Shown here: one piece after another, positions 1 through 64,000 of the stretch
Layout of the letters: each line of letters opens with the position of its first letter
Position numbering within the stretch: the stretch's first letter is position 1
From: Methanolobus zinderi
GTDB taxonomy: Archaea; Halobacteriota; Methanosarcinia; Methanosarcinales; Methanosarcinaceae
Direction of reading: 5' to 3'
DNA length: 64,000 bases
Assembly (NCBI RefSeq): GCF_013388255.1
Contig: NZ_CP058215.1
Location: 2,223,332 to 2,287,331, forward strand
Notes under the pieces: model-generated
Databases searched by the model: none
Told to the model about the DNA's origin: nothing
What the model saw: only the letters and a program-made list of their open reading frames with translations
Program-made: the position numbers and the translations under genes

Positions 1-1
1 C

Positions 2-1303
2 GACCAGGACATACACCCAACAATCATAGCTTCCGGATACAGGATGGCTTCAGAGAAGGCTGGAGAGATCATCCAGACACTCGCAAAGTCAGTAACCAGA
101 GAGAACAGGGATATCCTTACCAACATCTCCGGAACCGCAATGACAGGCAAGGGCGCAGAGGCAAACAAGGATGTACTTTCAGACATCGCAGTTTCAGCCA
201 TCATAAGCGTTGCCGATGAGGACAACAATGTCGACATGGACAACATCAAGGTAGAGAAGAAGGTCGGTGCACGCATTGAAGAATCAAAGCTCATCGAGGG
301 TATGATCATCGATAAAGAGCGTGTACACACAAACATGCCAAAGAAGGTCAACGATGCAAAGATCCTGCTCGTAAACACCGCGATCGAGCTCAAGGACACA
401 GAAGTGGATGCAGAGATCTCCATCACATCACCTGAGCAGCTCCAGTCCTTCCTTGACCAGGAAGAGCAGATGATCAAGAAGCTTGTTGACAAGGTTGTAG
501 CAAGCGGTGCAAATGTCGTATTCTGCCAGAAGGGTATTGACGACATGGCACAGCACTACCTCGCAAAGGCAGGTATCTTTGCTGTCAGACGTGTCAAGAA
601 GAGCGACATGCAGAAACTCGCAAGGGCAACCAGCGCAAAACTTGTGACAAACGTTGACGAGATCACCGCAGAGGACCTTGGAAAGGCAGAACTTGTCGAA
701 GAGAAGAAGATCGGCGGCGACGAGATGACCTTTGTCACAGGATGCGAGAATCCAAAGGCAGTATCCATTCTCCTGCGCGGCGGCACAGAGCACGTTATCG
801 ACAACATCGAGAGAGCACTCAACGACGCACTCAGAGTGGTCGGCGTTGCAATCGAAGATGAGAAGCTCGTAGCCGGTGGCGGATCACCTGAAGTAGAGGT
901 CGCACTCAGACTCCAGGAATACGCTTCAACCCTCAGCGGAAGAGAGCAGCTTGCTGTGAAGGGATTCGCGGAAGCCCTTGAGATCGTACCAAGAACCCTC
1001 GCAGAAAATGCAGGTCTTGACCCGATCGACATGCTCATGGAACTACGTGCACACCACGAAAAGGGACAGAAGACAGCAGGTCTCAATGTCTATACCGGTG
1101 AGGTAATCGACATGTGGGAAGCAGGCGTTGTTGAACCACTCAGGGTAAAGACCCAGGCAGTCAACGCTGCAGCAGAATCCGCAGTCATGATCCTAAGGAT
1201 CGATGACATCATCGCATCCAAGCAGGGACCAGCAGGACCTTCAGCAGAAGACATGGTTCCAGGCATGCCACCAGGCGGAATGCCAGGCATGGACATGATG
1301 TAA
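2..1303 (+). CDS. Thermosome (group II chaperonin) subunit, 5' truncated by window edge
   Basis: This is the C-terminal part (433 residues) of an ATP-dependent group II chaperonin that folds cytosolic proteins in a double-ring complex. The reading frame is open from base 2, so the true start lies outside the window. Visible family features are the apical and intermediate domain sequence, the nucleotide-pocket motif AGGGSPEVE, the conserved block [14 protein letters not shown], and the glycine-methionine tail ending GGMPGMDMM. The missing part is the N-terminal equatorial domain with the first ATP-binding loops. A factor-independent terminator follows 30 bases after the stop. Which thermosome paralogue (alpha, beta or gamma) this is cannot be told here. 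Confidence 0.97.
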
Positions 1304-1333
1304 ACCCATCGGGAAAGAAAATAATATTTCAGG

Positions 1334-1368
1334 AAGCGCAGTTTGATCTGCGCTTAACTACTTTTTTT
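1334..1368 (+). terminator. Hairpin plus T-run terminator after thermosome gene
   Basis: A perfect 7 bp stem (AAGCGCA at 1334-1340 pairing with TGCGCTT at 1349-1355) with an 8-base loop is followed within 6 bases by a run of seven T residues. It lies shortly after the thermosome stop codon. Confidence 0.7.
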
Positions 1369-1521
1369 AAACCGAACATAATTGTTCAGTCTCTTTTCAA
1401 TATAAGTTCTGCAAGCTATAGCTGATTGTATTCAACAGCATAAAATCCACTTGCAATTTAAGACAGTCAGATTTTACAAAATGCTCGTTGTCGGAGTGAT
1501 TTAAAATCAGACGTCAAAATA

Positions 1522-2640
1522 TCAGTACTCAAGACATTTCAGAATATCCTGAGGGTTGTGTTTTGCTTTGATTACCCGGGTCCTTCCACGCATACCTTTT
1601 CCGGAAAAATCCACATCCAACATCTGGGTAGCGTTCATCTTTTCAATTATCTCATAGAAGCGGGTGTATCCAAGTCCTGTGATCTCATGGAATGACTTGT
1701 ACAGATCACCGGCCTGCACGTCTTTTTCTTGTTCTGCCACAAGTTTCAGAAGAGTTCTTTCGTTTTCAGTCAGGGAACGTATACTGCGACATAAGTAGAG
1801 AAGCCGTGAAGCATCATAGGCCTTTTCCACATCCTCCATGGAAATCGTCCTGCTCGCCCTGCGTTCTGCGTTCAGGCCGGAGCGTCTCAGCAGGTCGATA
1901 CCGACCCTGAGATCACCGGTATAGTCAACATACTCTACCACTTTATCACAGACCTCATCGGGTACGACATCCTGATAGAACGCATGCTGGACCCTGTTGG
2001 AGATTATATCACGTATCTCCTCTGCATCATACCTTGGAAATTCGATCTCCTCGGGCAGGAAGACAGATCCAACTCTCGGATCGAAGTGGTGGGAAACTCC
2101 CACGTCACTGATGATCGCGATAACAGCTATCTTCACTCCCGGATACTGCTCGTGGGCACGCAACAAAGAGTACATGATCTCATCCGCATGTCCTTCATGA
2201 AAAAGATAGTTGATATCATCAAGTGCCACCACAAGGATCTTGTTGGAATCAACAAGCTGTTTTATGACCTTGTCGAAGAGTTTCCTAAAAGCAACACCAG
2301 ATGTTGGCGGCTTGATATTGACAAGTTTTTCATATATGCGGGATACCACTGCAAAGCGTGTGGAATCCATCTGACAGTTGACCTTGACAAAAGAAACCCT
2401 GTCAGTATGTTCCTTCATTTCACTGAAAACCTTCAGGACAGCCGTGGTCTTACCGGTGCCAGGCGGACCTTTCACAAGACAGTTAACAGGCCTCATGCCC
2501 CTCATTGCAGGCTTCAGGCTGAATTTGAGCGCCTGCATCTGGGAATCCCTGTGTGCAAAATATTCGGGAACGTGGTCAAGCTCGAGCACTTCACCGTTCT
2601 TAAACAAAGTCTCATCCCAGAGTAGCATATCTTTGCTCAC
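1522..2640 (-). CDS. Orc1/Cdc6 family replication initiator
   Basis: Archaeal Orc1/Cdc6 proteins bind origin repeats and load the MCM helicase. The 372-residue protein has an AAA+ core with Walker A GPPGTGKTT (residues 58-66) and Walker B ending in DD at 141-142, followed by the lid and a C-terminal winged-helix region (about 290-372). The length fits the family. The start is GTG at 2640 with AGGGAT about 7 bases upstream; an in-frame ATG lies four codons later. A TATA-like element TTTATATATT lies on the minus strand near 2698-2707. The flanking spacers are short (about 107 and 218 bases) and I could not identify origin recognition boxes in them, so an origin here is not supported. Confidence 0.94.
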   Translation of the reverse strand: MSKDMLLWDETLFKNGEVLELDHVPEYFAHRDSQMQALKFSLKPAMRGMRPVNCLVKGPPGTGKTTAVLKVFSEMKEHTDRVSFVKVNCQMDSTRFAVVSRIYEKLVNIKPPTSGVAFRKLFDKVIKQLVDSNKILVVALDDINYLFHEGHADEIMYSLLRAHEQYPGVKIAVIAIISDVGVSHHFDPRVGSVFLPEEIEFPRYDAEEIRDIISNRVQHAFYQDVVPDEVCDKVVEYVDYTGDLRVGIDLLRRSGLNAERRASRTISMEDVEKAYDASRLLYLCRSIRSLTENERTLLKLVAEQEKDVQAGDLYKSFHEITGLGYTRFYEIIEKMNATQMLDVDFSGKGMRGRTRVIKAKHNPQDILKCLEY

Positions 2641-2747
2641 GTAAGATCCCTTTTTTTAATGAAATAGATTTCCAGGCTGCAAATAATTCAGATTCACTAA
2701 TATATAAATAACTGCGCATAATAACTTTTTGCTTTCAACCCAGGATT

Positions 2748-3929
2748 CTAAGCCATCATGGAAGCAATACTTGAGACAGTATCAACAAGAAGCTCGACTT
2801 CTTCCTCTGTGTTATACAGTGCAAAAGAAGCTCTTACGGTTCCGTCAACGTCAAGGAAATTGATTCCGGGTATCGCACAGTGATAGCCACTACGTACGCA
2901 GATAGCTTTTGTCTGGTCGAGTATCATGGCAACATCATGTGCATTCATTCCCCCTACATTAAAGGATACCACAGAAGACCTGTTCTCCGGGCCATATACC
3001 TCAACACCCTCTATCCCCGAGAGTCCGGATGCAGCAACTCTTGCCAGCGAGGTCTCATGTTTCTCAATATCACTGACCCCGATTTCCTCAACATACTCAA
3101 CCGCCCTACCGAGCCCGATAACTCCGGGCATGTTGGGAGTTCCGGCCTCGAACTTTGCCGGACTTGGCTCTGTCTCATAGCCCGAATCCGTGACAGAGCG
3201 AACCATCCCGCCTCCCACAAAGACCGGCTCTATCATGTCGGGCTCTTTCATGTACAATACGCCCGTACCCTGTGGACCCAGCAGGCCCTTATGGCCGGGG
3301 GTAGCAAAGAAGTCCGGATCCATTGAAGCAATGTTGAGAGGCATATGGCCTGCCGACTGTGAACCATCAACAAGGACCTTTACATCCTCTTTGTGTGCCA
3401 GCCTGATCACAGTATCCACATCCTGAGTGGAGCCGAATACATTGGATATGTGATTCATTGCGATCAGACGGGTCCTGTCTGTAACGGCGGACATAATCTC
3501 TCCGGGATCTACGATACCGGTGGCATCCGGCCTGACAATAGTGAGGTCAACACCTTCGTTTTTCAGGCGCATCCACGGAAGCAGGTTGGAATGATGTTCA
3601 ACCAGGGTTACGATGACATGATCGTCACTTTCCCAGGGAAAACCCCTGGATACGATATTGATACTCTCCGTAGCGTTGCGTGTAAAAACTGTTTTTTTGG
3701 CATCTGTTCCCAGGAATCTTGCAACAGTTTCCCTTGCATCCTCATAATGATTTGTTGTTTCACGTGCAAGCCTGTGTGCTCCTCTTCCGTGGTTGCCTGC
3801 ATAGCTTAGAAAATACTCTTCCATGGCTTTTACAGCCGGCACCGGTGTCTGGGTGGTGGCTGCATTGTCCAGATAGATTACATCTTTTAGAACAGGAAAA
3901 TCTTCCCTGACGGAATGAACATCATACAT
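2748..3929 (-). CDS. sufS: Cysteine desulfurase, SufS/Csd type
   Basis: A PLP-dependent class V aminotransferase-fold enzyme that takes sulfur from L-cysteine as a persulfide for Fe-S cluster or other thiolation pathways. The 393-residue protein has the N-terminal signature YLDNAATTQ, the PLP lysine in ATPGHKG (K214) and the catalytic cysteine in RSGYHC (C351), which is the group II (SufS) context. Full length. AGGA lies shortly upstream of the ATG. It follows the 50-residue ORF at 3972-4124 on the same strand with a 42-base gap, and probably shares its promoter. No SufBC scaffold genes are adjacent. Orientation toward Fe-S assembly or another thiolation pathway is not decided by the context. 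Confidence 0.92.
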   Translation of the reverse strand: MYDVHSVREDFPVLKDVIYLDNAATTQTPVPAVKAMEEYFLSYAGNHGRGAHRLARETTNHYEDARETVARFLGTDAKKTVFTRNATESINIVSRGFPWESDDHVIVTLVEHHSNLLPWMRLKNEGVDLTIVRPDATGIVDPGEIMSAVTDRTRLIAMNHISNVFGSTQDVDTVIRLAHKEDVKVLVDGSQSAGHMPLNIASMDPDFFATPGHKGLLGPQGTGVLYMKEPDMIEPVFVGGGMVRSVTDSGYETEPSPAKFEAGTPNMPGVIGLGRAVEYVEEIGVSDIEKHETSLARVAASGLSGIEGVEVYGPENRSSVVSFNVGGMNAHDVAMILDQTKAICVRSGYHCAIPGINFLDVDGTVRASFALYNTEEEVELLVDTVSSIASMMA

Positions 3930-3971
3930 GGAAGTGTCCTATGTCAGGAAAATAAAAATAGTTTTGCAGGC

Positions 3972-4124
3972 TTATTTTGCCTGCATACCGCCTACCATGA
4001 AGCGGTATAGATCTTTTTCTTCTGCACTGAGTTTATCTCTTGAGATCCCATCAACTACAGTGTGGAAATCCTTCCTCAGATTGTCGCAGGTACTGGACCT
4101 TATTTTATACTTGTTTTCTCTCAT
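3972..4124 (-). CDS. Small 50-residue protein upstream of sufS
   Basis: A short ORF not resembling any family I recognise. It starts at ATG 4124 behind a strong ribosome binding site, AGGAGG with a 5-base spacer. The product is charged, has one cysteine (residue 13), contains the stretch DKLSAEEKDLYRF, and ends GGMQAK. It has no membrane segment. A minus-strand TATA-like box TATAAATATT lies about 58 bases upstream of the ATG (near 4183-4192). It sits 42 bases before the cysteine desulfurase on the same strand, suggesting co-transcription. The ribosome binding site, promoter and operon position together make it more likely real than chance. Confidence 0.6.
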   Translation of the reverse strand: MRENKYKIRSSTCDNLRKDFHTVVDGISRDKLSAEEKDLYRFMVGGMQAK

Positions 4125-4230
4125 AATATCCTCCTGTCTCTCACATGTTTCAGTTTACCGGAAACTTGTATAACATTCTTAGAATATTTATAGCAATTTA
4201 TCCGGTAAACTCTATAATAAGGAGTCAAAA

Positions 4231-4238
4231 TATATAAA
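4231..4238 (+). promoter_or_regulatory. TATA box for ycaO-tfuA
   Basis: TATATAAA preceded by AA, about 85 bases upstream of the ycaO start; predicted transcription start near 4260, giving a leader of roughly 60 bases. The divergent small ORF at 3972-4124 has its own TATA-like box about 40 bases away on the other strand. Confidence 0.5.
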
Positions 4239-4318
4239 CTTTTGCTATAATGCTGAACACATGACAGAACCGAAGATGTCGCAAGAAATATAATACATGC
4301 AGGAGACTTTGCCTAAAC

Positions 4319-5596
4319 ATGCCAGAGATTATACCAGACAGATCACTTTCATACATTGAAGGCACTCAACGTGTTTTCGATCAGGATAAAACCCTTGATA
4401 AGGCAAAAGAAGGCCTCAAGGGAATAGGGGTCACCAGGGTAGCCGGCATCACCGACCTTGATCGGCTGGGAATACCCGTCTTCTCAACAATAAGACCAAG
4501 TGCCGCAGAAGGAGCTATTTCCGTATACTCCGGAAAAGGCACTACAGAGAGCCAGGCAAGAATATCGGCAATGATGGAGAGCTACGAGAGGTGCCTCGCA
4601 GAGAGAAAAGGCCTGAACAAGGATGTAGAAGAGGACATAGCTGCTCCTCACACCATTACCACCTATGACGAGATCAGTGAGTATGGACCTGCATTGCGCC
4701 CGGAATCTCTTCTGATATCTGAAGCATACTCATCAGAAAACCTTATTGAGTGGATCCTCGGATGGGACCTTCTCAAGAAAAATGAGGTTGCAGTTCCGGC
4801 AAATGCGGTCTACCATCCGTATGAAGCTCCCGGACAGACAGTACAGCTCTTCAGGACCAACACCAATGGCCTTGCAGCAGGGAACGTGCTTGAAGAAGCA
4901 ATACTGCACGGGCTGCTCGAGGTGATAGAAAGGGATGCACTGAGTACTGCAGAGTTCAACAGATACCCCGAGAAAGAGATAATCCTGACTGAAGAAGACG
5001 GGGAGAATTACGAAATTCTGCAAAGGTTCACCACTAATGATGTGGAGGTCAAGCTCTGGTTACTTCCACACGATACGGACATACCCACAATAGTAGCTGC
5101 CACGGACGATATTAGATTGAAGGACCCTGCATTGCTTGTAATGGGCGCCGGATCACACCTCAAACCTGAAATTGCAATCAAGAGAGCACTCACAGAAGCC
5201 GCACAGTCAAGAGTTGTGCAGATACACGGAGCCCGTGAGGATACCGAACGTGAGAAATTCGTCAGGGAGATCGGCTACGACAGGATAAAGCGTATGAACA
5301 GGTACTGGTATGAGGAAGGCAAAAAGGTATCAATGGCAGATATCAGGGACCTTTCAAAGAACAGTCCCGCCGAGAACATCGACACGGTGCTTGAGCAACT
5401 CGGGAAAATCGTGGACAGCGTAATCGTGGTGAACCTCTCGAGAGAAAGCATACCTGTTCCCGTGGTAAGAGTCATCGTCCCGGGATTTGAGATGTACACC
5501 CTGGACAGGGAACGTCTTGGAAAAAGAGCCAAAGCAGGAAAGAAGAAGAAAATGTCACGTGAAGAGCGTCCCTGGAGACACAGAGTACACAAATGA
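4319..5596 (+). CDS. ycaO: YcaO-domain ATP-dependent cyclodehydratase/thioamidation enzyme
   Basis: YcaO enzymes use ATP to activate a peptide backbone amide. In methanogens YcaO works with TfuA to install thioglycine in the McrA subunit of methyl-coenzyme M reductase (established in Methanosarcina). The 425-residue protein shows the YcaO ATP-binding region: SGKGTTESQARISAMMESYE (residues 71-90) and a second acidic motif in EEAILHGLLEVIERDAL. AGGAG lies upstream of the ATG. The stop overlaps the tfuA start by four bases (ATGA), so the two are translationally coupled. The C-terminus is very basic (lysine/arginine rich). The mcr operon is not in the window, which is usual. Target assignment is inferred from organism and partner gene. 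Confidence 0.93.
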   Translation: MPEIIPDRSLSYIEGTQRVFDQDKTLDKAKEGLKGIGVTRVAGITDLDRLGIPVFSTIRPSAAEGAISVYSGKGTTESQARISAMMESYERCLAERKGLNKDVEEDIAAPHTITTYDEISEYGPALRPESLLISEAYSSENLIEWILGWDLLKKNEVAVPANAVYHPYEAPGQTVQLFRTNTNGLAAGNVLEEAILHGLLEVIERDALSTAEFNRYPEKEIILTEEDGENYEILQRFTTNDVEVKLWLLPHDTDIPTIVAATDDIRLKDPALLVMGAGSHLKPEIAIKRALTEAAQSRVVQIHGAREDTEREKFVREIGYDRIKRMNRYWYEEGKKVSMADIRDLSKNSPAENIDTVLEQLGKIVDSVIVVNLSRESIPVPVVRVIVPGFEMYTLDRERLGKRAKAGKKKKMSREERPWRHRVHK

Positions 5597-6261
5597 GCAA
5601 AGACCATCCCAAACCTGTAATATTTACCGGTACAAGCATCAGCCACAGCGATGCAGAGGAAATGCTTGACGGAGTTACCTTACTCCCACCTGTTTACAGA
5701 GGAAATGTTGAAAAGGCAGTAAAGGATGGCTACAAACTGATAGGTATAATTGACGGAGTGTTCTTCAGCCGTGCGGCTGTCAAACATAAGGAAATAGTCA
5801 AAGCGATCGAAGCCGGCGTTACCGTAGTAGGCGGTTGCAGTATGGGTGCCCTGCGAGCTTCCGAGCTTGACGTGCACGGAATGATTGGGGTCGGGAAGAT
5901 ATACGAGTGGTACCGGGACGGAGTCATCGAGGATGATGACGAGGTTGCTGTGGCAACGAATCCCGATACATTTGAGCCGGTCTCAGCACCCATGGTGAAC
6001 ATCAGGGAAACTTTTCTGGCAGCTTCCAGGGAAGGAATCATTAATGAAAACAGTTGCAGACTGCTCACAGACCTTGCCAAGAAGACGCATTACGGAGAAA
6101 GGAGCTATTTCGGAATAACAAAGGAAGCTGTAAATACAGGAATACTGTCCGAAGAAAAAGCCTCTGAACTTCTTACCTATTGCAGGGACCATGAAACAGA
6201 TGTCAAAAGAGAAGACGCGATACTGGTCCTTGAAAAGATTAAAGAGCTGATGAATGAATAG
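5593..6261 (+). CDS. tfuA: TfuA-like protein, partner of YcaO
   Basis: A 222-residue TfuA-domain protein. TfuA proteins are thought to help deliver sulfur during YcaO-dependent peptide thioamidation, in methanogens on McrA. The family core is visible: PVIFTGTSIS at the N-terminus, GIIDGVFFSRAAV, then GCSMGALRASEL and the downstream region ending NIRETF around residue 140. The start codon ATG overlaps the ycaO stop (ATGA), giving tight coupling. The next gene is on the opposite strand 5 bases away, so this is the end of a two-gene operon. Confidence 0.92.
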   Translation: MSKDHPKPVIFTGTSISHSDAEEMLDGVTLLPPVYRGNVEKAVKDGYKLIGIIDGVFFSRAAVKHKEIVKAIEAGVTVVGGCSMGALRASELDVHGMIGVGKIYEWYRDGVIEDDDEVAVATNPDTFEPVSAPMVNIRETFLAASREGIINENSCRLLTDLAKKTHYGERSYFGITKEAVNTGILSEEKASELLTYCRDHETDVKREDAILVLEKIKELMNE

Positions 6262-6266
6262 ACAAT

Positions 6267-7082
6267 TCAGCCCGCAATTTTTGGCTTTAAGCCGTCATAG
6301 ATGAAGTGCAGGATATATACCGTTGACATAACAAGAATAATCGTCGCACCCGAAGGTATGTCAAATATATACGATAAGAACAGGCCCGCAACACTGAACA
6401 ACGCACCGAAGAACATGGCAAGGTACATCATCTTCCTGATATCATTGGTATAATGGCGACTTAGTGTTGCCGGCATTGTGAGCAGTGCGATGATCAAAAT
6501 TATTCCCACGACCTTTATGAGCAGTACGATCGTAAGTGCGATAAGACAGAGCAATAAAAGGTAAAGCCTTTCTATATTGATACCCGCAACCTTTGCGAAT
6601 TCCTCATCAAAGCAGAGGGCCATGAACTCCTTGTAGAAAGCATAGACCAGAACGATTATCACCACATCCAGCGCAAGCATCAGATAGATATCCGAGCGTG
6701 GCACCGTAAGTATGTTCCCGAAAAGATAGGACAGCAGATCAGGAGCATAGCCCGGTGTCAGGTATATGAATACTATACCTATGGCCATACCCAGAGACCA
6801 GAGAATACCTATAAGAGTATCTTCCGCAACCTTAGCCCTCTTGCTGACAAGACCCATTACAACAGCCGAAAGCAGGCTGAAGGGGATGAGTCCGTACAGC
6901 GGATTTATACCAAGGTAGTAGCCTACCCCGATACCTCCGAAGGATGCATGTGAGATACCACCACTTATAAAGACAATCTTTTTGACAACAACGTACACAC
7001 CGATGATGCCACACGCAATACTGGCAAGAATGGCAGCAGTGATTGCATTCTGCATAAAACCGTATTGAAGAATTTCCAGCAT
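6267..7082 (-). CDS. Metal ABC transporter permease (ZnuB/MntB type)
   Basis: An integral membrane protein of the ABC-3 family, the permease of a zinc/manganese/iron importer. It has about eight hydrophobic segments and the family motif around HASFGGIGVGYYLG near residue 50-65. I choose ATG 7082 because GGTG lies 5 bases upstream; a GTG at 7094, directly abutting the ATPase stop, is an alternative giving four more residues. It is the last gene of an operon binding protein, ATPase, permease, all on the minus strand with spacers of 0-12 bases. It ends convergently with tfuA. The metal transported cannot be decided from sequence alone. Confidence 0.93.
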   Translation of the reverse strand: MLEILQYGFMQNAITAAILASIACGIIGVYVVVKKIVFISGGISHASFGGIGVGYYLGINPLYGLIPFSLLSAVVMGLVSKRAKVAEDTLIGILWSLGMAIGIVFIYLTPGYAPDLLSYLFGNILTVPRSDIYLMLALDVVIIVLVYAFYKEFMALCFDEEFAKVAGINIERLYLLLLCLIALTIVLLIKVVGIILIIALLTMPATLSRHYTNDIRKMMYLAMFFGALFSVAGLFLSYIFDIPSGATIILVMSTVYILHFIYDGLKPKIAG

Positions 7083-7094
7083 TTTTGGCACCAC

Positions 7095-7844
7095 TCAGTG
7101 TAGTTTCAGGACTCTGTGTGGCACACCATGTGCTATTAACTCCACCGGACACTGATATGTGGCTTCGAGGTCCTCGGGACTTACTTCCTTGGAGTTGTGA
7201 TAATGCAACTGCTTGTTCAGGCACGCGATCTTATCAACATATACGGACAGTGCACTTATATCGTGAGTTACCATGAGGATGGCGATCTCTGACTTGAGCC
7301 TGTTGAGAAGTTCATAGAACTCTTTCTGCCTCCTGGAATCGATTCCTGTAGAAGGTTCATCCAGTATGAGCAGCCTGGGACGCGTCACCAGTGATCTGGC
7401 AATAAATACCCTCTGCTTCTGACCACCTGAAAGCTCACCGATCTGCCGGTCCCTGAATTCAAGCATTCCCACGGTGTTCAGAGCTTCTTCAGCTGCCTTT
7501 TTGTCCTCTTCATTAAATGACCTGAAAGGTCCCTTATGACTCAGGCGACCCATCAGGACAACCTCCCATACGTTTATGGGGAATTCAAGGTTGGAAGAAA
7601 TATACTGAGGTACATAACCCACATACTTCCTGGTCTTTTTCGGGTTACCACCCAGTAGTTTCACAGAGCCCCTGTCAGGTTTGATCAATCCCAGAATAAC
7701 TTTCAGAAGGGTGCTTTTGCCTCCCCCGTTCGGACCTATTATTGCAAGGAAATCCTTGTCCTCTACGGTGAGGTCTACTGCTTCCAGTACGGAAACGTCA
7801 TCATAACTTACCCAGATATCCTTGAGATCGATCACTTCAGTCAT
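7095..7844 (-). CDS. Metal ABC transporter ATP-binding protein (ZnuC/MntB-type ATPase)
   Basis: The ATPase of the metal importer, 249 residues from the ATG at 7844. Walker A is GPNGGGKST (37-45), the ABC signature is LSGGQKQRV and Walker B is [12 protein letters not shown], followed by the H-loop VTHD. The start at 7844 is preferred because the upstream binding-protein gene stops one base before it (stop at 7846-7848). A longer reading frame to 7886 would overlap that gene. The product energises uptake with the permease downstream. Confidence 0.95.
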
Positions 7845-7845
7845 A

Positions 7846-8790
7846 TTATGCCAGCCCTTTTTCAAATGCTTCGGTAACTTTTGCAAGATTATCTATATAA
7901 TCCTTTGCCAGCGGATCGACCTCCACAACTTCGCCGTCGATCTCACCGGCTATGGTCTGTGCGTTTGTGGTACTGAAGCCAGACTGCACGAATATCACAG
8001 TGATATTCTTTTCCCTGGCCGTATCGATCAGACGCTGCATATCCTGCACACTTGGTTCTTTGCCTTCGATCTCAACAGCTTCCTGTTCAAGTCCGTAGTC
8101 ATCGGCAAAATAGCCCCATGAAGGATGATATACCATAAAGGTGCTGCCTTCCTTGCCAGCAAGTGTTTCCTTTATCTGCTCATCGGCTGCCTGAAGTTCC
8201 CCGATGTAGGCATCCCTGTTCAGAGTGTATAGTTCAGTATTATCTGGATCAATTTCCACCAGACCCTCATAGATGTTCTCAACCATTATCTGTGCTTCCT
8301 GAGGAGATGTCCACACATGCGGATCCTTTGATCCTGCCTCTTCTTCATGTTCTTCCTCTGCCTCGTCGTGCTCCTCTTCACCCTCATGTTCTTCTTCATG
8401 GGCGTGTGCCTCCATGGCCCTTAGCTGGATACCTTCAGAGGCATCAACCACCAGCATGTCAGGATTTACTTCGATCAGCCTGTCCATCCATACATTTTCA
8501 AAGGAAAGGCCTGATCCGACCTTCACATACATGTCAGCATCACTTAACTCACGGAGCTGTCCCGGAGTCACTTCATATGAATGCGGGTCCGCTCCCGGAG
8601 GAACCATTACCATCACATCCACCTGGTCCCCTGCAACCTGCTCCACGAATTCGGCCTCAGGAAGAATACTCACTACCACAACAGGCTTATCCGACGATGT
8701 GGCGGAGACCTCCTGATCATCAACACATCCGCTTGCCAGTACTAGCAATACGAGTGCTAGTAACGCGAGTTTCAACATTCTATATTTCAT
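7846..8790 (-). CDS. Metal-binding lipoprotein of ABC importer (ZnuA-like)
   Basis: The extracellular binding protein of the importer (cluster A-I), 314 residues. It has an N-terminal signal ending in a lipobox-like LVLASGC, then the fold with a metal-ligand region (DPHSYEVTPGQ), a histidine- and glutamate-rich loop (HAHEEEHEGEEEHDEAEE) at roughly residues 135-155 followed by DPHVWTSP, and a final conserved YHPSWGYFADDYGL. The His-rich loop is typical of zinc-type proteins. GAGGT lies 5 bases before the ATG at 8790, which fixes the start over two in-frame ATGs further upstream. It is transcribed away from, and just downstream of, a DtxR-family regulator on the same strand. Confidence 0.95.
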   Translation of the reverse strand: MKYRMLKLALLALVLLVLASGCVDDQEVSATSSDKPVVVVSILPEAEFVEQVAGDQVDVMVMVPPGADPHSYEVTPGQLRELSDADMYVKVGSGLSFENVWMDRLIEVNPDMLVVDASEGIQLRAMEAHAHEEEHEGEEEHDEAEEEHEEEAGSKDPHVWTSPQEAQIMVENIYEGLVEIDPDNTELYTLNRDAYIGELQAADEQIKETLAGKEGSTFMVYHPSWGYFADDYGLEQEAVEIEGKEPSVQDMQRLIDTAREKNITVIFVQSGFSTTNAQTIAGEIDGEVVEVDPLAKDYIDNLAKVTEAFEKGLA

Positions 8791-8835
8791 AAAATACCTC
8801 ATTGTTTGAATATATACCAAATTGTTTGCATAGTA

Positions 8836-8850
8836 TCCAAATATTTTGGA
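8836..8850. promoter_or_regulatory. Imperfect palindrome upstream of metal importer, candidate operator
   Basis: TCCAAATATTTTGGA is symmetric at 13 of 15 positions. It lies about 50 bp upstream of the binding-protein ATG and next to minus-strand TATA-like sequence (GGTATATATTC near 8807-8817), immediately after the DtxR-family regulator gene. The position suits a metal-dependent repressor site, but the link to the regulator is inference. Confidence 0.35.
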
Positions 8851-8859
8851 CAAAAAATA

Positions 8860-9282
8860 TCAGAGAATACCACACGAAATATGTTTGATCTTACCGCAAA
8901 CACCCACAGTCGGATGACCCATGGATTTACATATATTGTCAACTGCGGATTTGGATACAAATGCCTCGAAGCGTGATGCTTCCTCGCATGCTTCTTCAGA
9001 TGACAGACCATAATGACTCAGCATCAGACTCAGTATGTTGTGCCTGTTTACCATAAATTCCGCATACTGCTGCCCTATTTCGGTCAATCTCACCCCACGG
9101 TAGGGGATGTGCTCCACGTACCCGGATTCAGCCAGGTCACCGATTGTTTTTGTAGATGTGGAAGGATCAACTCCCAGTTGAGTGGATATGTCAGTAGTTC
9201 GTACAAGTTCTCCTTTTTTAAAGAGAAATTTGAGATATTCCACCTTCTTGGGAGAGAGTTCCAGCCCTGTGATTTCCTGCAT
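8860..9282 (-). CDS. DtxR/MntR-family metal-dependent regulator
   Basis: A 140-residue iron-dependent-repressor family protein: N-terminal winged helix (about 8-65, with the recognition region QLGVDPSTSTKTIGDL and the wing YRGVRLTEIG), then a dimerisation/metal-binding helix region containing HYGLSSEEACEEASRFE and the SMGHP motif seen in DtxR and MntR proteins. The C-terminus carries two cysteines (GVCGK, ISCG). There is no SH3-like third domain. A TATA box CTATATAC lies near 9306-9313 on the minus strand, about 27 bases before the ATG, with no ribosome binding site, indicating a leaderless mRNA. It lies just upstream of the metal importer and probably represses it. Confidence 0.9.
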   Translation of the reverse strand: MQEITGLELSPKKVEYLKFLFKKGELVRTTDISTQLGVDPSTSTKTIGDLAESGYVEHIPYRGVRLTEIGQQYAEFMVNRHNILSLMLSHYGLSSEEACEEASRFEAFVSKSAVDNICKSMGHPTVGVCGKIKHISCGIL

Positions 9283-9303
9283 GGGATAAGAATTACACAA
9301 AGT

Positions 9304-9316
9304 AGTATATAGTCTT
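9304..9316 (-). promoter_or_regulatory. TATA box giving leaderless transcript of DtxR-family gene
   Basis: The minus-strand sequence ACTATATACTAC is centred about 27 bases upstream of the ATG at 9282. The transcription start would coincide with the A of the start codon. Confidence 0.5.
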
Positions 9317-9385
9317 TTTGAATTTTGACCAAATATGAAGCTTAAATTTGCATATAGACCAAAGTTCACAAGAATCTTCGAGAGC

Positions 9386-9736
9386 TTACTCTTCAAATTT
9401 ATATTCTTCAACTTCTTTTGTAAGGAAGTATCCGAGAATGGTCCTGACAACAACTATGACACCCAGCAGAAGAACATCATCCAGAGTGGGTCTGCGGACA
9501 GTAAGTATAATGTCTGCAGCAATCAGGAACTCAAGGCCGAACAGGATCTTATCAGTAAACTGGCGCCTTATATGAGAATAAGTGAAGGACTTTTTTCCGA
9601 TCTCATGGAGAAAAACCTCCCCTGCCGCAAGAATACCTCCATAGATCACCAGACCCAGACCTATAATTGTCAGAAAAGTCTCAAAGAAAGAAAGTACTGC
9701 ATAACTGAATCCGGATAACAGATCAATGTCCACCAT
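9386..9736 (-). CDS. DUF1622 family membrane protein
   Basis: A 116-residue protein with three hydrophobic segments (about 10-38, 62-80 and 85-105), matching my recollection of the DUF1622 family of small inner-membrane proteins. The middle contains IRRQFTDKILFGLEFLIAAD, the best conserved part of that family. Function is unknown. GAGGT lies 4 bases before the ATG. It appears to be transcribed alone. Confidence 0.8.
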   Translation of the reverse strand: MVDIDLLSGFSYAVLSFFETFLTIIGLGLVIYGGILAAGEVFLHEIGKKSFTYSHIRRQFTDKILFGLEFLIAADIILTVRRPTLDDVLLLGVIVVVRTILGYFLTKEVEEYKFEE

Positions 9737-9875
9737 TAAACCTCACTTCCTGTTCTTAATTTGAATCATAGACCTGAAATAATTTTCGCAGGAGTTTAGC
9801 AGTCAATGTTCGGTTGATAATTTATTTGTAAGATCACATATAGTACTACAGATTACTTGGAAAGGGAAAACAAGA

Positions 9876-11315
9876 ATGATCATAAAGCAGTACTTCACCG
9901 AAGGTATAGCACACAGCTCATACATCCTGAGCGGAAATAAAACATGCGCAGTTATAGACCCTCGAAGAGATACAGACATATACGTGCAGCAGGCAAGAGA
10001 ACTTGGAGTCAAGATCACCCATATACTGGAAACTCACCTGCATGCGGATTTTATATCAGGCCACATGGAACTTGCCAGCAGAACAGGAGCAGACATATAT
10101 GCTCCGAAGAGTGCCGAATGTGATTTCGAGCACATTGCACTTTCTGAAGGCGATTCCCTCATGCTGGAAGATATGGAGATCAATGTCCTGGAAACACCAG
10201 GCCATACCCCGGAACATATATCATACACTGTTACTGATACCGCAAGAGGAGAGCAACCTGTTGCGTTATTCTGTGGAGACACATTATTCGTAGGAGACGT
10301 AGGCAGACCGGACCTCTTCCCGGGAAGAGCTGAAGAACTTGCCACAAAGCTGTACCACAGTATTCATGATAAACTCCTCACACTGCCCGATTTTTGTGAA
10401 GTTTACCCTGCACACGGAGCAGGGTCCCTGTGCGGAAGGGCGATGGCATCTAAACGGACAAGTACCATAGGCTATGAAAAGGCTTACAACTATGCACTGA
10501 ACATCAAAGAGCTCAATGATTTCATTGACTCCCTGACAACCAGCATGCCTGATGCACCGGACCATTTCAGCAGATGTACCGGTACGAACAAAGAAGGACC
10601 GGTGCTGATCAAAGGATTCGCGCCCATAAAAGCACTAAATACTGAGGAATTCACAGAAACCTCAAAGAAGGAAGATTCTGCCGTACTGGATATACGAAGT
10701 TTTGAATCCTTCGGAGGCCAGCACATAACAGATTCATACCATATCGACCTGAACAGCAATTTTGCTACATATGCCGGGTGGCTGATCCCGCATTTCAAGA
10801 ACATAATGCTGGTTTCTGACAGCTATGAGCAGGCACTTGAGGCATGTACCCAGCTCTACAGAGTGGGACTTGACAGGATAGAGGGATATCTTGAAGGAGG
10901 TTTGTACGACTGGGTGACCGCCGGGCTTGAAACCGACCATGTTCCGCAGCTCTCGGCAGTAGAATTACACAAAAAAATAAGTACAGGCAACAGCCTGGTA
11001 GTTGTGGATGTACGCTCTGCTTCGGAATACGAGGACTTCCATATCCGCAATTCGATCAACATCCCTGTCCATGAACTACGCGACCGCTACACAGAATTTA
11101 ACAAGAAAGCCGAGATCGCACTCATCTGCGGATCAGGTAAAAGATCGAGCATGGGGTGCAGTATACTCAAGCAGAAAGGATTCGATCGAGTATACAATGT
11201 TGCCGGTGGCATGACAGGTTATGCTGCTGCTGGCTACGGACCCGAATGCCCCATGTGCGTACTTCCATGGGCTCCTTTTTCGAATAAAAAAGAAACAATA
11301 CGGGAGAAAGTGTAA
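9876..11315 (+). CDS. MBL-fold persulfide dioxygenase-like protein with two rhodanese domains
   Basis: A 479-residue fusion. Residues 1 to about 245 are a metallo-beta-lactamase fold of the ETHE1/persulfide dioxygenase type: THLHADFISGH supplies metal ligands, ETPGHTPEH and GDTLFVGDVGRPDL follow, and YPAHGAGS closes the site. A first rhodanese-like domain (about 265-350) lacks a catalytic cysteine. A second (about 360-455) keeps one in ICGSGKRSS. The protein ends with a short cysteine pair, ECPMC. Bacterial relatives oxidise glutathione persulfide. A methanogen lacks glutathione and is anaerobic, so the substrate here is unknown, perhaps another low-molecular-weight persulfide or a sulfurtransferase role. 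Confidence 0.9.
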   Translation: MIIKQYFTEGIAHSSYILSGNKTCAVIDPRRDTDIYVQQARELGVKITHILETHLHADFISGHMELASRTGADIYAPKSAECDFEHIALSEGDSLMLEDMEINVLETPGHTPEHISYTVTDTARGEQPVALFCGDTLFVGDVGRPDLFPGRAEELATKLYHSIHDKLLTLPDFCEVYPAHGAGSLCGRAMASKRTSTIGYEKAYNYALNIKELNDFIDSLTTSMPDAPDHFSRCTGTNKEGPVLIKGFAPIKALNTEEFTETSKKEDSAVLDIRSFESFGGQHITDSYHIDLNSNFATYAGWLIPHFKNIMLVSDSYEQALEACTQLYRVGLDRIEGYLEGGLYDWVTAGLETDHVPQLSAVELHKKISTGNSLVVVDVRSASEYEDFHIRNSINIPVHELRDRYTEFNKKAEIALICGSGKRSSMGCSILKQKGFDRVYNVAGGMTGYAAAGYGPECPMCVLPWAPFSNKKETIREKV

Positions 11316-11343
11316 ACCACTTATCTCCTTTTTTACCACTAAT

Positions 11344-11643
11344 TCATTCAACTTTTACTTCTACTTCGATTCCACCGATCCATCCTGCTATAAGGTTATA
11401 GAACCATGCCACTAGAACACCGATAACAAAACCCATTATTCCGTAGAATATCGGAACTAAGATTATCGATCCGATGCCAAAGAAAATACTCATGGCACCT
11501 GAAAATCCCAATCCCTGAGCAGCCACCGCGCCCAGAAGGGAGAAAAGTGTCACGAATGCTCCAATTATCAAACCGAAAAGAGCGTAGATCAATCCGACTA
11601 CCTTTCCCAGGGAAACTACTCCAATACTGTTTACAATAGCCAT
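11344..11643 (-). CDS. Small archaeal membrane protein, about four hydrophobic segments
   Basis: A 99-residue, strongly hydrophobic protein that begins with a short SIGVVSLGKVVGLIYALFG segment and then long glycine-rich membrane helices. It resembles an uncharacterised transmembrane family that I have seen in Methanosarcinales but cannot name. I chose ATG 11643, with GGTGG 5 bases upstream; ATG 11655, with another GGTGG about 7 bases upstream, is equally possible and adds four residues. No functional clue comes from neighbours. Confidence 0.75.
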   Translation of the reverse strand: MAIVNSIGVVSLGKVVGLIYALFGLIIGAFVTLFSLLGAVAAQGLGFSGAMSIFFGIGSIILVPIFYGIMGFVIGVLVAWFYNLIAGWIGGIEVEVKVE

Positions 11644-11738
11644 TCTTTCCACCATATAAAACCACCACAAATAATAGTATAATACGTATTCAGATATAAG
11701 CTGTACTAAGAATTAGTCATGTATGATTGCAGCCAGGC

Positions 11739-11918
11739 TCACGGCCCACCGCGGTATATAAATGCATCACGTACGATATCCACAAAATGTGCAATCTCAT
11801 CAGAGGACATCCATAGTAAAGCCAACACCAGTATCAAGATAATTATTTCTGAATAGTCTGGAAGAGATTGTACTATATGTGCAAAGGTGCCGGAATTTCT
11901 GTTAGTTTCATGTACCAT
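11739..11918 (-). CDS. Small putative single-pass membrane protein
   Basis: A 59-residue ORF from ATG 11918 with AAAGGT just upstream and a hydrophobic stretch IIILILVLALLWM in the middle. A longer reading frame reaches ATG 11981 (80 residues), but that start has no ribosome binding site. I recognise no family. It lies between another small membrane protein and the large surface-protein gene. It is weakly supported. Confidence 0.4.
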   Translation of the reverse strand: MVHETNRNSGTFAHIVQSLPDYSEIIILILVLALLWMSSDEIAHFVDIVRDAFIYRGGP

Positions 11919-12192
11919 ACCTTTACCCCGTAAAAACTTCTGTCCTGATGAAATAAAAAGATTACGAGTATTCTTCATCATTTTTTATTATAATACTGAA
12001 ATTTGTATGGCCGGATAGTTGCACTGAAAATAAAATCAGTATTAAGATTTTTGCAGAATAGATTAACAAAATTAACATACATTTAAAATTAAATGTGCAA
12101 TTGTTGATTCTATAAGTATAATTTATATATAATATTTGAGATACTATCTAAGAATATCTAATTCGTTTATCCATGGGTTGGATGTGAAAGGA

Positions 12193-15100
12193 ATGAATTC
12201 AGACAAGAAAAAAATAAACAGGCATATCAGAATCAGTTTTCTGATATGTATAACAATTGTGCTATTGTTGCTAATCAACCCGGTTGGTTCGGCAACATCA
12301 ATTCAAAAATTCAGTATAGATGGAAAAACATACGGTCCGGGAGATGAGATCGACATAACCGGAGAGGTACAGGACGGTAACAGTTCGGGAGAAGTAAAGA
12401 TAATCATATGGCCCGAAGGAGACGAATTTACCGGCCCCGCAAATCAGAGCTCCAATAAAACAGTTACAGCTTCTGAAGGAGTATTCTCCACAACTATGAG
12501 TGCTCCTGATGTGGCAGACAGATATACTGTAGTTGCCGTGGACATTGAGAGCGGTGTGATTTCACCATACCTTTACATGAACGTTGTCGGAGCGAACGAT
12601 CCCCAGACGATTGAAGTGATGTTCACAGAGGGTGAAGTCCTGACTATCGAACTTTCAGAAAGTCACGGGATCACCGGACCCCTCAGTGATGGTAAGACCG
12701 GGGGCAATATAACGCTCGGCGATACCACATACAGCTTCCTTGTATCAGGTTCGGACGTATCATACGTTGATGATGATCCTGATATGAATCTCAGTTCAGA
12801 CGATTCAGGCATGAGTGTAATAGGTAATCTTGTAGAGGGTTCCAAGGTAAAACTCAGTGGAGTAAGCTACAGATTCATCAGCATCAACAATGAGAATGCC
12901 ATTACACTGGCAAAGATCGTGACCCCGAGTTTCACAGGTGGAGAATCGGTAAATGTCAGCATACTGGCATTGAACTCCAGTGGATACCCGGTCCAGGATG
13001 AGATCATGTTTGAGCAGTTCAAAGATGATGGTACTCTTATATCCTCCACAGAGTTGCTGACAAACTCACATGGACTCAATACAACAACGATGACCATAGA
13101 AAGCACAGCAGGTACATATCACCTGGTTGCAGATGACATCGGACACATATCATTTGTTGTAAACACCATGAGCATGTTTGGAGATATGCTTTCCACAGAG
13201 AACACACCCAAACACACCTTTGCCCGTGGCGAAGTTATGATACCTGCAGTATACCTTAACAATTTAAGTTCCGGTGCACCATTGACAGATGCAACCGTCA
13301 CTGCCAGTATCACAAGCAAGAACAATGATTCTTATCTTAACGAACTCACACTCACATACGACGGTGATATCGGTGCCTATACCACAAGCTATACAATTCC
13401 TGATGATGAGGAAATAGACACCTATTACGTAAAATATGAAGCAAGCACTTCAAGTCAGACACAGAAAGCTTACACAAGCTACAACATCAAGGCTTATGAC
13501 ATCTTCATAAAGGCAGTCTCCAAGAATGACGGCGAGAGTGACGGTTTCGCACCGGGAGAGGAAGGATTCCTGGTAATTGCCGGAAGCAATCTTGCCAGCG
13601 GAGAGAACATTGATTTTGAATCAATGACAGGACTCGACACTGCGAACTACAGCCTCAGTATTACCGACAGAGACGGAAATGTAAATACTTCCTTCATGTC
13701 CGTTATGAATGCTACGACTTTCTATGACTACATAGAAGTTCCTGCAGACATACAGGATGAGGTTGAGCAAACTATCGGAGAGACATTTGCCGTAATCAAC
13801 TTCACAGCTCCTGAACAGAACGGCGTCTACGATGTAGAGGTCAGAGCGAACCTCTCAGGCTGGAACACCGCAAGAAGAAGTATCACAGTACAGGATATTT
13901 TCGTGCACGGAGAGCCTGTAAACAAGATGGGATGGTTCAGCCCCACAGTAGCTCCTGATGCCACTGCAAGGATAATGATCACTGCATTCGATCCTTCAAC
14001 AGGTCTGGAGATACCTGCTGAAAATATACACGAAGCAGGACTTGTAGAGGTCTGGAGTGAAAGTGCTTCTGAAGTAGTTACCGAGTACATGGAAGATCCC
14101 GCACTGACAACCATAGAAGGCCAGAAGGTTCTCAGCTTCAATGTCACGGACTCAAACCTTGGTTTCCACTATGTCAGATTCTGGGTCAACGCAACAGTTG
14201 ACGGAAGTCCGACGACTGTAACAGGGGACGCCTGGTTTGATGAGAAGCTCTACAGGATAAAAGGAAAACCGACATTCGATGAGAACTCCAGTACCTTTAA
14301 GGTATTCGGAGCTGATGACACCATCGAGCTTTCAGTACATGTAGAAGACATCAGTGGAAATGATGTATCGTCCGCATCCATCGAGGTTGAAGAACTAAGA
14401 TACGGAATGACAGGTGAAACAATTGCTGTGGAGGATTCTATGAGTTCAGTTACAACTGATTCCAGTGGTGATGCCACACTAAGTATCTCACCTGAAAACA
14501 GTCTCAAATCCGGATTCTACAACGTCAGGATAAAGATGACAACCCAGGATGGTGTAACCGACTACGGAAACGGATGGTTTGAGGTAAGTAACTTTATTTT
14601 CTATCCATATTCCACATCATGGGATGCAGGTATAGATCAGCCTATTAATTTCTCCCTGAACGCCTTTGACAACAACTTCGATTCAAAGGAAGTCAATGTC
14701 ACCCTTACAAAGATCATTGCAATGGGTGACTGGGACATGATGACTCCTTCAACCATGTACAATGATACCGAGATGGATGCCGGAACTATCAACGGAACTG
14801 GATATTATGAATATCCGGGACTTTCCAGAGGAGGTAACTTCGAATTTGTTTTCGAAGCTGATGATGGCAATTCCACAGAGATTGGAAGGGCATGGGTGTA
14901 TACCACAGCCTTTGTCTCATGGGTCGATTCAGATGGAGAATATGACTTCCCGGTTAACGATTTTGTTAACTTCACAGTTAAAGCATCACAGGATAAGATG
15001 TGGAGCAGTAACGGCCACAATATCACAAATGTCACTGTGGAAGAAGTGATGAAGGAAGGCATGTGGAGAACAAGCTACAAGACAAAGAGTCAGATGGCAG

Positions 15101-18100
15101 GTATCACCACCACAGAAGAAGGTTTGAATCCAAATGAGATCAATGTGTCCGTTGATACTACCGGATGGGACCAGGGTGCTTACATGATGACACTTAAAGC
15201 CACAGACGAAAACGGAAATGAAGTCTACACTGATTTCTGGTTCAGACTTGAGCTGGCGAGTGTCACCGTTACAAACCCCATGAGGATAAGTGTCAGTGCC
15301 GCACAGTATCACACCAACACAACATCCATCAGTGCTACAACGGACATACTTACAAAGCAGAGTTACCTGGAAAGTCTGGGCAATATAACTGCCGGAAAGA
15401 TTGCAGGTAGTATCATTGATGAGGATCGGATCTCACCCATTTCAACCGATTATAACATAATGGGCGAGGATTCACATAACAGCAGCTTTGTCCCATACTA
15501 CTCAATGGTAGCAATCGATACAGTTTATGACACACTCTACATCGAATATGAAAATGAGAGTCACTGGGCAATTGGAAATCTGTCCAATTCAACAAGCACA
15601 CAGGTTTTCAATGTGTCCGAAGGATCCGAATTCACGGATTATACCGGAAGGACCTGGGCCATCAGTGAAATCAAGTCAGACGGAACCATAAAACTGGAGG
15701 GTCAGAACACTCTCAAGAATGGTATTCTGCTGAATGATACGATCATGGCTATGAGTAAATCAGGTAAATTCCTTGTAAGTGATTTCCAGGACGATGACTG
15801 GAGGAACATAGACCTCGATGGAGATGGAGAATACTTCGATGATAATTACCTCATACTTATGGCAGACTCCACTACTGCAGGAAAGTATGACACGGTGCTT
15901 ATCAGTGATTCATACAACTTCACCGCAGGATACATAGACGCAAGTGCCGGTGAGCCTGTTGAGTTCGGTGGCGATCCGATATACCTGCTCAGTAACAAGT
16001 ACCAATCCTCCGCATATACACTGGAGTTCAGCACATATGAGGAAGGCTGGAACGGCATGAAAATCGGAACATTCCAGAACGGATCAACAATAAAGGTTCC
16101 ATTCCTGGTGACAACACCTGGAGGCGACCCACTTGCGGACAAGGATGTCAGAATTGACTATCTCATAGATGAAAGTAAAACAAGGCAGACCCTCGAGAAC
16201 GTCAACGCCACAACTGATTCCACGGGACTGGCACTCATCGAGATCAATACTTCAGAAGCAAACATACCAACCGGCTCCTGGATGATACACTACAATGTGA
16301 CCATCGAAGAAGGCGAGTATGCAGTTGCCAATGAAGAGACTTTCTGGGAGCTCACACGCTTTGAAGTACGTAACTTCATGGTTTCAGGAGCACTTGGAAT
16401 CCCCGGTGAGATAGACCTCATCAAACTCAATGATGATGACAGCAGTGACGGTATGCCAGGAAACAACATGCTTCTTGCATACGGAGACGAGATCGAGTTC
16501 AAGAAAGGTGTCTCTGCCTATAATTTCAATCCAGAATCAGACATGTACAATATGGACTGGCCATTCAATGAATGGTACTACAACAGTACAACAGGTGCAT
16601 TCAACTATTCTGCAGACGGAGAGAAACTTGAAGCCGGCGAGATCGGAGTCGGTGCCAGCATCAACTCAAGCAGTGCAAGCCTTGCTCTGGACTACAATGT
16701 AACAATGGTGAACAACACAGGCGATACAATAGTCCTGAGCTATGATGAAAGCACCAGCTTCTATGATGATATGTGGAACTTTACTGTAAACGACTGCAAT
16801 TCAAGTGCCGGAACAGCAAATATATCCATGACGTATCAGGGCTGGCCGTGGACAGTACCGGGCTATAACCGGGATTCAGGACCTGAGGTCAGGGAATTCA
16901 CTCTAGGAGAACAATACTGGATGGGAGGACTGGACTTCAATGTCAGTGAGATCAATGAGTTTGATGTTGTGCTTACCCTTAGAAGTCCGATAATGATTCT
17001 TAGCGTGGAAGCTGTCGAACCGGTCATGAATGACATGACAAGCTATTCAGGATCCGTGGCTCAGGCCAACTTCAATGGCCAGGACTACTACATCTTCGGT
17101 TACGAAGATGAAGCTGGTACAATGTATGACCAGTTGCCTGAATACTTCCCTGAAACAAAGGACAGCATACTTGTGGTCAATGCAAGTGATTCAAATGATG
17201 TGAGCAACTATCGCATCGGCGAGACCATCAGCGAATTCGATAACTACTATGCTGCATCGGTTTCAAACTGGGGAGGCAGGTTCATACTGCTCAACAGCAG
17301 TGTCACGCAGGTCTACCCAATTCCTGAATGGATATCAGACGAACCAATCTTCTACACCGGTAAATTCAGTGATGAAGATGTAGGATTTGACGTTGCAACT
17401 GCAGGTATGATGTTTGATGAAAACGATGTCGAACCGGGTGTCGGTGAGATCACATCCGATGAACGTTATCATATACTTCTCATGGACACTCTCTCAAACG
17501 GAGTGAACATGCCTACTGAGGCTGTATACGATGACGACTCGGATCTTACTACACTTCGTGACTGGCAGAACTATGAGAATGTGAATTCCATATATGACCT
17601 GTACACCACAGAACAGGGATTCAACGACTCAATCCCTGAGAATTTCATGGATGGCCAGGATTCCTTCCCTCTGGTGAATATGTCCGAGGGACAGGCCTGG
17701 GAGATTGGTACCGGCAATATGGATAGCTGGCCGGTTGCCTTCCCGACCCTCAAGATCAATGAGAGCGCAGGTACGGCAATTCTCAAGTCCTTCTCTTCAG
17801 TATCAGAAGTTCAAACAAACGAGACCATAACCGTCTTTGTCACAGCAAAGGACTTTGATGGAACACCTGTAGAAGGAACTGCGGAACTTAAGTCTCTGAA
17901 GATGACTTTCGGTGGATACTTCGAGGAAGGACCTGTAGAAGATGGCCCAGTTTCATGGGATATGAGTTCTGCAATGGTCAATACGACCCTTGTGGATGGA
18001 GAAGGTACTCTTGAAATTCTGCCTGAAGACATGGAAGGTATCGACTATGACTTTGCTGAATTCACAGCCTTTGTGGATATTCAGAAGAATTCAGGAGGAA

Positions 18101-18213
18101 CAGAAACCTTGAAGATAAACTTCTTCATGCAGGGTGATATGTCAGAGTTCATGCAGGGACAATACATGGACGATGGACCAATGGATGGCGAAGACCCAAT
18201 GGGAGGTAATTGA
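12193..18213 (+). CDS. Giant secreted surface protein with repeated beta-sandwich domains
   Basis: A secreted protein of about 2006 residues. The start is ATG 12193, because GGATGTGA (near the archaeal consensus GGAGGTGA) lies 5 bases upstream; an ATG 57 bases earlier has no such site. A signal peptide follows (charged KKKINRHIR, then LICITIVLLLLINP, then SA). The body consists of many Ig-like or macroglobulin-like beta domains rich in Asp, Ser, Thr and N-glycosylation sequons, with one EF-hand-like calcium loop, DLDGDGEYFD. The C-terminus is methionine, aspartate and glycine rich and has no membrane anchor. The following gene begins 2 bases after the stop and does carry an anchor, so the two may work as a pair on the cell surface. 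The function is unknown; adhesion or S-layer association is inferred. Confidence 0.9.
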   Translation: MNSDKKKINRHIRISFLICITIVLLLLINPVGSATSIQKFSIDGKTYGPGDEIDITGEVQDGNSSGEVKIIIWPEGDEFTGPANQSSNKTVTASEGVFSTTMSAPDVADRYTVVAVDIESGVISPYLYMNVVGANDPQTIEVMFTEGEVLTIELSESHGITGPLSDGKTGGNITLGDTTYSFLVSGSDVSYVDDDPDMNLSSDDSGMSVIGNLVEGSKVKLSGVSYRFISINNENAITLAKIVTPSFTGGESVNVSILALNSSGYPVQDEIMFEQFKDDGTLISSTELLTNSHGLNTTTMTIESTAGTYHLVADDIGHISFVVNTMSMFGDMLSTENTPKHTFARGEVMIPAVYLNNLSSGAPLTDATVTASITSKNNDSYLNELTLTYDGDIGAYTTSYTIPDDEEIDTYYVKYEASTSSQTQKAYTSYNIKAYDIFIKAVSKNDGESDGFAPGEEGFLVIAGSNLASGENIDFESMTGLDTANYSLSITDRDGNVNTSFMSVMNATTFYDYIEVPADIQDEVEQTIGETFAVINFTAPEQNGVYDVEVRANLSGWNTARRSITVQDIFVHGEPVNKMGWFSPTVAPDATARIMITAFDPSTGLEIPAENIHEAGLVEVWSESASEVVTEYMEDPALTTIEGQKVLSFNVTDSNLGFHYVRFWVNATVDGSPTTVTGDAWFDEKLYRIKGKPTFDENSSTFKVFGADDTIELSVHVEDISGNDVSSASIEVEELRYGMTGETIAVEDSMSSVTTDSSGDATLSISPENSLKSGFYNVRIKMTTQDGVTDYGNGWFEVSNFIFYPYSTSWDAGIDQPINFSLNAFDNNFDSKEVNVTLTKIIAMGDWDMMTPSTMYNDTEMDAGTINGTGYYEYPGLSRGGNFEFVFEADDGNSTEIGRAWVYTTAFVSWVDSDGEYDFPVNDFVNFTVKASQDKMWSSNGHNITNVTVEEVMKEGMWRTSYKTKSQMAGITTTEEGLNPNEINVSVDTTGWDQGAYMMTLKATDENGNEVYTDFWFRLELASVTVTNPMRISVSAAQYHTNTTSISATTDILTKQSYLESLGNITAGKIAGSIIDEDRISPISTDYNIMGEDSHNSSFVPYYSMVAIDTVYDTLYIEYENESHWAIGNLSNSTSTQVFNVSEGSEFTDYTGRTWAISEIKSDGTIKLEGQNTLKNGILLNDTIMAMSKSGKFLVSDFQDDDWRNIDLDGDGEYFDDNYLILMADSTTAGKYDTVLISDSYNFTAGYIDASAGEPVEFGGDPIYLLSNKYQSSAYTLEFSTYEEGWNGMKIGTFQNGSTIKVPFLVTTPGGDPLADKDVRIDYLIDESKTRQTLENVNATTDSTGLALIEINTSEANIPTGSWMIHYNVTIEEGEYAVANEETFWELTRFEVRNFMVSGALGIPGEIDLIKLNDDDSSDGMPGNNMLLAYGDEIEFKKGVSAYNFNPESDMYNMDWPFNEWYYNSTTGAFNYSADGEKLEAGEIGVGASINSSSASLALDYNVTMVNNTGDTIVLSYDESTSFYDDMWNFTVNDCNSSAGTANISMTYQGWPWTVPGYNRDSGPEVREFTLGEQYWMGGLDFNVSEINEFDVVLTLRSPIMILSVEAVEPVMNDMTSYSGSVAQANFNGQDYYIFGYEDEAGTMYDQLPEYFPETKDSILVVNASDSNDVSNYRIGETISEFDNYYAASVSNWGGRFILLNSSVTQVYPIPEWISDEPIFYTGKFSDEDVGFDVATAGMMFDENDVEPGVGEITSDERYHILLMDTLSNGVNMPTEAVYDDDSDLTTLRDWQNYENVNSIYDLYTTEQGFNDSIPENFMDGQDSFPLVNMSEGQAWEIGTGNMDSWPVAFPTLKINESAGTAILKSFSSVSEVQTNETITVFVTAKDFDGTPVEGTAELKSLKMTFGGYFEEGPVEDGPVSWDMSSAMVNTTLVDGEGTLEILPEDMEGIDYDFAEFTAFVDIQKNSGGTETLKINFFMQGDMSEFMQGQYMDDGPMDGEDPMGGN

Positions 18214-18215
18214 TA

Positions 18216-19652
18216 ATGAAAAAACTAGCCGTATTTTTAATGGCTATACTGATTGCAGTTGGGACCATCCCAACTGCTTCTGCTGCGGCTTCCCTCAGTA
18301 TTGGAAGTATCAGCTATGATACAAATGTTGTGAAGGACGAAAGTATTACCATAACATCATCTGTAAGCGCTGCAAGTGTATCCGGTACGCTTACGGTGGA
18401 TGTGACACTCACCGACAATTCGGGACAGTTCACAATACCAAGTCCGACCCAGCAGGTACAGTTCACAAGTGACGGTACAAAAGCCGTTTCATGGACTGTT
18501 ACAGCTACCTCAACCGGAACTCACTCATCACCCTTCACTGTGTCAGCCTCAGGAGATGATGACAGTAGTACTGCAAAGACAGCATCATCTGCAATCACAG
18601 TAAAAGACAGGCCGGTACTTAGTGTATCTTCCAGTACTGACATATCATCTGTCAGTGCAGGACAGGAAGTAGTGCTAAGTTATGTGGTATCCAACAGTGC
18701 ATCCTCCGGTGCTGCCGATGCTACCAATGTCAAAGTCGACCTGGCACTCCCAAGTGGCTGGAGTCTCAGCAGCGGAACAGATCCCGCATCACTTGGTACA
18801 ATTGCACCAGGTGCATCAAGTTCGGGTTCATGGACAGTGGTTGCTGATGACCCTTCATCTTCAAACACACTGCCATTATCCGTAACATCCACCATACCTG
18901 GAGGAACCGTAACAACAAGTTCCTCTGTAGTCGGTCCTTCAACAAGCTCTGACACATCTTCCTCCTCCGGCGGCGGCGGAGGCGGTGGCGGCGGAGGCGG
19001 CGCCAGTGGTGAAGAGTATGAGAACATTGCCCATAAGGCTGTGAAGAAGGTATACATGCAGAAGGACGTCCTTGCTGAATATGAATTCACTGGCGAGGAA
19101 AACCCGATCAGCATTGTATCCTTCACACCCAAGCTCAATGCAGGTATGATCGATGTAACAATTGAAGTTCTGCATGACACGTCAGCACTTGTGGATTCCA
19201 AGCCCAACGGCAAGGTATACAGGAACATGAACATCTGGGTTGGTAAAGGCGGCTGGGCAAGTTCCAGTACGATATCCGGTCCGGAAGTTTCCTTCAGTGT
19301 GGAAAAATCATGGCTTGAGGAGAATGACATAGATTCTGCGAATGTAAGGCTCATGAGGTATACCACAGAGTGGAACCAGCTTGAAACAGCAATAGCAGAT
19401 GAAGATTCCGACTTTGTTTACTTTACAGCAAAAACACCCGGATTCTCTCCGTTTGCTATAAGCGCAGTGGAAGATACCAGCATTGTCGAAGCTTCTGAAG
19501 ACGAGTCCGAAACCTCTGATGATACCGGGCTCCAGGAAGAAAACGAAGGCACAGAACAACAGGAAGAAACATCAAACGGTCTTCCGGGCTTCAGTGCACT
19601 CACACTGATCGGCATGCTGGCAGTTGCTTTTGTTGCAAGCAGAAGAAAATAA
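18216..19652 (+). CDS. PGF-CTERM anchored surface protein with PGF-pre-PGF domain
   Basis: A 478-residue exported protein. The start is ATG 18216, with GGAGGT 8 bases upstream, and just after the stop of the giant surface gene. There is a signal peptide (KKLAVFLMAILIAVGT, cleavage near ASA). Two beta-sandwich domains (about 25-130 and 135-240, the second CARDB-like) are followed by a Ser-rich segment and a run of 11 glycines. Next comes the PGF-pre-PGF domain (about 265-420), recognisable by its terminal TPGFSPFAI. The acidic stalk ends in LPGFSALTLIGMLAVAFVAS plus RRK, a PGF-CTERM signal that archaeosortase A processes and replaces with a lipid anchor. It likely anchors or partners the upstream secreted protein. 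Confidence 0.94.
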   Translation: MKKLAVFLMAILIAVGTIPTASAAASLSIGSISYDTNVVKDESITITSSVSAASVSGTLTVDVTLTDNSGQFTIPSPTQQVQFTSDGTKAVSWTVTATSTGTHSSPFTVSASGDDDSSTAKTASSAITVKDRPVLSVSSSTDISSVSAGQEVVLSYVVSNSASSGAADATNVKVDLALPSGWSLSSGTDPASLGTIAPGASSSGSWTVVADDPSSSNTLPLSVTSTIPGGTVTTSSSVVGPSTSSDTSSSSGGGGGGGGGGGASGEEYENIAHKAVKKVYMQKDVLAEYEFTGEENPISIVSFTPKLNAGMIDVTIEVLHDTSALVDSKPNGKVYRNMNIWVGKGGWASSSTISGPEVSFSVEKSWLEENDIDSANVRLMRYTTEWNQLETAIADEDSDFVYFTAKTPGFSPFAISAVEDTSIVEASEDESETSDDTGLQEENEGTEQQEETSNGLPGFSALTLIGMLAVAFVASRRK

Positions 19653-19666
19653 AACAGATATTTCAA

Positions 19667-19702
19667 TAGTAGCACACAAGTGCTGCTATAATTTCTTTTT
19701 TT
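19667..19702 (+). terminator. Hairpin plus T-run terminator after surface-protein operon
   Basis: A 9 bp stem (TAGTAGCAC pairing with GTGCTGCTA through one G-T wobble) with a 4-base loop is followed by ATTTCTTTTTTT. It lies 14 bases after the stop of the PGF-CTERM protein. Confidence 0.65.
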
Positions 19703-19737
19703 AATCCCAAAAATCAATTGATTTTCTATATTCTATT

Positions 19738-20397
19738 CTAAATCTCTGTTACATATCCTGCGAATATATCTTCAAAGGAATCAGGATACATCTCACAGAT
19801 CCTTTCCTTATGTTGCGTGCAATGACCTGCACCTATTAACTCCATTCCTGCAAGCTGGTCATATTCCCGGCTATCATGCAGGCCTCCGATAATACCTTTA
19901 ACATCACCAAAGATAGACGCAGTATCCATTATGGATCTAAGTCCGGGATGTGAGCAACCTGCGATTACGTAGATACCTCCGCCTGATTCTAGTATCAGGG
20001 ACTGCTCTTTGATCTTGTTCCCAAGTTCTCCTGTTGTGTGAACACCCGGACACAGTTCCTGAGGACCTTTTACCTCATGGAGAACTCTACATCTTGAAGA
20101 TATCTCATTCTTTAGATTTGCAGAAAAGCCGGATGGTACATATACCTCCAGATCGGAATTCGCATTGAGTAAAGCTGGAACCCCGCCGGTATGATCCCAG
20201 TGACTATGGGATAACACAAGGATACCCACATCCTCTGGTGACAGGGAGAGCTTACTCATGTTATCCATCAGCAGATGTCCGTCCCAGCCTGTATCAAAGA
20301 GTATATTCTTTTCAGGGGATTCGATATAGCAGGAAAAGCCCCAGCCGCTCCTGAGCCCTTCTTTTGCCTGATTATCATAGACAACTGTAAGTTTCAT
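19738..20397 (-). CDS. MBL-fold hydrolase, COG1237 (dihydropterin phosphate synthase-like)
   Basis: A 219-residue metallo-beta-lactamase superfamily protein. The metal motif is SHSHWDHTGG, with later ligands in GCSHPGL and a final GAGHCTQ. This is the COG1237 type, often annotated as 7,8-dihydropterin-6-methyl-4-(beta-D-ribofuranosyl)aminobenzene-5'-phosphate synthase, a role in methanopterin biosynthesis that is not firmly established for most members. ATG 20397 starts directly at the conserved MKLTVVYDN; ATG 20406, three codons earlier, is possible because GAGGA motifs serve both. It lies 12 bases downstream of the DUF1847 gene, forming a two-gene operon. Confidence 0.87.
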   Translation of the reverse strand: MKLTVVYDNQAKEGLRSGWGFSCYIESPEKNILFDTGWDGHLLMDNMSKLSLSPEDVGILVLSHSHWDHTGGVPALLNANSDLEVYVPSGFSANLKNEISSRCRVLHEVKGPQELCPGVHTTGELGNKIKEQSLILESGGGIYVIAGCSHPGLRSIMDTASIFGDVKGIIGGLHDSREYDQLAGMELIGAGHCTQHKERICEMYPDSFEDIFAGYVTEI

Positions 20398-20409
20398 ACC
20401 AAGCATTCC

Positions 20410-20982
20410 TCATTCCTCAAGACCGAATCTTTTCTTCAGATAGTAGTTGGAATATATGGCACCTGCCGGATTATGTGCAAGCACCCTGTCCTTGACTATC
20501 AGGGTTGTAACAGGCGCAGCCGAATGCTGTGTGAAAAGTATGTCATGACCTATGCAAAGACCAATTATGATATTAAGCTGCGTCCCCTTATTTTTAAGTA
20601 TATCCGCCTGTATAATCGGATTGCATGTGGGGTCGAAATTTTCCGGACGCAGTCTCTCAAGACCATATTCCCCTTTATCAGTTCCTGAAACCTTGCAACA
20701 TACAGAAAATACCTCGAAATCGCTTTCGAGTATCTTCTGGATGGTTCTTGCTTCCTTTTCAAGACCCACACAAAAGGCAAGACCCAGTTTCTCATAGCCC
20801 ATATCCCTTGCATAAAGAATCAACTCCTCAAGCCTTGTCTTCTGCATGTAGTATCGGGCTTCGATGGAGGCGGATACCTTCATGGACTCAAGATCAGATC
20901 CCTCATAGACAGTGTCTTTTGACAGACCAACACAATCCTTGCCTTCACGACATTCCTTTTCATCACAGAATGCACATTTCAT
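20410..20982 (-). CDS. DUF1847 cysteine-rich protein
   Basis: A 190-residue protein of the DUF1847 family, recognised by the N-terminal cysteine-rich motif MKCAFCDEKEC with further cysteines, and by the later block NPIIQADILKNKGTQLN followed by GLCIGHD. The N-terminal cysteines look like a zinc or Fe-S site. Function is unknown. GGATGA lies upstream of the ATG. It is the first gene of an operon with the MBL protein. Confidence 0.85.
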   Translation of the reverse strand: MKCAFCDEKECREGKDCVGLSKDTVYEGSDLESMKVSASIEARYYMQKTRLEELILYARDMGYEKLGLAFCVGLEKEARTIQKILESDFEVFSVCCKVSGTDKGEYGLERLRPENFDPTCNPIIQADILKNKGTQLNIIIGLCIGHDILFTQHSAAPVTTLIVKDRVLAHNPAGAIYSNYYLKKRFGLEE

Positions 20983-21084
20983 TGCTCATCCACTGATCCG
21001 AATTTGTTTATGTTAAAATAGCCATCCGCAGTTAAAAATATTCCACAGACACACAAATAACTTTTGATACATGCAATTACATAA

Positions 21085-21126
21085 AAATAAAAGGCAAAGC
21101 AATTAGCCATAACATAAAATTGCTTT
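21085..21126 (-). terminator. Hairpin terminator downstream of NifX-like gene
   Basis: Read on the minus strand, AAAGCAATT pairs perfectly with AATTGCTTT across a 13-base loop and is followed by a T-rich tract (CCTTTTATTTTTATG). It lies about 60 bases after the stop of the NifX-like gene. Confidence 0.5.
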
Positions 21127-21184
21127 ACCGAAATTAGATTACCACATTGCATGGCAATTTTCTTACTTATACCTGACAAGCAAT

Positions 21185-21586
21185 TCAGCTAAGTGTGACC
21201 TGACTGTGACAGCTGCAATTGCAGCTACAGTCATCGTGACCATGGTCGTGGTCATGGCTGTCACAGTTGCCATCCTGGTTCTTTGCAAGTGCACCGGATT
21301 CCCATGCATTAATGGCATCTTTTATAGTTCCGGATGCACCAATGAAAACATCAATCCCTTTCTGCTGGAGCATCATTGCAGCACCCTTTCCGATACCTCC
21401 GCAGAGCATTATGTTCACACCGGCTCCAGCCATCAGATCAGCAGGACCTTCACCGCCATTTTTCACTACAACAGAATATTCACCGGTCTCTGTGTCAAAG
21501 ACGGTGTAGGCAGGCGCCCTTCCAAAATGCTGGCTGACTGTATCATCGATTCCGCCTTTTCCCATACATGGTACGCTTACTTTCAT
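21185..21586 (-). CDS. NifX/NifB-C family protein with His/Cys-rich tail
   Basis: A 133-residue protein of the dinitrogenase iron-molybdenum cofactor-binding family (PF02579 type). The fold runs from MKVSVPCMGKGG through QHFGRAPAYTVFD to GGIGKGAAMMLQQKGIDVFIGASGT (over residues 1 to about 95). A metal-binding C-terminus rich in His, Asp and Cys follows, including DSHDHDHGHDD and CSCNCSCH. Such proteins bind metal-sulfur clusters and are common outside nitrogen fixation. The start ATG 21586 has GTGAT upstream. No nif genes are near. The tail suggests metal storage or delivery, which is inference. Confidence 0.88.
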   Translation of the reverse strand: MKVSVPCMGKGGIDDTVSQHFGRAPAYTVFDTETGEYSVVVKNGGEGPADLMAGAGVNIMLCGGIGKGAAMMLQQKGIDVFIGASGTIKDAINAWESGALAKNQDGNCDSHDHDHGHDDCSCNCSCHSQVTLS

Positions 21587-22031
21587 GATATCACTTGACA
21601 ATTGAGTATTTATTTGAAATTTTCATCTGTATTTGAATCTGTATCAGATCAAATACATCCTTTAGGTACATAAGTGTTTAATTATAAAAGCATTATCCAA
21701 AACATATATTTATTTCTACCTGATTTCGCAAAAAGTATAGATAAAGAGAAATCAAAAAATGATGCGATAAAATCCTGCGTCTTCTTTTTTACAGGAACTC
21801 ATCTACTTCGGAAAAAAGTATGTAAGTTAAAAACAGGCAGGACTATTTTCAAAATCAAAGAACTTTACAGGAAGTTAACTTCCTATATGCTAATACTTAA
21901 ATATTTGTCTGCTTATTAGAGTAATTGAACCCCAAAGATCAGATCAAACAAAGACTGGTAAAATACGGAATTGACCAGATAAGAAAATAGTAGCATCAGG
22001 GCAGATGAAATGAAACCTTCAGGGGAATAAT
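21587..22031. other. AT-rich 445-base spacer upstream of the three-gene module
   Basis: No convincing gene is seen. A plus-strand reading frame at 21674-21919 is AT-rich, lysine and phenylalanine rich, lacks a ribosome binding site and looks spurious. A TATA-like AATACTTAAATATTTG lies near 21893-21908, which would give the downstream operon a leader of about 110 bases. That leader contains a possible hairpin (CTGGT near 21955 pairing with ACCAG near 21974). Confidence 0.4.
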
Positions 22032-23264
22032 ATGAAAACAATTGACGAAACAATGAGCATTTACCAGATATTGAGTGAACATCCCTCTTTATTAAAAATA
22101 TTCAAACAGCATGGAATGGGAAAATTCGAGAACCGGGAGGTGCTCGAAAAACTTGGCCCACTGCTGAAATTAAAAACAGCCCTGTCAATGGTATCGGTGA
22201 ACAGGGAATCGTTTATTGAGCTTTTGAATCAGGCTGTTGAGGACAATGAAGCAAAGGGAGATTTTACACTTGCGGATTCCCCGGAAAGACAAAAGGAGCT
22301 GAGCCTTCTTGCCCTCTTACCTTGCGGTATGAAAATGCCCTTTAATCGTGCACTTGATGCCTTTTCAACTGAGTACAGGGAAAAAACCGGCAATATGCTC
22401 CATTCCCTTGTAGAAGGTAATGTTAATCATGAGCTCTCCTACTATGCATATGTAGATTCGGTTACATCCATCGACGAACTGCCGGACATAATTATCAGTT
22501 CCGATATCAACAGTTTCTATCACAAACCCTTCCGGGAGAACTTTCTCAGCAAGGACTATTTCGTGAATCTTAATTCATCTCCCATGAACCGCGATCTGAA
22601 ATCAATAGATTATGCCGACCCACGCGACCAGTTCACCATGCTCTCTGCAAACCTGCTTGTTCTGGTGACAATAGATGAGCTCATGGAGGATGACAGTAAG
22701 CCGAAATCCTGGGAAGATGTTCTGAAAGAAGAAAACCGCAACAGGGTTGCCATGCGGGGAATGAACGGATTTTTCTGCAATGGAGTACTGCTTCCCTTCT
22801 ATCAGATGTACGGAATGGAAGGTATCAAAAAGCTTGCATCATCAATATATACAGGACTCCATCCATCCGAGATGGTGAAGATGATAGACAGCAAAAAAGA
22901 CGATGTACCGGCCATGTACATTATGCCCTACTTCTTTACCAGGAAGATCAAGGACAAGTCCAGTATAACCATCACCATTCCTTCAGAAGGAGCTATTGTA
23001 AGCCCGGTACAGATGCTGGTCAAGAAAAGTGCAGCGGAAAATGTAAAGGAGATCACGGATTTCCTTTGCGGAAAAGAGTTCGGCGAAGTCTCTGCCAGAG
23101 CCTTATTCCCTACAACGAATCCTGAAGTCGATAATGATCTTAAGGACATGCCACTTTACTGGATGGGATGGGAGTACCTGATGAATACCGATGTAGGATC
23201 TCTTAAAAAAGAGATAGCAGAGGTCTTCAATAAACAGTTCACCATCACCGGAGGTGTCTTTTGA
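22032..23264 (+). CDS. DUF1858-like domain fused to ABC-type substrate-binding fold, cytoplasmic
   Basis: A 410-residue protein. The N-terminal 65 residues (TMSIYQILSEHPSLLKIFKQHGM) resemble DUF1858. The rest (about 85-405) resembles a type 2 periplasmic binding protein of the iron/molybdate class, for example DIIISSDINSFYHKPFR and the C-terminal GWEYLMNTD. There is no signal peptide or lipobox, so the protein should stay in the cytoplasm, which is odd for this fold. The ATG follows GGGGAATAAT. Its stop overlaps the TTG start of the GTPase gene. It is the first gene of a module with a GTPase and an ABC-type ATPase, with no permease, and hgcAB follows. A role in binding and handing over a metal or cofactor is inference. 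Confidence 0.8.
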   Translation: MKTIDETMSIYQILSEHPSLLKIFKQHGMGKFENREVLEKLGPLLKLKTALSMVSVNRESFIELLNQAVEDNEAKGDFTLADSPERQKELSLLALLPCGMKMPFNRALDAFSTEYREKTGNMLHSLVEGNVNHELSYYAYVDSVTSIDELPDIIISSDINSFYHKPFRENFLSKDYFVNLNSSPMNRDLKSIDYADPRDQFTMLSANLLVLVTIDELMEDDSKPKSWEDVLKEENRNRVAMRGMNGFFCNGVLLPFYQMYGMEGIKKLASSIYTGLHPSEMVKMIDSKKDDVPAMYIMPYFFTRKIKDKSSITITIPSEGAIVSPVQMLVKKSAAENVKEITDFLCGKEFGEVSARALFPTTNPEVDNDLKDMPLYWMGWEYLMNTDVGSLKKEIAEVFNKQFTITGGVF

Positions 23265-23956
23265 GACTTGTCACGGTAGCAGGTCCTCCGTCATCAGGAA
23301 AAACCAGTATCATAATCAGGACAATTGAAGAACTCAGGCAGAAGGGACTGAATGTCGGTGTGGTCAAGTTCGACTGCCTCTCGGCTCAGGATGAAGAACT
23401 CTATTCAAGTTCCAATATTCCGGTCAGGACCGGGCTCTCTGGAGGGCTGTGTCCTGATCACTTCTTTGTGAGCAATATAGAGGAGGCACTTGGATGGGCA
23501 AAAGAGCGTAACTTCGATTATCTCATCACCGAGAGTGCCGGCCTCTGCAACCGTTGTTCTCCGCATATCAGAGATGTTCTGGCAATCTGTGTCATAGATA
23601 ATCTGAGTGGGGTCAATACGCCCAGAAAGATCGGTCCCATGCTAAAACTTGCAGATATCGTCGTCATTACCAAAGGGGATATTGTCTCCCAGGCAGAGCG
23701 TGAGGTCTTTGCATACAGGGTCCGACAGGTCAACCCCGGTGGAACGATAATTCATATCAATGGCGTTACGGGACAGGGTGGCTTCTATCTTGCAAAGCTT
23801 GTCGAGAAAAGCGGCTCGGTTGAGACACTTCAGGGAGCCATACTTAGATTTACCATGCCCGGAGCCCTGTGTTCGTACTGTCTCGGGGAAAGGAAGATCG
23901 GAGATGACAGGCAGATCGGTGTTTCAAAGCTCGTGAATTTCAGAGGGGATGATTAG
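23261..23956 (+). CDS. HypB/CooC-like P-loop GTPase with CxxC metal motifs
   Basis: A 231-residue P-loop protein of the HypB/UreG/CooC kind, usually metal-insertion GTPases or ATPases. Walker A is GPPSSGKTS (residues 8-16), a switch-like ESAGLCNRCSPH lies in the middle with a CxxC, and VVITKGD takes the place of the NKxD base-recognition motif. A second CxxC (CSYC) is near the C-terminus. The start is TTG 23261, set by a perfect GGAGGTG 4 bases upstream (23250-23256) and overlapping the previous stop. It is translationally coupled to both neighbours. By family it may load a metal into a client. The client is unknown, and the nearby corrinoid protein HgcA is one possibility. Confidence 0.85.
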   Translation: MRLVTVAGPPSSGKTSIIIRTIEELRQKGLNVGVVKFDCLSAQDEELYSSSNIPVRTGLSGGLCPDHFFVSNIEEALGWAKERNFDYLITESAGLCNRCSPHIRDVLAICVIDNLSGVNTPRKIGPMLKLADIVVITKGDIVSQAEREVFAYRVRQVNPGGTIIHINGVTGQGGFYLAKLVEKSGSVETLQGAILRFTMPGALCSYCLGERKIGDDRQIGVSKLVNFRGDD

Positions 23957-24971
23957 ATTGCGGACATATATGCTCCGGATGACAATAGATGAACTCATGG
24001 AGATGATGCCCTGGATAGAGGACTACTTCTCTTCTTTCGCCATCGATCCTGCCAGGTTTAGAGACAATAAGCTGGAAGAGCTGAGTTCTATAATCGGCGA
24101 AGATTATTTTGTTGAGAAAGGGAGTAGCTATTCCGATTTCATTGAAGGTTTCTTCCTGTTCATCGAGCAGGTAAGAGCACTTCAGCAGGAAAGCAGGTTC
24201 ATGGTTGAATCCCTGACAGTGCTCCCCGGAAAGGATAAAAAAGGCAAGAAGGAGTCCTTTTTGGTAGAACTTAAAAAGGGAGAGGTGACAGCTATAGTCG
24301 GTCCCACGGGATCAGGTAAATCACGCCTGCTTGCCGATATCGAATCCTTGGCGCAGGAAGATACTCCCACCGGGCGCAGGATACTGGTTGATGGCAGATC
24401 GCCAAGTGATGAGGAGCGTTTCTCAACCGAAGGACGTTTTATTGCACAGCTTTCACAGAACATGAACTTTGTCATGGACCTCAGTGTAGAGGACTTCCTG
24501 ACACTTCATGCTGAAAGCCGTATGGTCGATGAGATATCACATATCATCCGGAAAATATATGACACTGCAAACGTCCTGGCAGGGGAGACTTTCAGCCGGA
24601 ATACCCCTGTCACAGAGCTCTCAGGCGGACAGTCACGAGCACTGATGATAGCAGATACAGCACTTCTGAGTCCTGCATCCGTTGTCCTTATCGATGAGAT
24701 CGAGAACGCCGGGGTAGATAAGGTAAGATCCCTGGAACTTCTGGTAAGCAACAACAAGATCGTCCTGATAAGCACCCACGATCCCCTGCTGGCACTCTCG
24801 GCAGATCAGCGGCTGGTCATCAAGAACGGCGGAATCTCAAAACTGCTGAAGACCACAGAAGATGAGAAAAAGCACCTCAAGAGCCTTGAGAAGATAGACA
24901 GGAAGATAACTCTTTTAAGGGACCGGTTGAGGACGGGGGAAGAGATAGATTTGAGTGATCTTCCGGTTTGA
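23949..24971 (+). CDS. ABC-type ATPase with N-terminal DUF1858/ScdA-like domain
   Basis: A 340-residue soluble ATPase. The N-terminal 75 residues (TIDELMEMMPWIEDYFSSFAI) resemble the DUF1858/ScdA_N helical domains and echo the N-terminus of the first gene of this module. An ABC ATPase follows: Walker A GPTGSGKS (about 118-125), signature ELSGGQSRAL, Walker B VVLIDEIENAG and H-loop STHD. A charged coiled-coil-like tail ends the protein. The start is uncertain: ATG 23949 abuts GAGGGG, while TTG 23958 has better spacing to it. It overlaps the GTPase gene by 8 bases. There is no transmembrane partner, so an ordinary transporter is unlikely. Confidence 0.83.
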   Translation: MIRLRTYMLRMTIDELMEMMPWIEDYFSSFAIDPARFRDNKLEELSSIIGEDYFVEKGSSYSDFIEGFFLFIEQVRALQQESRFMVESLTVLPGKDKKGKKESFLVELKKGEVTAIVGPTGSGKSRLLADIESLAQEDTPTGRRILVDGRSPSDEERFSTEGRFIAQLSQNMNFVMDLSVEDFLTLHAESRMVDEISHIIRKIYDTANVLAGETFSRNTPVTELSGGQSRALMIADTALLSPASVVLIDEIENAGVDKVRSLELLVSNNKIVLISTHDPLLALSADQRLVIKNGGISKLLKTTEDEKKHLKSLEKIDRKITLLRDRLRTGEEIDLSDLPV

Positions 24972-24993
24972 TCTTTGTCTCACAAGATTGAAG

Positions 24994-25005
24994 GATAAGC
25001 TTATC
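24994..25005. promoter_or_regulatory. Perfect 12 bp palindrome between the module and hgcA
   Basis: GATAAGCTTATC is fully self-complementary. It lies 23 bases after the ATPase stop and about 127 bases before the hgcA start. It could be an operator or a fortuitous palindrome. No T-run follows, so a terminator role is not supported. Confidence 0.25.
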
Positions 25006-25131
25006 TGATTATTTCATTATCAACCATAGCAGTTGCTTTTCTATTTAGCAGATAGATATATGTGTAGCATACTTTCATAGTATTAATATTCCAGACCATC
25101 TGGATGAACTATCATTACAGAGAGAAGGAAT

Positions 25132-26208
25132 ATGGATAATAAAGATACAGGCTCATGCTGCCAACCTGACAGCAAAGCGGATACAGACCAATTTATCAGA
25201 ATGATCGATCTGAACCGGAATAGCCATGCGCCTGTGATCCGTGAAACTACAAGCACCATTTCATTCAGGGACAGATCTGACCATTTCCTTGCCCGACTGG
25301 GAGTGAACAGAATGGGCCACATCGTAGAACCCGGCATCTACAGACTGGGAAACCCTGATGCGGATTCACCGGTATTCGTCTCGGCTAATTACACACTCAG
25401 CTTCGATGCGCTACGCAGCTCACTGGCGGGTATCGACTGTTACATCCTTGTAATCGATACCAAAGGGATCAATGTATGGTGTGCTGCCGGCAAAGGAACA
25501 TTCGGCACTGCAGAGATTGTATACCGTATCAGGTGGTCAGGACTCTCAGATATAATCAAGCATAGAAACATAATTTTACCTCAGCTAAGTGCTCCGGGTG
25601 TTTCTGCACATGAAGTGAGGCGCCTGTCGGGATTTAATGTAGAATACGGACCCGTACGTGCCAGGGATCTGCCGGAGTATCTTAAAACACACACTGCAAC
25701 ACCTGAAATGCGCAGAGTCCGGTTCACCTTCCGGGAAAGACTGGTGCTGACACCCATAGAATTAACCCATATTGTTCTGCCAACATTGATCGCTGCCCTT
25801 ATTCTCTATTTGCTGGCCGGTCCTTTTGCAGCATTCATAGCAATCTTAATTGCATTTACAGGAGCTGTATTGTTCCCTGTTCTGTATCCTTTCATCCCGA
25901 CACAGGACTTTAGCACAAAAGGACTTATCCTGGGCGCAATCGTAACAATTCCTTTTGCAGCAACTATTGCAGCTGGCTCTGAGCTCCTTTTGTGGGAGAG
26001 AATAGTTGCTGTGTTAACAACATTCCTTTTAACCGCCTCAGTAACCGCATACCTTGCCCTCAATTTCACAGGTTGCACAACCCATACATCAAGAACAGGT
26101 GTCAAAAAAGAGATTTTCAGATACGTGCCTTTGATGGCACTTATGGCAGTTACGGGAATGTTACTCCTTATCATTCTCGGGATAACTCGTTTAATGGAAG
26201 TGATCTGA
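25132..26208 (+). CDS. hgcA: Mercury methylation corrinoid protein HgcA
   Basis: HgcA transfers a methyl group from its corrinoid to Hg(II), with HgcB supplying electrons. It is required for methylmercury formation in anaerobes. The 358-residue protein has the diagnostic cap-helix motif NVWCAAGK (residues 114-121); Cys117 matches the cysteine that coordinates cobalt in studied HgcA proteins. The N-terminal half (about 30-200) is the CFeSP-like corrinoid domain. The C-terminal half has five predicted membrane helices (from about 215 to 355), the known HgcA architecture. The ATG follows AGAAGGAAT. Its stop overlaps the hgcB start (TGATG). The N-terminus carries an extra cysteine pair, SCCQ, at residues 8-11. 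Confidence 0.97.
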   Translation: MDNKDTGSCCQPDSKADTDQFIRMIDLNRNSHAPVIRETTSTISFRDRSDHFLARLGVNRMGHIVEPGIYRLGNPDADSPVFVSANYTLSFDALRSSLAGIDCYILVIDTKGINVWCAAGKGTFGTAEIVYRIRWSGLSDIIKHRNIILPQLSAPGVSAHEVRRLSGFNVEYGPVRARDLPEYLKTHTATPEMRRVRFTFRERLVLTPIELTHIVLPTLIAALILYLLAGPFAAFIAILIAFTGAVLFPVLYPFIPTQDFSTKGLILGAIVTIPFAATIAAGSELLLWERIVAVLTTFLLTASVTAYLALNFTGCTTHTSRTGVKKEIFRYVPLMALMAVTGMLLLIILGITRLMEVI

Positions 26209-26498
26209 TGTTTGATTCATATAATGAGAATACTCTGCAATATTATCCTGAAAAGTGTATCAACTGTCTTATGTGCACACAGGTCTGCCCTCATGGAGTG
26301 TTCACTGGAGGAGGGGAACACGTTGAACTCAAAAGACCTTCATCGTGTATGGAATGCGGAGCATGCGCAATGAATTGTCCCGTGCAGGCAATTGAAGTTC
26401 AGAGTGGAGTTGGATGTGCCTGGGCAATGATAAGAGCAGCCCTCAGAGGTAAGGACATGGATAGTGCTGACTGTTGTTGCAACGGTGATTCTTGTTAA
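26208..26498 (+). CDS. hgcB: Mercury methylation ferredoxin HgcB
   Basis: A 96-residue ferredoxin with two [4Fe-4S] motifs, CINCLMCTQVCP and CMECGACAMNCP. The second contains the CMECGAC signature typical of HgcB. A further cysteine in VGCAW and a C-terminal cysteine cluster (CCCNGDSC) match the conserved extra cysteines that are thought to bind mercury or pass it to HgcA. The ATG at 26208 overlaps the hgcA stop, with GGAAGTGATC just upstream, so it is coupled to hgcA. Its role is electron donation to the corrinoid of HgcA. Confidence 0.97.
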   Translation: MFDSYNENTLQYYPEKCINCLMCTQVCPHGVFTGGGEHVELKRPSSCMECGACAMNCPVQAIEVQSGVGCAWAMIRAALRGKDMDSADCCCNGDSC

Positions 26499-26546
26499 TA
26501 ACTTGAGCAGGTATGCCCATTATTGATCATCCCAATTTACCAAGCA

Positions 26547-26560
26547 ATATATATACAAAT
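26547..26560 (+). promoter_or_regulatory. TATA box for uppP, probably leaderless
   Basis: AATATATATACAAA is centred about 26 bases before ATG 26578. No ribosome binding site lies between, so transcription probably begins at the start codon. Confidence 0.5.
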
Positions 26561-26577
26561 AAAGAAGATAACGCGTG

Positions 26578-27378
26578 ATGTTAACAATTTTTGAGGCGGT
26601 CATACTTGGTATCGTCCAGGGAGTGGCTGAGTGGTTACCCATAAGCAGCGAGGGAATGACATCCCTTTTGATGATAAATGTTTTCGGAAAGACGCTTGCT
26701 GAAGCCCTTCCCATCTCCATCTGGCTGCACACGGGGACACTGCTCTCTGCAACCATATATTTCAGAAAAGACATCATGGAGATCCTGAAAGATATCCCGC
26801 AATATCTGGAAAATCTGGCATCAGGTAAGAGAGAAGATCAACCGATAATCAATTTTCTTATCATTTCAACACTCCTGACCGGTCTGGTAGGCCTTCCCTT
26901 GATAATCTTTGCAACCGGAATGACAGAGATATCAGGGAAGATCGCAACTGCCCTGATCGGTCTGCTGTTGATATTCACCGGCCTGCTGCAGATAAGCGCC
27001 TCAAAAAGGGAAACAAGAAAAGAGCTGCCCTCTTTTGGAGATTCTCTTTTCACAGGAGTTGCCCAGGGATTTGCAGCACTTCCCGGCATCAGCCGTTCAG
27101 GGATCACAGTCTCATCCCTGCTTCTGAGAAACTTCAATGCCACCCAGGCGCTCAGACTGAGTTTCCTCATGAGCATACCTGCGGTACTGGCAGCAGATGT
27201 GGGGATAGCAGCAATGGGAATACTGACAATCGATATGAATTCGCTACTGGCGTTACTCTTTGCCTTTATATTCGGGATACTTACCATTGATCTCTTTATA
27301 AAGATCGCAGAGAGATTTGATTTTGCCAGATTTTGCATAGTACTTGGGTTGCTGAGTCTGCTGGCATATTTCGTATGA
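26578..27378 (+). CDS. uppP: Undecaprenyl/polyprenyl-diphosphatase, UppP/BacA family
   Basis: An integral membrane phosphatase that recycles polyprenyl diphosphate, in archaea probably for dolichyl or other lipid carriers of glycosylation. The 266-residue protein has about eight hydrophobic segments and both family motifs: GIVQGVAEWLPISSEG (residues 11-26, with glutamate 18) and PGISRSG near residue 168. The usual phenylalanine and histidine of the first motif are changed to W and M, as in other archaeal copies. ATG 26578 is preferred; GTG 26575 is the adjacent alternative. A TATA box about 26 bases upstream suggests a leaderless mRNA. Confidence 0.9.
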   Translation: MLTIFEAVILGIVQGVAEWLPISSEGMTSLLMINVFGKTLAEALPISIWLHTGTLLSATIYFRKDIMEILKDIPQYLENLASGKREDQPIINFLIISTLLTGLVGLPLIIFATGMTEISGKIATALIGLLLIFTGLLQISASKRETRKELPSFGDSLFTGVAQGFAALPGISRSGITVSSLLLRNFNATQALRLSFLMSIPAVLAADVGIAAMGILTIDMNSLLALLFAFIFGILTIDLFIKIAERFDFARFCIVLGLLSLLAYFV

Positions 27379-27391
27379 GGGTTTTAAATTC

Positions 27392-27407
27392 ATTCCCATA
27401 TGGGAAT
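27392..27407. promoter_or_regulatory. Perfect 16 bp palindrome upstream of DUF134 gene, candidate operator
   Basis: ATTCCCATATGGGAAT is a perfect palindrome. It directly abuts a TATA-like TTATTTAATAAATT (27407-27420) and lies 58 bases before the DUF134 ATG. In archaea the position just upstream of TATA suits an activator, or a repressor blocking factor TFB. DUF134 proteins have an HTH, so autoregulation is a natural guess. Confidence 0.5.
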
Positions 27408-27464
27408 TATTTAATAAATTTTACTGATAAGTTTTAAGTACTCAAATCTCCTTCATGAAAACTA

Positions 27465-27776
27465 ATGAAATGCAGAGGCAGACCTAAGTCTCCAAGAAGA
27501 GTCGGCTGTTCTCCTGAAGTGCTTTACTTCAAACCTAGGGGAGTACCGCTAAAGGAACTTGATACCGTATCCCTTGCAATCGAAGAACTGGAAGCCTTAA
27601 GACTTGTGGATGTTGAAGGGATGACACAGGAAGATGCAGCTTTTACAATGGGCATTTCAAGACGTGCTTTCTGGAAAGACCTGAAAAGTGCAAGAAAGAA
27701 AGTAGCACTGGCACTCACCACCGGAAAGGCCATAGAAATAGCAAATGAGAGTCCTGTTGATACCGGAAAAGAATAG
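27465..27776 (+). CDS. DUF134 family HTH protein
   Basis: A 103-residue DUF134 protein, a putative DNA-binding regulator. The N-terminal [18 protein letters not shown] is diagnostic, and a sigma-70 region 4-like HTH follows ([24 protein letters not shown] in two parts, about 52-75). No clear ribosome binding site precedes the ATG. A TATA-like TTTAAGTA lies about 30 bases upstream and another AT-rich box lies further up. It is 96 bases before an Mrp/NBP35 Fe-S carrier on the same strand; DUF134 genes are frequently found with such Fe-S or NifX-like genes. The target is unknown. Confidence 0.9.
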
Positions 27777-27872
27777 CAATGATTCTTATTCAGATAAGGA
27801 TTATTCGACCAGACATTAAACAGAACGATTACAATTCATACACAATTCATAATTTATCACAGAGGAGATCAA

Positions 27873-28706
27873 ATGGCACAAAATATCCAGAGTCCTGAAA
27901 CTTTGCTTGAGAAACCACAGGAATCAAAGCTCATCAAACAGATGAGAGCGATCAAGAATAAGATTATGGTCATGAGTGGCAAAGGTGGAGTTGGTAAAAG
28001 TACCGTTGCCGCGAACCTTGCTGCGCGCCTTGCTGACCGTGGATATAAAGTGGGCCTGCTTGATGCGGATATACACGGACCAAGTATTCCAAAGATGTTC
28101 GGGATCGAGGATGAGAGACCAAATGTAGGTGAGGATGGGATTATACCCATTCCTGTAACTGAGAATCTGAGTATCATGTCAATAGCACTTTTGGTGGAGG
28201 ATAAGGACTCACCCATCATATGGAGAGGACCTGCAAAAATGGCAGCCATCAAACAGTTCCTTGAAGAGGTTGCATGGGGAAAGCTGGACTACCTGTTCAT
28301 TGATCTGCCGCCGGGTACAGGAGACGAACCACTGAGCATTGCACAGCTGATCGAGAAACTTGACGGTGCCGTAGTGGTAACCACTCCCCAGGACGTGGCC
28401 CTTCTGAGTGTTAGGAAATCCCTGACCTTTGCTCACATGCTCGAAGTACCTGTCATCGGTATTGTGGAGAACATGGGTGCTATGAGATGTCCGCACTGTG
28501 ATGAAAAGATAGACATCTACGGAATGGGTGGGGTCGAAAAGGCCGCTGCTGACTTTGATGTAGATGTCATCGGAGAGTTACCGATCGATCCTGAGATCGC
28601 TGATATAGAGGATCAGGGAAGGGTTCATCTCGAAGGAGACAGAGACCTTGAATGGTTCAGGGAATTCAGCAAGGTCGTAGACAGCGTGGAGAATTTCAAG
28701 AAATAA
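27873..28706 (+). CDS. apbC: Mrp/NBP35 (ApbC) family iron-sulfur cluster carrier ATPase
   Basis: A 277-residue P-loop ATPase that binds and transfers Fe-S clusters. The deviant Walker A SGKGGVGKST is at residues 35-44, the switch region DADIHGPSIPKM follows, Walker B is FIDLPPGTGD, and the cluster-binding CxxC is in MRCPHC near residue 208. A strong ribosome binding site, GAGGAGATC, precedes the ATG. It follows the DUF134 regulator and is followed by a terminator. It likely serves Fe-S protein maturation; the nearby hgcB and nrdD products are possible clients, which is inference. Confidence 0.95.
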   Translation: MAQNIQSPETLLEKPQESKLIKQMRAIKNKIMVMSGKGGVGKSTVAANLAARLADRGYKVGLLDADIHGPSIPKMFGIEDERPNVGEDGIIPIPVTENLSIMSIALLVEDKDSPIIWRGPAKMAAIKQFLEEVAWGKLDYLFIDLPPGTGDEPLSIAQLIEKLDGAVVVTTPQDVALLSVRKSLTFAHMLEVPVIGIVENMGAMRCPHCDEKIDIYGMGGVEKAAADFDVDVIGELPIDPEIADIEDQGRVHLEGDRDLEWFREFSKVVDSVENFKK

Positions 28707-28711
28707 TTACA

Positions 28712-28746
28712 CTAAGGGAACTTAGCCTCTTTTTTACTCTTTTTTA
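28712..28746 (+). terminator. Hairpin plus T-run terminator after apbC
   Basis: A perfect 5 bp stem CTAAG/CTTAG with a GGAA tetraloop (28712-28725) is followed by CCTCTTTTTT and a second T-run, ending 28746. It lies six bases after the apbC stop. Confidence 0.65.
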
Positions 28747-28763
28747 TCAGAACCCCGGGTTAG

Positions 28764-28771
28764 TTATATAG
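28764..28771 (+). promoter_or_regulatory. TATA box for the first nrdD, leaderless
   Basis: TTATATAG is centred 27 bases before ATG 28795, with no ribosome binding site between them. Confidence 0.5.
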
Positions 28772-28794
28772 ACTTCCGGAACAGATATTTTATC

Positions 28795-30603
28795 ATGGGA
28801 GTGGAAAGTAGTTCCAATAACATAGACAGACTTGGTTTTATCGATCCACTGGAACTTGTGGATGATGTCCTGTACGACAGTAGCTGGCTTCTCAAGGAGA
28901 ACTCGAACACACGTACCAGCCCCTCGGTCATTGATCTTCATCTCGCAACACAGATCAAGAAAAGATATGCTCTTGAAAAGCTCTACTCAAAGGAAGTAGC
29001 AAACGCCCATCTTGACGGGGTCATTCACATACATGATCTCCATAGTCCCTTCAAGCCCTACTGTAACGGTATAGATGCAAGAATATTTTTAATCGACGGA
29101 CTCAGGTTCCCTGATACGATAAGTCTTCCTGCAAGGCGCTTTGAGGCCGCACTTTACCATACGATGTCCTTTATGTTGCATTCACAGCAGTTCTTTGCGG
29201 GAGCCCAGGCCGTTGATATGCTGAACTGGCTACTTGCTCCCTATCTGTATTATGATAGTATCGATGAGGAAGAACTATACAAGATGATACAGGGATTCAT
29301 GTTCCAGATGAACCAGTCAAACCGTATTGGTGCACAGAGCGCGTTTACCAACATTGGTCTTCGCATTAGCTGTCCGTCAATGCTTGAAGATGAAAGGGTA
29401 ATCTTTGGAGGCAAACTGCTTGATGCGACCTATCGTGAATTTGAACACGAGGCAAGATCAATATACAGGACCTTTATGGAAGTTGCGGCAGCAGGAGATG
29501 CAAGCGGAGCACCTTTTACTTTCCCGTTACTCACCACTGCAATAACAGAGGACATTGATCCGGATGATGAGCTCTGGCACAGTACCATGAGGGCTGCTTC
29601 AAGTACCGGTGCGCCATATTTTCTGAATCTTACAGCAGACTACCTCGAGGAGGAAACTGTGCAGGCCATGTGCTGCCGTTTGCTTGCAAAACACAGCGGA
29701 GGGATCTGGAGTGCGGGAGGCATCGGAACAGGTTCCAACAAAGTTGTCTCCGTGAATTTGCCAGGCATAACGGCAAGAATAAACTTCCCTGATGACCTAT
29801 ATACCGAAATTGACAGGGTAATGGAAATAAGCCGTCAGGCACTCCTGGAAGGAAACGAGATAATAAGGAGATCACTTTATGAATGGAGGCTGCTGCCATG
29901 GCTTATGAACAATACCAGTGAAGAAATACCTTACTATGATTTCGCAAAACGCCATCTCACCTTCGGAGTTGTCGGCCTGAATGAATGTCTGATGAATCTA
30001 ACAGGCAGACCACTGACAGAGCAGCAGGAAACGGGTCTTGAGATAATACGGCATATATCCGAAAAGATCACGCAATTCTCTATTGAGGACGGGATAGAGT
30101 ACACACTGGAGCAGACTCCTGCCGAAAGTACGGCTTACAGGTTTGCACTGCTGGACAGCCACAGGTATGGAAAACGTGCAAATGTGCAGGGCACTGTAAA
30201 CACTCCCTATTACACAAATTCAACCCATGTCCCATACAACAGTAACATCTCCCTTATTGACCGCATAAACATTGAATCCGAATTCCATCCCTATTTCACA
30301 GGTGGCACCATATGCCACATATGGATTGGAGAGAGCACTCCGGACCCTGAAGGATTGAGCAGGTTCATACAGCGACTTGCGGGAACGAAACTTGCATATT
30401 TCTGCCTGTCCCCTGATTTTTCGGTTTGCATTAACGGACACACCACACGTGGAAAAAGGGAGACATGCCTGCTCTGCGGCGAGGAGGTAGCAGACCATAT
30501 TTCCAGGGTTACGGGATATTACGGACATGTCAGCAACTGGAACCCCGGAAAGCGCATGGAGTATGAGCAGAGGCACAGGTACGATTGCTCTGCGAAAAAA
30601 TAA
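28795..30603 (+). CDS. Class III anaerobic ribonucleotide reductase-like protein without ATP cone
   Basis: A 602-residue glycyl-radical protein of the NrdD family, which reduces ribonucleoside triphosphates in anaerobes. The catalytic barrel is recognisable (HDLHSPFKPYCNG, KVVSVNLPGI, YYTNSTHVP, SLIDRINIE). A C-terminal CLLC pair probably belongs to the zinc site. The glycyl-radical loop ISRVTGYYG is intact. It lacks the N-terminal ATP-cone found in the second nrdD of this window (45183-47591), so it should escape that allosteric control. No activase is adjacent; it may rely on NrdG at 44393. A TATA box 27 bases upstream suggests a leaderless mRNA. It could be a specialised NrdD or another glycyl-radical enzyme of the same family. 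Confidence 0.88.
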   Translation: MGVESSSNNIDRLGFIDPLELVDDVLYDSSWLLKENSNTRTSPSVIDLHLATQIKKRYALEKLYSKEVANAHLDGVIHIHDLHSPFKPYCNGIDARIFLIDGLRFPDTISLPARRFEAALYHTMSFMLHSQQFFAGAQAVDMLNWLLAPYLYYDSIDEEELYKMIQGFMFQMNQSNRIGAQSAFTNIGLRISCPSMLEDERVIFGGKLLDATYREFEHEARSIYRTFMEVAAAGDASGAPFTFPLLTTAITEDIDPDDELWHSTMRAASSTGAPYFLNLTADYLEEETVQAMCCRLLAKHSGGIWSAGGIGTGSNKVVSVNLPGITARINFPDDLYTEIDRVMEISRQALLEGNEIIRRSLYEWRLLPWLMNNTSEEIPYYDFAKRHLTFGVVGLNECLMNLTGRPLTEQQETGLEIIRHISEKITQFSIEDGIEYTLEQTPAESTAYRFALLDSHRYGKRANVQGTVNTPYYTNSTHVPYNSNISLIDRINIESEFHPYFTGGTICHIWIGESTPDPEGLSRFIQRLAGTKLAYFCLSPDFSVCINGHTTRGKRETCLLCGEEVADHISRVTGYYGHVSNWNPGKRMEYEQRHRYDCSAKK

Positions 30604-30629
30604 ATAAGCATGCAGGCATCTGAAGATGT

Positions 30630-31346
30630 ATGCAATTCCAGAGCGAAAGGACGTTTAAATGGCTGCTTTCCCAGGACATCAGTAATGTCAAGCAAATCTC
30701 ACGTGTAATCCAGGCAGCTTATCTCTGGGATGTAAAGACAGACCTGGTTTCTAAGCTCATCGATCTGAAAAAAGGAGCCTGCTGGGAAAATTCACTCAGG
30801 GATACTGCACGTGCAGCCTCAGCTCTGGCCCCTGGAGGTACTGTTTTTTCCGATGTGATAGCATGGATGCTCTCTGAACAAAAAGACATGGCATGGAATA
30901 ACGATGTCTATGATACTGCATATGTACTGGCTTCACTTGCGGATATGGGAGTTTGGAACAGAGAAGGTTGTTTGTGGCTTATTGATAACTACGGAGCCTC
31001 ATGGGAACATCCCGGAACAACTGCCCTGATCATAAACGCACTGAAAAAACAGGACGAGATTTGTGAAGATGAGAGCAATGATCTTGAAAAGTTCATAGAT
31101 GAGCGTGCTGAATGGATACTCTCAGAACGCACTGCAGAAGGAGCTTGGAAAACCCCTGCCACAAGCAATATAGTAATGCAGGCCCTGATAAACACAGGTT
31201 ACTGTTCTGAACTCGGAGAATCCGTCCAGTGGTTGCTGGACAGGATGAACGATAATGGCTCCTGGGGAAAAAATGAGGGTGACATCAATACAACAGCGTT
31301 GAGCCTGATCACTCTTGCATCTCTGGAGAAGGCTGGTCTTCCATAG
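30630..31346 (+). CDS. Alpha-alpha toroid repeat protein (prenyltransferase/squalene-cyclase-like)
   Basis: A 238-residue helical-repeat protein. Repeats contain tryptophan motifs like those of terpenoid cyclase/prenyltransferase toroids: CWENSLRDTARAASAL, MAWNNDVYDTAYVLASL, GAWKTPATSNIVMQAL and NGSWGKNEGDINTTAL. It is too short for a full squalene cyclase, and no DxDD acid motif is evident, so catalysis is not implied; protein binding or a subunit role is possible. It starts 26 bases after the first nrdD and ends with a 38-base tail-to-tail overlap with the kinase gene on the opposite strand. Confidence 0.7.
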   Translation: MQFQSERTFKWLLSQDISNVKQISRVIQAAYLWDVKTDLVSKLIDLKKGACWENSLRDTARAASALAPGGTVFSDVIAWMLSEQKDMAWNNDVYDTAYVLASLADMGVWNREGCLWLIDNYGASWEHPGTTALIINALKKQDEICEDESNDLEKFIDERAEWILSERTAEGAWKTPATSNIVMQALINTGYCSELGESVQWLLDRMNDNGSWGKNEGDINTTALSLITLASLEKAGLP

Positions 31347-33324
31347 ATTTCTGCTTGAAGGGAAGCGTCACATGAATAGTGGTGCCTTCACCCTGTCTGC
31401 TTTCAGCCCATATTTCTCCTTTATGAGCTTCGATTATCTTTTTACAGATATAAAGACCAAGACCATTTCCGCCATACTTGCGTGTGGAAGAGCCATCGAC
31501 CTGGTAGAACCTGTTGAATATGTTCAGAATCTCCGTATCCCCTATACCAATCCCGTTATCTGCTATCTGCAGATGGGCATGATCGTCTTCATTTGACGCA
31601 GATATCTTAATAATCCCCTTGTCAGGTGTGAATTTGACGGAGTTATCGATAAGATTTACAAATACATTCCTCAGGTAATCCAGATCCCCTTCTATGAGAG
31701 GGAGGTCGCAGGGAAGATCTTTTTCAATTGTATGTCCCTTGCTGGTTATTTCAGGAGACCTGTCATTGATGGCAGACTCCAGGACCTCTGTCAGGCGAAG
31801 AGGAATGAACGTATAATCCACATTACCACCTTCGGTAATACTGACATAGAGCAGGGAATCGATCAGTCTTTTGAGCCTCTCGGAGCTGAGCATGATCTTT
31901 TCCATGGCATCATGCTGTCTTTCGTTCAGATCTCCCAGGGCGCCGTCAAACATCAGTTCACTGTACCCTTTGATCGGGATAAGGGGCGTGGTGAGTTCAT
32001 GCCTCAGGTTTGAAAGGAATTCGTCCTTCATCCTGTCAAGGGACTTGAGCTCCTCATTTGCCTTTGAAAGCTCGTCAGCATATGTGTTCAGGGCTTCTTC
32101 CGCAGCTTTGCGCTCGGTGAAATCCTCTACAACACATACACCACCCATGAGTTTTCCTTCTTCGGATATCACCGGACTGAACTCTGCCTTGATCGGTATG
32201 ACCTTGCTTGAGAAAGGTGAATGGAAATTGTCCTCATATCTGGCAGGAATACCAGCAAGAACCTGCCTGATGGCTTTCTTAATGGATCTGTCCCTGAAAG
32301 ATCTGAGCATATTAAAGCCCATGATAGAAGATATTACATTTTCTTCAGGAGCCCCCACGATCTTCACGAAATTCTCATTACACTGAGTGATAACACCATT
32401 TTCGTCAAAGTGGAATATTCCCAGCGGGGACTTCTCGAACATCATACGATATTTGTTCTTGGAAATGGTCATCAGACGCTCTTTCATCTTACGTTTGGAG
32501 ATGTCATTCAGAAAAGCGCCATGGAAAACTTCTCCTTTTACATGAGTAGTATTGATGGATATCTCCACAGGGAACTCACTGCCATCTTTTCGCAGGCCTG
32601 TGACCTCGAATATCCGCCCTACAACAGGAGACTTGCCAATGGATATGATCTGATCCCAGCCCTCATGGGCCTTCCTGTAGCGCTTGGGCATGATGATTGT
32701 GAGGGGCTGACCAAGAGCTTCCTCTTCCTCATATCCGAACAATTCAGCAGCAGCTTTGTTCCAGAAAGTTATGTGGCCGCTGGAATCGGAAAAGATAACT
32801 GCATAGGTGGCAGCTCCAAGGAAGGAAAGAAGTTTTGTATTCTCTCTGATCACCTTTTTCTTTTGAACGATATCACTGCCGATCAAGAGAAAACCGCTGG
32901 TTGAGCCATCCCCGTCCTGGAGGATGGTCACCTTCAGATCCATGTTCAGTTCCGTACCGTCCCTGCACTGAACCAGGCATTCAAAAGAATCCTGTGAGCT
33001 GGTTTCATCACATGAGACAGATGAGAAATCTGCCTTTAGCTTATCCTGCAGATTTGCAGGAACAAAAATGTCGAGCCAGCTCTTATTTTCAACATCCTGG
33101 GCAGCGTAACCTGATAATGAGCTTGCTTTTTTATTTATTGACACAATGTTGTGTTCATTGTCAATAAGAAGGATAAATCCATTAACGAGATCAAGAAAAG
33201 GTTTTGCGGATCTCACTTCTTCAGAAGAGAGATTACCGGTGAAGACAAGATCAGGATCAATCTCCAAGGAGCAATTTTGCTCGGTAAGTTCTGATAAATC
33301 CTGATTCTTATTATGAGATTCCAT
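31309..33324 (-). CDS. Soluble PAS-domain sensor histidine kinase
   Basis: A 671-residue kinase without membrane segments. Three PAS domains (about 40-155, 165-285 and 290-410; the second is strongest, with VIFSDSSGHITFWNKAA) precede a dimerisation/phosphoacceptor helix with LRHELTTPL, and an HATPase domain with N box NLIDNSVKF, DNGIGIG and GGNGLGLYI. AAGGTG lies upstream of the ATG. No response regulator is adjacent, so the partner is unknown; such orphan PAS kinases are abundant in Methanosarcinales. The signal may be redox or a small ligand in the PAS domains, but no haem motif is evident. Confidence 0.93.
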   Translation of the reverse strand: MESHNKNQDLSELTEQNCSLEIDPDLVFTGNLSSEEVRSAKPFLDLVNGFILLIDNEHNIVSINKKASSLSGYAAQDVENKSWLDIFVPANLQDKLKADFSSVSCDETSSQDSFECLVQCRDGTELNMDLKVTILQDGDGSTSGFLLIGSDIVQKKKVIRENTKLLSFLGAATYAVIFSDSSGHITFWNKAAAELFGYEEEEALGQPLTIIMPKRYRKAHEGWDQIISIGKSPVVGRIFEVTGLRKDGSEFPVEISINTTHVKGEVFHGAFLNDISKRKMKERLMTISKNKYRMMFEKSPLGIFHFDENGVITQCNENFVKIVGAPEENVISSIMGFNMLRSFRDRSIKKAIRQVLAGIPARYEDNFHSPFSSKVIPIKAEFSPVISEEGKLMGGVCVVEDFTERKAAEEALNTYADELSKANEELKSLDRMKDEFLSNLRHELTTPLIPIKGYSELMFDGALGDLNERQHDAMEKIMLSSERLKRLIDSLLYVSITEGGNVDYTFIPLRLTEVLESAINDRSPEITSKGHTIEKDLPCDLPLIEGDLDYLRNVFVNLIDNSVKFTPDKGIIKISASNEDDHAHLQIADNGIGIGDTEILNIFNRFYQVDGSSTRKYGGNGLGLYICKKIIEAHKGEIWAESRQGEGTTIHVTLPFKQKSMEDQPSPEMQE

Positions 33325-33524
33325 CCATACACCTTAATCCATGAAAACCAGCCGCATCTTAGGATATATTAAAATGTTAAGATATGCAATTGTATATAGT
33401 TTGTAATATATAATAGTTTTTATTAGAGTGGCCGAAAACTAGCTTTTTTTATCTGCCGGTTTATTGTTCTGTTCAGAGCAGGATTTATAATTAACAAAAG
33501 TATTAAGGTAATACGGTGAATGCG

Positions 33525-33956
33525 ATGAGTGAAGAGTTCATAAAGTACCACGAGGAATCAAACACCTACATTGCCCGAAAACGATCATATTTTGAGAATG
33601 ATATAAACATCGACGGGAACTTTATTGTGGGAGCAGGATCCGGATTCTGGAAAAACCTCAATGTCAAGGGAACTCTTAAGCTCGGTAAAGGTTCTTCTGT
33701 CAAAGGAAACATCAGGGCTGATGATATAGTTATCGGATCCAGGTCTGAGATACAGGGTGACATCGAAGCGGCAAATGACCTGAAGCTCTTTGACAGGGTT
33801 ACTGTTCATGGTTCGGCAATTTCCGGAAAGACAATGTCCATAAGACCTGGATCTACGGTAGGTTTTGCCAGGGCCAGTGAAGTGCTCGAGCTCATCGGAA
33901 AGGTAAATGTTAAGGAAATAGAATCAGGAACAAAAGTAATTGTGCGTTCTGAGTGA
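33525..33956 (+). CDS. Bactofilin-like (polymer-forming) beta-helix protein
   Basis: A 143-residue protein with a repetitive right-handed beta-helix: INIDGNFIVGAGSGFW, LNVKGTLKLGKGSSVKG, IRADDIVIGSRSEIQG, DIEAANDLKLF, VHGSAISGK. This resembles bactofilins and other polymer-forming cytoskeletal proteins. A C-terminal non-repeat segment follows. ATG 33525 is chosen because GGTGA sits 5 bases before it; GTG 33516 is in frame. A TATA-like TTTATAAT near 33484 fits a short leader. Whether archaeal members form filaments is not known to me. Confidence 0.75.
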   Translation: MSEEFIKYHEESNTYIARKRSYFENDINIDGNFIVGAGSGFWKNLNVKGTLKLGKGSSVKGNIRADDIVIGSRSEIQGDIEAANDLKLFDRVTVHGSAISGKTMSIRPGSTVGFARASEVLELIGKVNVKEIESGTKVIVRSE

Positions 33957-33974
33957 AATTGAGATTTCTCCTGT

Positions 33975-34733
33975 TCACTTCTTTTGTTCCTCGGAAAGCA
34001 ATTTCAGCAAATGGTTACGCAACTGGTTGACTTCCAGACTTGTCCTGTCACGGGGTCTTGGAATATCAACCCTTGTGATCTCCTTGATCTTACCCGGGCG
34101 TGCGGTGAACATCACGATCCTGTCAGCCAGGAAAACAGCCTCATCCACACTGTGTGTGACAAAGAGGACAGTAAGATGCTTTTTTTGCCATATGTTGAGT
34201 AACTCATGCTGCAGAGAATTTCTTGTCTGGGCATCCAGTGCTCCGAAGGGTTCATCCATCAGCAGCACTTCAGGTTCGTTTGCAAGGGCACGTGCAATGG
34301 CAACCCTCTGTTTCATTCCACCTGAGAGTTCATGGGGATAGCTGTCCCTGAACTGTGTAAGACCCACAAGTTCCAGATATTTTTCAGCTTCCTCAAGAGC
34401 CTCATTTCTGGGAATTCCTCTCATCCTGGGACCGAATATTATGTTGTCTTTGACCGATTTCCATGGAAAGAGAGAGTATTCCTGAAACACCATACCTCTC
34501 TTGGGTCCGGGACCGGTTATTTTCTCATTACCCACGACTATCTCACCCTGATCGGGCGTGTCAAGACCTGAGATGACCCTGAGAAGGGTGGTCTTTCCAC
34601 ATCCTGAAGGTCCGATAAAGCATACGAATTCCTGATCCTTGATGTCAAGGTCTATATTGTCAAGAGCAAGGGTCTGAGTGACCTCATCTTTTACAAACTT
34701 ACGCGAGACGCCTTTTACACTGACACTGCTCAT
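33975..34733 (-). CDS. ABC transporter ATP-binding protein, SsuB/TauB family
   Basis: A 252-residue ATPase of the nitrate/sulfonate/taurine importer family. Walker A is GPSGCGKTT, the signature is LSGGMKQRV and Walker B is VLLMDEPFGALD, with H-loop VTHS. The start ATG 34733 overlaps the permease stop (TAATG) and has GGTGATGTA upstream. An extension to 34757 would lie inside the permease gene. It is the last gene of a permease-ATPase pair downstream of the binding protein. It ends convergently, 18 bases from the bactofilin-like gene. Confidence 0.94.
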   Translation of the reverse strand: MSSVSVKGVSRKFVKDEVTQTLALDNIDLDIKDQEFVCFIGPSGCGKTTLLRVISGLDTPDQGEIVVGNEKITGPGPKRGMVFQEYSLFPWKSVKDNIIFGPRMRGIPRNEALEEAEKYLELVGLTQFRDSYPHELSGGMKQRVAIARALANEPEVLLMDEPFGALDAQTRNSLQHELLNIWQKKHLTVLFVTHSVDEAVFLADRIVMFTARPGKIKEITRVDIPRPRDRTSLEVNQLRNHLLKLLSEEQKK

Positions 34734-35554
34734 TACATCACCACCCCTGTACGCCACTTGAGGAACCTTCCTTCAAGATAATAGCGTAGCATGCGGTCGA
34801 TAAGCAGTCCCAGGAATCCCAGCACAAGCATGTAGACAAGTACGAAATCCATATTGTGCAGGTAGTAGTGGTGCCATATCTTATAGCCAAGTCCGTTCCT
34901 GCTAACACCGAACATCTCCGCAGCTACCAGACACATCCATCCGACTCCCATGGCAATACGCACACCGGCAACTATCGAGGGTAGTGCCGAAGGAAGTGCA
35001 ACATGTCGTATCAGTTCACGGTCGGTATTACATCCCAGGACCTTAGCGGCTTCCACATATATACGGGGAATGTTCTTGAAGCCGGTAAAGGTGTTGATCA
35101 CTATTGGAAACAGGGCTCCTATGAATATCACGAATCCCGCCCCGAAGGGGTTAAGGCCAATCCATATGATGGCAAAGGGAATCCAGGCAAGTGGCGGAAT
35201 CGGACGAACTATCTCAATGAGAGGGTCAAGTACCCTGTCAACCGATCGGAACCATCCCATGAGCATACCCACAGGCATGCCTACCAGGAGTGCAGCTATG
35301 AGACCTATTAAGAAATGCATCATACTGTACAAAAGATCTACAATCAGCACAGGCAGCTCCATGGAGAGCAAAGGAAAGTTAACCTGCCTTGAGATCACAG
35401 AAATAAATGCAAGGGAAACATCTGTAAAGCTTGGAAGGAAGAATTTATTCTGTACTACATAAACAGCTACAAGCTGCCATATAACCAATGCAGCCAGAAT
35501 GGAAAAAATTTCCACGCCCTTATCCTTTAAACTTTGAAAATGTTCCCTGACCAT
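34733..35554 (-). CDS. ABC transporter permease, SsuC/TauC family
   Basis: A 273-residue permease with about six membrane segments and the EAA-type loop EAAKVLGCNTDRELIRHVALP. GGAGGAATA precedes the ATG. It pairs with the ATPase downstream and the lipoprotein upstream (90-base gap). Confidence 0.94.
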   Translation of the reverse strand: MVREHFQSLKDKGVEIFSILAALVIWQLVAVYVVQNKFFLPSFTDVSLAFISVISRQVNFPLLSMELPVLIVDLLYSMMHFLIGLIAALLVGMPVGMLMGWFRSVDRVLDPLIEIVRPIPPLAWIPFAIIWIGLNPFGAGFVIFIGALFPIVINTFTGFKNIPRIYVEAAKVLGCNTDRELIRHVALPSALPSIVAGVRIAMGVGWMCLVAAEMFGVSRNGLGYKIWHHYYLHNMDFVLVYMLVLGFLGLLIDRMLRYYLEGRFLKWRTGVVM

Positions 35555-35644
35555 TATTCCTCCGGTTTGAAAAAAATCAGTATTATTTTAGACCGGTTTG
35601 TAAATGTTTTTATCATTATTCAACTTACTGCTAAAATAAAAAAA

Positions 35645-36673
35645 TTATTGATCCAGAGCTTCATAGAAGCTCAGATCAAATATGTCATCCTGCTCAAGTG
35701 GTGCACTGATGTAACCAAGTTCGTACTGTACCTGAGCATAGTCCACTGTGGAGTTGACTATGAGGTTTGGATCTGAGACCCATTCTCCGTCCCAGTCATT
35801 AATCGACTGCTCTACGACTTCAACATCCCAGTCCTGGTCATCGGCAAATATCTGTGCTGCCTCATCAGGGTTCTCCACTGTATACTCGGTTGCACGTACG
35901 TGTGTTTCCACGATCTGCTGGACCATTTCAGGGTTCTCACGAATGAGATCACCGCTAACGACAACAACACAGCATGCGTGATCTTCCTGGATCTCACCTG
36001 AAGATACTACTGATCTGCCAACGCCTTCCTCTGCAATGAGAGTTGGTGCGGGATGTGGCAGGAACACAGCATCAACCTGTTCGGCTGAGATAGCTGTCAT
36101 CGCATCTCCCGGACCCATTGGTACGATGGTAACATCGTTCTCTGGATCGATGTTGTTTGACTCAAGCCAGTTCCTCAGGAGTGTATCCTGTATTGTTCCT
36201 GGCGGGAAGGTGGCTATTCTCAGGCCTTTCAGATCTTCCGGACTCTCGTATTCATATTCATTACGCAATACGATATCAGACCCCTGTATCTGTGCCGCAG
36301 CAACGATCTTTCCGTCCAGGCCATTTGCAATAGCAGCTACCACCGGGGCAGCACCTACATATGCTACATCCAGCTCACCTGAGAGCATGGCCTGCATTTC
36401 AGGAGCGCCTGTAGGGAATACATTGTCATTTAGTGTTTCAACACCAAATGGAGAGAGATCTTCAGTCCACCATCCATTATCTTTTGCTGCAAGATAGGCA
36501 ATCTGGTGGGTACTTGGCTGATAACCGAATGTTAGTTCTGTAACCGTTGCTCCTTCTGTTTCGTTTCCTGTGTCTGTACCCTGTTCTGCGCAGCCGGACA
36601 CGAGTACGGCCACAGCCACAAGAATTGTTAATATCAAAAATGTGGATGATTTTAGAAACTTTCTGCTGTCCAT
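35645..36673 (-). CDS. Substrate-binding lipoprotein of SsuABC-type importer
   Basis: A 342-residue binding protein with a lipobox-type signal (LVAVAVLVSGC) and the NMT1/SsuA fold: FGYQPSTHQIAYLAAKDNGWW, then VAYVGAAPVVAAIANG and GLRIATFPPGTIQDTLL. The family carries alkanesulfonates, nitrate, taurine or thiamine precursors. The substrate is not decided by sequence; for a methanogen a sulfonate or similar is plausible. GGTGATAAT precedes the ATG. A minus-strand TATA region lies near 36708-36730. A divergent HTH regulator lies 154 bases away. Confidence 0.92.
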   Translation of the reverse strand: MDSRKFLKSSTFLILTILVAVAVLVSGCAEQGTDTGNETEGATVTELTFGYQPSTHQIAYLAAKDNGWWTEDLSPFGVETLNDNVFPTGAPEMQAMLSGELDVAYVGAAPVVAAIANGLDGKIVAAAQIQGSDIVLRNEYEYESPEDLKGLRIATFPPGTIQDTLLRNWLESNNIDPENDVTIVPMGPGDAMTAISAEQVDAVFLPHPAPTLIAEEGVGRSVVSSGEIQEDHACCVVVVSGDLIRENPEMVQQIVETHVRATEYTVENPDEAAQIFADDQDWDVEVVEQSINDWDGEWVSDPNLIVNSTVDYAQVQYELGYISAPLEQDDIFDLSFYEALDQ

Positions 36674-36781
36674 ATTATCACCTTTTAATGTTCAATAACT
36701 AAAGTTCGAACAATATATATTATATATATTTCCCTAAAAGAGCTTAATTTATCCCAAACGTATTAATACTAAAGAGAACAT

Positions 36782-36807
36782 TGCCTAAATAGGACATTTA
36801 TTTGGCA
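36782..36807. promoter_or_regulatory. Inverted repeat at the regulator promoter, candidate operator
   Basis: Half sites TGCCTAAATA (from 36782) and, inverted, TGCCAAATAA (ending 36807) face each other over 26 bp, with a one-base offset. The repeat lies 20 bases upstream of the regulator ATG, in the divergent spacer between the regulator and the binding-protein gene. An 8 bp palindrome GTTCGAAC lies nearby (36702-36709), next to the importer TATA region. Confidence 0.4.
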
Positions 36808-36827
36808 CAAATAGTGAGGTGGGAAGA

Positions 36828-37349
36828 ATGAATGCTGCTGATAAAGTGATCGATGCTGTCTTTGAATCTGATGAAAACTTCAGAGAAGTATTATCAAAGG
36901 CCATCAAAGAAGATCTTGGCCTGACTGCCGTTGAGTTCGCAGATAGGGCGGACATACCTCAGAGTACATTGTATAAGATCATGTCGGGAAAACGGGAGCC
37001 TAACATGAAAACCCTGCGCCAGATAGTCCGGACCATAAAAATGATAGAAGGGTCTGAGAAGGGTGATTTTATAGCAGTCATAGCCGCACGTCCGGTTCTT
37101 GACAGTATGAGTGAATCAAAGAGAAAGATAGGCAACACATTATACACCATACGGGAGTATTCGGCAACATCCATGGAAGAGGCTATCATTGCAGCTATCC
37201 GTGCTGAGAGAGATGGTGCCAAAGCACTTGTCTGCGCACCCATAGTAAGTCCCACTGTAGAAAAGATACTGAGAATCCCGGTTGCGACGATTATGCCAAA
37301 AAACAGCCTCATGGAAGCTATAGAAATTGCATCTCAGAAATTAAGCTAA
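36828..37349 (+). CDS. HTH regulator with C-terminal sensor domain (COG1709-like)
   Basis: A 173-residue protein. The N-terminal 65 residues form an XRE-type HTH (EFADRADIPQSTLYKIMSG). The C-terminal part (about 75-173) is a small alpha/beta domain with VIAARPVLDS and GAKALVCAPIVSPTVEKIL, resembling the archaeal COG1709 regulators. ATG 36828 is fixed by GAGGTGG 5 bases upstream. It is divergent from the importer binding protein and probably controls it, with an inverted repeat over its own promoter. Confidence 0.85.
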   Translation: MNAADKVIDAVFESDENFREVLSKAIKEDLGLTAVEFADRADIPQSTLYKIMSGKREPNMKTLRQIVRTIKMIEGSEKGDFIAVIAARPVLDSMSESKRKIGNTLYTIREYSATSMEEAIIAAIRAERDGAKALVCAPIVSPTVEKILRIPVATIMPKNSLMEAIEIASQKLS

Positions 37350-37365
37350 AAAAGTAAAAGTGGAG

Positions 37366-40300
37366 TTATCGGAGATTTCCGATCAACTCCTGTATTGACT
37401 GTATGGCTTCATCTACTTTTGCCTGGGCGATCTCAACTGTCCAGCCTCCGGCAGTGAAAAGATATCCGACTGCTCCGGCAACAATAAGCACGATTGCTCC
37501 GAGAACGTACCAGATGGTCCCGGAACTTTCGAACACCTCATATTCTTTACTCAGACCACCAACCTCTGCGGTATAGACACCGGGTTCTTCTTCTGTGTGT
37601 TTGAACTCGATCGTCTGACTTTCATCCATACCAAGACTTACAGTCTGTGAATCGACCACGGTACCGTTTACCTTCAGGTCAGCAGTGTATTCTCCTGCTG
37701 CAGTACCTGTGTTTGCGACATCAACACTGATGGTTGCCTCTTCACCCTCTTCCACATCCAGAGGTGTGATGCGCAGATTGCTGAACTCGAAATCGGCTGC
37801 AAGTTCCTGGACCTCAAGATTCAGTTCCGCGTCAAGGAATCCTGACTTTGTTGCCTCAAGCTTGTGCATGCCCACATCGGTCATTGTGTAGGTAATGGTA
37901 CCGTCTTGAGATGTGGAGCCTATGGAGTTGCCGTCAAGTGTCACTTCAACACCCTCTACGGCCTCACTGCCGATTGCCTTGAGGACAAAGATGGTTGCAG
38001 AGGTACCTTCATATACCTCATCAGGTGATACCTCGATTACAAGTTTCTTTGACTCGTCATCGGGAGAGATAACTTCCAGCTCATCACTGCCAGAGGCATA
38101 GCCGGTCTTCTCAGCCACAATCTCCAATGTGCCTATCTTGCTGGCTGTGTATGTTATCCGGCCTTCATCATCCGTGGTTCCGATGGAACTGCCGTCCACC
38201 TTCACAGTTGCCTCACTGACAGATGCACCGCGGGAACTCACCCTGATGACCACATCGTCACCATTTGTAACAACGGACTTGTCCATATCCACGCTGAGTG
38301 TCTGGGAAGGTGCTGTGGTGACCTCCACATATGGATAATACCTCACATTACTCGAATCGGCGACATTGAAACTGATGTCACCCATAAGTGCCACGGATTT
38401 GCCCCTTGACAATGAGATGTCGTCCTTATTCTCCATTGTAATTCTGCCACTTGTACCGATGACCTCCATCTTGCCGAAAGTGTCTCCGTTCTCAATTTCG
38501 AGATAATTCTCGGATATCTGGAAAATACCCTGAACAGTAACAATATTTGACTCGGTTCCACTGAATATGGAATTAAAGTGTACGACAATTATTGGAACAT
38601 CTTCAGAGTCGCCAATATCAGTCTTGTAGACGTAGTCGCCGCTTCCATCGATAATTCCGGTGTCCAGCTCGTCACCGTCCTTTGTCAGAGTCACCATGAC
38701 CTTACCGCCGTCCCTGTCAACCTGAACGATGTTGAGCCTGTACCCTTCCTTCAGTGTCAGGGATGAGCCAGTATACACGGACTTCTTATCATCGTCATCT
38801 ATGAGGACCTTCGAGAGCTGACCCGAAGATATCAGACTGACCGGACTGACATCATCGATTGATGTCGCAGAGGTATATGCCGCAAAATACTTCTCCGCCA
38901 TGAAGCCGATGACACTAAAGTTATTCCATGCGGAGTGTTCGAATGATACCTCTTGGGGAGTGCTGGTGTAGACCAGATTCCCGTCACCGATTCTGCTGCC
39001 AGAAATGACTTTTAGCTCAAGTTCCTCTGTCCGGATACCCTCATCGATATCATAATAGAAACCTTCAAAATTCAGCGGCGTCCATGTCAGTGTTTCCTTA
39101 CCTTCTGCAACAGTACCGCGAAGCTCGTAAGTTCCCGGGTCAGACATGTCAACAAAGGGTGCAAAGCGCAGGGTGCTTGAATCTGCTACGATAAAGTTAA
39201 TTTTCCCCATTATATCAATGGTTTTTCCAGGAGACAGGGTGATTCTTCCATCGTTCTTCATTTCTATGTAGTCATTACCAAATCCTGTGACTTCCATCTT
39301 ACCGAAGGTTTCCCCGTTCTCAATTTCGATATAGTCTTCGGATATCTGGAAAATACCCTGAACAGTAACAATATTTGACTCGGTTCCACTGAATATGGAA
39401 TTAAAGTGTACGACAATTATTGGAACATCTTCAGAGTCGCCAATATCAGTCTTGTAGACGTAGTCGCCGCTTCCATCGATAATTCCGGTGTCCAGCTCGT
39501 CACCGTCCTTTGTCAGAGTCACCATGACCTTACCGCCGTCCCTGTCAACCTGAACGATGTTGAGCCTGTACCCTTCCTTCAGTGTCAGGGATGAGCCAGT
39601 ATACACGGACTTCTTATCATCGTCATCTATGAGGACCTTCGAGAGCTGACCCGAAGATATCAGACTGACCGGACTGACATCATCGATTGATGTCGCAGAG
39701 GTATATGCCGCAAAATACTTCTCCGCCATGAAGCCGATTACCTCGTATGAGCCCCAGTCACTTTGTTCGAATTCAGTCTCAACTGGTCGTGTCTCATAAA
39801 CGATGTCCCCTTCACCCAGAGACCTGTTTATATCAGTTATTCTCATGGTTTCTGAGCTTATGCCTGAATCCAGATCATAAAAGAATCCGGAAAAGCTCTT
39901 TGCATCCCATGTGTAGGTTGTGGATTGACCTGCATTCTCATCCCAGATCCTGTCACCACTGTAATAGTTTTCTGAGTATATCGAAAAGTTAGCAGAATCA
40001 ATATTTACATCGGATGCACCATCTGATGCATAGAATGCATATGTGTGTTCTCCTTTATCAAGAGAAGAGGTATTATAGGTATATTCTATGCCATTAGTTG
40101 CGTCATTGTCGCTGCTATCCAGCTTGGACATCGTGTTATTGTCACCGTCAATTTGCACATACATGAAAGACGGTGCATCATTATCTGAATCGGTGTAAGT
40201 TACGTTAAAGTAAACTTTCTTACCAACAATGAATTCATCAGGCGCATTCACTTCGTCATCCGTTAGTGTTGGCTGATGATTGGAGACATCTACATCAAAA

Positions 40301-41262
40301 GTACCAGATCCTACAGGACCAATCGTATCTGAACCCACACCTGCACTAAAACTGTATGTATGGCTACCATCGGAAAAACCAGAATCACTGTAACTATAGT
40401 CTTTTCCATCAGATGTTATTAAATCAGCAGAGTCAACTTCAGTCATATCATACTCGTTGCCATCTATAGTAACCCTCACGTAATCAGGAATTTCATCATC
40501 CTCATTAGTGAAAGTTGCATTGAAATTAAATGTAGTAGAAGGATTACCGCTAGAAGGTGAAATACTGCCCGTTAGACTTGAACCTGAACCCACATCAAAG
40601 GTGCCTGACCCTTCCGGACCGACGATATCAGTCCCATCGGAAGCACTGAAATTATATGAATGAGTTCCGGCGGAAAAACTGCTTCCTGTATAAGTATACT
40701 CCTTCCCATCAGCAGTATTGGTGTCACTTGCATCTGTAGCAGACATACTATATGGTGTACCGTCTATTGTAACGTTGACATAATTTGCACTGTCATTATC
40801 TGCATCTGTGTACGTTACCGTAAACACAAAATTGTCAGCAGGTGATCCGCTTGAAGGATTGACATCCGGAGATGAAAGTACAGGAGCACTATTAGTAATC
40901 TCAAATGTGCCTGAATCCAATGGTCCTACTGTGCCGTTTGCATTTGCAGTATAAAATGCATAAGCATATGTGCCTTTGGTGAAACTTGATTCAGTGTAAG
41001 TATAATCTTTTCCATCAACCATATTAGTATCAGACGCATCACTTTCTGACATTGAAAAGGGAACACCATCAATTGTAACATTGACGTAGTCTGCAACGGT
41101 ATTATTTGGATCTGTATAAGTTACTGTAAACTCGAAACTGTCACTTACAGTACCAGTTTCAGGAGAGACAGTTCCTCCTGAAAGAGATGGAGCAGCCATT
41201 GCACCACCTGCAAACATTATTAATGATAATCCAAACAGGATTATTTTTAGGTTTTTATTCAT
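37366..41262 (-). CDS. S-layer domain surface protein with internal repeats and C-terminal anchor
   Basis: A 1298-residue exported protein. A signal peptide (KIILFGLSLIMFAGGAMAA) is followed by four similar domains of about 95 residues (about 25-420), each with a VTYTDxDN strand and YVNVTIDG, cadherin/Ig-like in look. Two Methanosarcinales-type S-layer domains follow (about 430-965), each with the pattern YxWxxxxFxGFYYDxDxGI. An Ig-like pair (about 985-1140), a CARDB-like domain (about 1150-1245), a membrane helix (WYVLGAIVLIVAGAVGYLF) and an amphipathic tail complete it. The two S-layer domains share 134 identical residues encoded by a perfect 401 bp DNA repeat. AAGGACGG precedes the ATG, in a doubled 12-base leader. 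It lies 62 bases after thiL on the same strand. It is likely a cell-envelope component or S-layer paralogue. Confidence 0.93.
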   Translation of the reverse strand: MNKNLKIILFGLSLIMFAGGAMAAPSLSGGTVSPETGTVSDSFEFTVTYTDPNNTVADYVNVTIDGVPFSMSESDASDTNMVDGKDYTYTESSFTKGTYAYAFYTANANGTVGPLDSGTFEITNSAPVLSSPDVNPSSGSPADNFVFTVTYTDADNDSANYVNVTIDGTPYSMSATDASDTNTADGKEYTYTGSSFSAGTHSYNFSASDGTDIVGPEGSGTFDVGSGSSLTGSISPSSGNPSTTFNFNATFTNEDDEIPDYVRVTIDGNEYDMTEVDSADLITSDGKDYSYSDSGFSDGSHTYSFSAGVGSDTIGPVGSGTFDVDVSNHQPTLTDDEVNAPDEFIVGKKVYFNVTYTDSDNDAPSFMYVQIDGDNNTMSKLDSSDNDATNGIEYTYNTSSLDKGEHTYAFYASDGASDVNIDSANFSIYSENYYSGDRIWDENAGQSTTYTWDAKSFSGFFYDLDSGISSETMRITDINRSLGEGDIVYETRPVETEFEQSDWGSYEVIGFMAEKYFAAYTSATSIDDVSPVSLISSGQLSKVLIDDDDKKSVYTGSSLTLKEGYRLNIVQVDRDGGKVMVTLTKDGDELDTGIIDGSGDYVYKTDIGDSEDVPIIVVHFNSIFSGTESNIVTVQGIFQISEDYIEIENGETFGKMEVTGFGNDYIEMKNDGRITLSPGKTIDIMGKINFIVADSSTLRFAPFVDMSDPGTYELRGTVAEGKETLTWTPLNFEGFYYDIDEGIRTEELELKVISGSRIGDGNLVYTSTPQEVSFEHSAWNNFSVIGFMAEKYFAAYTSATSIDDVSPVSLISSGQLSKVLIDDDDKKSVYTGSSLTLKEGYRLNIVQVDRDGGKVMVTLTKDGDELDTGIIDGSGDYVYKTDIGDSEDVPIIVVHFNSIFSGTESNIVTVQGIFQISENYLEIENGDTFGKMEVIGTSGRITMENKDDISLSRGKSVALMGDISFNVADSSNVRYYPYVEVTTAPSQTLSVDMDKSVVTNGDDVVIRVSSRGASVSEATVKVDGSSIGTTDDEGRITYTASKIGTLEIVAEKTGYASGSDELEVISPDDESKKLVIEVSPDEVYEGTSATIFVLKAIGSEAVEGVEVTLDGNSIGSTSQDGTITYTMTDVGMHKLEATKSGFLDAELNLEVQELAADFEFSNLRITPLDVEEGEEATISVDVANTGTAAGEYTADLKVNGTVVDSQTVSLGMDESQTIEFKHTEEEPGVYTAEVGGLSKEYEVFESSGTIWYVLGAIVLIVAGAVGYLFTAGGWTVEIAQAKVDEAIQSIQELIGNLR
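38510..38910. repeat. Perfect 401 bp direct repeat, copy 1
   Basis: This stretch is identical, base for base, to 39338-39738 (offset 828 bases, a whole number of codons). It encodes residues about 785-918 of the S-layer protein. Sequence similarity drops abruptly at both ends. Confidence 0.97.
39338..39738. repeat. Perfect 401 bp direct repeat, copy 2
   Basis: The second copy of the repeat at 38510-38910, encoding residues about 509-642 of the same S-layer protein. Confidence 0.97.
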
Positions 41263-41273
41263 TTTTAAACCGT

Positions 41274-41297
41274 CCTTGAAATTTGCCTTGAAATTTG
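41274..41297. repeat. Tandem 12 bp repeat in the S-layer gene leader
   Basis: CCTTGAAATTTG occurs twice in direct tandem. On the coding (minus) strand each unit ends in CAAGG, so the ribosome-binding region AAGG is duplicated just before the S-layer gene start at 41262. Confidence 0.8.
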
Positions 41298-41324
41298 AAT
41301 AGTGTAATCTAGTCTTGCATATCT

Positions 41325-42314
41325 TTAACTTCCCAATTGTAGATAACCTTTACGATAAATCGACAGGTTTGTACCTTCCTTTCGTTCAATGCGAATACCA
41401 GCTGTTTGTTCAACTACTTCACCTATGATACTTAAATCACATGCGTTATTTGCCTCATCCAGTTTATCAGGAGAGACGGTGAAAAGCAATTCGAAGTCGC
41501 CACCTGTGTAAAGTGCAAAGTCAGTCTGTTCATCGGGATCTGATGTTACATATCTTCCTATATCCTCATGCACGGGCAATCCGGACTCATATATGCGGAA
41601 TCCTACGCCATTGAGGTCAGCAAGGTCATGCAGGGACATTGCAAGGCCATCGCTTGTGTCCATCATACATGTCACGGCACCGGAATGTGCAAGTGCCTGT
41701 CCTTCCTCGGTTCTTGGATATGGCTCAAGCAGTGCATTCAGAAAGGAATTTGGAGCTTCAATACCATGCTGCAGAGCATGGAGTGCAGCACCTGCAGAGC
41801 CTGCAAAGCCTGTTACACAGACCTTATCACCCACCCTGGCACCTTCCCTTTTCAGAAGCTTTGACTTTTTCACCATACCAAGAGCTGTTCCTGTGATTGT
41901 GAGTTCATCGTGAGTGTCAATATCCCCGCCGATCACAGTCGTACCGCATGCCTTTGCACAATCCGACATACCACGGGCTATTTTTTCCACAAAGGACACA
42001 TGCGTATCAGAAGACATTCCTATGGCCATGAGAAGGCCTACAGGACGCGCACCCATGGACGCCACATCACTCAGGTTCACTGCCGCAGACATCCAGCCGA
42101 TCTGCCAGGGGTTCATCTCAGGAGGGAAGTCCGTTTTCCGGTGCAACATATCCGTGGTTGCCACAAGGCATTCCTCACCTGAGATATCAAGTACCGCACA
42201 ATCATCATTACCCGGCCCGATCAGCAGGTCTTCGTTCGAATCCTTGTTGAACATGACCGACAGCAGGCCTACAAGGGGTCTTTCACCCATCTGTGAGACT
42301 TGTGTGATTTTCAT
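41325..42314 (-). CDS. thiL: Thiamine-monophosphate kinase ThiL
   Basis: ThiL phosphorylates thiamine monophosphate to the cofactor thiamine diphosphate. The 329-residue protein shows the family landmarks: GPGNDDCAVLD near the N-terminus (ATP/Mg site), ATTDMLHRKTDF, AAVNLSDVASMGARP, GGDIDTHDELTITGTALG, MMDTSDGLAMSLHDLA and LYTGGDFELLF. It is full length. There is no strong ribosome binding site. The S-layer protein gene follows on the same strand after 62 bases and may be co-transcribed, which seems accidental functionally. Confidence 0.95.
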   Translation of the reverse strand: MKITQVSQMGERPLVGLLSVMFNKDSNEDLLIGPGNDDCAVLDISGEECLVATTDMLHRKTDFPPEMNPWQIGWMSAAVNLSDVASMGARPVGLLMAIGMSSDTHVSFVEKIARGMSDCAKACGTTVIGGDIDTHDELTITGTALGMVKKSKLLKREGARVGDKVCVTGFAGSAGAALHALQHGIEAPNSFLNALLEPYPRTEEGQALAHSGAVTCMMDTSDGLAMSLHDLADLNGVGFRIYESGLPVHEDIGRYVTSDPDEQTDFALYTGGDFELLFTVSPDKLDEANNACDLSIIGEVVEQTAGIRIERKEGTNLSIYRKGYLQLGS

Positions 42315-42484
42315 GGTTTTTTGCTTTAATATTTAAGGAAGACTTTTTACATTTCGAAAGTTTTACAGCTAGTTTTTTTACAATGAGCACCTGTATTGGA
42401 TTACGCTTTATTTATCTTTAATGATGCAAACTCTGCAGTAGAATCATCAGTCAGTAATCCTGAACACAGTTATAAAAATAATGG

Positions 42485-42528
42485 TAAAAAAGTGAGACCG
42501 GCACAAAACGAAATATCCAGTGCCGGTC
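42485..42528 (-). terminator. Strong hairpin terminator of the DUF4349 gene
   Basis: A perfect 9 bp stem, GACCGGCAC (42496-42504) with GTGCCGGTC (42520-42528), has a 15-base loop. On the minus strand it is followed by TCAC and a T-run (42485-42491). It lies 9 bases after the DUF4349 stop. Confidence 0.75.
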
Positions 42529-42537
42529 ATTGCAGAA

Positions 42538-43398
42538 TTATCTTTTTGCCATCCGCCTTATACCAATGACAAGTCCTCCAAGCAGTGTCAGTAATATCAC
42601 TATCGGAAGGAGATAACCTGCCAGTACGATCAGCGCATTGACCATTGAGATAAAGCCCTGCACAGATTCGGAAAGCGCATCCCGGAGTCCCCAGGACTGG
42701 TTTATCGGACTGGGTTCGGTCACACGTATGTTTATCGTTGTGAACTCTATCCTGTTATCCAGATATTCCAGACGCCCGGTAAGGCTTTCGATATCTCCAC
42801 GGACACGTTCGAGTTCTTTTTCGACACTCAGCACTTCCTCGACCGTTGTGCTCATGTTCAGGATCTCGTTCAGGCGTACCTCCTGATTTCTGAGATTTTC
42901 CAGACGGGCACTGACATCGATATACTCTTCGGTCACATCCTGACCGCTTACACTTTTGGACTGAACATCTCCAAGCCCTTCCACCGTTTCAAGAAATACA
43001 GGATAGTCCGATTCCGGGACCCTGACAGTAATATATCCGGCTTTCCTGGTGTCCGAGTTGTAGTTGAGGTCATAGACCGATGAACTTGAAACATAACCAC
43101 CGGAAGCTATGGTTGCATCTGTTATCGTGTCGATCGTGGCCGCAGCATCATCCACTTCTATGGACATCTCCACGGTTGTGATAGTCTTGCGGTTCGCAGA
43201 ACCTGTACCTGCTCCACCATAATCGGCTTCCTCAGAAACCCCGTCTACCGGATAGTAAGCCGCTTCTTCTTCATATGCGATATTTGATGCCCTGTCTGAT
43301 GACTGGGAGGTCTCATAATCATTAATCCCCATACAACCGCTTGCGATCAGGACAAGGATTGTCAGGAAAACCGTTAATAGAGAATATATCTTTTTCAT
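42538..43398 (-). CDS. DUF4349 membrane lipoprotein
   Basis: A 286-residue protein. The N-terminal signal ends in a lipobox-like LIASGC. A low-complexity stalk is followed by the DUF4349 domain (about 70-270): TVEMSIEVDDAAATID, GGYVSSSSVYD, TVRVPESDYPVFLETVEGLG, then a coiled coil (LRNQEVRLNEILNMSTTVEEVL...ELERVRGDIESL in two runs), and a C-terminal membrane helix (LIVLAGYLLPIVILLTLLGG). Function is unknown; it is envelope anchored at both ends. GGAACGTGATC precedes the ATG. It is monocistronic. Confidence 0.9.
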   Translation of the reverse strand: MKKIYSLLTVFLTILVLIASGCMGINDYETSQSSDRASNIAYEEEAAYYPVDGVSEEADYGGAGTGSANRKTITTVEMSIEVDDAAATIDTITDATIASGGYVSSSSVYDLNYNSDTRKAGYITVRVPESDYPVFLETVEGLGDVQSKSVSGQDVTEEYIDVSARLENLRNQEVRLNEILNMSTTVEEVLSVEKELERVRGDIESLTGRLEYLDNRIEFTTINIRVTEPSPINQSWGLRDALSESVQGFISMVNALIVLAGYLLPIVILLTLLGGLVIGIRRMAKR

Positions 43399-43546
43399 AG
43401 GATCACGTTCCTTTTATTAGAAGATTGGGAACATACCTATAAAACAATAGCTTAAACTTCAAATGGTTCCGAAGTTATGGTTGTGAGCCTACAGTTAGAA
43501 TCTTGTGAGTGTTGAGGGTACTGATATGCCACACATTATATACCCA

Positions 43547-43693
43547 CTATTGCGGACAAGTAACAAGTTTCTTCACGTCGAAGCCGCTCTGTACCTCGTA
43601 CATGTGGCGGTCCCTATTTGAAGATCCATGATTAACTCCTTTAGACCGTAGATATTGATCTCCTGGTGGGTTTTCATGCGGTCCAAGCAACAT
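43547..43693 (-). CDS. Short ORF of 48 codons, possible gene remnant
   Basis: ATG 43693 to TAG 43547. The product is polar and begins MLLGPHENPPGDQY, with RDRHMYEVQSGFD and a C-terminal TCPQ. The composition looks protein-like rather than random, but there is no convincing ribosome binding site and I recognise no family. It may be the remnant of a larger gene, perhaps from a mobile element. Confidence 0.25.
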   Translation of the reverse strand: MLLGPHENPPGDQYLRSKGVNHGSSNRDRHMYEVQSGFDVKKLVTCPQ

Positions 43694-43724
43694 TTACATC
43701 TAGGCTCATGAAGCTAACATTACA

Positions 43725-43730
43725 TTTATA
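43725..43730 (+). promoter_or_regulatory. TATA box of vapBC, leaderless
   Basis: TTTATA is centred 27 bases before the antitoxin ATG at 43755, with no ribosome binding site between. Confidence 0.45.
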
Positions 43731-43754
43731 CCACATCAAAACAGATTTTACATC

Positions 43755-43958
43755 ATGAGTTCATCCGCAGACATTGAGGACATGCTGCATAACATTGACA
43801 GCGATATCCACACTATTCTCAACATGCTCAAAAAAAAGAGTGCTAGAGACCCAAAGGAAATTGTCGATTCCTCTTTGGGGGCATGGGATATTGAAGTTGA
43901 CAGTGAGGAATTTGTAGACCAGCTCAGAAGGTCTTCGCGTCTGGACTGGGTACAATGA
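43755..43958 (+). CDS. Antitoxin-like protein paired with VapC
   Basis: A 67-residue acidic protein encoded directly before a PIN-domain toxin, with the stop overlapping the toxin start by four bases (ATGA). It has an N-terminal helix/coiled-coil-like region (DIEDMLHNIDSDIHTILNMLKK) and a C-terminal tail with EEFVDQLRRSSRLDW, a plausible toxin-wrapping segment. No standard ribbon-helix-helix or AbrB motif is obvious, so the DNA-binding type is unclear. The assignment rests on gene order. A TATA box 27 bases upstream suggests a leaderless message. Confidence 0.75.
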   Translation: MSSSADIEDMLHNIDSDIHTILNMLKKKSARDPKEIVDSSLGAWDIEVDSEEFVDQLRRSSRLDWVQ

Positions 43959-44365
43959 GATTTTTTGTGGATACCTCCATATTTATCGACTGTCTGCGCA
44001 GGAATGTAGTACCTTCATCCCGGCATTTTCTAGAATCATTTGGAGGAGAACATATCGGATTTACTTCCTCCATCACAGTTGCCGAGCTGAGCGTCGGAGC
44101 ACACCTTGCACAACGGGAGGATGCCCTCAAAAAGACACTGCAGCTGCTTGAAATCGTAGAAATAATAGATATTGATTCAAAAATTGCGATAGATGCAGGG
44201 AAGATATACGCTTCCCTTGTCAAAGAAGGAAAAACAATAGAACTGAATGACTGTCTTATAGCCGCCACAGCCCTATCTGCCGGAATGAACGCAATAGTGA
44301 CACGGAACATAAAACACTTTGATAGAATTCCCGGAATCACGGCGGTCGAGCCTGAGAACATATAA
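43955..44365 (+). CDS. vapC: PIN-domain ribonuclease toxin VapC
   Basis: A 136-residue PIN-domain protein. The acidic metal-binding residues are visible in FVDTSIFID (near residues 4-12), SITVAELSVG (glutamate about 47) and LNDCLIAATAL (aspartate about 100), with a final TRNIKHFDRI. VapC toxins cleave tRNA or rRNA and are held inactive by the cognate antitoxin. The gene is coupled to the antitoxin by an ATGA overlap. It is intact, so the module is likely functional. Confidence 0.93.
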   Translation: MRFFVDTSIFIDCLRRNVVPSSRHFLESFGGEHIGFTSSITVAELSVGAHLAQREDALKKTLQLLEIVEIIDIDSKIAIDAGKIYASLVKEGKTIELNDCLIAATALSAGMNAIVTRNIKHFDRIPGITAVEPENI

Positions 44366-44392
44366 GAGATATTAAAAACGGCAGATTCACTA

Positions 44393-45178
44393 CTAGACCT
44401 TCTCATTACCCTTCTCTTTTGTCCTGACCCACACATCATCCAGAAACTCATGGGCAGCAGCGGCAAGCTCAAGCATCTCATCCCTGCTGTACGGTCTGGT
44501 ATCCCTCATACTTTCAAGCATTGCGTGTTCCGGAATACCCTGCTGGATGACATATGAAATATTTCTGTTTCCGGTTAGGTTGAAGATGGAAGCAGCTATT
44601 TTTGAGATGTCATCCGCATTACCGATGAAATCCCTGATGGCAGTTGTCCTCAGTTCAAGTTCAACGTGTCTGTGCAGGACATTAAGAATAGACTCTGATA
44701 CATTCTTCACAGCTTCACCAGGATTGACTTTAGTACACTCGCCAGCAGACTGAGTTGAACAGCAGCCAATTGCCTTACCATACATACCAGGATCATCAAG
44801 AGGGGCCTTGACATCTATAAAGAACTTGTCAGCAAGACCTTCATTTATCATTTCGGCAATCATTTTCGGATAATAGCCACAGGTGTGTATTCCCACAAGC
44901 AGACCATTGTCCTTTGCAAAACGTGCAAGATGCATACATGCCTTCTTTTGCATGAGAGGCTCTCCGCCGGAGAGTACCATGCTGCTGACAAAAGGCCTGG
45001 ATTTCCTGATGGCTGCTTCTAGAACTGAAATATCGACCATGTTGCTTTCGACAAGCAATTCATAATTCTGGCAATAAGGACACCGGAAAGGACATCCACG
45101 TAAAAAAAAGACGACTGACACACGCCCGTGCCAGTCTATAGTAGAGATCGGAACAGAATTTCCGTAATTGATTTTCAT
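44393..45178 (-). CDS. nrdG: Anaerobic ribonucleotide reductase activating protein NrdG (radical SAM)
   Basis: A 261-residue radical SAM enzyme that makes the glycyl radical on NrdD. The cluster motif is CPFRCPYC (CxxxCxxC), and SGGEPLMQK supplies the SAM-binding GGE. It starts 4 bases after the nrdD stop, in an operon glutaredoxin-nrdD-nrdG. It is longer than the E. coli type (about 155 residues) and is of the archaeal/anaerobic type with an extended C-terminal half. It may also activate the orphan NrdD at 28795. Confidence 0.94.
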   Translation of the reverse strand: MKINYGNSVPISTIDWHGRVSVVFFLRGCPFRCPYCQNYELLVESNMVDISVLEAAIRKSRPFVSSMVLSGGEPLMQKKACMHLARFAKDNGLLVGIHTCGYYPKMIAEMINEGLADKFFIDVKAPLDDPGMYGKAIGCCSTQSAGECTKVNPGEAVKNVSESILNVLHRHVELELRTTAIRDFIGNADDISKIAASIFNLTGNRNISYVIQQGIPEHAMLESMRDTRPYSRDEMLELAAAAHEFLDDVWVRTKEKGNEKV

Positions 45179-45182
45179 GCGA

Positions 45183-47591
45183 TCAGATCATATCGCTTGA
45201 ACTGTAGCGCATTCTGTCTGCAAGCTCCTGCTTCTTGGCATTGTTCCAGCCGTTTACGGCCTGTACATAGCCTGTAACCCTTGAAAGCTGTTCGACATCT
45301 TCAGAGCCACAATTCTCACAGGAACATTTCAGGCCGGACATTATGTGGAAGTCATTGAGACAGACTGTCATGTCCTTTGTGAATGCGAAATAGCCGATCT
45401 GAGTGTTCCTCGCAATGTTCGTGGCGAATTCCTTGAGTCCCTTTGCATCGGGCGCACCTTCTCCCATCCAGATGTGGCAGATGTTACCACCGTCAACTAT
45501 CGGGAAGAAGACATGCTCGATATTGATCCTGTCAATAAGGGATATATCGGCCCCTGGAGGTACATGGGTACCGTTGGTGTAGTAGACCGGAAGGTCGTGT
45601 GCCTTGCCGAGCTTTGCAAGAGCTGTTTCCTTGTCACCTTTGACAACCTCGAGTGCGCAGTCCCTGTACTCATCATGCAGGAGGTCTGATACAGAGAACC
45701 TCTGACCTGTGGTCTCTGCAGGTGTACGCGCAAGTGCGATTTCCAAACCATGTTTCTGGCTGAGCTGGTGTGCGTACATCTCCATCTCGGTCATTACCCT
45801 GATTGCAAACTTGAAGGCATCCTTTGACTCGTGGACCTGGGAACCAACATGATACTGGATCATTTCGTTTATACCAACGACACCGATGGTGCACACAAGT
45901 GCATCGATATCCACTGCGATGGCACCCTTCTTACCTGTAACAGGATCCTTAGGTCTCTGAGTGGCAAAGGGCATTCTGTTGTTCTCGATGATACTCTCCA
46001 TCCAGCTGCGCTTTGTCTTGAAGAGTTTTATACACTCGTCCATGAGGTTCTTGAGGTCTGCGAACAGGGCATTGTCATCCCCGTTAGCCCTGTATGCAGC
46101 CCTCGGACAGTTAAGGGAGACAACCTGCCAGGAACCCATGGAAAAGTGCTTTCCGTCCTTGAACAGGAGCTTATCCTCGAAACTGTCATCAGCATCAGCG
46201 TTGGCTGAGAACTGGTATGCACAACACTGATAGCAGGATATACCCTCGCCTGCTCCTCTGTATTCAGGTAACTGATTATCGAAATATGGTGTGCCAAACT
46301 TAGCTGCCAGCTCGAAGGTCATGTCATACAGTTCCTCGTAGCCTGGCAGGTCAGGATGTGCCCTGTTGAAGAACTCATCCTCTTCCATGAAGTCAGGCTC
46401 GATTGAGATCTCCGGCTTTGGGAAGTTGAACGGTTTGCCCCAGTTGTCACCCTCTATCATGACATCCATGAGAGCCTTGAAAGACAGACGTACTTCACGC
46501 TCGAACTCACCGTATGTACGCTTCTGGGTATCGTTGGTTCCATCATGCACCCTGCCCTTATAGACTGCGGGCTTGTCTCTCCAGAGCTTTGGTACGCCGG
46601 GGGAAAGCTGAACGGAGGAGAAAACAACCTGTCCGCCACGTGCAACCATCATCTGGGTCATCTCATACACGAACATCTGCATGAGCTGCTTTATATCTGT
46701 GTAGCTCTTGCCTTCGAAATAAGGTGCAAGGAATGTAAGGAAATTGTAGAAACCCTGCCCGCCTGCAAAGTTGGTCTGGGCGCTTCCCAGTGCCTTCACG
46801 GCGTGCAGTATGGCGACTTCAGCCTTCATTGCAGGACCTGCAACACTTGCCTTTGCACCTGAGCCATCCGGCATGAGACCATAGTAGAAGAAGTACCTCA
46901 GGTCCCAGTCCTGACAGAAGGCACGGGTTCCGAGATATTCAAGGTCATGTATATGAAGATCACCATTAAGATGCAGGTCAGCTGTCTTTGGAGGCAGAAG
47001 CAGGAGATATTGTTCTTTGGATATCTTGTCAGCCTTTTTCTTGTGTGAGGTTTCGGCATTCTCCTGGAGATTGGCGTTGTCCTTGGCTTCAAAACCGCTT
47101 CCAAGATCGATCTCACAGGCATCATAGACAGGAGTACCTACCCTTGTAGAGATGTTCCTCCATTCTATATGTCCCCTTTCAAGAAGTACTATATTTACTA
47201 TCTCCCTGATAAGAGGGCCTGAGAGAAATTTCAGGTCAAGACTCCTGATACGGCGTTCGACCTCTTTTGCAACTTCCTGGGCCTCTTCTTTCTCCATACC
47301 GGGTTTGCCGTGGAACCTTTCTGCAAGTTTGGTTTCTTTTAATAACTGGTCGATAATGATATTGCGGTCCCAGTCAACCATATGCCCCACTGTGGTACGG
47401 ACCTTGGGCATTATGGAGATAGTTTGACCATCAAGTGTCTTTTGAATGGCATGTGGTTTTGTAAGCGATTTCATATTATTCGATACCCCGTTGTTCTCCT
47501 CTGTCCGGAAACCATTCTGCTTCGGGTCAGTCTTCTCCAGATTCTCTTTTTCCCCGGTCGTCTTGTTCTTCGTAGCACAAATATCCATCAT
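45183..47591 (-). CDS. nrdD: Class III anaerobic ribonucleoside-triphosphate reductase NrdD with ATP cone
   Basis: An 802-residue glycyl-radical reductase supplying deoxynucleotides. An N-terminal ATP cone (about 60-145, from MPKVRTTVGHMVDWDRNII to LLERGH) gives allosteric activity control. The catalytic barrel follows (HDLEYLGTRAFCQDWDLRYF, WQVVSLNCPRAAY, YYTNGTHVPPGADISLIDRI). A zinc-type CSCENC and the glycyl-radical loop LSRVTGYVQ end it. ATG 47591 or 47588 is chosen because GAGGTGGG lies just upstream; a frame opening at 47636 would overlap the glutaredoxin gene. It is downstream of the glutaredoxin-like gene and upstream of nrdG. Confidence 0.96.
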   Translation of the reverse strand: MMDICATKNKTTGEKENLEKTDPKQNGFRTEENNGVSNNMKSLTKPHAIQKTLDGQTISIMPKVRTTVGHMVDWDRNIIIDQLLKETKLAERFHGKPGMEKEEAQEVAKEVERRIRSLDLKFLSGPLIREIVNIVLLERGHIEWRNISTRVGTPVYDACEIDLGSGFEAKDNANLQENAETSHKKKADKISKEQYLLLLPPKTADLHLNGDLHIHDLEYLGTRAFCQDWDLRYFFYYGLMPDGSGAKASVAGPAMKAEVAILHAVKALGSAQTNFAGGQGFYNFLTFLAPYFEGKSYTDIKQLMQMFVYEMTQMMVARGGQVVFSSVQLSPGVPKLWRDKPAVYKGRVHDGTNDTQKRTYGEFEREVRLSFKALMDVMIEGDNWGKPFNFPKPEISIEPDFMEEDEFFNRAHPDLPGYEELYDMTFELAAKFGTPYFDNQLPEYRGAGEGISCYQCCAYQFSANADADDSFEDKLLFKDGKHFSMGSWQVVSLNCPRAAYRANGDDNALFADLKNLMDECIKLFKTKRSWMESIIENNRMPFATQRPKDPVTGKKGAIAVDIDALVCTIGVVGINEMIQYHVGSQVHESKDAFKFAIRVMTEMEMYAHQLSQKHGLEIALARTPAETTGQRFSVSDLLHDEYRDCALEVVKGDKETALAKLGKAHDLPVYYTNGTHVPPGADISLIDRINIEHVFFPIVDGGNICHIWMGEGAPDAKGLKEFATNIARNTQIGYFAFTKDMTVCLNDFHIMSGLKCSCENCGSEDVEQLSRVTGYVQAVNGWNNAKKQELADRMRYSSSDMI

Positions 47592-47613
47592 TCCCACCTC
47601 ACAACAATTCAGA

Positions 47614-47865
47614 TCAGACAAGACTGCCCAGCGCATCCAGGTTAACGTCAGGACCCTTGAAGAGGTCCTTATGAGTTAAAAACTCGTCGTCTACCTGCAG
47701 GACAGGTGCGGTCATCGTGAAAACACCATTGAATTTAAGTTCAGTGAGGGCTTCAGGAGTTGACATGTCGGCTGTTTTGAAAGGGATACCCTTTGAATTA
47801 AGTACCTTTTTCAGCTGTTCACATTTCGGGCATGTTTCTGTTGTATATATAATCACTTCAGCCAT
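47614..47865 (-). CDS. Glutaredoxin-like (NrdH-type) redox protein
   Basis: An 83-residue thioredoxin-fold protein with active site TCPKCEQ (CxxC) and the conserved cis-proline region TAPVLQVDDEF. It is the first gene of the operon with nrdD and nrdG, so it is probably the electron donor of the class III reductase; methanogen NrdD enzymes are known to use such redoxins. TATA-like boxes lie on the minus strand near 47893-47910 and 47882-47896. The ribosome binding site is weak. Confidence 0.9.
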   Translation of the reverse strand: MAEVIIYTTETCPKCEQLKKVLNSKGIPFKTADMSTPEALTELKFNGVFTMTAPVLQVDDEFLTHKDLFKGPDVNLDALGSLV

Positions 47866-48235
47866 TGTTTCTCGCGTCCCTTCTTATTTATAAAGTAATT
47901 TTTATATAATATGCCTCTGGGAGAGGAACAACAATGCCACCTACAAAAAAAGATGCAAGTGACATTGTGTGTTATGTTTCCTTTAACACCGTGAGGTAAA
48001 TTATACAAATGACTTTTAGCTTAATAATGCTTTTTCAGACTCCATCTGGTAACAAAAAACATGAAAATTTACAAAGAAAGAATAGAGATGATAATTATAC
48101 AAAAGGATACACATCAACATCGAATATAGATATGAATCATATATGATAACATGTCTGGATACAAAGATTGTTTGACAAAAGTTGTATATTATGAATCCTA
48201 TTATAGCAGATAGTCCAGAACAAGAGGTGTGAAAA
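47866..48235. other. 370-base AT-rich divergent spacer between nrd operon and radB
   Basis: Divergent TATA boxes serve the nrd operon (minus, near 47882-47910) and plus-strand transcription (near 47901). A 21-codon plus-strand ORF occupies 47934-47999. A TATA-like TTGTATATTATG near 48181-48192 serves radB. Nothing else is recognised between 48000 and 48170, which is AT-rich. Confidence 0.45.
47934..47999 (+). CDS. Possible 21-residue microprotein or leader peptide
   Basis: ATG 47934 to TAA 47999, with GAGAGGAAC about 6 bases upstream and a plus-strand TATA-like TATATAAT about 27-30 bases before the ATG. The product begins MPPTKKDASD and has one cysteine. It could be a microprotein, a leader peptide or chance. 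Confidence 0.25.
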   Translation: MPPTKKDASDIVCYVSFNTVR

Positions 48236-48904
48236 ATAAGCAAACAGCTATCATCCGGCAGCCAGTCAATAGACAGACTCCTTGACGGAGGATTTGAAAA
48301 CGGTATCGTAACACAGATATTCGGCGAGGCAGGCAGCGGTAAGACCAATCTGTGTATGCAGCTTGCAGTGGAGTGTGTCAGGAGCGGCAAGAAGGTCATC
48401 TACATTGACACGGAAGCCATCTCACCCCAGAGGTTCAAACAGATTGCCGGGGAGAATGCAAAGGAGATAGCTAGAGGAATCATTATCTTTGAGCCCACCA
48501 GTTTCGAAGAACAATACGCCTCGGTCAAGGAAATAGAGAAACTGGTTTCTGACAGGATAGGTCTTATAGTGGTGGATTCTGCCACAGCTTTCTATAGATT
48601 TGAGCTTGATCAGGACGAATCAAGTATCAGATCAAGAAGGGAGCTTTCCAACCAGATAGGTTTTTTGCACGGTGTCGCACGTAAATACAAACTGGCTGTC
48701 GTGATAACAAACCAGGTCTACAGCGACGTGGTATCAGGTAAACTTAAACCCATAGGTGGCAGTGGTATAGAACATATATCCAAGACTATCATGCAACTGG
48801 AAAAAACAGGAGAGGGTACAAGACGTGCCAGACTCTGGAAACACCGCTCGATCCCCGAAGGCAAAACCGTTGATTTCAGGATCACAAACAAAGGCATCAG
48901 GTAA
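48236..48904 (+). CDS. radB: DNA repair and recombination protein RadB, apparent ATA start
   Basis: RadB is a euryarchaeal RadA/Rad51 paralogue that assists homologous recombination. The 222-residue protein has Walker A GEAGSGKT (residues 30-37), Walker B LIVVDSATAFYR and the conserved end RARLWKHRSIPEG. The frame is closed by TGA at 48230-48232, and the first in-frame ATG (48356), GTG or TTG lies only after Walker A. ATA at 48236 sits 6 bases behind a strong AGAGGTG (48223-48229) and gives SKQLSSGSQSIDRLL, the expected RadB N-terminus. I therefore annotate from ATA. A sequencing error (ATG to ATA) or a mutated start are alternatives. A TATA box lies near 48181-48192. Confidence 0.9.
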   Translation: MSKQLSSGSQSIDRLLDGGFENGIVTQIFGEAGSGKTNLCMQLAVECVRSGKKVIYIDTEAISPQRFKQIAGENAKEIARGIIIFEPTSFEEQYASVKEIEKLVSDRIGLIVVDSATAFYRFELDQDESSIRSRRELSNQIGFLHGVARKYKLAVVITNQVYSDVVSGKLKPIGGSGIEHISKTIMQLEKTGEGTRRARLWKHRSIPEGKTVDFRITNKGIR

Positions 48905-48908
48905 TCTC

Positions 48909-49661
48909 TCAAAGCCTTGCTATTGTGATAAAACCCGTATGGCCAACCCTTGAAGTTGCAGGCCTTGTGCCTCTTTCTGAAAATGAGATCTCACGCTCGG
49001 AAAATTCCATGGTCCTGACATCATAGAAACCCGCGTCATCAATTGCTTTTCTGATGTCCTTTGTCTGCTCGAAGAAAGGAGAATATGTCATAAGAAAACC
49101 ACCCGGGTTCAATACTCTTCTTAAATGCGGAATAACATCCTTTGACTCCTGTGTGTCCAGTGTCACAACATCAAAGCTCTCTTCAATTGATGATATCTCT
49201 TCAACGATATTACCGCATCTTATCTCCACGTTGTCAAGTCCCGCACTTGCCATGTTCTGTCTGGCAACCTTGACGAATTCCTCACGAACTTCATAGCTCA
49301 GGACACGTTTTGCTATGGAACCCAGGTACATCGCAAGTATTCCCGAGCCTGTGCCGGCATCAAGTACCGAGTCATCTTTGTTCAGACCGGTGTAGGCAAT
49401 TATCGACCCTATGTCCTTGGGCATCATGGGAGCACCGGTCCTCTTTGCATGATTGAAAAAATCAGGCATTCTCGGCCTCTGTATGGTAAATTCCTGACCC
49501 TTGTGGGATGTCACACTGTCACCGGGAGATTTATCCAGCATAACAGAGAGGTCAATAATCCCGAAATCCGTATGGAACTCATCTTCGGATACATTCACAA
49601 TAAACTCCCTGACCTTGCCCCTGTGGGAGGTCTTAAGCATTATCAATTCGCCTGATTGCAT
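48909..49661 (-). CDS. trmI: tRNA (adenine-N1)-methyltransferase TrmI
   Basis: A 250-residue SAM-dependent methyltransferase of the TrmI/GCD14 family, which makes m1A at positions 57/58 of archaeal tRNA. SAM motif I is VLDAGTGSGILAMYLG, the family-specific HAKRTGAPMMPKDIG precedes it and VVTLDTQE is motif IV. Full length. It ends convergently, 4 bases from radB, and begins 16 bases after the HD-domain gene stop, with which it may be co-transcribed. Confidence 0.95.
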   Translation of the reverse strand: MQSGELIMLKTSHRGKVREFIVNVSEDEFHTDFGIIDLSVMLDKSPGDSVTSHKGQEFTIQRPRMPDFFNHAKRTGAPMMPKDIGSIIAYTGLNKDDSVLDAGTGSGILAMYLGSIAKRVLSYEVREEFVKVARQNMASAGLDNVEIRCGNIVEEISSIEESFDVVTLDTQESKDVIPHLRRVLNPGGFLMTYSPFFEQTKDIRKAIDDAGFYDVRTMEFSEREISFSERGTRPATSRVGHTGFITIARL

Positions 49662-49677
49662 TTAATTTTACACCTGT

Positions 49678-51507
49678 CTAGCGTTTTCCTGATGCATACC
49701 TCTTGACCGGAATGGTAACAATATCCCTGGGGATTGCGTGTTTGTTCATTTCAAGGTAATCCATGATCTCTTCGAACTCTGGACTGTAGGCATCGGCAAG
49801 TGTCCTTGCATACTGGACACCATCCCATGTGAGCACATATTCATAACTCTGCCGGAATCTCCCACCTTTCTCATAGTAACGCAGGTCCTCATCCACTATA
49901 CCCATGGCTACAAGTTTCTGTATGTCCTCAAAGAGTTTTTCACTATAAGGGAACCCATATTTATCATGGAAAGAGTAATCGAACAGGTTCTTGAGTCTCA
50001 CAGATTCTCTCAGGTGCCTGATAGTACGGTACAGCCAGGTTATATGCCTCAGACGTGGAATTGAGATAAAACCATCCTTTTCATCCTGGAAAAGACTCTG
50101 AACACCAAAGAACAGCAGTATTATACCTTCAACCGGCAGATATTGTTCGGTACGGATAAAATGGAGCAGTTTAGGAGATAATCTGTCCACAGCCTCCCTG
50201 AGTTTCACAGAGATGGCTTCCTCATCCATATTCTTTGCAAGATCGGGATGTGCGAATGCGGTCAGTGACAGCTGTCTTGATATGGCACGTACAAGACCGT
50301 TTGCAAGGGCTGATTCATCATAGAAAAAAGCGTCCTCATCCCCGATCACTATCCTCATGCTTTTCGGGACACCGGATGCAACACTCAGATCCACCAGGAC
50401 ATCACCCAGCTCTCCTGCAATCAGATCCTCCAGCTTCTTTGTTGCCACACCGCTGCGTGCGATGGTGGATAATGTCATCCTGATTTTGGGTGAAATCGTC
50501 TTCTGGTTGAGCCTTGAGACAGGTGCGAATATGTTACCGTCACGGATATCATTCAGCAGATGGCAGGATTTTTCCGATGCATTTTCCCTGATAAAAGCCA
50601 GAAGGTCATCGTCATTATACTCAGTAAAGAAACTTACGACTTCTTCTCTGGCACTTCTGGTCCCGTTCTTATCCTCAAACTGCCCGAGCGCGTCCTCAAG
50701 TGCACGCAGCAGCATCATGCGTGATGCCTGGGTCTTTGGATTGTGTATGATAGCTGTGTAGTGATGTGCACGTGATATCAGCATGGATTCAGCTGCCGTA
50801 AGTGCCATGTCCTCATCATAACCCGAGCCCTCGGAACTCCCAAGAACGATATTGCCATCCTTTATCATAAGACTGCGGACGATCTGGTCCACGTCTATCA
50901 TGCCAAAAGAAACACCTGTGTGATAGGAATCCCTGAGTAGAAAATCTATGCGGTCAGCATCTACATCGTCAGCAATGATCTGTGCAAGATAGGGTTTTTT
51001 GAGTTGCAAAGTGTCACCTGTAGCAATCTTTGATATTTCCCTGAAAAATACATGCGGATCGGTATCAAATTCCTTTTCCACATAAGCTGATATGGCACCG
51101 TCCTCCGGCAAATATTGGGAAATGATCTGCCTGGTGAAAGCCTCATGTTTGATAAAGTGTACACCATCTACCACCGGTTGTAATGAAGCATCACGTTTGA
51201 GGACCCCCTCCACTACATGAGAGAATGCTGGATGACCCACATCATGCAAAAGGCCTGCAAGCCGAATCTTACGGATATCCTCCTGTTCCAGTTCCAGGGA
51301 GCTCCCGATAACCGACGCCATATGCATTGTCCCGATGCTGTGCTCAAAACGGGTATGGTTGGCACCGGGATAGACATTGTCCACAAGTCCCAGTTGCTGG
51401 ATATTCCTGAGCCTCTGCAGGTGCCTGGTATTGACAAGCATCTGTTCCAGCTCGTCAAGTATCACGGTCTTGTGCACAGGGTCATGTATGAGCATGGGCT
51501 TTTGCAT
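49678..51507 (-). CDS. HD-domain phosphohydrolase (SAMHD1/dGTPase-like) with C-terminal extension
   Basis: A 609-residue protein. The N-terminal 300 residues are an HD domain of the dGTPase/SAMHD1 class: TRFEHSIGTMHMA, LLHDVGHPAFSH (the HD pair), and DVDADRIDFLLRDS completing the metal site. The C-terminal half (about 300-609) is helical and ends in a possible winged helix (GIVDEDLRYYEKGGRFRQSYEYVLT). It may hydrolyse dNTPs or another phosphate ester; no activity can be assigned securely. A minus-strand TATA box near 51531-51540 lies 28 bases before the ATG with no ribosome binding site, suggesting a leaderless message. Confidence 0.88.
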   Translation of the reverse strand: MQKPMLIHDPVHKTVILDELEQMLVNTRHLQRLRNIQQLGLVDNVYPGANHTRFEHSIGTMHMASVIGSSLELEQEDIRKIRLAGLLHDVGHPAFSHVVEGVLKRDASLQPVVDGVHFIKHEAFTRQIISQYLPEDGAISAYVEKEFDTDPHVFFREISKIATGDTLQLKKPYLAQIIADDVDADRIDFLLRDSYHTGVSFGMIDVDQIVRSLMIKDGNIVLGSSEGSGYDEDMALTAAESMLISRAHHYTAIIHNPKTQASRMMLLRALEDALGQFEDKNGTRSAREEVVSFFTEYNDDDLLAFIRENASEKSCHLLNDIRDGNIFAPVSRLNQKTISPKIRMTLSTIARSGVATKKLEDLIAGELGDVLVDLSVASGVPKSMRIVIGDEDAFFYDESALANGLVRAISRQLSLTAFAHPDLAKNMDEEAISVKLREAVDRLSPKLLHFIRTEQYLPVEGIILLFFGVQSLFQDEKDGFISIPRLRHITWLYRTIRHLRESVRLKNLFDYSFHDKYGFPYSEKLFEDIQKLVAMGIVDEDLRYYEKGGRFRQSYEYVLTWDGVQYARTLADAYSPEFEEIMDYLEMNKHAIPRDIVTIPVKRYASGKR

Positions 51508-51530
51508 ATAGGATAATACTAATGTCAGAG

Positions 51531-51540
51531 TATATAAATT
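51531..51540 (-). promoter_or_regulatory. TATA box for the HD-domain gene, leaderless
   Basis: Minus-strand AATTTATATA is centred about 28 bases before the ATG at 51507, with no ribosome binding site between. Confidence 0.5.
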
Positions 51541-51624
51541 TAAAAAATTTCTGGCTCTGTTAAATTACCTATCACATATAAGTAGAAGGTATCAAAACTG
51601 TAAATATCGTAATAAGTACACAAA

Positions 51625-51646
51625 ATAAAAAAAGAGCTTAAAGCTC
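51625..51646 (-). terminator. Terminator of the AIM24 gene
   Basis: On the minus strand GAGCTTTAAGCTC (51634-51646) forms a short hairpin followed directly by seven T residues. It begins two bases after the AIM24 stop codon. Confidence 0.7.
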
Positions 51647-51647
51647 C

Positions 51648-52481
51648 TTATGCCGGATTTTCCCTGTTATAGGTCGCAGTAGCCAGTGAAGGGATACTAC
51701 CTGCGGAAATAGATCTGTAAACAGATTGTGTTGGTGCAAGCCATACAGCTCCGGAACCTTCGAATGTCTGGAGCAGACCTTCTCCTGATGTTAGTTTGCC
51801 TGCAATCCCCTTGCCTGAGCTCTCAACACGGAAATTGACAGAATCAGACCTTAGCAGAACAAAATTCCCGTCCACCTGGAGTCTTTCATTATCAAGATTG
51901 TATTTGAGTATTTCAGACATCGGAACCGGACTTTCCAGGATACACGTACCTGTGCCACTGATCTTTGTCTGGAACATGCCCTCGCCTCCGAACAATCCCG
52001 CACTTATGCTCTTCTGGCTTGCCACACCGACCTCAAGACTCGATTCGGCACAGTAGAACAGACCTTTGTCTACAATTATAGAACCGTTCTTCAATGTAAC
52101 TATAAGGAAATGACTGAAACTTGGTTCCAGAAATACCTCACCCACACCTCTGTACAGGGGATTGAAAGCAGCTTCGTTCGTGAGCTTTTTCTTCACCATT
52201 TTCTTTGCAAGTCCTCCCATCCCGCCGACGTTCGCATCACATATGATGTTTCCTTTGTGGAAATGAAGAGCACCCGGCTCAACTATAACTCCGCCATCAT
52301 CCAGTGTTATCTTTACCTGTTTGAGGGCCATACCTGATTTGTGAACATAGTAGAGACTCTTTCCAAGTTGGGGATCCTTGCTTCCGGCAAGAGAACCATA
52401 CTGAAGTATCTCTGCTTTGAAATTTCCTTTATCGACACTGTCAAGGACAGTTATGTTATTATAAAAGCTGGTTTCGGCTAT
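51648..52481 (-). CDS. AIM24 family protein, apparent ATA start
   Basis: A 277-residue AIM24-family (DUF124) beta-rich protein of unknown function. The core is visible in KQVKITLDDGGVIVEPGAL, HKGNI, GEGMFQTKISGTG, ILESPVPMSEI and the final GSGAVWLAPT. In-frame sequence conserved in character (AEILQYGSLAG, LYYVHKSGMALKQ) extends 50 codons upstream of the first ATG (52331), which has no well-spaced ribosome binding site. Between the upstream stop (52497-52499) and that ATG there is no ATG, GTG or TTG. ATA 52481 lies 4 bases behind GGATGTGA, so I start there. TATA lies near 52535-52552. An 8 bp inverted repeat lies in the leader. Confidence 0.82.
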   Translation of the reverse strand: MAETSFYNNITVLDSVDKGNFKAEILQYGSLAGSKDPQLGKSLYYVHKSGMALKQVKITLDDGGVIVEPGALHFHKGNIICDANVGGMGGLAKKMVKKKLTNEAAFNPLYRGVGEVFLEPSFSHFLIVTLKNGSIIVDKGLFYCAESSLEVGVASQKSISAGLFGGEGMFQTKISGTGTCILESPVPMSEILKYNLDNERLQVDGNFVLLRSDSVNFRVESSGKGIAGKLTSGEGLLQTFEGSGAVWLAPTQSVYRSISAGSIPSLATATYNRENPA

Positions 52482-52821
52482 ACTATCACATCCGTGTCAA
52501 GAGCAGAATTAATATGATCAATTCTGCAATTATAATAATATATTTATATAGTTTGTATATAAGCCTATCTTAGTTTTCCTGCAGAATCAATAGGAATCAA
52601 TTTTCTGGATTTCATTCAGAAAAAACTATTATACACGAGAAAATCCGAATCATGAGCGATAAAATAACTTTACTACTCCCCATAGTTTCCTAACACTTAT
52701 AATTCTTTCAGGAGAATATCAAATTGCAGAAAACATCTAAAAGATGATGATATTTTGCATACAAAGGCTTATGAATGGGGGTATCAAAAGCCATTTACTA
52801 TGCAAGGTGGGGAGAATTTCA
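52482..52821. other. 340-base divergent spacer between AIM24 and LURP-one-like genes
   Basis: It holds the minus-strand TATA region of AIM24 (CTATATAAATATATT, about 52535-52552). A perfect inverted repeat GCAGAATT (52503-52510) with AATTCTGC (52520-52527) lies around the predicted start of that transcript. For the plus strand there is a TATA-like ACTTATAATTC near 52694-52704, giving a leader of about 100 bases. No further gene is seen. Confidence 0.45.
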
Positions 52822-53394
52822 ATGTTAAGAAGAAGAGAAGGAGCCGGCAGGCCAGGACCACTTCGAAGCAGAGGTGCCCCTGCAGCTACCGCAGAAGAAC
52901 AAGGCATTGGCACACGGTTCAAAATGCGCCAGCGCTTTTTTACAATTGGTGATCGTTTTTTTATTGAGGATGAAAATGGAAACCGGATATTCAGAATAGA
53001 GAACAAGGTGCTTCGTTTACGCAAGACGCTGAAGTTCCAGGATCTTGATGGTAATGATATCTACAAGATACAGGAGAAAGTGGCACGTATACGTGACACC
53101 ATGGAGATCGAGAAGGATGGCCACACTGTAGCTAAGGTTCACAACGCCATGATCACACCACTTCGGGACCGCTGGAGCATCTCCATTACGGATGGTGAAG
53201 ACCTGAAAGCCAAGGGCAATATCCTGAACCATGAATATAAGATCATGAGAAATGGCCAGGTAATCGGGGAAGTTTCTAAAAAGTGGTTCCGCGTACGCGA
53301 CACATACGGAGTTGACGTGCGTGAAGGAGAAGATGCGGCACTGATCCTTGCCATAACTGCGGTCATTGATACCATGGCACATGAAGGACGTTAA
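52822..53394 (+). CDS. LURP-one-related/Tubby-like domain protein
   Basis: A 190-residue protein. After a basic, Gly/Pro/Ala-rich N-terminus (about 1-35) comes a LURP-one/phospholipid scramblase-like beta barrel: MRQRFFTIGDRFFIEDENG, FRIENKVLRLRKTL, FQDLDGNDIYKIQEK, TVAKVHNAMITPLRDRWSI, GNILNHEYKIMRNGQVIGEV and DTYGVDV. Function in prokaryotes is unknown. ATG 52822 is fixed by GGTGGGGAG upstream; earlier in-frame ATGs lack such a site. It is followed after 19 bases by a DUF6325-like gene. Confidence 0.85.
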   Translation: MLRRREGAGRPGPLRSRGAPAATAEEQGIGTRFKMRQRFFTIGDRFFIEDENGNRIFRIENKVLRLRKTLKFQDLDGNDIYKIQEKVARIRDTMEIEKDGHTVAKVHNAMITPLRDRWSISITDGEDLKAKGNILNHEYKIMRNGQVIGEVSKKWFRVRDTYGVDVREGEDAALILAITAVIDTMAHEGR

Positions 53395-53413
53395 AGGGGT
53401 TAAGAGGGATAAT

Positions 53414-54193
53414 ATGTTAGGACCTATACAGCTACTTGCTGTCGGCTTTGAAAATAACGAGAGGTTCAAGGGAGATATCCTGCGTGAACTGGATGAGATA
53501 CGCAGCAGAGGGGTGATCAGACTCCTGGATATGCTTTTTGTAATGAAGGATGAAGAAGGGAACATACTTACCATCGAAGATACCGACCTCACACCTGAGG
53601 AGGAAGTGGAACTGGGCAATCTGATAGGCAGCATGCTTGGCATGAAAGATACGGAGAGTCCAGGCGGGGAGGTATCTGTTGAAAACAGCTACGGACTTGC
53701 AATAAAAGACATACTTGATGTTGTGGACCGGATAGAACCCGGCACTTCAGCCGGTATTTTACTCATAGAACATGTATGGGCATCAGGCCTCAAACATGCC
53801 ATAGTCGAGGCAGGAGGACATGTTCTTGCTCAGGGATTTCTCAGTTCGGAAGCAACACTGATGATCGGCAAGGAGGCTGAAGCGATTGCAGAAGCTGAAG
53901 CTGCAATAGAGTTATCGGAAGCCGTAAAAGGTGCCGCCCTGCTTGACGTTCTTTCCACCATTGACACAGCCGAGGAGTTAAAGGAAGCCGTAATTGAAGG
54001 AACATCAAAAAGCGCGTCAGAAATACAGCTGGTAAAAACCGCAGCTGTTGCCGAAGCAGTGAGAAACCTGGTTGTGGCCGGTATAATAGATGAATCTGAG
54101 ACCATAGAAGCTATTGAGGCACTGGTCAAAGCGGGACTAATGGATACAGCAGCACTGGACATAGCTGAAAGTGCAACAGAAGCAGAAGCATAA
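53414..54193 (+). CDS. DUF6325/DUF1269-like protein with alanine-rich helical tail
   Basis: A 259-residue protein. Residues 1-140 match the pattern of DUF6325/DUF1269 proteins (GPIQLLAVGFENNERFKGDI, IRLLDMLFVMKDEEG, SAGILLIEHVWASGLK). A long Ala/Glu/Ile-rich helical tail (about 155-259) contains repeated VxAGxxDxxxxxxIEALVKAGLM-type short-helix motifs. There is no glycine zipper. ATG 53414 has GAGGGATAAT upstream. It lies between the LURP-one-like gene and a DUF1269 gene, so it may belong to a small envelope or stress cluster. Function is unknown. Confidence 0.78.
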   Translation: MLGPIQLLAVGFENNERFKGDILRELDEIRSRGVIRLLDMLFVMKDEEGNILTIEDTDLTPEEEVELGNLIGSMLGMKDTESPGGEVSVENSYGLAIKDILDVVDRIEPGTSAGILLIEHVWASGLKHAIVEAGGHVLAQGFLSSEATLMIGKEAEAIAEAEAAIELSEAVKGAALLDVLSTIDTAEELKEAVIEGTSKSASEIQLVKTAAVAEAVRNLVVAGIIDESETIEAIEALVKAGLMDTAALDIAESATEAEA

Positions 54194-54282
54194 AAAAGAA
54201 ATTCATATCAAGATTCAGGCATATGGGACTGAATTTACACGGAAACAGGAAATGAAATTGTGAAACTACAGGAGGAAGGAAT

Positions 54283-54780
54283 ATGGCAATGACAACTTTA
54301 ACCGTCCTTAAATTTGAAGAATCGGACGGAGCAGAGAAAGCTCTTGAGGTGATAGAAGATCTGAACAAGCAACAACTGATCACGTTGCATGATGCAGCGA
54401 TAGTGAGCTGGCCTGAAGGCAAGAAGAAACCAAAGACAGAACAACTTACCAGTATGACAGGGGCGGGTGCTTTAAGCGGTGCATTCTGGGGAATGCTCTT
54501 TGGGATACTATTCTTTGTCCCGTTCCTGGGAATGGCCTTCGGGGCAGCCATGGGTGCACTGGCAGGTTCCATGGCAGATGTGGGTATCAGTGATGATTTC
54601 ATTAAATCTGTCAGAAGCAAGGTGACAGAAGGCACATCAGCACTTTTCCTGATGACCAGCGGTGCTGTTATGGACAAGGTCGTTGATGCCATGAAAGATC
54701 ACAAATTTGAACTTATCGCATCCAACCTTACCAAGGAACAGGAAGAAAAGCTTCGTGAAGCCTTTGCAGAAGAAGAATAA
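54283..54780 (+). CDS. DUF1269 family glycine-zipper membrane-associated protein
   Basis: A 165-residue DUF1269 protein. It has an N-terminal alpha/beta region (LTVLKFEESDGAEKALEVIE), a central glycine/alanine-rich hydrophobic hairpin (GAGALSGAFWGMLFGILFFV and GMAFGAAMGALAGSMADVG), and the C-terminal conserved region VTEGTSALFLMTSGAVMDKV. Function is unknown. GGAGGAAGGAAT precedes the ATG. A paralogue lies at 62769-63482, on the other side of the sulfatase island. Confidence 0.88.
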   Translation: MAMTTLTVLKFEESDGAEKALEVIEDLNKQQLITLHDAAIVSWPEGKKKPKTEQLTSMTGAGALSGAFWGMLFGILFFVPFLGMAFGAAMGALAGSMADVGISDDFIKSVRSKVTEGTSALFLMTSGAVMDKVVDAMKDHKFELIASNLTKEQEEKLREAFAEEE

Positions 54781-54967
54781 GTGAAGATCATAAACATACT
54801 TCAGGATTACTTCCAGAAGGCCTGTTATTATAGAGAGGAGAAAGAGAATTGAGACAAAAACGGCTTCTTTAGAAAACATCCGGAAAGCAATCTGAAGTCC
54901 TTTTCTTTTTATCATTTTTTCAGGCCGGGACATTCCAGGAGTATAAAAGTTAAAGGAGAGGTACATC

Positions 54968-57328
54968 ATGGAAGAATATAAACCCGGAACTACATTCCCC
55001 GGCAAGATAGGACTAACGGTGGGAGAATCTGATCCTGCCTGGCCGGAACCATTAAGAGCCAGGAAAGATGCGCCAAATGTTCTGTTTATAGTGCTGGACG
55101 ACACAGGATACGGGCAGCTGGGATGCTATGGAAGTCCCATCAATACACCAAATCTGGATAAACTGGCATCAAACGGTCTTTTGTACAATAACATGCACAC
55201 TACAGCCCTTTGCTCGCCATCACGTTCCTGTATCCTTACAGGTCGCAACCATCACAGTAACCACGTGGCCAGTATCATGGAAACATCCACAGGATACCCG
55301 GGATATGATTGCTATATTCCCTTCGAGAACGGATTTTTGTCTGAGATATTGCAGCTGCATGGTTACAACACCTATTGTGTTGGAAAATGGCATCTGACAC
55401 CTGCCGAACAGATGAGTGCAGCCGGACCATATGACCGCTGGCCCACAGGTCGTGGTTTTGAGCGATATTATGGTTTCCTTGGAGGAGACACACACCAATA
55501 TTATCCAGATCTTGTATACGATAATCATCAGGTAGAACCTGAAAAGACAGCTGAGAAAGGCTACCATCTTACAGAGGATCTGGCTGACAGGGCCATACAT
55601 TTCATCGCCGATGCAAAACAGGTGGCACCCGATAAACCATTCTTCATGTACTTTGCCACGGGTGCCATGCATGCACCACATCACACTCCAAAGGAATATG
55701 CAGACAGATACAAGGGAGTGTTCGATGACGGATGGGAAGCATATCGTGAAAAGGTATTTGCCAGGCAAAAAGAGATGGGAATAATCCCGGAGAATTCCGA
55801 ACTTCCCTACCATGATCCCGATGTTCCCGAGTGGGATAAGTGCTCAGCTGAAGAAAAGAAACTGTATGCTCGCATGATGGAGGTATTTGCCGGTTTCCTA
55901 GAGCATACAGACCACCAGATCGGCAGGCTTCTTGATTTTCTGGAAAACATAGAAGAGATGGACAACACCCTGATAATGGTAATATCCGATAATGGTGCCA
56001 GTGCGGAAGGTGGTCCTACAGGTTCGGTAAATGAGAACCGCTTCTTCAATAATGTACCGGAGTCACTTGAAGACAATTTGGCAGCCCTTGATGAGCTTGG
56101 TGGTCCCAGGCACTTCAACCATTATCCATGGGGATGGACATGGGCAGGTGATACTCCTTTCAAACGCTGGAAACGGGAGACCTACAGGGGCGGTACAAGT
56201 GACGCTTTCATTGCCCACTGGCCGGAAGGCATCAAAGCCAGAGGAGAAGTACGTACACAGTATGCCCATGTAGTAGACATGGTACCCACAGTTCTCGAAA
56301 TTCTTGGAATAGAACCTCCTGAGGAGATTAGAGGTGTTGCACAGTCTCCTATTGAGGGAATGAGTTTTGCCAATACATTTAATGATGCAAAAGCAGAAGG
56401 CAAGCGCAATACACAATATTTTGAGATGTTCGGGCATCGTTCCATCTACCACAACGGATGGAGGGCTGTCTGTCCATATCCGGGTCCGAGTTTCAGGAAA
56501 GCTGCAGATGAGACCGGTTACAAATTCGGCGATCCCATTACTGAGCAAATGCTCAGGGAGCGGGACAGCAATGGCTGGGAGCTGTACAATATTTCAGAGG
56601 ATTTTACGGAAAGCAATGATTTAGCTGACCAGTATCCTGAGATACTCCAAGAGCTTATTAACCAGTGGTATGTGGAAGCAGGCAAGTACAATGTGCTGCC
56701 GATCGACGGATCAACTGTAGCACGGTTCGCTGCCCAGAGGCCACAGATTTCCAAAGACCGCAGCCGTTACGTTTACTACCCGGGTACCCAGGAGGTACCT
56801 GAGAATGCTGCTGCCAGGGTGCTCAACCGTCCGCATGTTATAGCTGCCATGGTCGACATTCCAAAAGGAGGAGCTGAAGGAGTATTGTTGCGCCATGGTG
56901 GAAGGACAGGGGGCTATACACTGTTCGTTAAGGACGGTAAACTACACTATATCCACAATTATGTAGGGGTTAAGGAACTGCATGTGGTATCTGAAAAAAA
57001 TGTACCTGAGGGTCGTGTAATATTAAGTTACCAGTTCGAACCTGTAGGTAAACCAGATCTCTCAAGTGGAAAAGGAACACCTGGAACAGGCACGCTCTAC
57101 TTCAATGAAGAGCAGGCCGGTAAGGCAGAGATACCTGTCACCATGCCGAACATGATAGGTCTGGGAGGAGGACTGGCAATAGGACAGGATTCCGGATCAA
57201 CTGTCACTGATAGTTACAAGGCACCTTTTGCTTTCACAGGTACAATCCACCGTGTTATTGTGGACGTCAGCGGTGACAGGATAGAAGATCACGAAGCTGA
57301 GATACGCGCAGCCCTGGCCAGGCAGTAA
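54968..57328 (+). CDS. Arylsulfatase-family sulfatase, CSPSR type
   Basis: A 786-residue alkaline-phosphatase-superfamily sulfatase that hydrolyses sulfate esters. The metal site begins PNVLFIVLDDTGYGQLGCYG (DD at 44-45), and the formylglycine precursor is in ALCSPSRSCILTGR (Cys82). The metal site is completed by VISDNGASAEGG and the region WAGDTPFKRWK. A C-terminal lectin-like beta domain (about 630-780) matches the large bacterial arylsulfatases. There is no signal peptide, so it should be cytosolic. The cysteine type needs oxidation by an anaerobic maturase, encoded at 58488. GAGAGG precedes the ATG. Sulfatases are unusual in methanogens. Confidence 0.93.
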   Translation: MEEYKPGTTFPGKIGLTVGESDPAWPEPLRARKDAPNVLFIVLDDTGYGQLGCYGSPINTPNLDKLASNGLLYNNMHTTALCSPSRSCILTGRNHHSNHVASIMETSTGYPGYDCYIPFENGFLSEILQLHGYNTYCVGKWHLTPAEQMSAAGPYDRWPTGRGFERYYGFLGGDTHQYYPDLVYDNHQVEPEKTAEKGYHLTEDLADRAIHFIADAKQVAPDKPFFMYFATGAMHAPHHTPKEYADRYKGVFDDGWEAYREKVFARQKEMGIIPENSELPYHDPDVPEWDKCSAEEKKLYARMMEVFAGFLEHTDHQIGRLLDFLENIEEMDNTLIMVISDNGASAEGGPTGSVNENRFFNNVPESLEDNLAALDELGGPRHFNHYPWGWTWAGDTPFKRWKRETYRGGTSDAFIAHWPEGIKARGEVRTQYAHVVDMVPTVLEILGIEPPEEIRGVAQSPIEGMSFANTFNDAKAEGKRNTQYFEMFGHRSIYHNGWRAVCPYPGPSFRKAADETGYKFGDPITEQMLRERDSNGWELYNISEDFTESNDLADQYPEILQELINQWYVEAGKYNVLPIDGSTVARFAAQRPQISKDRSRYVYYPGTQEVPENAAARVLNRPHVIAAMVDIPKGGAEGVLLRHGGRTGGYTLFVKDGKLHYIHNYVGVKELHVVSEKNVPEGRVILSYQFEPVGKPDLSSGKGTPGTGTLYFNEEQAGKAEIPVTMPNMIGLGGGLAIGQDSGSTVTDSYKAPFAFTGTIHRVIVDVSGDRIEDHEAEIRAALARQ

Positions 57329-57387
57329 GGACAGAACTCAAGGACCGGGGCAGACGAGAGATCAGTATCTATTCAGGGAGGAATTGC

Positions 57388-58491
57388 ATTAGCGACATAC
57401 CATATAAAAGTGACTTTGTCAGGAGCGCACCATACTGGTTGCGCCGTGCAGGCGTCGTAAGCTGGCTCCTCCTTGGGATCTTTCTCGCTGCAAGCACCAT
57501 ACTGAGTATTGTTGCAACAGTGAGCGGAATAATTGTCCCTCTGCTCGTGGCGGTAGTTATAGGGATTGTTTTCAGACCGCTTGTAGACATACTGGAGCAA
57601 CAGCATGTTAATCGCAACACTGGCACGGTACTGACGATGCTTTTCATATTAGTGGGTATTGTCATCCTTTTGATCATCCTGGTAAGAGGTTTTGTTTATC
57701 AGGGAGCAGAGATAGTAACCCAGATACAGGCAGGATGGACAGGCCTTCAAGCCTGGTTGATGCAGTTTGAGATAGACGAAGGGATATTAGAGTCTATCAG
57801 CGTCACGGTCCATACTGCCATACCTGCACTTGGCCAGGGAATCGTAGGACTTCTGACCAATACCTTTTCAGGTATTGTGACATTCCTGATAGGAGCTTAT
57901 TTCAGTATTTTCATCCTCTTTTTCATCCTGCGGGACGGACCTGAAATAGATCTGTGGATGTCAAGGCAATTAAACTTAAAACCCGAAACCGGAGCAGCTA
58001 TCATTGCTGACACAAGCCGTTCAATACGCCTCTATTTCCGGGGCACTGCTATTACTGCAGCAATAACCGCGATCGTGGTTGCAATTCCCCTAATCTACCT
58101 CAATGTCCCCCTGGTGAGCTCAATTCTGATCCTTTACTTCTTTACTTCATTTATACCATACATAGGAGCATTCATTGGTGGGGCTTTTGCTGTTATCATT
58201 GCCTTTGGTTCAGGAGGACCCGAAGCGGCACTGATAATTGCGGTGGCAGTTACCATATCCAATGGAGCTCTGCAGAATGCAATAAATTCCTGGGTCCTTG
58301 GAGCAACCCTCAAAATGCACCCGTTGGCCGTTTTTCTTGTCACCATCGCAGCCGGCATTGTGGGAGGAGTACTCGCCATGGTACTGGCCGTGCCGTTGAC
58401 TGCAGTCGTTGTACAGACAGTACACCGCCTGAAAGAGGAAGGGGTTTTTGTTGAACCATTGAACTCTACACATGGAGGAAATATTGAATGA
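57388..58491 (+). CDS. AI-2E family permease, apparent ATT start
   Basis: A 367-residue membrane protein of the AI-2E/PerM family, with about eight hydrophobic segments and the family signatures SPLxxA-like ending regions: FFILRDGPEIDLWM, YLNVPLVSSILILYF and FIPYIGAFIGGAFA. Function of archaeal members is unknown. No in-frame ATG or GTG is available at the N-terminus. ATT 57388 lies 6 bases behind GGGAGG and gives the N-terminus SDIPYKSDFVRSAPYW. The only conventional alternative is TTG 57439, which has no ribosome binding site and would start immediately before the first helix. The stop overlaps the maturase ATG (ATGA). Confidence 0.85.
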   Translation: MSDIPYKSDFVRSAPYWLRRAGVVSWLLLGIFLAASTILSIVATVSGIIVPLLVAVVIGIVFRPLVDILEQQHVNRNTGTVLTMLFILVGIVILLIILVRGFVYQGAEIVTQIQAGWTGLQAWLMQFEIDEGILESISVTVHTAIPALGQGIVGLLTNTFSGIVTFLIGAYFSIFILFFILRDGPEIDLWMSRQLNLKPETGAAIIADTSRSIRLYFRGTAITAAITAIVVAIPLIYLNVPLVSSILILYFFTSFIPYIGAFIGGAFAVIIAFGSGGPEAALIIAVAVTISNGALQNAINSWVLGATLKMHPLAVFLVTIAAGIVGGVLAMVLAVPLTAVVVQTVHRLKEEGVFVEPLNSTHGGNIE

Positions 58492-59864
58492 CAAATAACC
58501 ATCTTCCTCCCCGCATTCATGTGCTTGCCAAGCCTACAGGAGCAGTCTGCAACCTGGCCTGCAAATACTGCTTCTTCCTGAGCAAGGAGACACTTTATCC
58601 GGGCAGCGATTTCCGCATGTCGGAAGAGGTGCTTGAAAGCTATATCAGGCAGCTCATCGAAGCACATCGCAGTCCTCAGGTGACCGTGGCATGGCAGGGT
58701 GGAGAACCTGCACTTATGGGCATCGACTTTTACCGCTATGCAATCGAGCTGCAGGAAAAGTACCGCAGGCCCGGCATGAAATTCGAGAATACCATGCAGA
58801 CCAACGGCACGTTGCTTAATGACGAATGGTGCCGCTTCTTCAGGAAGAATAACTTCCTTATCGGAATCAGCATAGACGGTCCACGCGAAATGCACGATGC
58901 CTACAGGGTGAACAGAGCAGCACAGGGGACCTTTGACAGTGCCATGCAAGGACTGCGCCTCCTGCAGAAATACGGTGTAGAATATAACATCCTGACAACA
59001 ATCAACCGTGCCAATGCTGACCATCCGCTGGAAGTCTACCGTTTTCTGCGGGATGAAGCAAAAACGAGCTGGATACAGTTCATTCCTATAGTGGAGCGCA
59101 TCAACAGTGATGGAAGTACACTATGCCAGAAAGGAGACAGAGTGACGGATCGTTCCGTAAGACCTGAACAGCTTGGAAACTTCCTTACCAGCATATTTGA
59201 CGAGTGGGTCAACAACGATGTAGGAAAGATATTTGTCCAGACATTCGAGGCCGCAGCACGAAGCTGGATGGGGCTGCCTTCTTCAGGTATGTGCGTCTTC
59301 GATGAGACATGCGGAATGGGAGTTGCCCTGGAACACAACGGTGATCTCTACTCATGCGACCATTTCGTTGAGCCGGACTACCTGCTGGGCAACATCACAA
59401 ATACCGAACTTTCCAGGTTAGTGGCATCTGAGAAGCAATACAGCTTCGGAAGGAATAAAAATAAGTTACTTCCCAAAAAATGCCGGGAATGTGATGTATA
59501 CTTTGCCTGCCATGGCGGATGTCCGAAGAACCGCTTCCTGAAAATTCCTGACAGCGAGCGGAAACTGAACTACCTCTGTGATGGCTGGAAAGCTTTTTTT
59601 CATCATATCGACCGACCCATGCAAACAATGGTCTCATTGATGCAACGTGGATATCCGGCTTCGGAGGTCATGCGTATCCTGTCCAGAGAGAAGATTGTTC
59701 AGAAGAAGGGATTCCATAAGGTCGGACGCAACGAGCCCTGTCCGTGTGGCAGCGGGCTCAAGTTCAAACGCTGCCATGGTCGCAAGGGTAGCAGCCCGAA
59801 TGTAAAAATTTCAAAAGAAGCAATAGAATTCAGAGAGGCGGAGCCAGAAACATATCGACAGTGA
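58488..59864 (+). CDS. Anaerobic sulfatase-maturating enzyme (radical SAM, SPASM) with SEC-C tail
   Basis: A 458-residue radical SAM enzyme that oxidises the active-site Cys or Ser of sulfatases to formylglycine without oxygen. The SAM cluster is in CNLACKYC (Cys 21, 25, 28), WQGGEPALMG follows, and two auxiliary clusters are bound by the SPASM cysteines (CGMGVALEHNGDLYSCDHF and CRECDVYFACHGGCP). A SEC-C zinc motif (NEPCPCGSGLKFKRCHG) ends the protein. GAGG lies upstream and the ATG overlaps the permease stop. It sits between two sulfatase genes, which are its evident clients. Confidence 0.95.
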   Translation: MTNNHLPPRIHVLAKPTGAVCNLACKYCFFLSKETLYPGSDFRMSEEVLESYIRQLIEAHRSPQVTVAWQGGEPALMGIDFYRYAIELQEKYRRPGMKFENTMQTNGTLLNDEWCRFFRKNNFLIGISIDGPREMHDAYRVNRAAQGTFDSAMQGLRLLQKYGVEYNILTTINRANADHPLEVYRFLRDEAKTSWIQFIPIVERINSDGSTLCQKGDRVTDRSVRPEQLGNFLTSIFDEWVNNDVGKIFVQTFEAAARSWMGLPSSGMCVFDETCGMGVALEHNGDLYSCDHFVEPDYLLGNITNTELSRLVASEKQYSFGRNKNKLLPKKCRECDVYFACHGGCPKNRFLKIPDSERKLNYLCDGWKAFFHHIDRPMQTMVSLMQRGYPASEVMRILSREKIVQKKGFHKVGRNEPCPCGSGLKFKRCHGRKGSSPNVKISKEAIEFREAEPETYRQ

Positions 59865-59888
59865 ACAATTAATCACGGGGATTTGACA

Positions 59889-61427
59889 ATGGGAGAAAAG
59901 AAACAAAACATACTGGTCATCTGGGGAGATGACATAGGTATCAGCAATCTCAGTTGCTACAGCGACGGATTAATGGGGTACAGAACACCGAACATAGATC
60001 GCATAGCCGATGAGGGCATGAGATTCACGGACTCCTACGGGGAGCAGAGCTGCACAGCCGGACGTGCATCATTTATTACCGGCCAGAGTCCTTTCAGGAC
60101 AGGGCTGAGCAAGGTGGGGCTGCCCGGAGCTAAGACAGGACTCCAGCATGAAGACCCAACCATTGCCGAACTGCTGAAGGCAGAGGGTTATGCCACAGGA
60201 CAATTCGGAAAGAACCATTTCGGCGACAGGAATGAATACCTGCCAACTGTCCATGGTTTTGACGAATTCTTCGGGAATCTCTACCACCTGAATGCCGAGG
60301 AGGAGCCTGAACTGCCCGATTATCCGCCAGAGGAGGATTTTCCTCAGTTCAGGGAAAGATACGGACCCAGAGGAGTGATACATTCCTTGGCCACCGATGA
60401 GGACGATCCTACAGAGGACCCACGGTGGGGACGTGTGGGCAAACAGATAATAGAGGACACGGGACCGCTGACAAGAAAACGTATGGAAAAGGTGGATCTT
60501 GAGTTCATAGATGCTGCCATTGATTTCATCAAACGCCAGAAGGAAGCCGGTAAGCCTTTCTTTGTCTGGCTCAATACCACGTGGATGCATTTCAGGGTCC
60601 ATATTCCTGAAGAGATCCGGGGACGTGCAGGACGCTGGCAGTCAGAGTATCACGATGCGATGATAGAACATGACAGGCAGGTGGGCATGATGCTTGATCT
60701 GCTTGACGAACTGGGTATTGCCGAGGACACCATCGTCATGTACAGCACGGACAACGGACCTCATATGAATTCCTGGCCTGACGGGGCTATGACTCCTTTC
60801 CGCTGCGAGAAGAATTCAAACTGGGAGGGTGCCTTCCGCGTTCCTGAGGTCGTGCGCTGGCCAGGCAGGATTCCTGCAGGCGTGGTATCCAACGGAATTG
60901 TCAGTCATACAGACTGGTTGCCCACATTCCTTGCCGTGGCAGAGGTTACGGATATAAGAGAGAAGCTAAAGAAAGGATACAAAGTAGGGCAGAAGAACTT
61001 CAAGGTGTATCTCGACGGTCACAACCTCCTACCCTATCTGACAGGCAGGGAGAAAAAATCCCCACGTATTGATTTCTTCTACTTCTCAGACGACGGGGAC
61101 CTGGTTGCGGTAAGGTATGACAACTGGAAAATGGTGTTCATGGAGCAGCGTGCTATCGGCACCCTGCAGGTGTGGGCCGAGCCTTTCATACCGCTGCGTG
61201 TCCCGAAGATCTTCAACCTGCGCACAGATCCATATGAACGCGCAGACATGACATCCAATACATATTATGACTGGATGCTTGACCACGCTTTTCTCCTGGT
61301 ACCGGCCCAAAGCATCGTTGGCGACTTTTTATCAAGCTTCGTGGAGTTCCCGCCACGCCAGAAGGCAGCCAGCTTCACCATAGACAGGGTGATGGAAAAG
61401 CTCCAGGAGGGTATCAGCAGTACTTAA
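59889..61427 (+). CDS. Second sulfatase, CTAGR type
   Basis: A 512-residue sulfatase. ILVIWGDDIGISNLSCYS holds the first metal ligands, and QSCTAGRASFITGQ holds the formylglycine site (Cys55 in C-x-A-x-R, an accepted variant). GKNHFGD and YSTDNGPHMNSW complete the site. It lacks a signal peptide. The ATG at 59889 has GGGGATTTG upstream; an in-frame TTG two codons earlier is less likely. It follows the maturase by 24 bases in the same operon. It is distantly related to the first sulfatase, so the two probably differ in substrate. Confidence 0.93.
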   Translation: MGEKKQNILVIWGDDIGISNLSCYSDGLMGYRTPNIDRIADEGMRFTDSYGEQSCTAGRASFITGQSPFRTGLSKVGLPGAKTGLQHEDPTIAELLKAEGYATGQFGKNHFGDRNEYLPTVHGFDEFFGNLYHLNAEEEPELPDYPPEEDFPQFRERYGPRGVIHSLATDEDDPTEDPRWGRVGKQIIEDTGPLTRKRMEKVDLEFIDAAIDFIKRQKEAGKPFFVWLNTTWMHFRVHIPEEIRGRAGRWQSEYHDAMIEHDRQVGMMLDLLDELGIAEDTIVMYSTDNGPHMNSWPDGAMTPFRCEKNSNWEGAFRVPEVVRWPGRIPAGVVSNGIVSHTDWLPTFLAVAEVTDIREKLKKGYKVGQKNFKVYLDGHNLLPYLTGREKKSPRIDFFYFSDDGDLVAVRYDNWKMVFMEQRAIGTLQVWAEPFIPLRVPKIFNLRTDPYERADMTSNTYYDWMLDHAFLLVPAQSIVGDFLSSFVEFPPRQKAASFTIDRVMEKLQEGISST

Positions 61428-61612
61428 CTAGAAAGTATAGAGACGACTTACGAGTTGCCCGGATTACAATTCCTGAAATTTTATAAATGAAGCGAGTGGG
61501 GAGAAATTAATCAGAAGTTGAGGAGCTACCGACACGACAGGGACGGAATCCAGCGAGAACATCGATTAGAATGGTATTACAATACACCATAGAGAATATA
61601 GGAAGTGAATGA

Positions 61613-62659
61613 ATGGGAAATAACACATTCTCAGCACCAATAACTATGTTTCTGGTGTTTGTAGGTTTTATACTGGTGACACTTGGAATGAGGGAAATAG
61701 CCTCGATCCTGTCACCTTTTATCTTTGCAATATTTGGAGCAATGATCTTTGCTCCTCTTGTTAGATGGCTTCAAAGAAAAGGAGTACCAAATACGGTTAG
61801 TGTTGGAATAGTTATATTTTTCTTTATACTGATTGTGCTATTTGTTGGCCTATTGACAGTCATCAGTATAGTCCAGCTAAATTCACGTATCCCAGTGTAT
61901 GAAAGTCAACTGGACATCTACATAAGTCAGCTTACCGGTTTTATCCCGCTATCTGCAGATTTCTCCCTTGGTGCTTTTCTGCGCAGTATTACAGGATCTC
62001 TGATAAGTGTTGCCTTAAATATCCTAGGAGGAGCCATAAACGCTACTACCGGAATAGTACTTATCATAGTTACAACAGGATTCCTGCTCCTGGATTCTCT
62101 AGAAGTTCCGGAAAAGATATTTGAGGAGGCAGAAGAACGGTCTTTAGTTCTGAAGAATCTGGGTGGTTTCGGTAAAAGTCTCATGGATTACGTTATGATA
62201 AGAACCGAAACGAATGTAATCACAGGAGTGGGTATTGGAATTATACTTCTTCTGGGAAGGATCGAATTCGCAATATTCTGGGCTTTAGTCATAATCATAT
62301 TCAGCTATATACCCTATATCGGTCTTTTCCTGGCATCCATTCCACCTGTATTCCTTGCACTGATGCAGTATGGTCCTGTGGCAGCCCTTATCGTTATTGC
62401 AATCATTACGGTTGTGAATACGCTTGCTGAGAATGTGATTTTCCCCTCACTTGCAGGAAGGGGACTGGAACTTTATTCTTCAGTTGTATTCATATCTCTG
62501 GTCTACTGGGCCTTCGTGCTGGGACCTGCCGGAGCACTGATCTCAGTTCCTCTCACGATGGCTGTTAAATCTATACTCGATAGTTTTGAGGAGACAAAGA
62601 GTTTGGGAATGTTGCTGGGTCCAAGCAAAAGCGAAGAAAAGGTAAAAGAACCAGAATAG
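61613..62659 (+). CDS. Second AI-2E family permease
   Basis: A 348-residue membrane protein of the AI-2E family, with about eight helices, the motif SYIPYIGLFLASIPPVFLAL and the terminal LGPAGALISVPLTMAVKSIL. GGAAGTGAATGA precedes the ATG. A 185-base spacer separates it from the second sulfatase, so it may have its own promoter. The gene is more AT-rich by eye than the maturase and second sulfatase. It is clearly divergent from the permease at 57388. Function unknown. Confidence 0.9.
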   Translation: MGNNTFSAPITMFLVFVGFILVTLGMREIASILSPFIFAIFGAMIFAPLVRWLQRKGVPNTVSVGIVIFFFILIVLFVGLLTVISIVQLNSRIPVYESQLDIYISQLTGFIPLSADFSLGAFLRSITGSLISVALNILGGAINATTGIVLIIVTTGFLLLDSLEVPEKIFEEAEERSLVLKNLGGFGKSLMDYVMIRTETNVITGVGIGIILLLGRIEFAIFWALVIIIFSYIPYIGLFLASIPPVFLALMQYGPVAALIVIAIITVVNTLAENVIFPSLAGRGLELYSSVVFISLVYWAFVLGPAGALISVPLTMAVKSILDSFEETKSLGMLLGPSKSEEKVKEPE

Positions 62660-62768
62660 GGTGACTATTTCTTGTCCGTTTTTCCTGAGAACTGGCTTTC
62701 CCGGCAGGGGAGCCAGCCCGGATATTGCAAATCGCCATCAATGGCCAGGCTTAATTCTCTTAGTCATT

Positions 62769-63482
62769 CTATTCCTTTTTCTTCGTTTCCCCTGTAGAGA
62801 CAGCAGCGAATTCCACAGCACCCTCTGATGTGACCTCACCCGCACCGGCAACTGCTTCCTCCTCAGAGACAGCGATGCCAAATACTTCAACTTCCTCAGG
62901 AGAGGAAACAACCTCGCTAGCCGCTATTCCATCCATGGTCAGATCCATAGCCAGCAATACATCCTTGCGGGCGGCCAGATGGTCACTGATCTCGTGGGAA
63001 ATTTCCTTGGCCATCGTAAGTGTCTCCGTTTTAGGAGTATGCTTGCGCACCTCTTCAACAAATTTCTTGCTGGTTGTAACAACAAGGGCCGAAGTGCCGG
63101 AAGGTAGAGAGGTACCGATCTCCTTTAGAGATTTGTTGTCAAAGCCGGCATCATGATGAGCTGCGGCACCACCTACTACGGCACCCGCACCGGCACCAAC
63201 GACCACACCTGCCGGTCCCCCCAACAGACCGATAACGCCGCCGATCAGGGTGCCAATCCCGACACCTTTGCCGGTACTCATATCTTCCGTCTCTTTGATG
63301 TGTACTTTTCCTTTGGCATCGTGACGCACCACGGCAGCATCATCGTAGTAAAAGCCGCCGTGCTTTTTGGACTGCTTCAAACTATCTAAAGCATGGTCTG
63401 CACCCATCTCTTCTACGTAGGCAGCTACAAACATACCCACACTTTCAGCACCTTGTCCCTCGTTTATCGTTTCCTTACTCAT
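62769..63482 (-). CDS. DUF1269 family glycine-zipper protein, long form
   Basis: A 237-residue DUF1269 protein. Its alpha/beta region (VAAYVEEMGADHALDSLKQ, GFYYDDAAVVRHDAKGKVHI) is followed by a glycine-zipper hydrophobic hairpin (GKGVGIGTLIGGVIGLLGG, AGVVVGAGAGAVVGGAAAH) and IGTSLPSGTSALVVTTSKKF. An acidic tail of about 70 residues, without counterpart in the 54283 paralogue, ends KKKE. ATG 63482 has GGAGTGA 6 bases upstream. It converges with the second AI-2E permease gene. Confidence 0.88.
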   Translation of the reverse strand: MSKETINEGQGAESVGMFVAAYVEEMGADHALDSLKQSKKHGGFYYDDAAVVRHDAKGKVHIKETEDMSTGKGVGIGTLIGGVIGLLGGPAGVVVGAGAGAVVGGAAAHHDAGFDNKSLKEIGTSLPSGTSALVVTTSKKFVEEVRKHTPKTETLTMAKEISHEISDHLAARKDVLLAMDLTMDGIAASEVVSSPEEVEVFGIAVSEEEAVAGAGEVTSEGAVEFAAVSTGETKKKE

Positions 63483-63694
63483 TGATTTCACTCCTTACTA
63501 TTTAGATGGCAGTTCTGTTTACATCTGGAGTTATGATAAATCCCCATTTGCCAAAATTCAAGATCCTAACCCCAGTTGAGCATCTATTACTTTAGTTCTG
63601 GATGGTTCATACTAATCCATTTTGAACGTATACTAAGAAAGATGAGTAAAGAGGACAGTTTCGCATCATCTTCAGTAAAGACTCACTGTTTCGT

Positions 63695-64000
63695 TTATTT
63701 TTCCACCAGCTTCCTGTCCGACAGGCCAACCGTTGACACCAGCCCCACCAGGGCCAGGAAGATCAGGAAAGCTATCCCTACCTTAAAGGCCTGGGTCCGG
63801 TCAGCAGCATAAATATCCATGATCTCTGCTTTTAGTTCTGCATCCGCATCTGTTGTTTGCAGCCAGTTCTGTATCTGGGTGTCCGAGACCAGTTGTACAC
63901 CATCCTGTACAGCCGCGTTGAGTTCCGGTTTATATTGCTGTGGAATCGCAGTGCTGTCCTCTATACTTACCGTCAGACCTGTCATCAGAGTACCAATCAT
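63695..64000 (-). CDS. C-terminal end of a membrane transporter, probably MFS, truncated by window edge
   Basis: The frame is open to the right edge, so only the last 101 residues or so are seen. They comprise a hydrophilic extracellular-type loop (YKPELNAAVQDGVQLVSDTQIQNWL) and one final membrane helix (FKVGIAFLIFLALVGLVSTVGL) followed by a short basic tail. This layout resembles the last two segments of 14-helix (DHA2-type) major facilitator proteins, but the family cannot be confirmed from the visible part. Confidence 0.6.
   Translation of the reverse strand: MIGTLMTGLTVSIEDSTAIPQQYKPELNAAVQDGVQLVSDTQIQNWLQTTDADAELKAEIMDIYAADRTQAFKVGIAFLIFLALVGLVSTVGLSDRKLVEK

Follow-up and report, generated by a model that had tools for sequence, protein, structure and literature searches.

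The window analysed here is a stretch of 64,000 nucleotides from the single-contig, 2.70 Mb genome of Methanolobus zinderi, a member of the Methanosarcinaceae, and the module under study is composed of three consecutive genes on its forward strand. The first (gene 1, 22032–23264) encodes a leaderless protein of 410 residues with a DUF1858 and an SBP_bac_6 domain, predicted from Pfam, AlphaFold and structural matches to have an FbpA-like fold. Both Pfam scores lie above the cut-off, with 203 bits for SBP_bac_6 and 44.4 bits (cut-off 32.2) for DUF1858. The DUF1858 domain (PF08984, 1.8e-11) spans residues 4–62 (22041–22217), has a solved relative in 2fi0 and is absent from gene 1 of the Bacteroidota forms. 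The top structural matches of the AlphaFold model (pLDDT 89.3) are SfuA, KfuA, YfuA and FbpA (Z 20–22, approximately 282 residues), with SfuA superposing at Z 21.7 and an rmsd of 3.0 over 281 residues; metal-citrate, thiamine, PLP and sugar-phosphate binders rank just behind these ferric-binding proteins. An alignment of 31 gene 1 sequences identified P97, P151, W227, H277, P299, G320 and P325 as invariant and C98 as near-invariant. The model has C98 just past the initial strand of the SBP domain, at a site that we take to be the position of the His9 ligand in FbpA. The original prediction of a binding-protein fold with no signal peptide holds among the homologues, since a hydrophobic N-terminus is absent in 60 of 62 and is present in 26 of 33 neighbouring Peripla_BP_2 and ZnuA controls. 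The gene 1 protein is leaderless in every phylum, even in clusters where a FecBCD importer is complete and has an exported binding protein of its own, and so it is not the exported or lipid-anchored binding protein of a canonical ABC importer. A literature search found no paper on the leaderless SBP form.

The next gene (gene 2, 23261–23956, forward strand) begins with a TTG start codon, overlaps gene 1 by 4 nt and has the sequence GGAGGTG at 23250–23256. Its product is a GTPase of 231 residues that belongs to the CobW/HypB/UreG superfamily on the basis of a Pfam cobW domain (3.5e-14; 53.2 bits against a cut-off of 20.7) and a metal-ligand motif, with UreG and HypB as the nearest full-domain solved relatives. 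The CPDH motif (residues 64–67, 23450–23461) aligns on the CPH of UreG and is followed by ESAGLCNRC (residues 91–99, 23531–23557), which includes C96 and C99, and by a C-terminal CxxC formed by C204 and C207 (23870–23881). CPDH, the C-terminal CxxC and residues E91, A93, G94, L95, C96, R98 and C99 are invariant in 24 homologues; these come from all contexts and reach down to 36% identity, and CPDH, ExAGLCxRC and CxxC are kept without exception. The two CxxC motifs first noticed in this protein are thus genuine (C96/C99 and C204/C207), and C64-P-D-H67 is added to them.

The final gene of the module (gene 3, 23949–24971, forward strand) encodes a soluble ABC ATPase annotated at 340 residues, as indicated by Pfam (ABC_tran, 3.4e-16, 60.5 bits), by NBD motifs and by an AlphaFold model (pLDDT 90.1) with an NBD fold at a Z of approximately 19. 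Walker A, LSGGQ, Walker B and the H-loop are intact, and the NBD motifs are kept in 26 homologues. The annotated ATG at 23949 immediately abuts GAGGGG (23943–23948) and implies an 8-nt overlap with gene 2. An alternative TTG at 23958 is spaced 9 nt from GAGGGG and yields 337 residues, the length of most orthologues; given this better spacing and length, gene 3 probably starts at TTG 23958 and abuts the GTPase gene. Of the overlaps originally read between all three genes, that of genes 1 and 2 therefore stands, while that of genes 2 and 3 depends on the less likely ATG. Residues 8–76 of gene 3, approximately (23970–24176), form a confidently modelled, all-helical domain that is described as DUF1858-like. 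Pfam gave no DUF1858 match for this N-terminus, but profile-profile comparison with hhalign related it to the gene 1 domain at 95.5% probability, which supports the likeness to gene 1. The ATPase was also correctly described as having no membrane partner at the locus, as no membrane domain was reported for it and the genes tested from 19738 to 28706 include no permease; no importer lies within approximately 9 kb of the module. The GC content of the module (0.467, against 0.457 for the window) gives no composition signal of recent transfer. A role as a defence system was considered and rejected, since PADLOC gave generic ATPase matches only.

Directly following the module on the same strand are hgcA (25132–26208; NCBIfam NF040863, 441 bits, cut-off 275) and hgcB (26208–26498, start taken from the sequence; NF040864, 113.5 bits, cut-off 99), both of which were judged to be outside the module. 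The gap from gene 3 to hgcA is 160 nt (24972–25131), and the position of the module immediately upstream of a genuine hgcAB, by curated cut-offs, is as first reported. A look for an hgcA promoter in the window gave a single weak ATATAT (-76), with two comparison loci only. From the position of the module it had been suggested that it could serve HgcA/HgcB or another corrinoid or Fe-S client. As a dedicated HgcAB accessory, it would load their corrinoid or Fe-S clusters or supply them with mercury. Searches with gene 1 and with the HgcA model covered the same 101 Methanosarcinaceae genomes. Among Methanolobus genomes, 10 have both, one has the module only, five have hgcA only and eight have neither (Fisher p = 0.013), and in 8 of the 10 with both the module is within a few kb of hgcA. 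These figures favour an accessory role, but the association is confined to Methanolobus: in the other genera, seven genomes carry the module, seven carry hgcA and none carries both, and the five hgcA-only genomes and the single module-only genome within Methanolobus also argue against it.

Gene order and trees point the same way. The usual Methanolobus order is NAPRTase, module, a variable insert, hgcAB and a DEAD helicase, and both the spacing and the intervening genes between the module and hgcAB differ among loci. One genome (G083) has the module in the NAPRTase slot without hgcAB, and another (G079) lacks the module and has a broken hgcA after the NAPRTase. The gene setting of the window differs from this order and is common to locus L008 of genome G081, in which the module is present and hgcA is on another contig. 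The window module groups with the G081 module (97/94), but the window HgcA does not group with that of G081, and the module tree requires at least three changes (gains or losses) of the hgcA label. Taken together, the co-occurrence, synteny and tree data indicate a genuine linkage that is bound to one lineage and has been broken repeatedly, a pattern typical of neighbours rather than of an obligate system. The service role for HgcAB was rejected on these grounds and is considered highly improbable; the place of the module beside hgcAB looks like a local accident rather than a purpose. The papers on hgcAB neighbourhoods that were searched do not mention the module, and genes beside hgcAB in Methanolobus should be taken with caution and not as mercury-methylation genes.

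The GTPase and ATPase recur as a pair in archaea and four bacterial phyla. Profile searches identified the GTPase family in 79 of 295 genomes of the window's own phylum, 19 of 345 in the phylum of L011 (Bacteroides), 18 of 296 in that of L009 (Spirochaetes) and 8 of 329 in that of L010 (Deltaproteobacteria/Myxococcota), where all except L010 are distant relatives; the family is also present in Fusobacterium vincentii. Of 200 locus records, 184 have the two genes side by side on one strand, less than 400 nt apart; the records overlap and are redundant and so do not count independent cases. No natural GTPase-ATPase fusion was found among the loci checked: a 545-aa frame at L210 was rejected as an out-of-frame extension, and L080 as a chimera that apparently arose by an internal deletion. 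In a tree of 83 GTPases the contexts fall into separate clades, though the deep order is unsure because of long branches.

The third protein beside the pair varies and is a leaderless FbpA-fold SBP, a DUF364/DUF4213 protein or an Fe-S protein. The leaderless-SBP version is found in Methanolobus, Methanosarcina, L010, Spirochaetes, Fusobacterium and Bacteroidota. The Bacteroidota have a near-constant cluster encoding a TonB receptor, FecD permease, FecC ATPase, methyltransferase, FecB, SBP, GTPase and ATPase, with a tetrapyrrole methylase nearby in some loci. In Fusobacterium the module adjoins ZnuABC, and a Methanosarcina paralogue has as neighbours FecCD, several Peripla_BP_2 genes, two homocitrate-synthase-like genes and one aconitase-like gene. 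Metal-chelate importers are also near the pair in other Halobacteriota. A DUF364/DUF4213 gene for "putative heavy-metal chelation" directly follows the ATPase in six Methanomicrobia-type archaeal loci of other families, which often carry FecCD-type genes. The phylum of L010 also has an arrangement in which a radical SAM gene lies between two distant GTPase genes, with the ATPase gene after them. The module is thus widespread without hgcAB, and regularly has a permease beside it in Bacteroidota, in Fusobacterium and at the Methanosarcina paralogue; the original prediction had named both findings as counting against its proposed link to hgcAB.

These neighbourhoods bear on three further explanations. 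An ordinary ABC importer whose permease has been lost or misplaced would account for an SBP and an NBD in one operon and for the permeases adjacent in other phyla, but is barely credible given the leaderless state of the SBP throughout the lineages, even beside a complete importer with its own FecB, and the DUF1858-like N-terminal domain of the ATPase. A further possibility is that the module releases and puts to use a nutrient imported in organic or chelated form, such as a corrinoid, a thiamine-like compound or a (homo)citrate chelate, in which case the ligand and not the metal would be the cargo of interest. The importer, TonB receptor and methyltransferase neighbours in Bacteroidota, the tetrapyrrole methylase in some, the homocitrate-synthase-like and aconitase-like genes of the Methanosarcina paralogue and the range of the FbpA fold, which also covers thiamine, PLP and metal-citrate binders, are consistent with this. 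It is nevertheless a minority possibility, as the cysteine and histidine set of the GTPase is invariant everywhere and the window module has no nearby importer. A unit for the repair of Fe-S clusters or di-iron sites under nitrosative or oxidative stress is suggested by an Rrf2 regulator gene that immediately precedes the module in L060 and L196, by a hybrid cluster protein near the modules of L060, L198 and L033, and by DUF1858 in gene 1 and its relative in gene 3. Such neighbours are seen only in Spirochaetes and one Methanolobus, however, and the Bacteroidota gene 1 adjoins importers and has no DUF1858, making a repair role unlikely.

The version with a PF04060 Fe-S protein is found in coenzyme M loci, including one in the window's own genome (G000:C1:2338486), in the order cysteate synthase, ATPase, GTPase, Fe-S protein and sulfopyruvate decarboxylase alpha/beta, with MMP16 adjoining. 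None of the coenzyme M biosynthesis genes or the Fe-S protein is a neighbour of the window module, and the paralogue locus L180 has all of them. MMP16 has been identified as coenzyme M synthase (PMC12068725). The same work describes an ATPase, a "Ni2+ binding GTPase" and a COG2000 protein as colocalised in coenzyme M loci, with their role stated as unknown (PMC12068725, Fig. 2). Judging from its place and its FeS domain, the Fe-S protein presumably corresponds to this COG2000 protein.

Three unrelated third proteins, cytosolic by prediction and tied to metals by family, are thus combined with one core that has an invariant Cys/His set, and this combination points to a metal relay with an exchangeable cargo protein. 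This is the economical reading, in which we infer metal binding, the order in which the metal is passed on, what ATP and GTP are spent on, and the client. We give about an even chance to the three genes of the window forming a cytosolic relay for a metal or metal chelate. The gene 1 protein would clamp a metal ion or small metal chelate in the cytosol, and the GTPase would receive the metal through the cysteines and histidine of CPDH, AGLCxRC and CxxC, as UreG and HypB do for nickel, with GTP as the switch between loading and release. The ABC ATPase would dimerise on ATP without a membrane partner and drive the opening of the binding protein, or of a client for insertion, and docking between the products of genes 1 and 3 may occur through their related DUF1858-like domains. 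The GTPase-ATPase core would then hand the metal on to a client, which in Methanolobus need not be HgcA or HgcB. Of the original proposal, the idea of a metal-linked machine inside the cell, distinct from a simple importer, is in this respect supported, by an SBP that is leaderless in every phylum and by the invariance of the candidate metal ligands of the GTPase.

Iron would be a first guess for the metal, on account of the FbpA fold and the Rrf2, hybrid cluster protein and Fe-S neighbours, followed by nickel, favoured by kinship with UreG and HypB, or cobalt. A paper on the mineral-iron proteome of M. barkeri does not mention a GTPase. The cargo might be something other than a metal, since thiamine, pyridoxal phosphate and sugar phosphates are also ligands of FbpA-like folds. 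In the coenzyme M operons, the pair might act in sulfur chemistry rather than in the insertion of a metal. The lack of a natural GTPase-ATPase fusion among the loci checked likewise counts against the relay. More tentatively, the pair may be a general and unnamed cytosolic engine for metal delivery with swappable cargo proteins, which unloads metal-chelate importers in bacteria, matures MMP16 in methanogens and serves some metalloenzyme in the window. If true, one engine would account for three neighbourhoods so far viewed apart or not at all: the coenzyme M loci of methanogens, the Bacteroidota loci for FecBCD/TonB uptake of metal chelates, and the leaderless-SBP modules. It would also provide a set of partners with which the maturation of coenzyme M synthase could be tested, and would define a novel class of carriers that work inside the cell with the fold of a periplasmic binding protein.

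Each component of the module resembles a known system. Gene 1 is modelled with the same fold as the ferric-binding proteins FbpA, SfuA and FutA and the metal-citrate-binding protein MctA (Z 19–22), but at 9–15% identity, and differs in having no export signal, an extra DUF1858 domain, and the conserved Cys98 and His277. Gene 2 has the cobW domain in common with the metallochaperone GTPases UreG, HypB and CobW, and its CPDH falls on the CPH of UreG. It remains under the NCBIfam equivalog cut-offs for UreG (36.7 against 204.2 bits) and HypB (49 against 121.2 bits), and unlike these proteins it has the additional AGLCxRC and C-terminal CxxC and an ABC ATPase partner. SufC-type soluble ABC ATPases function without a permease, like gene 3, but the SUF system differs in that a SufB/SufD-like gene is absent from the module and genes 1 and 2 match other families; the gene 3 NBD matches many transporter NBDs equally well, with SmsC2 among the ties. 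The Sao genes, reported with hgcAB selenoproteins and listed in PMC13188914, are also binding-protein genes of an ABC system tied to the HgcAB literature. Going by the table of that review only, the Sao set is distinguished from the window module by a permease and selenoproteins. The module also resembles the coenzyme M set (PMC12068725), which has paralogues of the window's GTPase (48% identity) and ABC ATPase (approximately 45–50%) and the same invariant GTPase motifs. That set differs in encoding an Fe-S protein instead of an SBP and an ATPase without the N-terminal domain, and in having cysteate synthase, ComD/E and MMP16 as its neighbours.

The module is preceded in the window by a gene (21185-21601) whose product combines a Nitro_FeMo-Co domain with a tail rich in His and Cys (HDHDHGHDDCSCNCSCH); a DUF1847 gene lies nearby. 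Downstream of hgcB, the region 26575-28706 encodes BacA, a DUF134 regulator and an Mrp/NBP35 Fe-S carrier. In L008, a locus of genome G081 in which hgcA is found on another contig, the module is flanked by the same Nitro_FeMo-Co domain and DUF1847 genes, and the BacA, DUF134 regulator and Mrp/NBP35 order is kept with hgcAB missing. Elsewhere in the window, the region 4319-8853 contains a YcaO gene close to a ZnuA/ABC-3 metal importer, and the 2025-aa protein encoded at 12136-18213 has no Pfam match; the next gene encodes a second secreted-looking surface protein.

Genome G079 lacks the module, and its hgcA (L121:3561), immediately after an NAPRTase gene, appears broken into pieces with internal stops. 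At L080:958-2040, an apparent internal deletion has left the N-terminus of the GTPase in one reading frame with the C-terminus of the ATPase.

Three loci (L111, L113, L114) from the phylum of locus L010, which is titled Deltaproteobacteria, carry a radical SAM gene between two distant GTPases of the module family, followed by the ABC ATPase; in L113 a nitrogenase-component-1-like protein is encoded close to this copy.

The window's own genome encodes a paralogous GTPase-ATPase pair outside the window (G000:C1:2338486-2339157; L180:4484-10172), within a coenzyme M operon that also encodes a PF04060 Fe-S protein and MMP16. L203 and L204, bacterial loci from the phylum of L009 (a locus titled Spirochaetes), each hold a GTPase-ATPase-Fe-S protein set of this coenzyme M type, with coenzyme M genes absent nearby. 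The Methanosarcina-type genomes G086, G088 and G092 carry a module paralogue (L043, L044, L045) accompanied by two homocitrate-synthase-like (HMGL) genes, an aconitase-like gene, a Nitro_FeMo-Co protein, an FecCD importer and several Peripla_BP_2 genes, a gene content suggestive of a locus for a metallophore or chelate.

Follow-up and report, generated by a model that had tools for sequence, protein, structure and literature searches.

Analysis of the window, i.e. the whole stretch of 64,000 nucleotides, revealed an hgcAB gene pair which very probably represents a canonical chromosomal two-gene hgcAB operon of Methanolobus, with a mechanism transferred from other organisms. Both genes are intact and belong to the HgcA and HgcB families, and their products retain the conserved catalytic residues and the HgcA membrane domain; the chemistry and a methylmercury phenotype are predicted by analogy. 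The pair is a further case of a well-known gene pair, and hgcAB in Methanolobus has already been published.

The hgcAB locus and family assignment

The genome holding the window consists of a single contig of 2,704,953 bp, on which hgcA and hgcB are adjacent and located on the same strand. The following features were assigned (window positions):

25050..25064, + strand: TATA-like element AGATAGATATATGTG, putative promoter, shared 5' of hgcA by 12 loci of the HgcA clade to which the window belongs
25090..25104, + strand: dyad TCCAGA-N3-TCTGGA, situated some 42 nt 5' of the hgcA start codon; a candidate for an operator or for a hairpin in the 5' UTR
25132..26208, + strand: hgcA, mercury-methylation corrinoid protein of 358 aa, intact; NF040863, 441.4 bits against a cut-off of 275
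25156..25161, + strand: codons of the HgcA pair Cys9-Cys10; the N-terminal extension in which it lies covers residues 1 to about 42 and is disordered
25471..25494, + strand: cap motif NVWCAAGK, HgcA residues 114-121, invariant in 61 HgcAs and aligned to the CFeSP large subunit (2h9a/2ycl)
25480-25482, + strand: codon of Cys117, the cap-motif cysteine
25747..26202, + strand: HgcA membrane domain with five long helices, residues 206-357 (AlphaFold2 model m8b3e0e3d30c8; full-length match to 9a0b)
26208..26498, + strand: hgcB, dicluster ferredoxin of 96 aa, intact; NF040864, 114.6 bits against a cut-off of 99
26256..26288, + strand: first [4Fe-4S] motif of HgcB, C17/C20/C23/C27 (CxxCxxCxxxC), invariant in ten HgcBs
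26346..26378, + strand: second [4Fe-4S] motif of HgcB, C47/C50/C53/C57 (CxxCxxCxxxC), invariant in ten HgcBs
26415..26417, + strand: HgcB Cys70, corresponding to Cys73, which is essential in ND132; part of an invariant SGVGC motif
26472..26495, + strand: cysteine tail of HgcB, CCCNGDSC, residues 89-96

Family membership was judged by the curated NCBIfam equivalog cut-offs, which are 275 bits for NF040863 (HgcA_corrinoid), 99 for NF040864 (HgcB_ferredoxin) and 285 for NF043039 (HgcAB-like fusion). HgcA and HgcB matched the first two with E-values of 1.8e-132 and 1.4e-33, respectively, so low that the match lies far above chance. With the fusion family HgcA scored 220.8 bits, below the cut-off, and hgcA and hgcB are separate genes with no fused chain. 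The Pfam family PF03599 (CdhD) covers the corrinoid domain of HgcA only; its remaining matches on the chromosome are two strong CODH/ACS subunits located elsewhere and one weak sub-threshold match. The one-base overlap of the genes described in the initial annotation is present, the TGA stop of hgcA (26206-26208) and the ATG of hgcB at 26208 having one A in common.

Plasmid carriage of hgcAB was rejected, as no HgcA match was found in 72,556 plasmid records. Selenocysteine in the hgcAB pair of the window was also rejected, its Cys residues using Cys codons and none being encoded by TGA. The HgcAs with a short extension were checked for a read-through TGA, and no convincing Sec site was found among them.

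Conserved residues and protein structure

The NVWCAAGK motif begins at residue 114, which places its cysteine at Cys117 as had been annotated initially. The motif conforms to the pattern N(V/I)WC(A/S)(A/S)GK and is unchanged across all 61 aligned HgcAs, so that the cap-motif cysteine is retained. All 44 invariant positions of this alignment are present in HgcA of the window, which is 65-73% identical to the HgcAs of Methanolobus/Methanosarcinaceae and 65-72% to those of M. bombayensis, M. vulcani and other Methanolobus.

The AlphaFold2 model of HgcA (mean pLDDT 85) comprises an alpha/beta corrinoid domain and five membrane helices, in agreement with the five-helix membrane domain initially proposed. 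Residues 1-26 have a pLDDT below 50, as do residues 115-123, and the cap helix is not reproduced in this cofactor-free model. Via Foldseek, the HgcAB model 9a0b was identified as the best PDB match (E = 9e-18, 40% identity), followed by CFeSP chains.

HgcB contains 13 cysteines: 17/20/23/27, 47/50/53/57, C70, C89-C90-C91 and C96. The two features that had been pointed out in it, the CMECGAC sequence and a cysteine-rich tail, were found at residues 47-53 and as C89-C90-C91 with C96, and all nine invariant HgcB cysteines are present. Its identity to nine relatives ranges from 75 to 83%, except for one at 63%, and that to other Methanolobus from 76 to 84%. The numbering is offset by 3 from that of Pseudodesulfovibrio mercurii ND132, C70 corresponding to Cys73 there. 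ND132 depends on HgcB C73 and on one or more of the tail cysteines, and the tail has been proposed as a shuttle for Hg(II) or methylmercury (PMC7305189).

Phylogeny and distribution

A quick maximum-likelihood HgcA tree with SH-aLRT support only was constructed from 95 rows, a sample consisting of close relatives of the window protein in which deep bacterial HgcA is thin. HgcA of the window grouped in a 12-row Methanolobus-type clade (SH-aLRT 100), nested in a 23-row Methanosarcinaceae clade (96) that includes Methanomethylovorans hollandica (locus L184). The genome of the latter (G091) was identified as that of strain DSM 15978 by 8 kb of sequence 100% identical to plasmid NC_019972.1. A very long branch of their own leads to the HgcAB-like fusions (L179/L180). 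The initial assignment thus withstood the phylogenetic check: HgcA, with NF040863 passed and NF043039 failed, did not group with CFeSP or HgcA-like paralogues.

HgcA was identified in 51 of 393 genomes of a phylum-wide sample, and the 14 control genomes yielded none. The 26 other Methanolobus genomes comprise 14 with a full-length hgcA, one with a frameshifted hgcAB (G014) and 11 in which none was found; these 11 gave CODH/ACS matches only or, in one incomplete genome, no match at all. In G014 (locus L050, contig C47, 3561-4960) hgcA and hgcB are both frameshifted, with the TRAM-domain gene still adjoining, and constitute a genuine pseudogene pair and a natural loss of hgcAB. A Sec reading of the TGA stops in this pair was rejected, the stops representing frameshift decay. 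Since hgcAB has decayed in this sister Methanolobus, its function is dispensable. For the HgcA core, dN/dS was about 0.1 in most pairs of close relatives and 0.24 in one pair, which on this measure places the core under strong purifying selection in close relatives.

Upstream region and neighbouring genes

The dyad TCCAGA-N3-TCTGGA occurs in one copy in the entire genome. In most of the 11 clade relatives, TTCAAA-N4-TTTGAA or a closely similar sequence lies about 41 nt 5' of the start codon, i.e. at about the same place, whereas the sequence of the dyad in the window is different; the centres of the two dyads differ by half a base, and strict compensation can therefore not be claimed. About half of the loci, among them those of M. 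hollandica and some Methanolobus, have an abrB/prlF-type gene directly 5' of hgcA, an arrangement already described for archaea (PMC10349881). This gene is absent from the hgcA locus of the window and from its 12-locus clade, which has the TATA-like element and a dyad instead.

The genes at 22032-24971 form a cluster of three. One product combines DUF1858 with an SBP_bac_6 substrate-binding domain and shows no obvious signal peptide; another is a HypB/CobW-like GTPase in which additional cysteines occur, and the third is an ABC ATPase that stands alone, no permease gene adjoining it. Eight other Methanolobus have the same genes 5' of hgcA, and in these TRAM-domain and DEAD-box helicase genes lie downstream, while in the window a UppP-like gene does. 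The cluster is patchy in Methanolobus, shows 79-82% identity in four other Methanosarcinaceae genomes (G099, G101, G102 and G128), and is otherwise represented in the phylum by a single distant homologue (34%). A role specific to hgcAB was rejected for it, as in G003 and G004 the genes are not linked to hgcAB, G007 has them but no hgcA, and they also occur in the four Methanosarcinaceae genomes, where the HgcAB-like scan gave no full-length HgcA match. As the upstream genes also occur in Methanosarcinaceae genomes without detected HgcA, they are not part of the hgcAB system. In G003 (locus L177, 33-8364) the three-gene cluster and the UppP-like gene lie together, with hgcAB on another contig, and this arrangement suggests that hgcAB moved within Methanolobus.

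Further downstream, at 33975-36673, a NitT/TauT-type ABC transporter is encoded, of which the ATPase and permease best match SaoA and SaoP. Assignment to the SAO (Sec-assisted organometallic) system was rejected: the ABC genes at 33975-35554 score 285 for SaoA (cut-off 360) and 171 for SaoP (cut-off 295), the examined Methanolobus flanks show no linkage of the genes at 33975-36673 to hgcA, and hgcA and hgcB carry Cys codons.

Predicted mechanism and comparison with known systems

By analogy with other organisms, the two [4Fe-4S] clusters of HgcB would pass electrons to reduce the corrinoid in the cytosolic domain of HgcA, where Cys117 would be the lower ligand of the corrinoid cobalt. The corrinoid would then be methylated; in the single system studied in vitro, purified HgcAB takes the methyl group for its own corrinoid from S-adenosylmethionine (PMC11588087). 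Finally, the methyl group would be transferred to Hg(II) brought by Cys70 and the tail cysteines of HgcB. That hgcAB methylation is established in some Methanolobus and Methanomethylovorans, as the initial annotation stated, is borne out by culture assays, which were positive for Methanolobus tindarius and M. hollandica (PMC5893877).

A close comparison with a proven methylator is offered by M. hollandica DSM 15978, which shares the two-gene order, the cap motif, the ferredoxin motifs, the tail and the 23-row clade, and whose HgcA is about 61% identical to that of the window over the matched core. It differs in an HgcA extension with CSC instead of CC and in the abrB/prlF-type gene directly 5' of hgcAB. 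The best studied HgcAB, that of ND132 (model 9a0b), is alike in fold over the whole protein at 40% identity, and the equivalents of its cap Cys, Cys73 and tail cysteines are present in the window; in ND132 an ArsR-like regulator controls hgcAB (PMC10349881), whereas no arsR adjoins hgcA in the window.

The possibility that the pair is a CFeSP-type, HgcA-like or HgcAB-fusion paralogue with another role in methyl transfer and no Hg methylation has to be considered, because the corrinoid domain is common to HgcA and CFeSP (2h9a, 2ycl, 4djd) and NF043039 also matches HgcA, under its cut-off. The fusions of the Methanococcoides type share not only the corrinoid domain but also membrane helices and a ferredoxin domain, and fused-gene strains are reported as non-methylating, Methanococcoides methylutens among them (PMC5893877). 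However, the fusions are a single chain with the motif NVWCSA and lie far from HgcA of the window in the tree, while the pair of the window is unfused and passes NF040863 and NF040864 but fails NF043039. The CFeSP large subunit, for its part, lacks a membrane domain such as the five-helix one of HgcA, and a non-Cys residue stands opposite Cys117 in the 2h9a alignment. A paralogue of this kind is therefore very improbable. It is also unlikely, though less remotely so, that hgcAB is intact here but silent or unused, in transition to loss, with no methylmercury made. The patchiness of hgcAB in the genus, the frameshifted pair in G014 and the absence of the abrB/prlF gene that accompanies many archaeal hgcA genes could point in that direction; the complete reading frames, the purifying selection on the HgcA core in close relatives and the conserved TATA-like promoter 5' of hgcA argue against it.

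Cysteine-rich N-terminal extension of HgcA

The additional cysteine pair at residues 9-10, considered worth noting in the initial annotation, proved to be real, M1 being preceded by a plausible ribosome-binding site, and most members of the Methanolobus-type clade share the start codon and the Cys pair. Sequence comparison assigns the pair to a cysteine-rich extension common to many methanogen HgcAs. Among 90 distinct HgcAs, a set gathered by similarity to the window protein in which distant bacterial HgcAs are under-represented, Cys makes up 8.1% of the extension versus 0.78% of the core, and CC or CxC occurs in the extension of 66, compared with a mean of 2 and a maximum of 8 in shuffles. 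The extension takes the form CC in Methanolobus and CCSC...CSC in Methanomicrobiales, where it is richest, e.g. METSCCCSCSEQKISCSCS in Methanospirillum. It is missing or short in the HgcAs of Methanomassiliicoccales, ANME-related and WOR-3 lineages. As Methanomassiliicoccales nevertheless include a strong Hg methylator, M. luminyensis, the extension is not required for methylation in general and is probably accessory.

In a 2026 review, a selenoprotein form of HgcA with the motif CU and one of HgcB with GVGU are described (PMC13188914). The GVGU site is the Cys73 equivalent. Among the conserved HgcA sites, the CU site would fit only a vicinal pair outside the cap motif, such as Cys9-Cys10. In the open literature searched, which did not extend to Haft and Gwadz 2023, no description of the cysteine-rich extension was found.

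Cys9-Cys10 would probably serve Hg(II) or the native substrate as an accessory thiol site. It is conceivable, though we regard it as doubtful, that the extension in methanogens forms a second flexible thiol site which, beside the HgcB tail, captures or hands over Hg(II) or a native metal(loid) substrate, and that together with a clade-specific dyad replacing abrB/prlF it marks a methanogen-specific variant of HgcAB. There is a modest chance, too, that the extension is untranslated, or neutral low-complexity sequence without function. It is disordered in the AlphaFold2 model, and has diverged more rapidly than the core (dN/dS mostly 0.2-0.6, with one pair at 0.95, against about 0.1-0.24); one Methanolobus HgcA (L043, genome G019) has no Cys in it. 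Coevolution of the N-terminal cysteines with those of the HgcB tail was rejected, since the raw rho of 0.66 fell to r = 0.11 (p = 0.34) under independent contrasts, for which there were only 7 informative independent pairs. Against a neutral or untranslated extension stand the tenfold Cys enrichment, the excess of CC/CxC over every shuffle, the retained start codon and Cys pair, and the apparent fit of the CU motif.

Significance

With the hgcAB pair of the window, one more complete Methanolobus genome is placed among the predicted methylmercury producers. The genus provides a clean comparison set (14 intact, one pseudogene and 11 with no copy detected) in which the purpose of hgcAB can be addressed, and the widespread cysteine-rich extension of HgcA is a specific, testable feature which has been less noticed than hgcAB itself.

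Follow-up and report, generated by a model that had tools for sequence, protein, structure and literature searches.

Bacteria are already known to use a conserved non-AUG start codon as a brake. The infC gene, which encodes the initiation factor IF3, is read from AUU or AUC and repressed by IF3, a proven control device in which the non-AUG codon both limits and regulates output (PMC5472188). In Streptomyces, the GUC start of sigR is also repressed by IF3, as tested by mutation, and the extended Shine-Dalgarno sequence (SD) of the gene (AGGAGGTG) is thought to compensate for the GUC (PMC5472188). For Archaea, a review of translation initiation names AUG, GUG and UUG starts, and a text search of it for AUA, near-cognate and non-AUG returned nothing (PMC7531240). 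More generally, a survey of 61,358 ancestral AUG starts in 36 groups of prokaryotic genomes lists one change to AUU and none to AUA (PMC5622118). In the literature that we searched (subscription papers and database annotations being outside its scope), we found no report of non-AUG starts for archaeal radB, rfcS or aIF1A.

The radB gene considered here lies in a window of 64,000 nucleotides of the Methanolobus zinderi genome, a complete chromosome of 2.70 Mb in one contig. The open reading frame is RadB by its profile match (TIGR02237, 260.1 bits vs. a cut-off of 172.4; residues 13–222 on profile 1–209/210), and the solved RadB 2cvf can be aligned over residues 5–221 of the product. Translated from the ATA at 48236, the protein reads ISKQLSSGSQSIDRLLDGGFENGIVTQIFGEAGSGKTNLCMQLA... 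and has an intact Walker A motif; it shares its family, its N-terminus and this motif with the known RadB proteins (TIGR02237; Haloferax HVO_2383, 2cvf), but outgroup RadB genes, unlike those of the Methanosarcinaceae, start with ATG or GTG. The features of the locus are as follows:

48185..48192, + strand: TATA-like element TATATTAT, predicted radB promoter (from sequence)
48191..48232, + strand: short frame running from ATG to TGA (MNPIIADSPEQEV) ahead of radB and in phase with it; not conserved, and shares bases with the TATA-like element
48223..48229, + strand: Shine-Dalgarno sequence AGAGGTG (GAGGTG at 48224–48229), pairing with the 16S 3' end (from sequence)
48230..48232, + strand: in-frame TGA closing the radB frame upstream (from sequence)
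48236..48238, + strand: ATA start codon of radB (80/80 ATA at the same column in the family)
48236..48904, + strand: radB coding sequence, 222 aa plus TAA (TIGR02237, 2cvf alignment, dN/dS 0.06–0.08)
48323..48346, + strand: Walker A motif GEAGSGKT (from sequence)
48356..48358, + strand: first in-frame conventional start, an ATG at codon 41, which would delete Walker A (from sequence)

The initial annotation had described a frame shut upstream by the TGA at 48230–48232, devoid of any in-frame ATG, GTG or TTG before 48356 (i.e., behind Walker A), and an AGAGGTG separated by six bases from the ATA; all of this is confirmed in the sequence of the window. The 3' end of the 16S rRNA of the same genome (ATCACCTCCT, also given as GGATCACCTCCT) matches the SD hexamer. 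Because the ATG at 48356 would delete Walker A, it cannot yield a working RadB, while the in-frame stop found 0–1 codons before the ATA, in the window and in many relatives, leaves no possible conventional start upstream, so that no ATG, GTG or TTG is able to serve as the start of this gene. TATA-like 5-mers recur in the radB leaders of relatives at about -50..-45 and -38..-33; with the promoter spacing of 19–22 nt reported for Methanolobus psychrophilus (PMC5378194), the 5' end of the radB RNA would fall about 20–25 nt before the ATA.

Our query was matched in 111/111 genomes of the family Methanosarcinaceae, and the radB loci read come from Methanolobus, Methanococcoides, Methanosarcina and Methanohalophilus as well as from further genera. 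Each of the 80 distinct Methanosarcinaceae radB genes (at least 64% identity) has ATA at the start column, which bears out the start codon proposed in the initial annotation, while 12 internal isoleucine columns of the same 80 genes show a mixture of ATA, ATT and ATC, with ATA reaching 78% at most; the start codon is thus conserved between species beyond expectation. A comparison of close relatives had been suggested there as a check, and it finds ATA kept and ATG in none of the Methanosarcinaceae radB genes read; resequencing, suggested as well, is unnecessary because ATA is kept through a whole archaeal family. Among more divergent genes, that of locus L143 again starts with ATA, two from Methanohalophilus (L145, L146) have the ATA one codon further upstream, and six genomes of a reduced-genome genus (L137–L142), probably Methanimicrococcus, have ATC, not ATG, in the corresponding position, preceded by an SD of the same kind. 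The SD itself is strong and at working distance in every family locus counted: a hexamer precedes the ATA by 5–7 nt in 107/107 loci (duplicates included), 95 of which have exactly GAGGTG, the variants being GGGGTG and GGAGTG.

Beyond the family, the haloarchaeal outgroup has GTG at exactly the ATA column, several other distant archaeal lineages have ATG at or adjoining it, and the other families of the order mostly show a conventional start nearby. In Methanoperedenaceae and close kin (L168–L179, L081, L082), 10 loci have ATA at the likely radB start, three have ATT and one has ATG; as a GTG also stands in frame nine bases before that codon in most Methanoperedenaceae loci, a non-AUG start is ambiguous there and the case is suggestive only. 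Read from these alignments, the radB ATA is fixed at least through the Methanosarcinaceae and perhaps older than the family. It is therefore a property of the clade and not an oddity of a single genome, a point that the initial annotation had missed, and its fixation is exceptional, since an AUG-to-AUA change is not listed among the 61,358 starts mentioned above. Separately, the RadB of genome G027 (L143:1589-2557) has an in-frame insertion of ~100 residues, rich in Asn, Lys and Asp, placed after the Walker A helix and before the strand that follows; we rejected an intein as its identity, for this stretch does not have the look of one.

These comparisons demonstrate, at the level of sequence, an AUA start behind a near-perfect SD that is kept by selection. 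The explanation that we favour, and regard as probable, is a true initiation at AUA by Met-tRNAi with the help of the strong SD, the codon being kept against AUG and likely throttling RadB. The GAGGTG SD would position the 30S subunit so that Met-tRNAi (anticodon CAU) accepts AUA despite the mismatch at the third position, and the first residue of RadB would be Met. Slow initiation at AUA would then hold RadB, the mediator loading RadA, at a low amount, and selection against AUG would keep AUA, most likely as a throttle on that amount. The low output, raised in the initial annotation as weak or regulated translation, is assumed from the behaviour of such codons in bacteria, and radB might be regulated by the factors of start-codon fidelity in the way that IF3 acts on infC. 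The dose of RadB may matter, because in Haloferax RadB is a recombination mediator that loads RadA and its loss resembles the loss of RadA (PMC7776575). A dedicated AUA initiator tRNA was rejected, given that a search of 89% of the genome (2.4 of 2.7 Mb) turned up no tRNA with a UAU anticodon. Likewise, no conserved leader structure or regulatory hairpin was found at the radB start (MFE z about +0.4), so that the codon by itself would have to account for any regulation.

Compared with the bacterial systems, radB shares with infC a conserved non-AUG codon of the AUH type needing the initiator tRNA, but the product of infC is itself a fidelity factor whereas RadB is a recombination mediator. Like sigR, it is a gene with no role in translation that has a conserved non-canonical start; it differs in being archaeal, in using AUA and in presumably depending on aIF1, aIF1A and aIF2 instead of IF3. 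Autoregulation of the infC type, in which the product is itself an initiation factor, has its possible counterpart not in RadB but in aIF1A, which has a CTG start and would be the closer parallel to infC in the same genome.

To look beyond radB, we surveyed 2.4 of the 2.7 Mb (89%) for an SD followed by a near-cognate codon, with eight or more codons free of any conventional start. In this single-genome screen, AUH codons behind SDs were not enriched over other codons; hence the case rests on conservation, and we restricted ourselves to candidates that relatives allowed us to check. Several hits (e.g., 823977, a sensor kinase, and 280228) were dropped since they appear to lie in the interior of long or broken genes. 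The conservation of four further genes was examined by locus or by pattern. The gene for aIF1A (G000:C1:1428576, - strand, L325; identified by NF003085 and TIGR00523) has a CTG start behind GAGGTATTAAT. This CTG is found in 25/25 Methanolobus genes (L325; L326–L348, L352), while internal leucine columns vary, and a pattern search recovered the arrangement across the family, mostly with CTG and sometimes with TTG; Methanosarcina often has two or three aIF1A paralogues with the same start arrangement, and in two further families of the order, three loci have CTG behind (A)GAGGTGTTAA(A/C). The gene rfcS (G000:C1:502675, + strand; NF001679), encoding the small subunit of replication factor C, has an ATT start behind GGAGG. 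In 97 pattern-matched genomes of the family, the codon is ATT, ATA or ATC in 90 and ATG in seven (six Methanohalophilus and G014), and a third family of the order has ATT or ATA. Because ATG stands at the same codon in these seven genomes, the AUN codon is most likely the rfcS start throughout the family, the upstream frames having been read in the M. zinderi genome (G000) only. Weaker cases are the gene for a bifunctional hexulose-6-phosphate synthase (G000:C1:366826, + strand; ATC, with ATC or ATA in 15 genomes) and queC (G000:C1:1999149, - strand; ATC, with ATC or ATT in four close relatives).

As far as these alignments go, the ATA of radB is one of a small conserved set of non-AUG starts, in which at least two other core genes, aIF1A (CTG) and rfcS (AUH), keep odd starts. 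Gene finders limited to ATG, GTG and TTG will call a shortened RadB that begins after its ATPase motif, and they will also get aIF1A and RfcS wrong. For Methanosarcina, the public protein records of RfcS and aIF1A presumably already begin at these residues, in which case annotators may have accepted the non-AUG codons without comment.

The composition of this set raises the possibility, which we advance tentatively, that the non-AUG starts are a small group of genes under control by start-codon stringency, as infC is by IF3. This idea extends the favoured explanation rather than opposing it: aIF1A, started at CUG, would keep its own level steady, while radB (AUA) and rfcS (AUH) would be read more as stringency drops. 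It agrees with the invariance of the aIF1A CTG in Methanolobus next to varying leucine columns and with its persistence throughout the family and in further families of the order. Moreover, aIF1, aIF1A and aIF2 select the archaeal start codon (PMC7531240; PMC6412873), the aIF1 of Sulfolobus disfavours non-canonical codons (PMC6237735), and the same logic has been proven in bacteria for infC and sigR (PMC5472188). However, the codon discriminator reported is aIF1 rather than aIF1A, and rfcS has ATG in six Methanohalophilus and one other genome. In its fullest form, as a stringency regulon of the Methanosarcinales in which aIF1A would autoregulate like IF3 and genes of DNA replication and repair would be wired to the same signal by the AUA of radB and the AUH of rfcS, the proposal is a little more doubtful still. 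An AUA fixed family-wide and a CUG fixed at the start of an initiation-factor gene would offer clear natural cases for the study of archaeal start-codon judgement, and they bear on whether this judgement by archaeal ribosomes serves control.

The main rival, which we hold to be rather unlikely, is neutral tolerance, i.e., that in this clade AUH behind a strong SD starts about as well as AUG, the codon drifting with no regulatory meaning. At face value, the interchange of ATT, ATA and ATC between genera in rfcS, along with ATC/ATA in the hexulose-6-phosphate synthase gene and ATC/ATT in queC of close relatives, is what such drift would produce. Yet it is weakened by the fact that ATG, one transition away, is never reached in 80 radB genes whose synonymous sites are near saturation, and nearly all other genes have ATG, GTG or TTG near their expected start.

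A different start for radB, whether at the GTG within GAGGTG, by readthrough from the short frame ahead of the gene, or at an ATG or GTG further downstream, is very improbable. The window does have an in-frame ATG (48191) before the TGA, but this codon is missing in most relatives, or its frame soon runs into a stop; similarly, the GTG of GAGGTG stands in frame 9 nt before the ATA in some relatives, but there it belongs to the SD itself, and in the window and many relatives it is either followed directly by a stop or out of frame. As for a start behind Walker A, codons 2–40, from the ATA to the first ATG, have a dN/dS of about 0.08 between Methanolobus species, compared with 0.06 for the rest of radB (both values being rough, with synonymous sites near saturation). 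This stretch is under purifying selection and therefore translated, which excludes such a start, and the relatives' loci together with dN/dS led us to reject all three variants. Finally, although a single base separates ATA from ATG, a sequencing error or A-to-I RNA editing restoring AUG was rejected as having practically no chance of being correct, for the identical ATA recurs in dozens of independent assemblies and the ATC or ATT of relatives is not convertible to AUG by A-to-I. For radB, error and editing are thus excluded or very unlikely, as are readthrough from upstream and a start further downstream.

Some further genes of the same chromosome have an SD before a non-AUG codon and no nearby conventional start, their identities being judged by the look of the sequence. 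With ATT, these are a DHH/TrkA-like gene (G000:C1:118891, + strand) and an AbrB/PhoU-like regulator (G000:C1:1162240, + strand); with GTC, a helix-turn-helix regulator (G000:C1:1977092, + strand); with ATC, a PHP gene (G000:C1:619685, - strand) and a LarA-like gene (G000:C1:458888, - strand). Within the window, a permease-like gene of 367 codons at 57388 (+ strand), which looks like a member of the AI-2E transporter family, has an in-frame ATT six bases behind a GGAGG, and a conventional start is absent for 17 codons.
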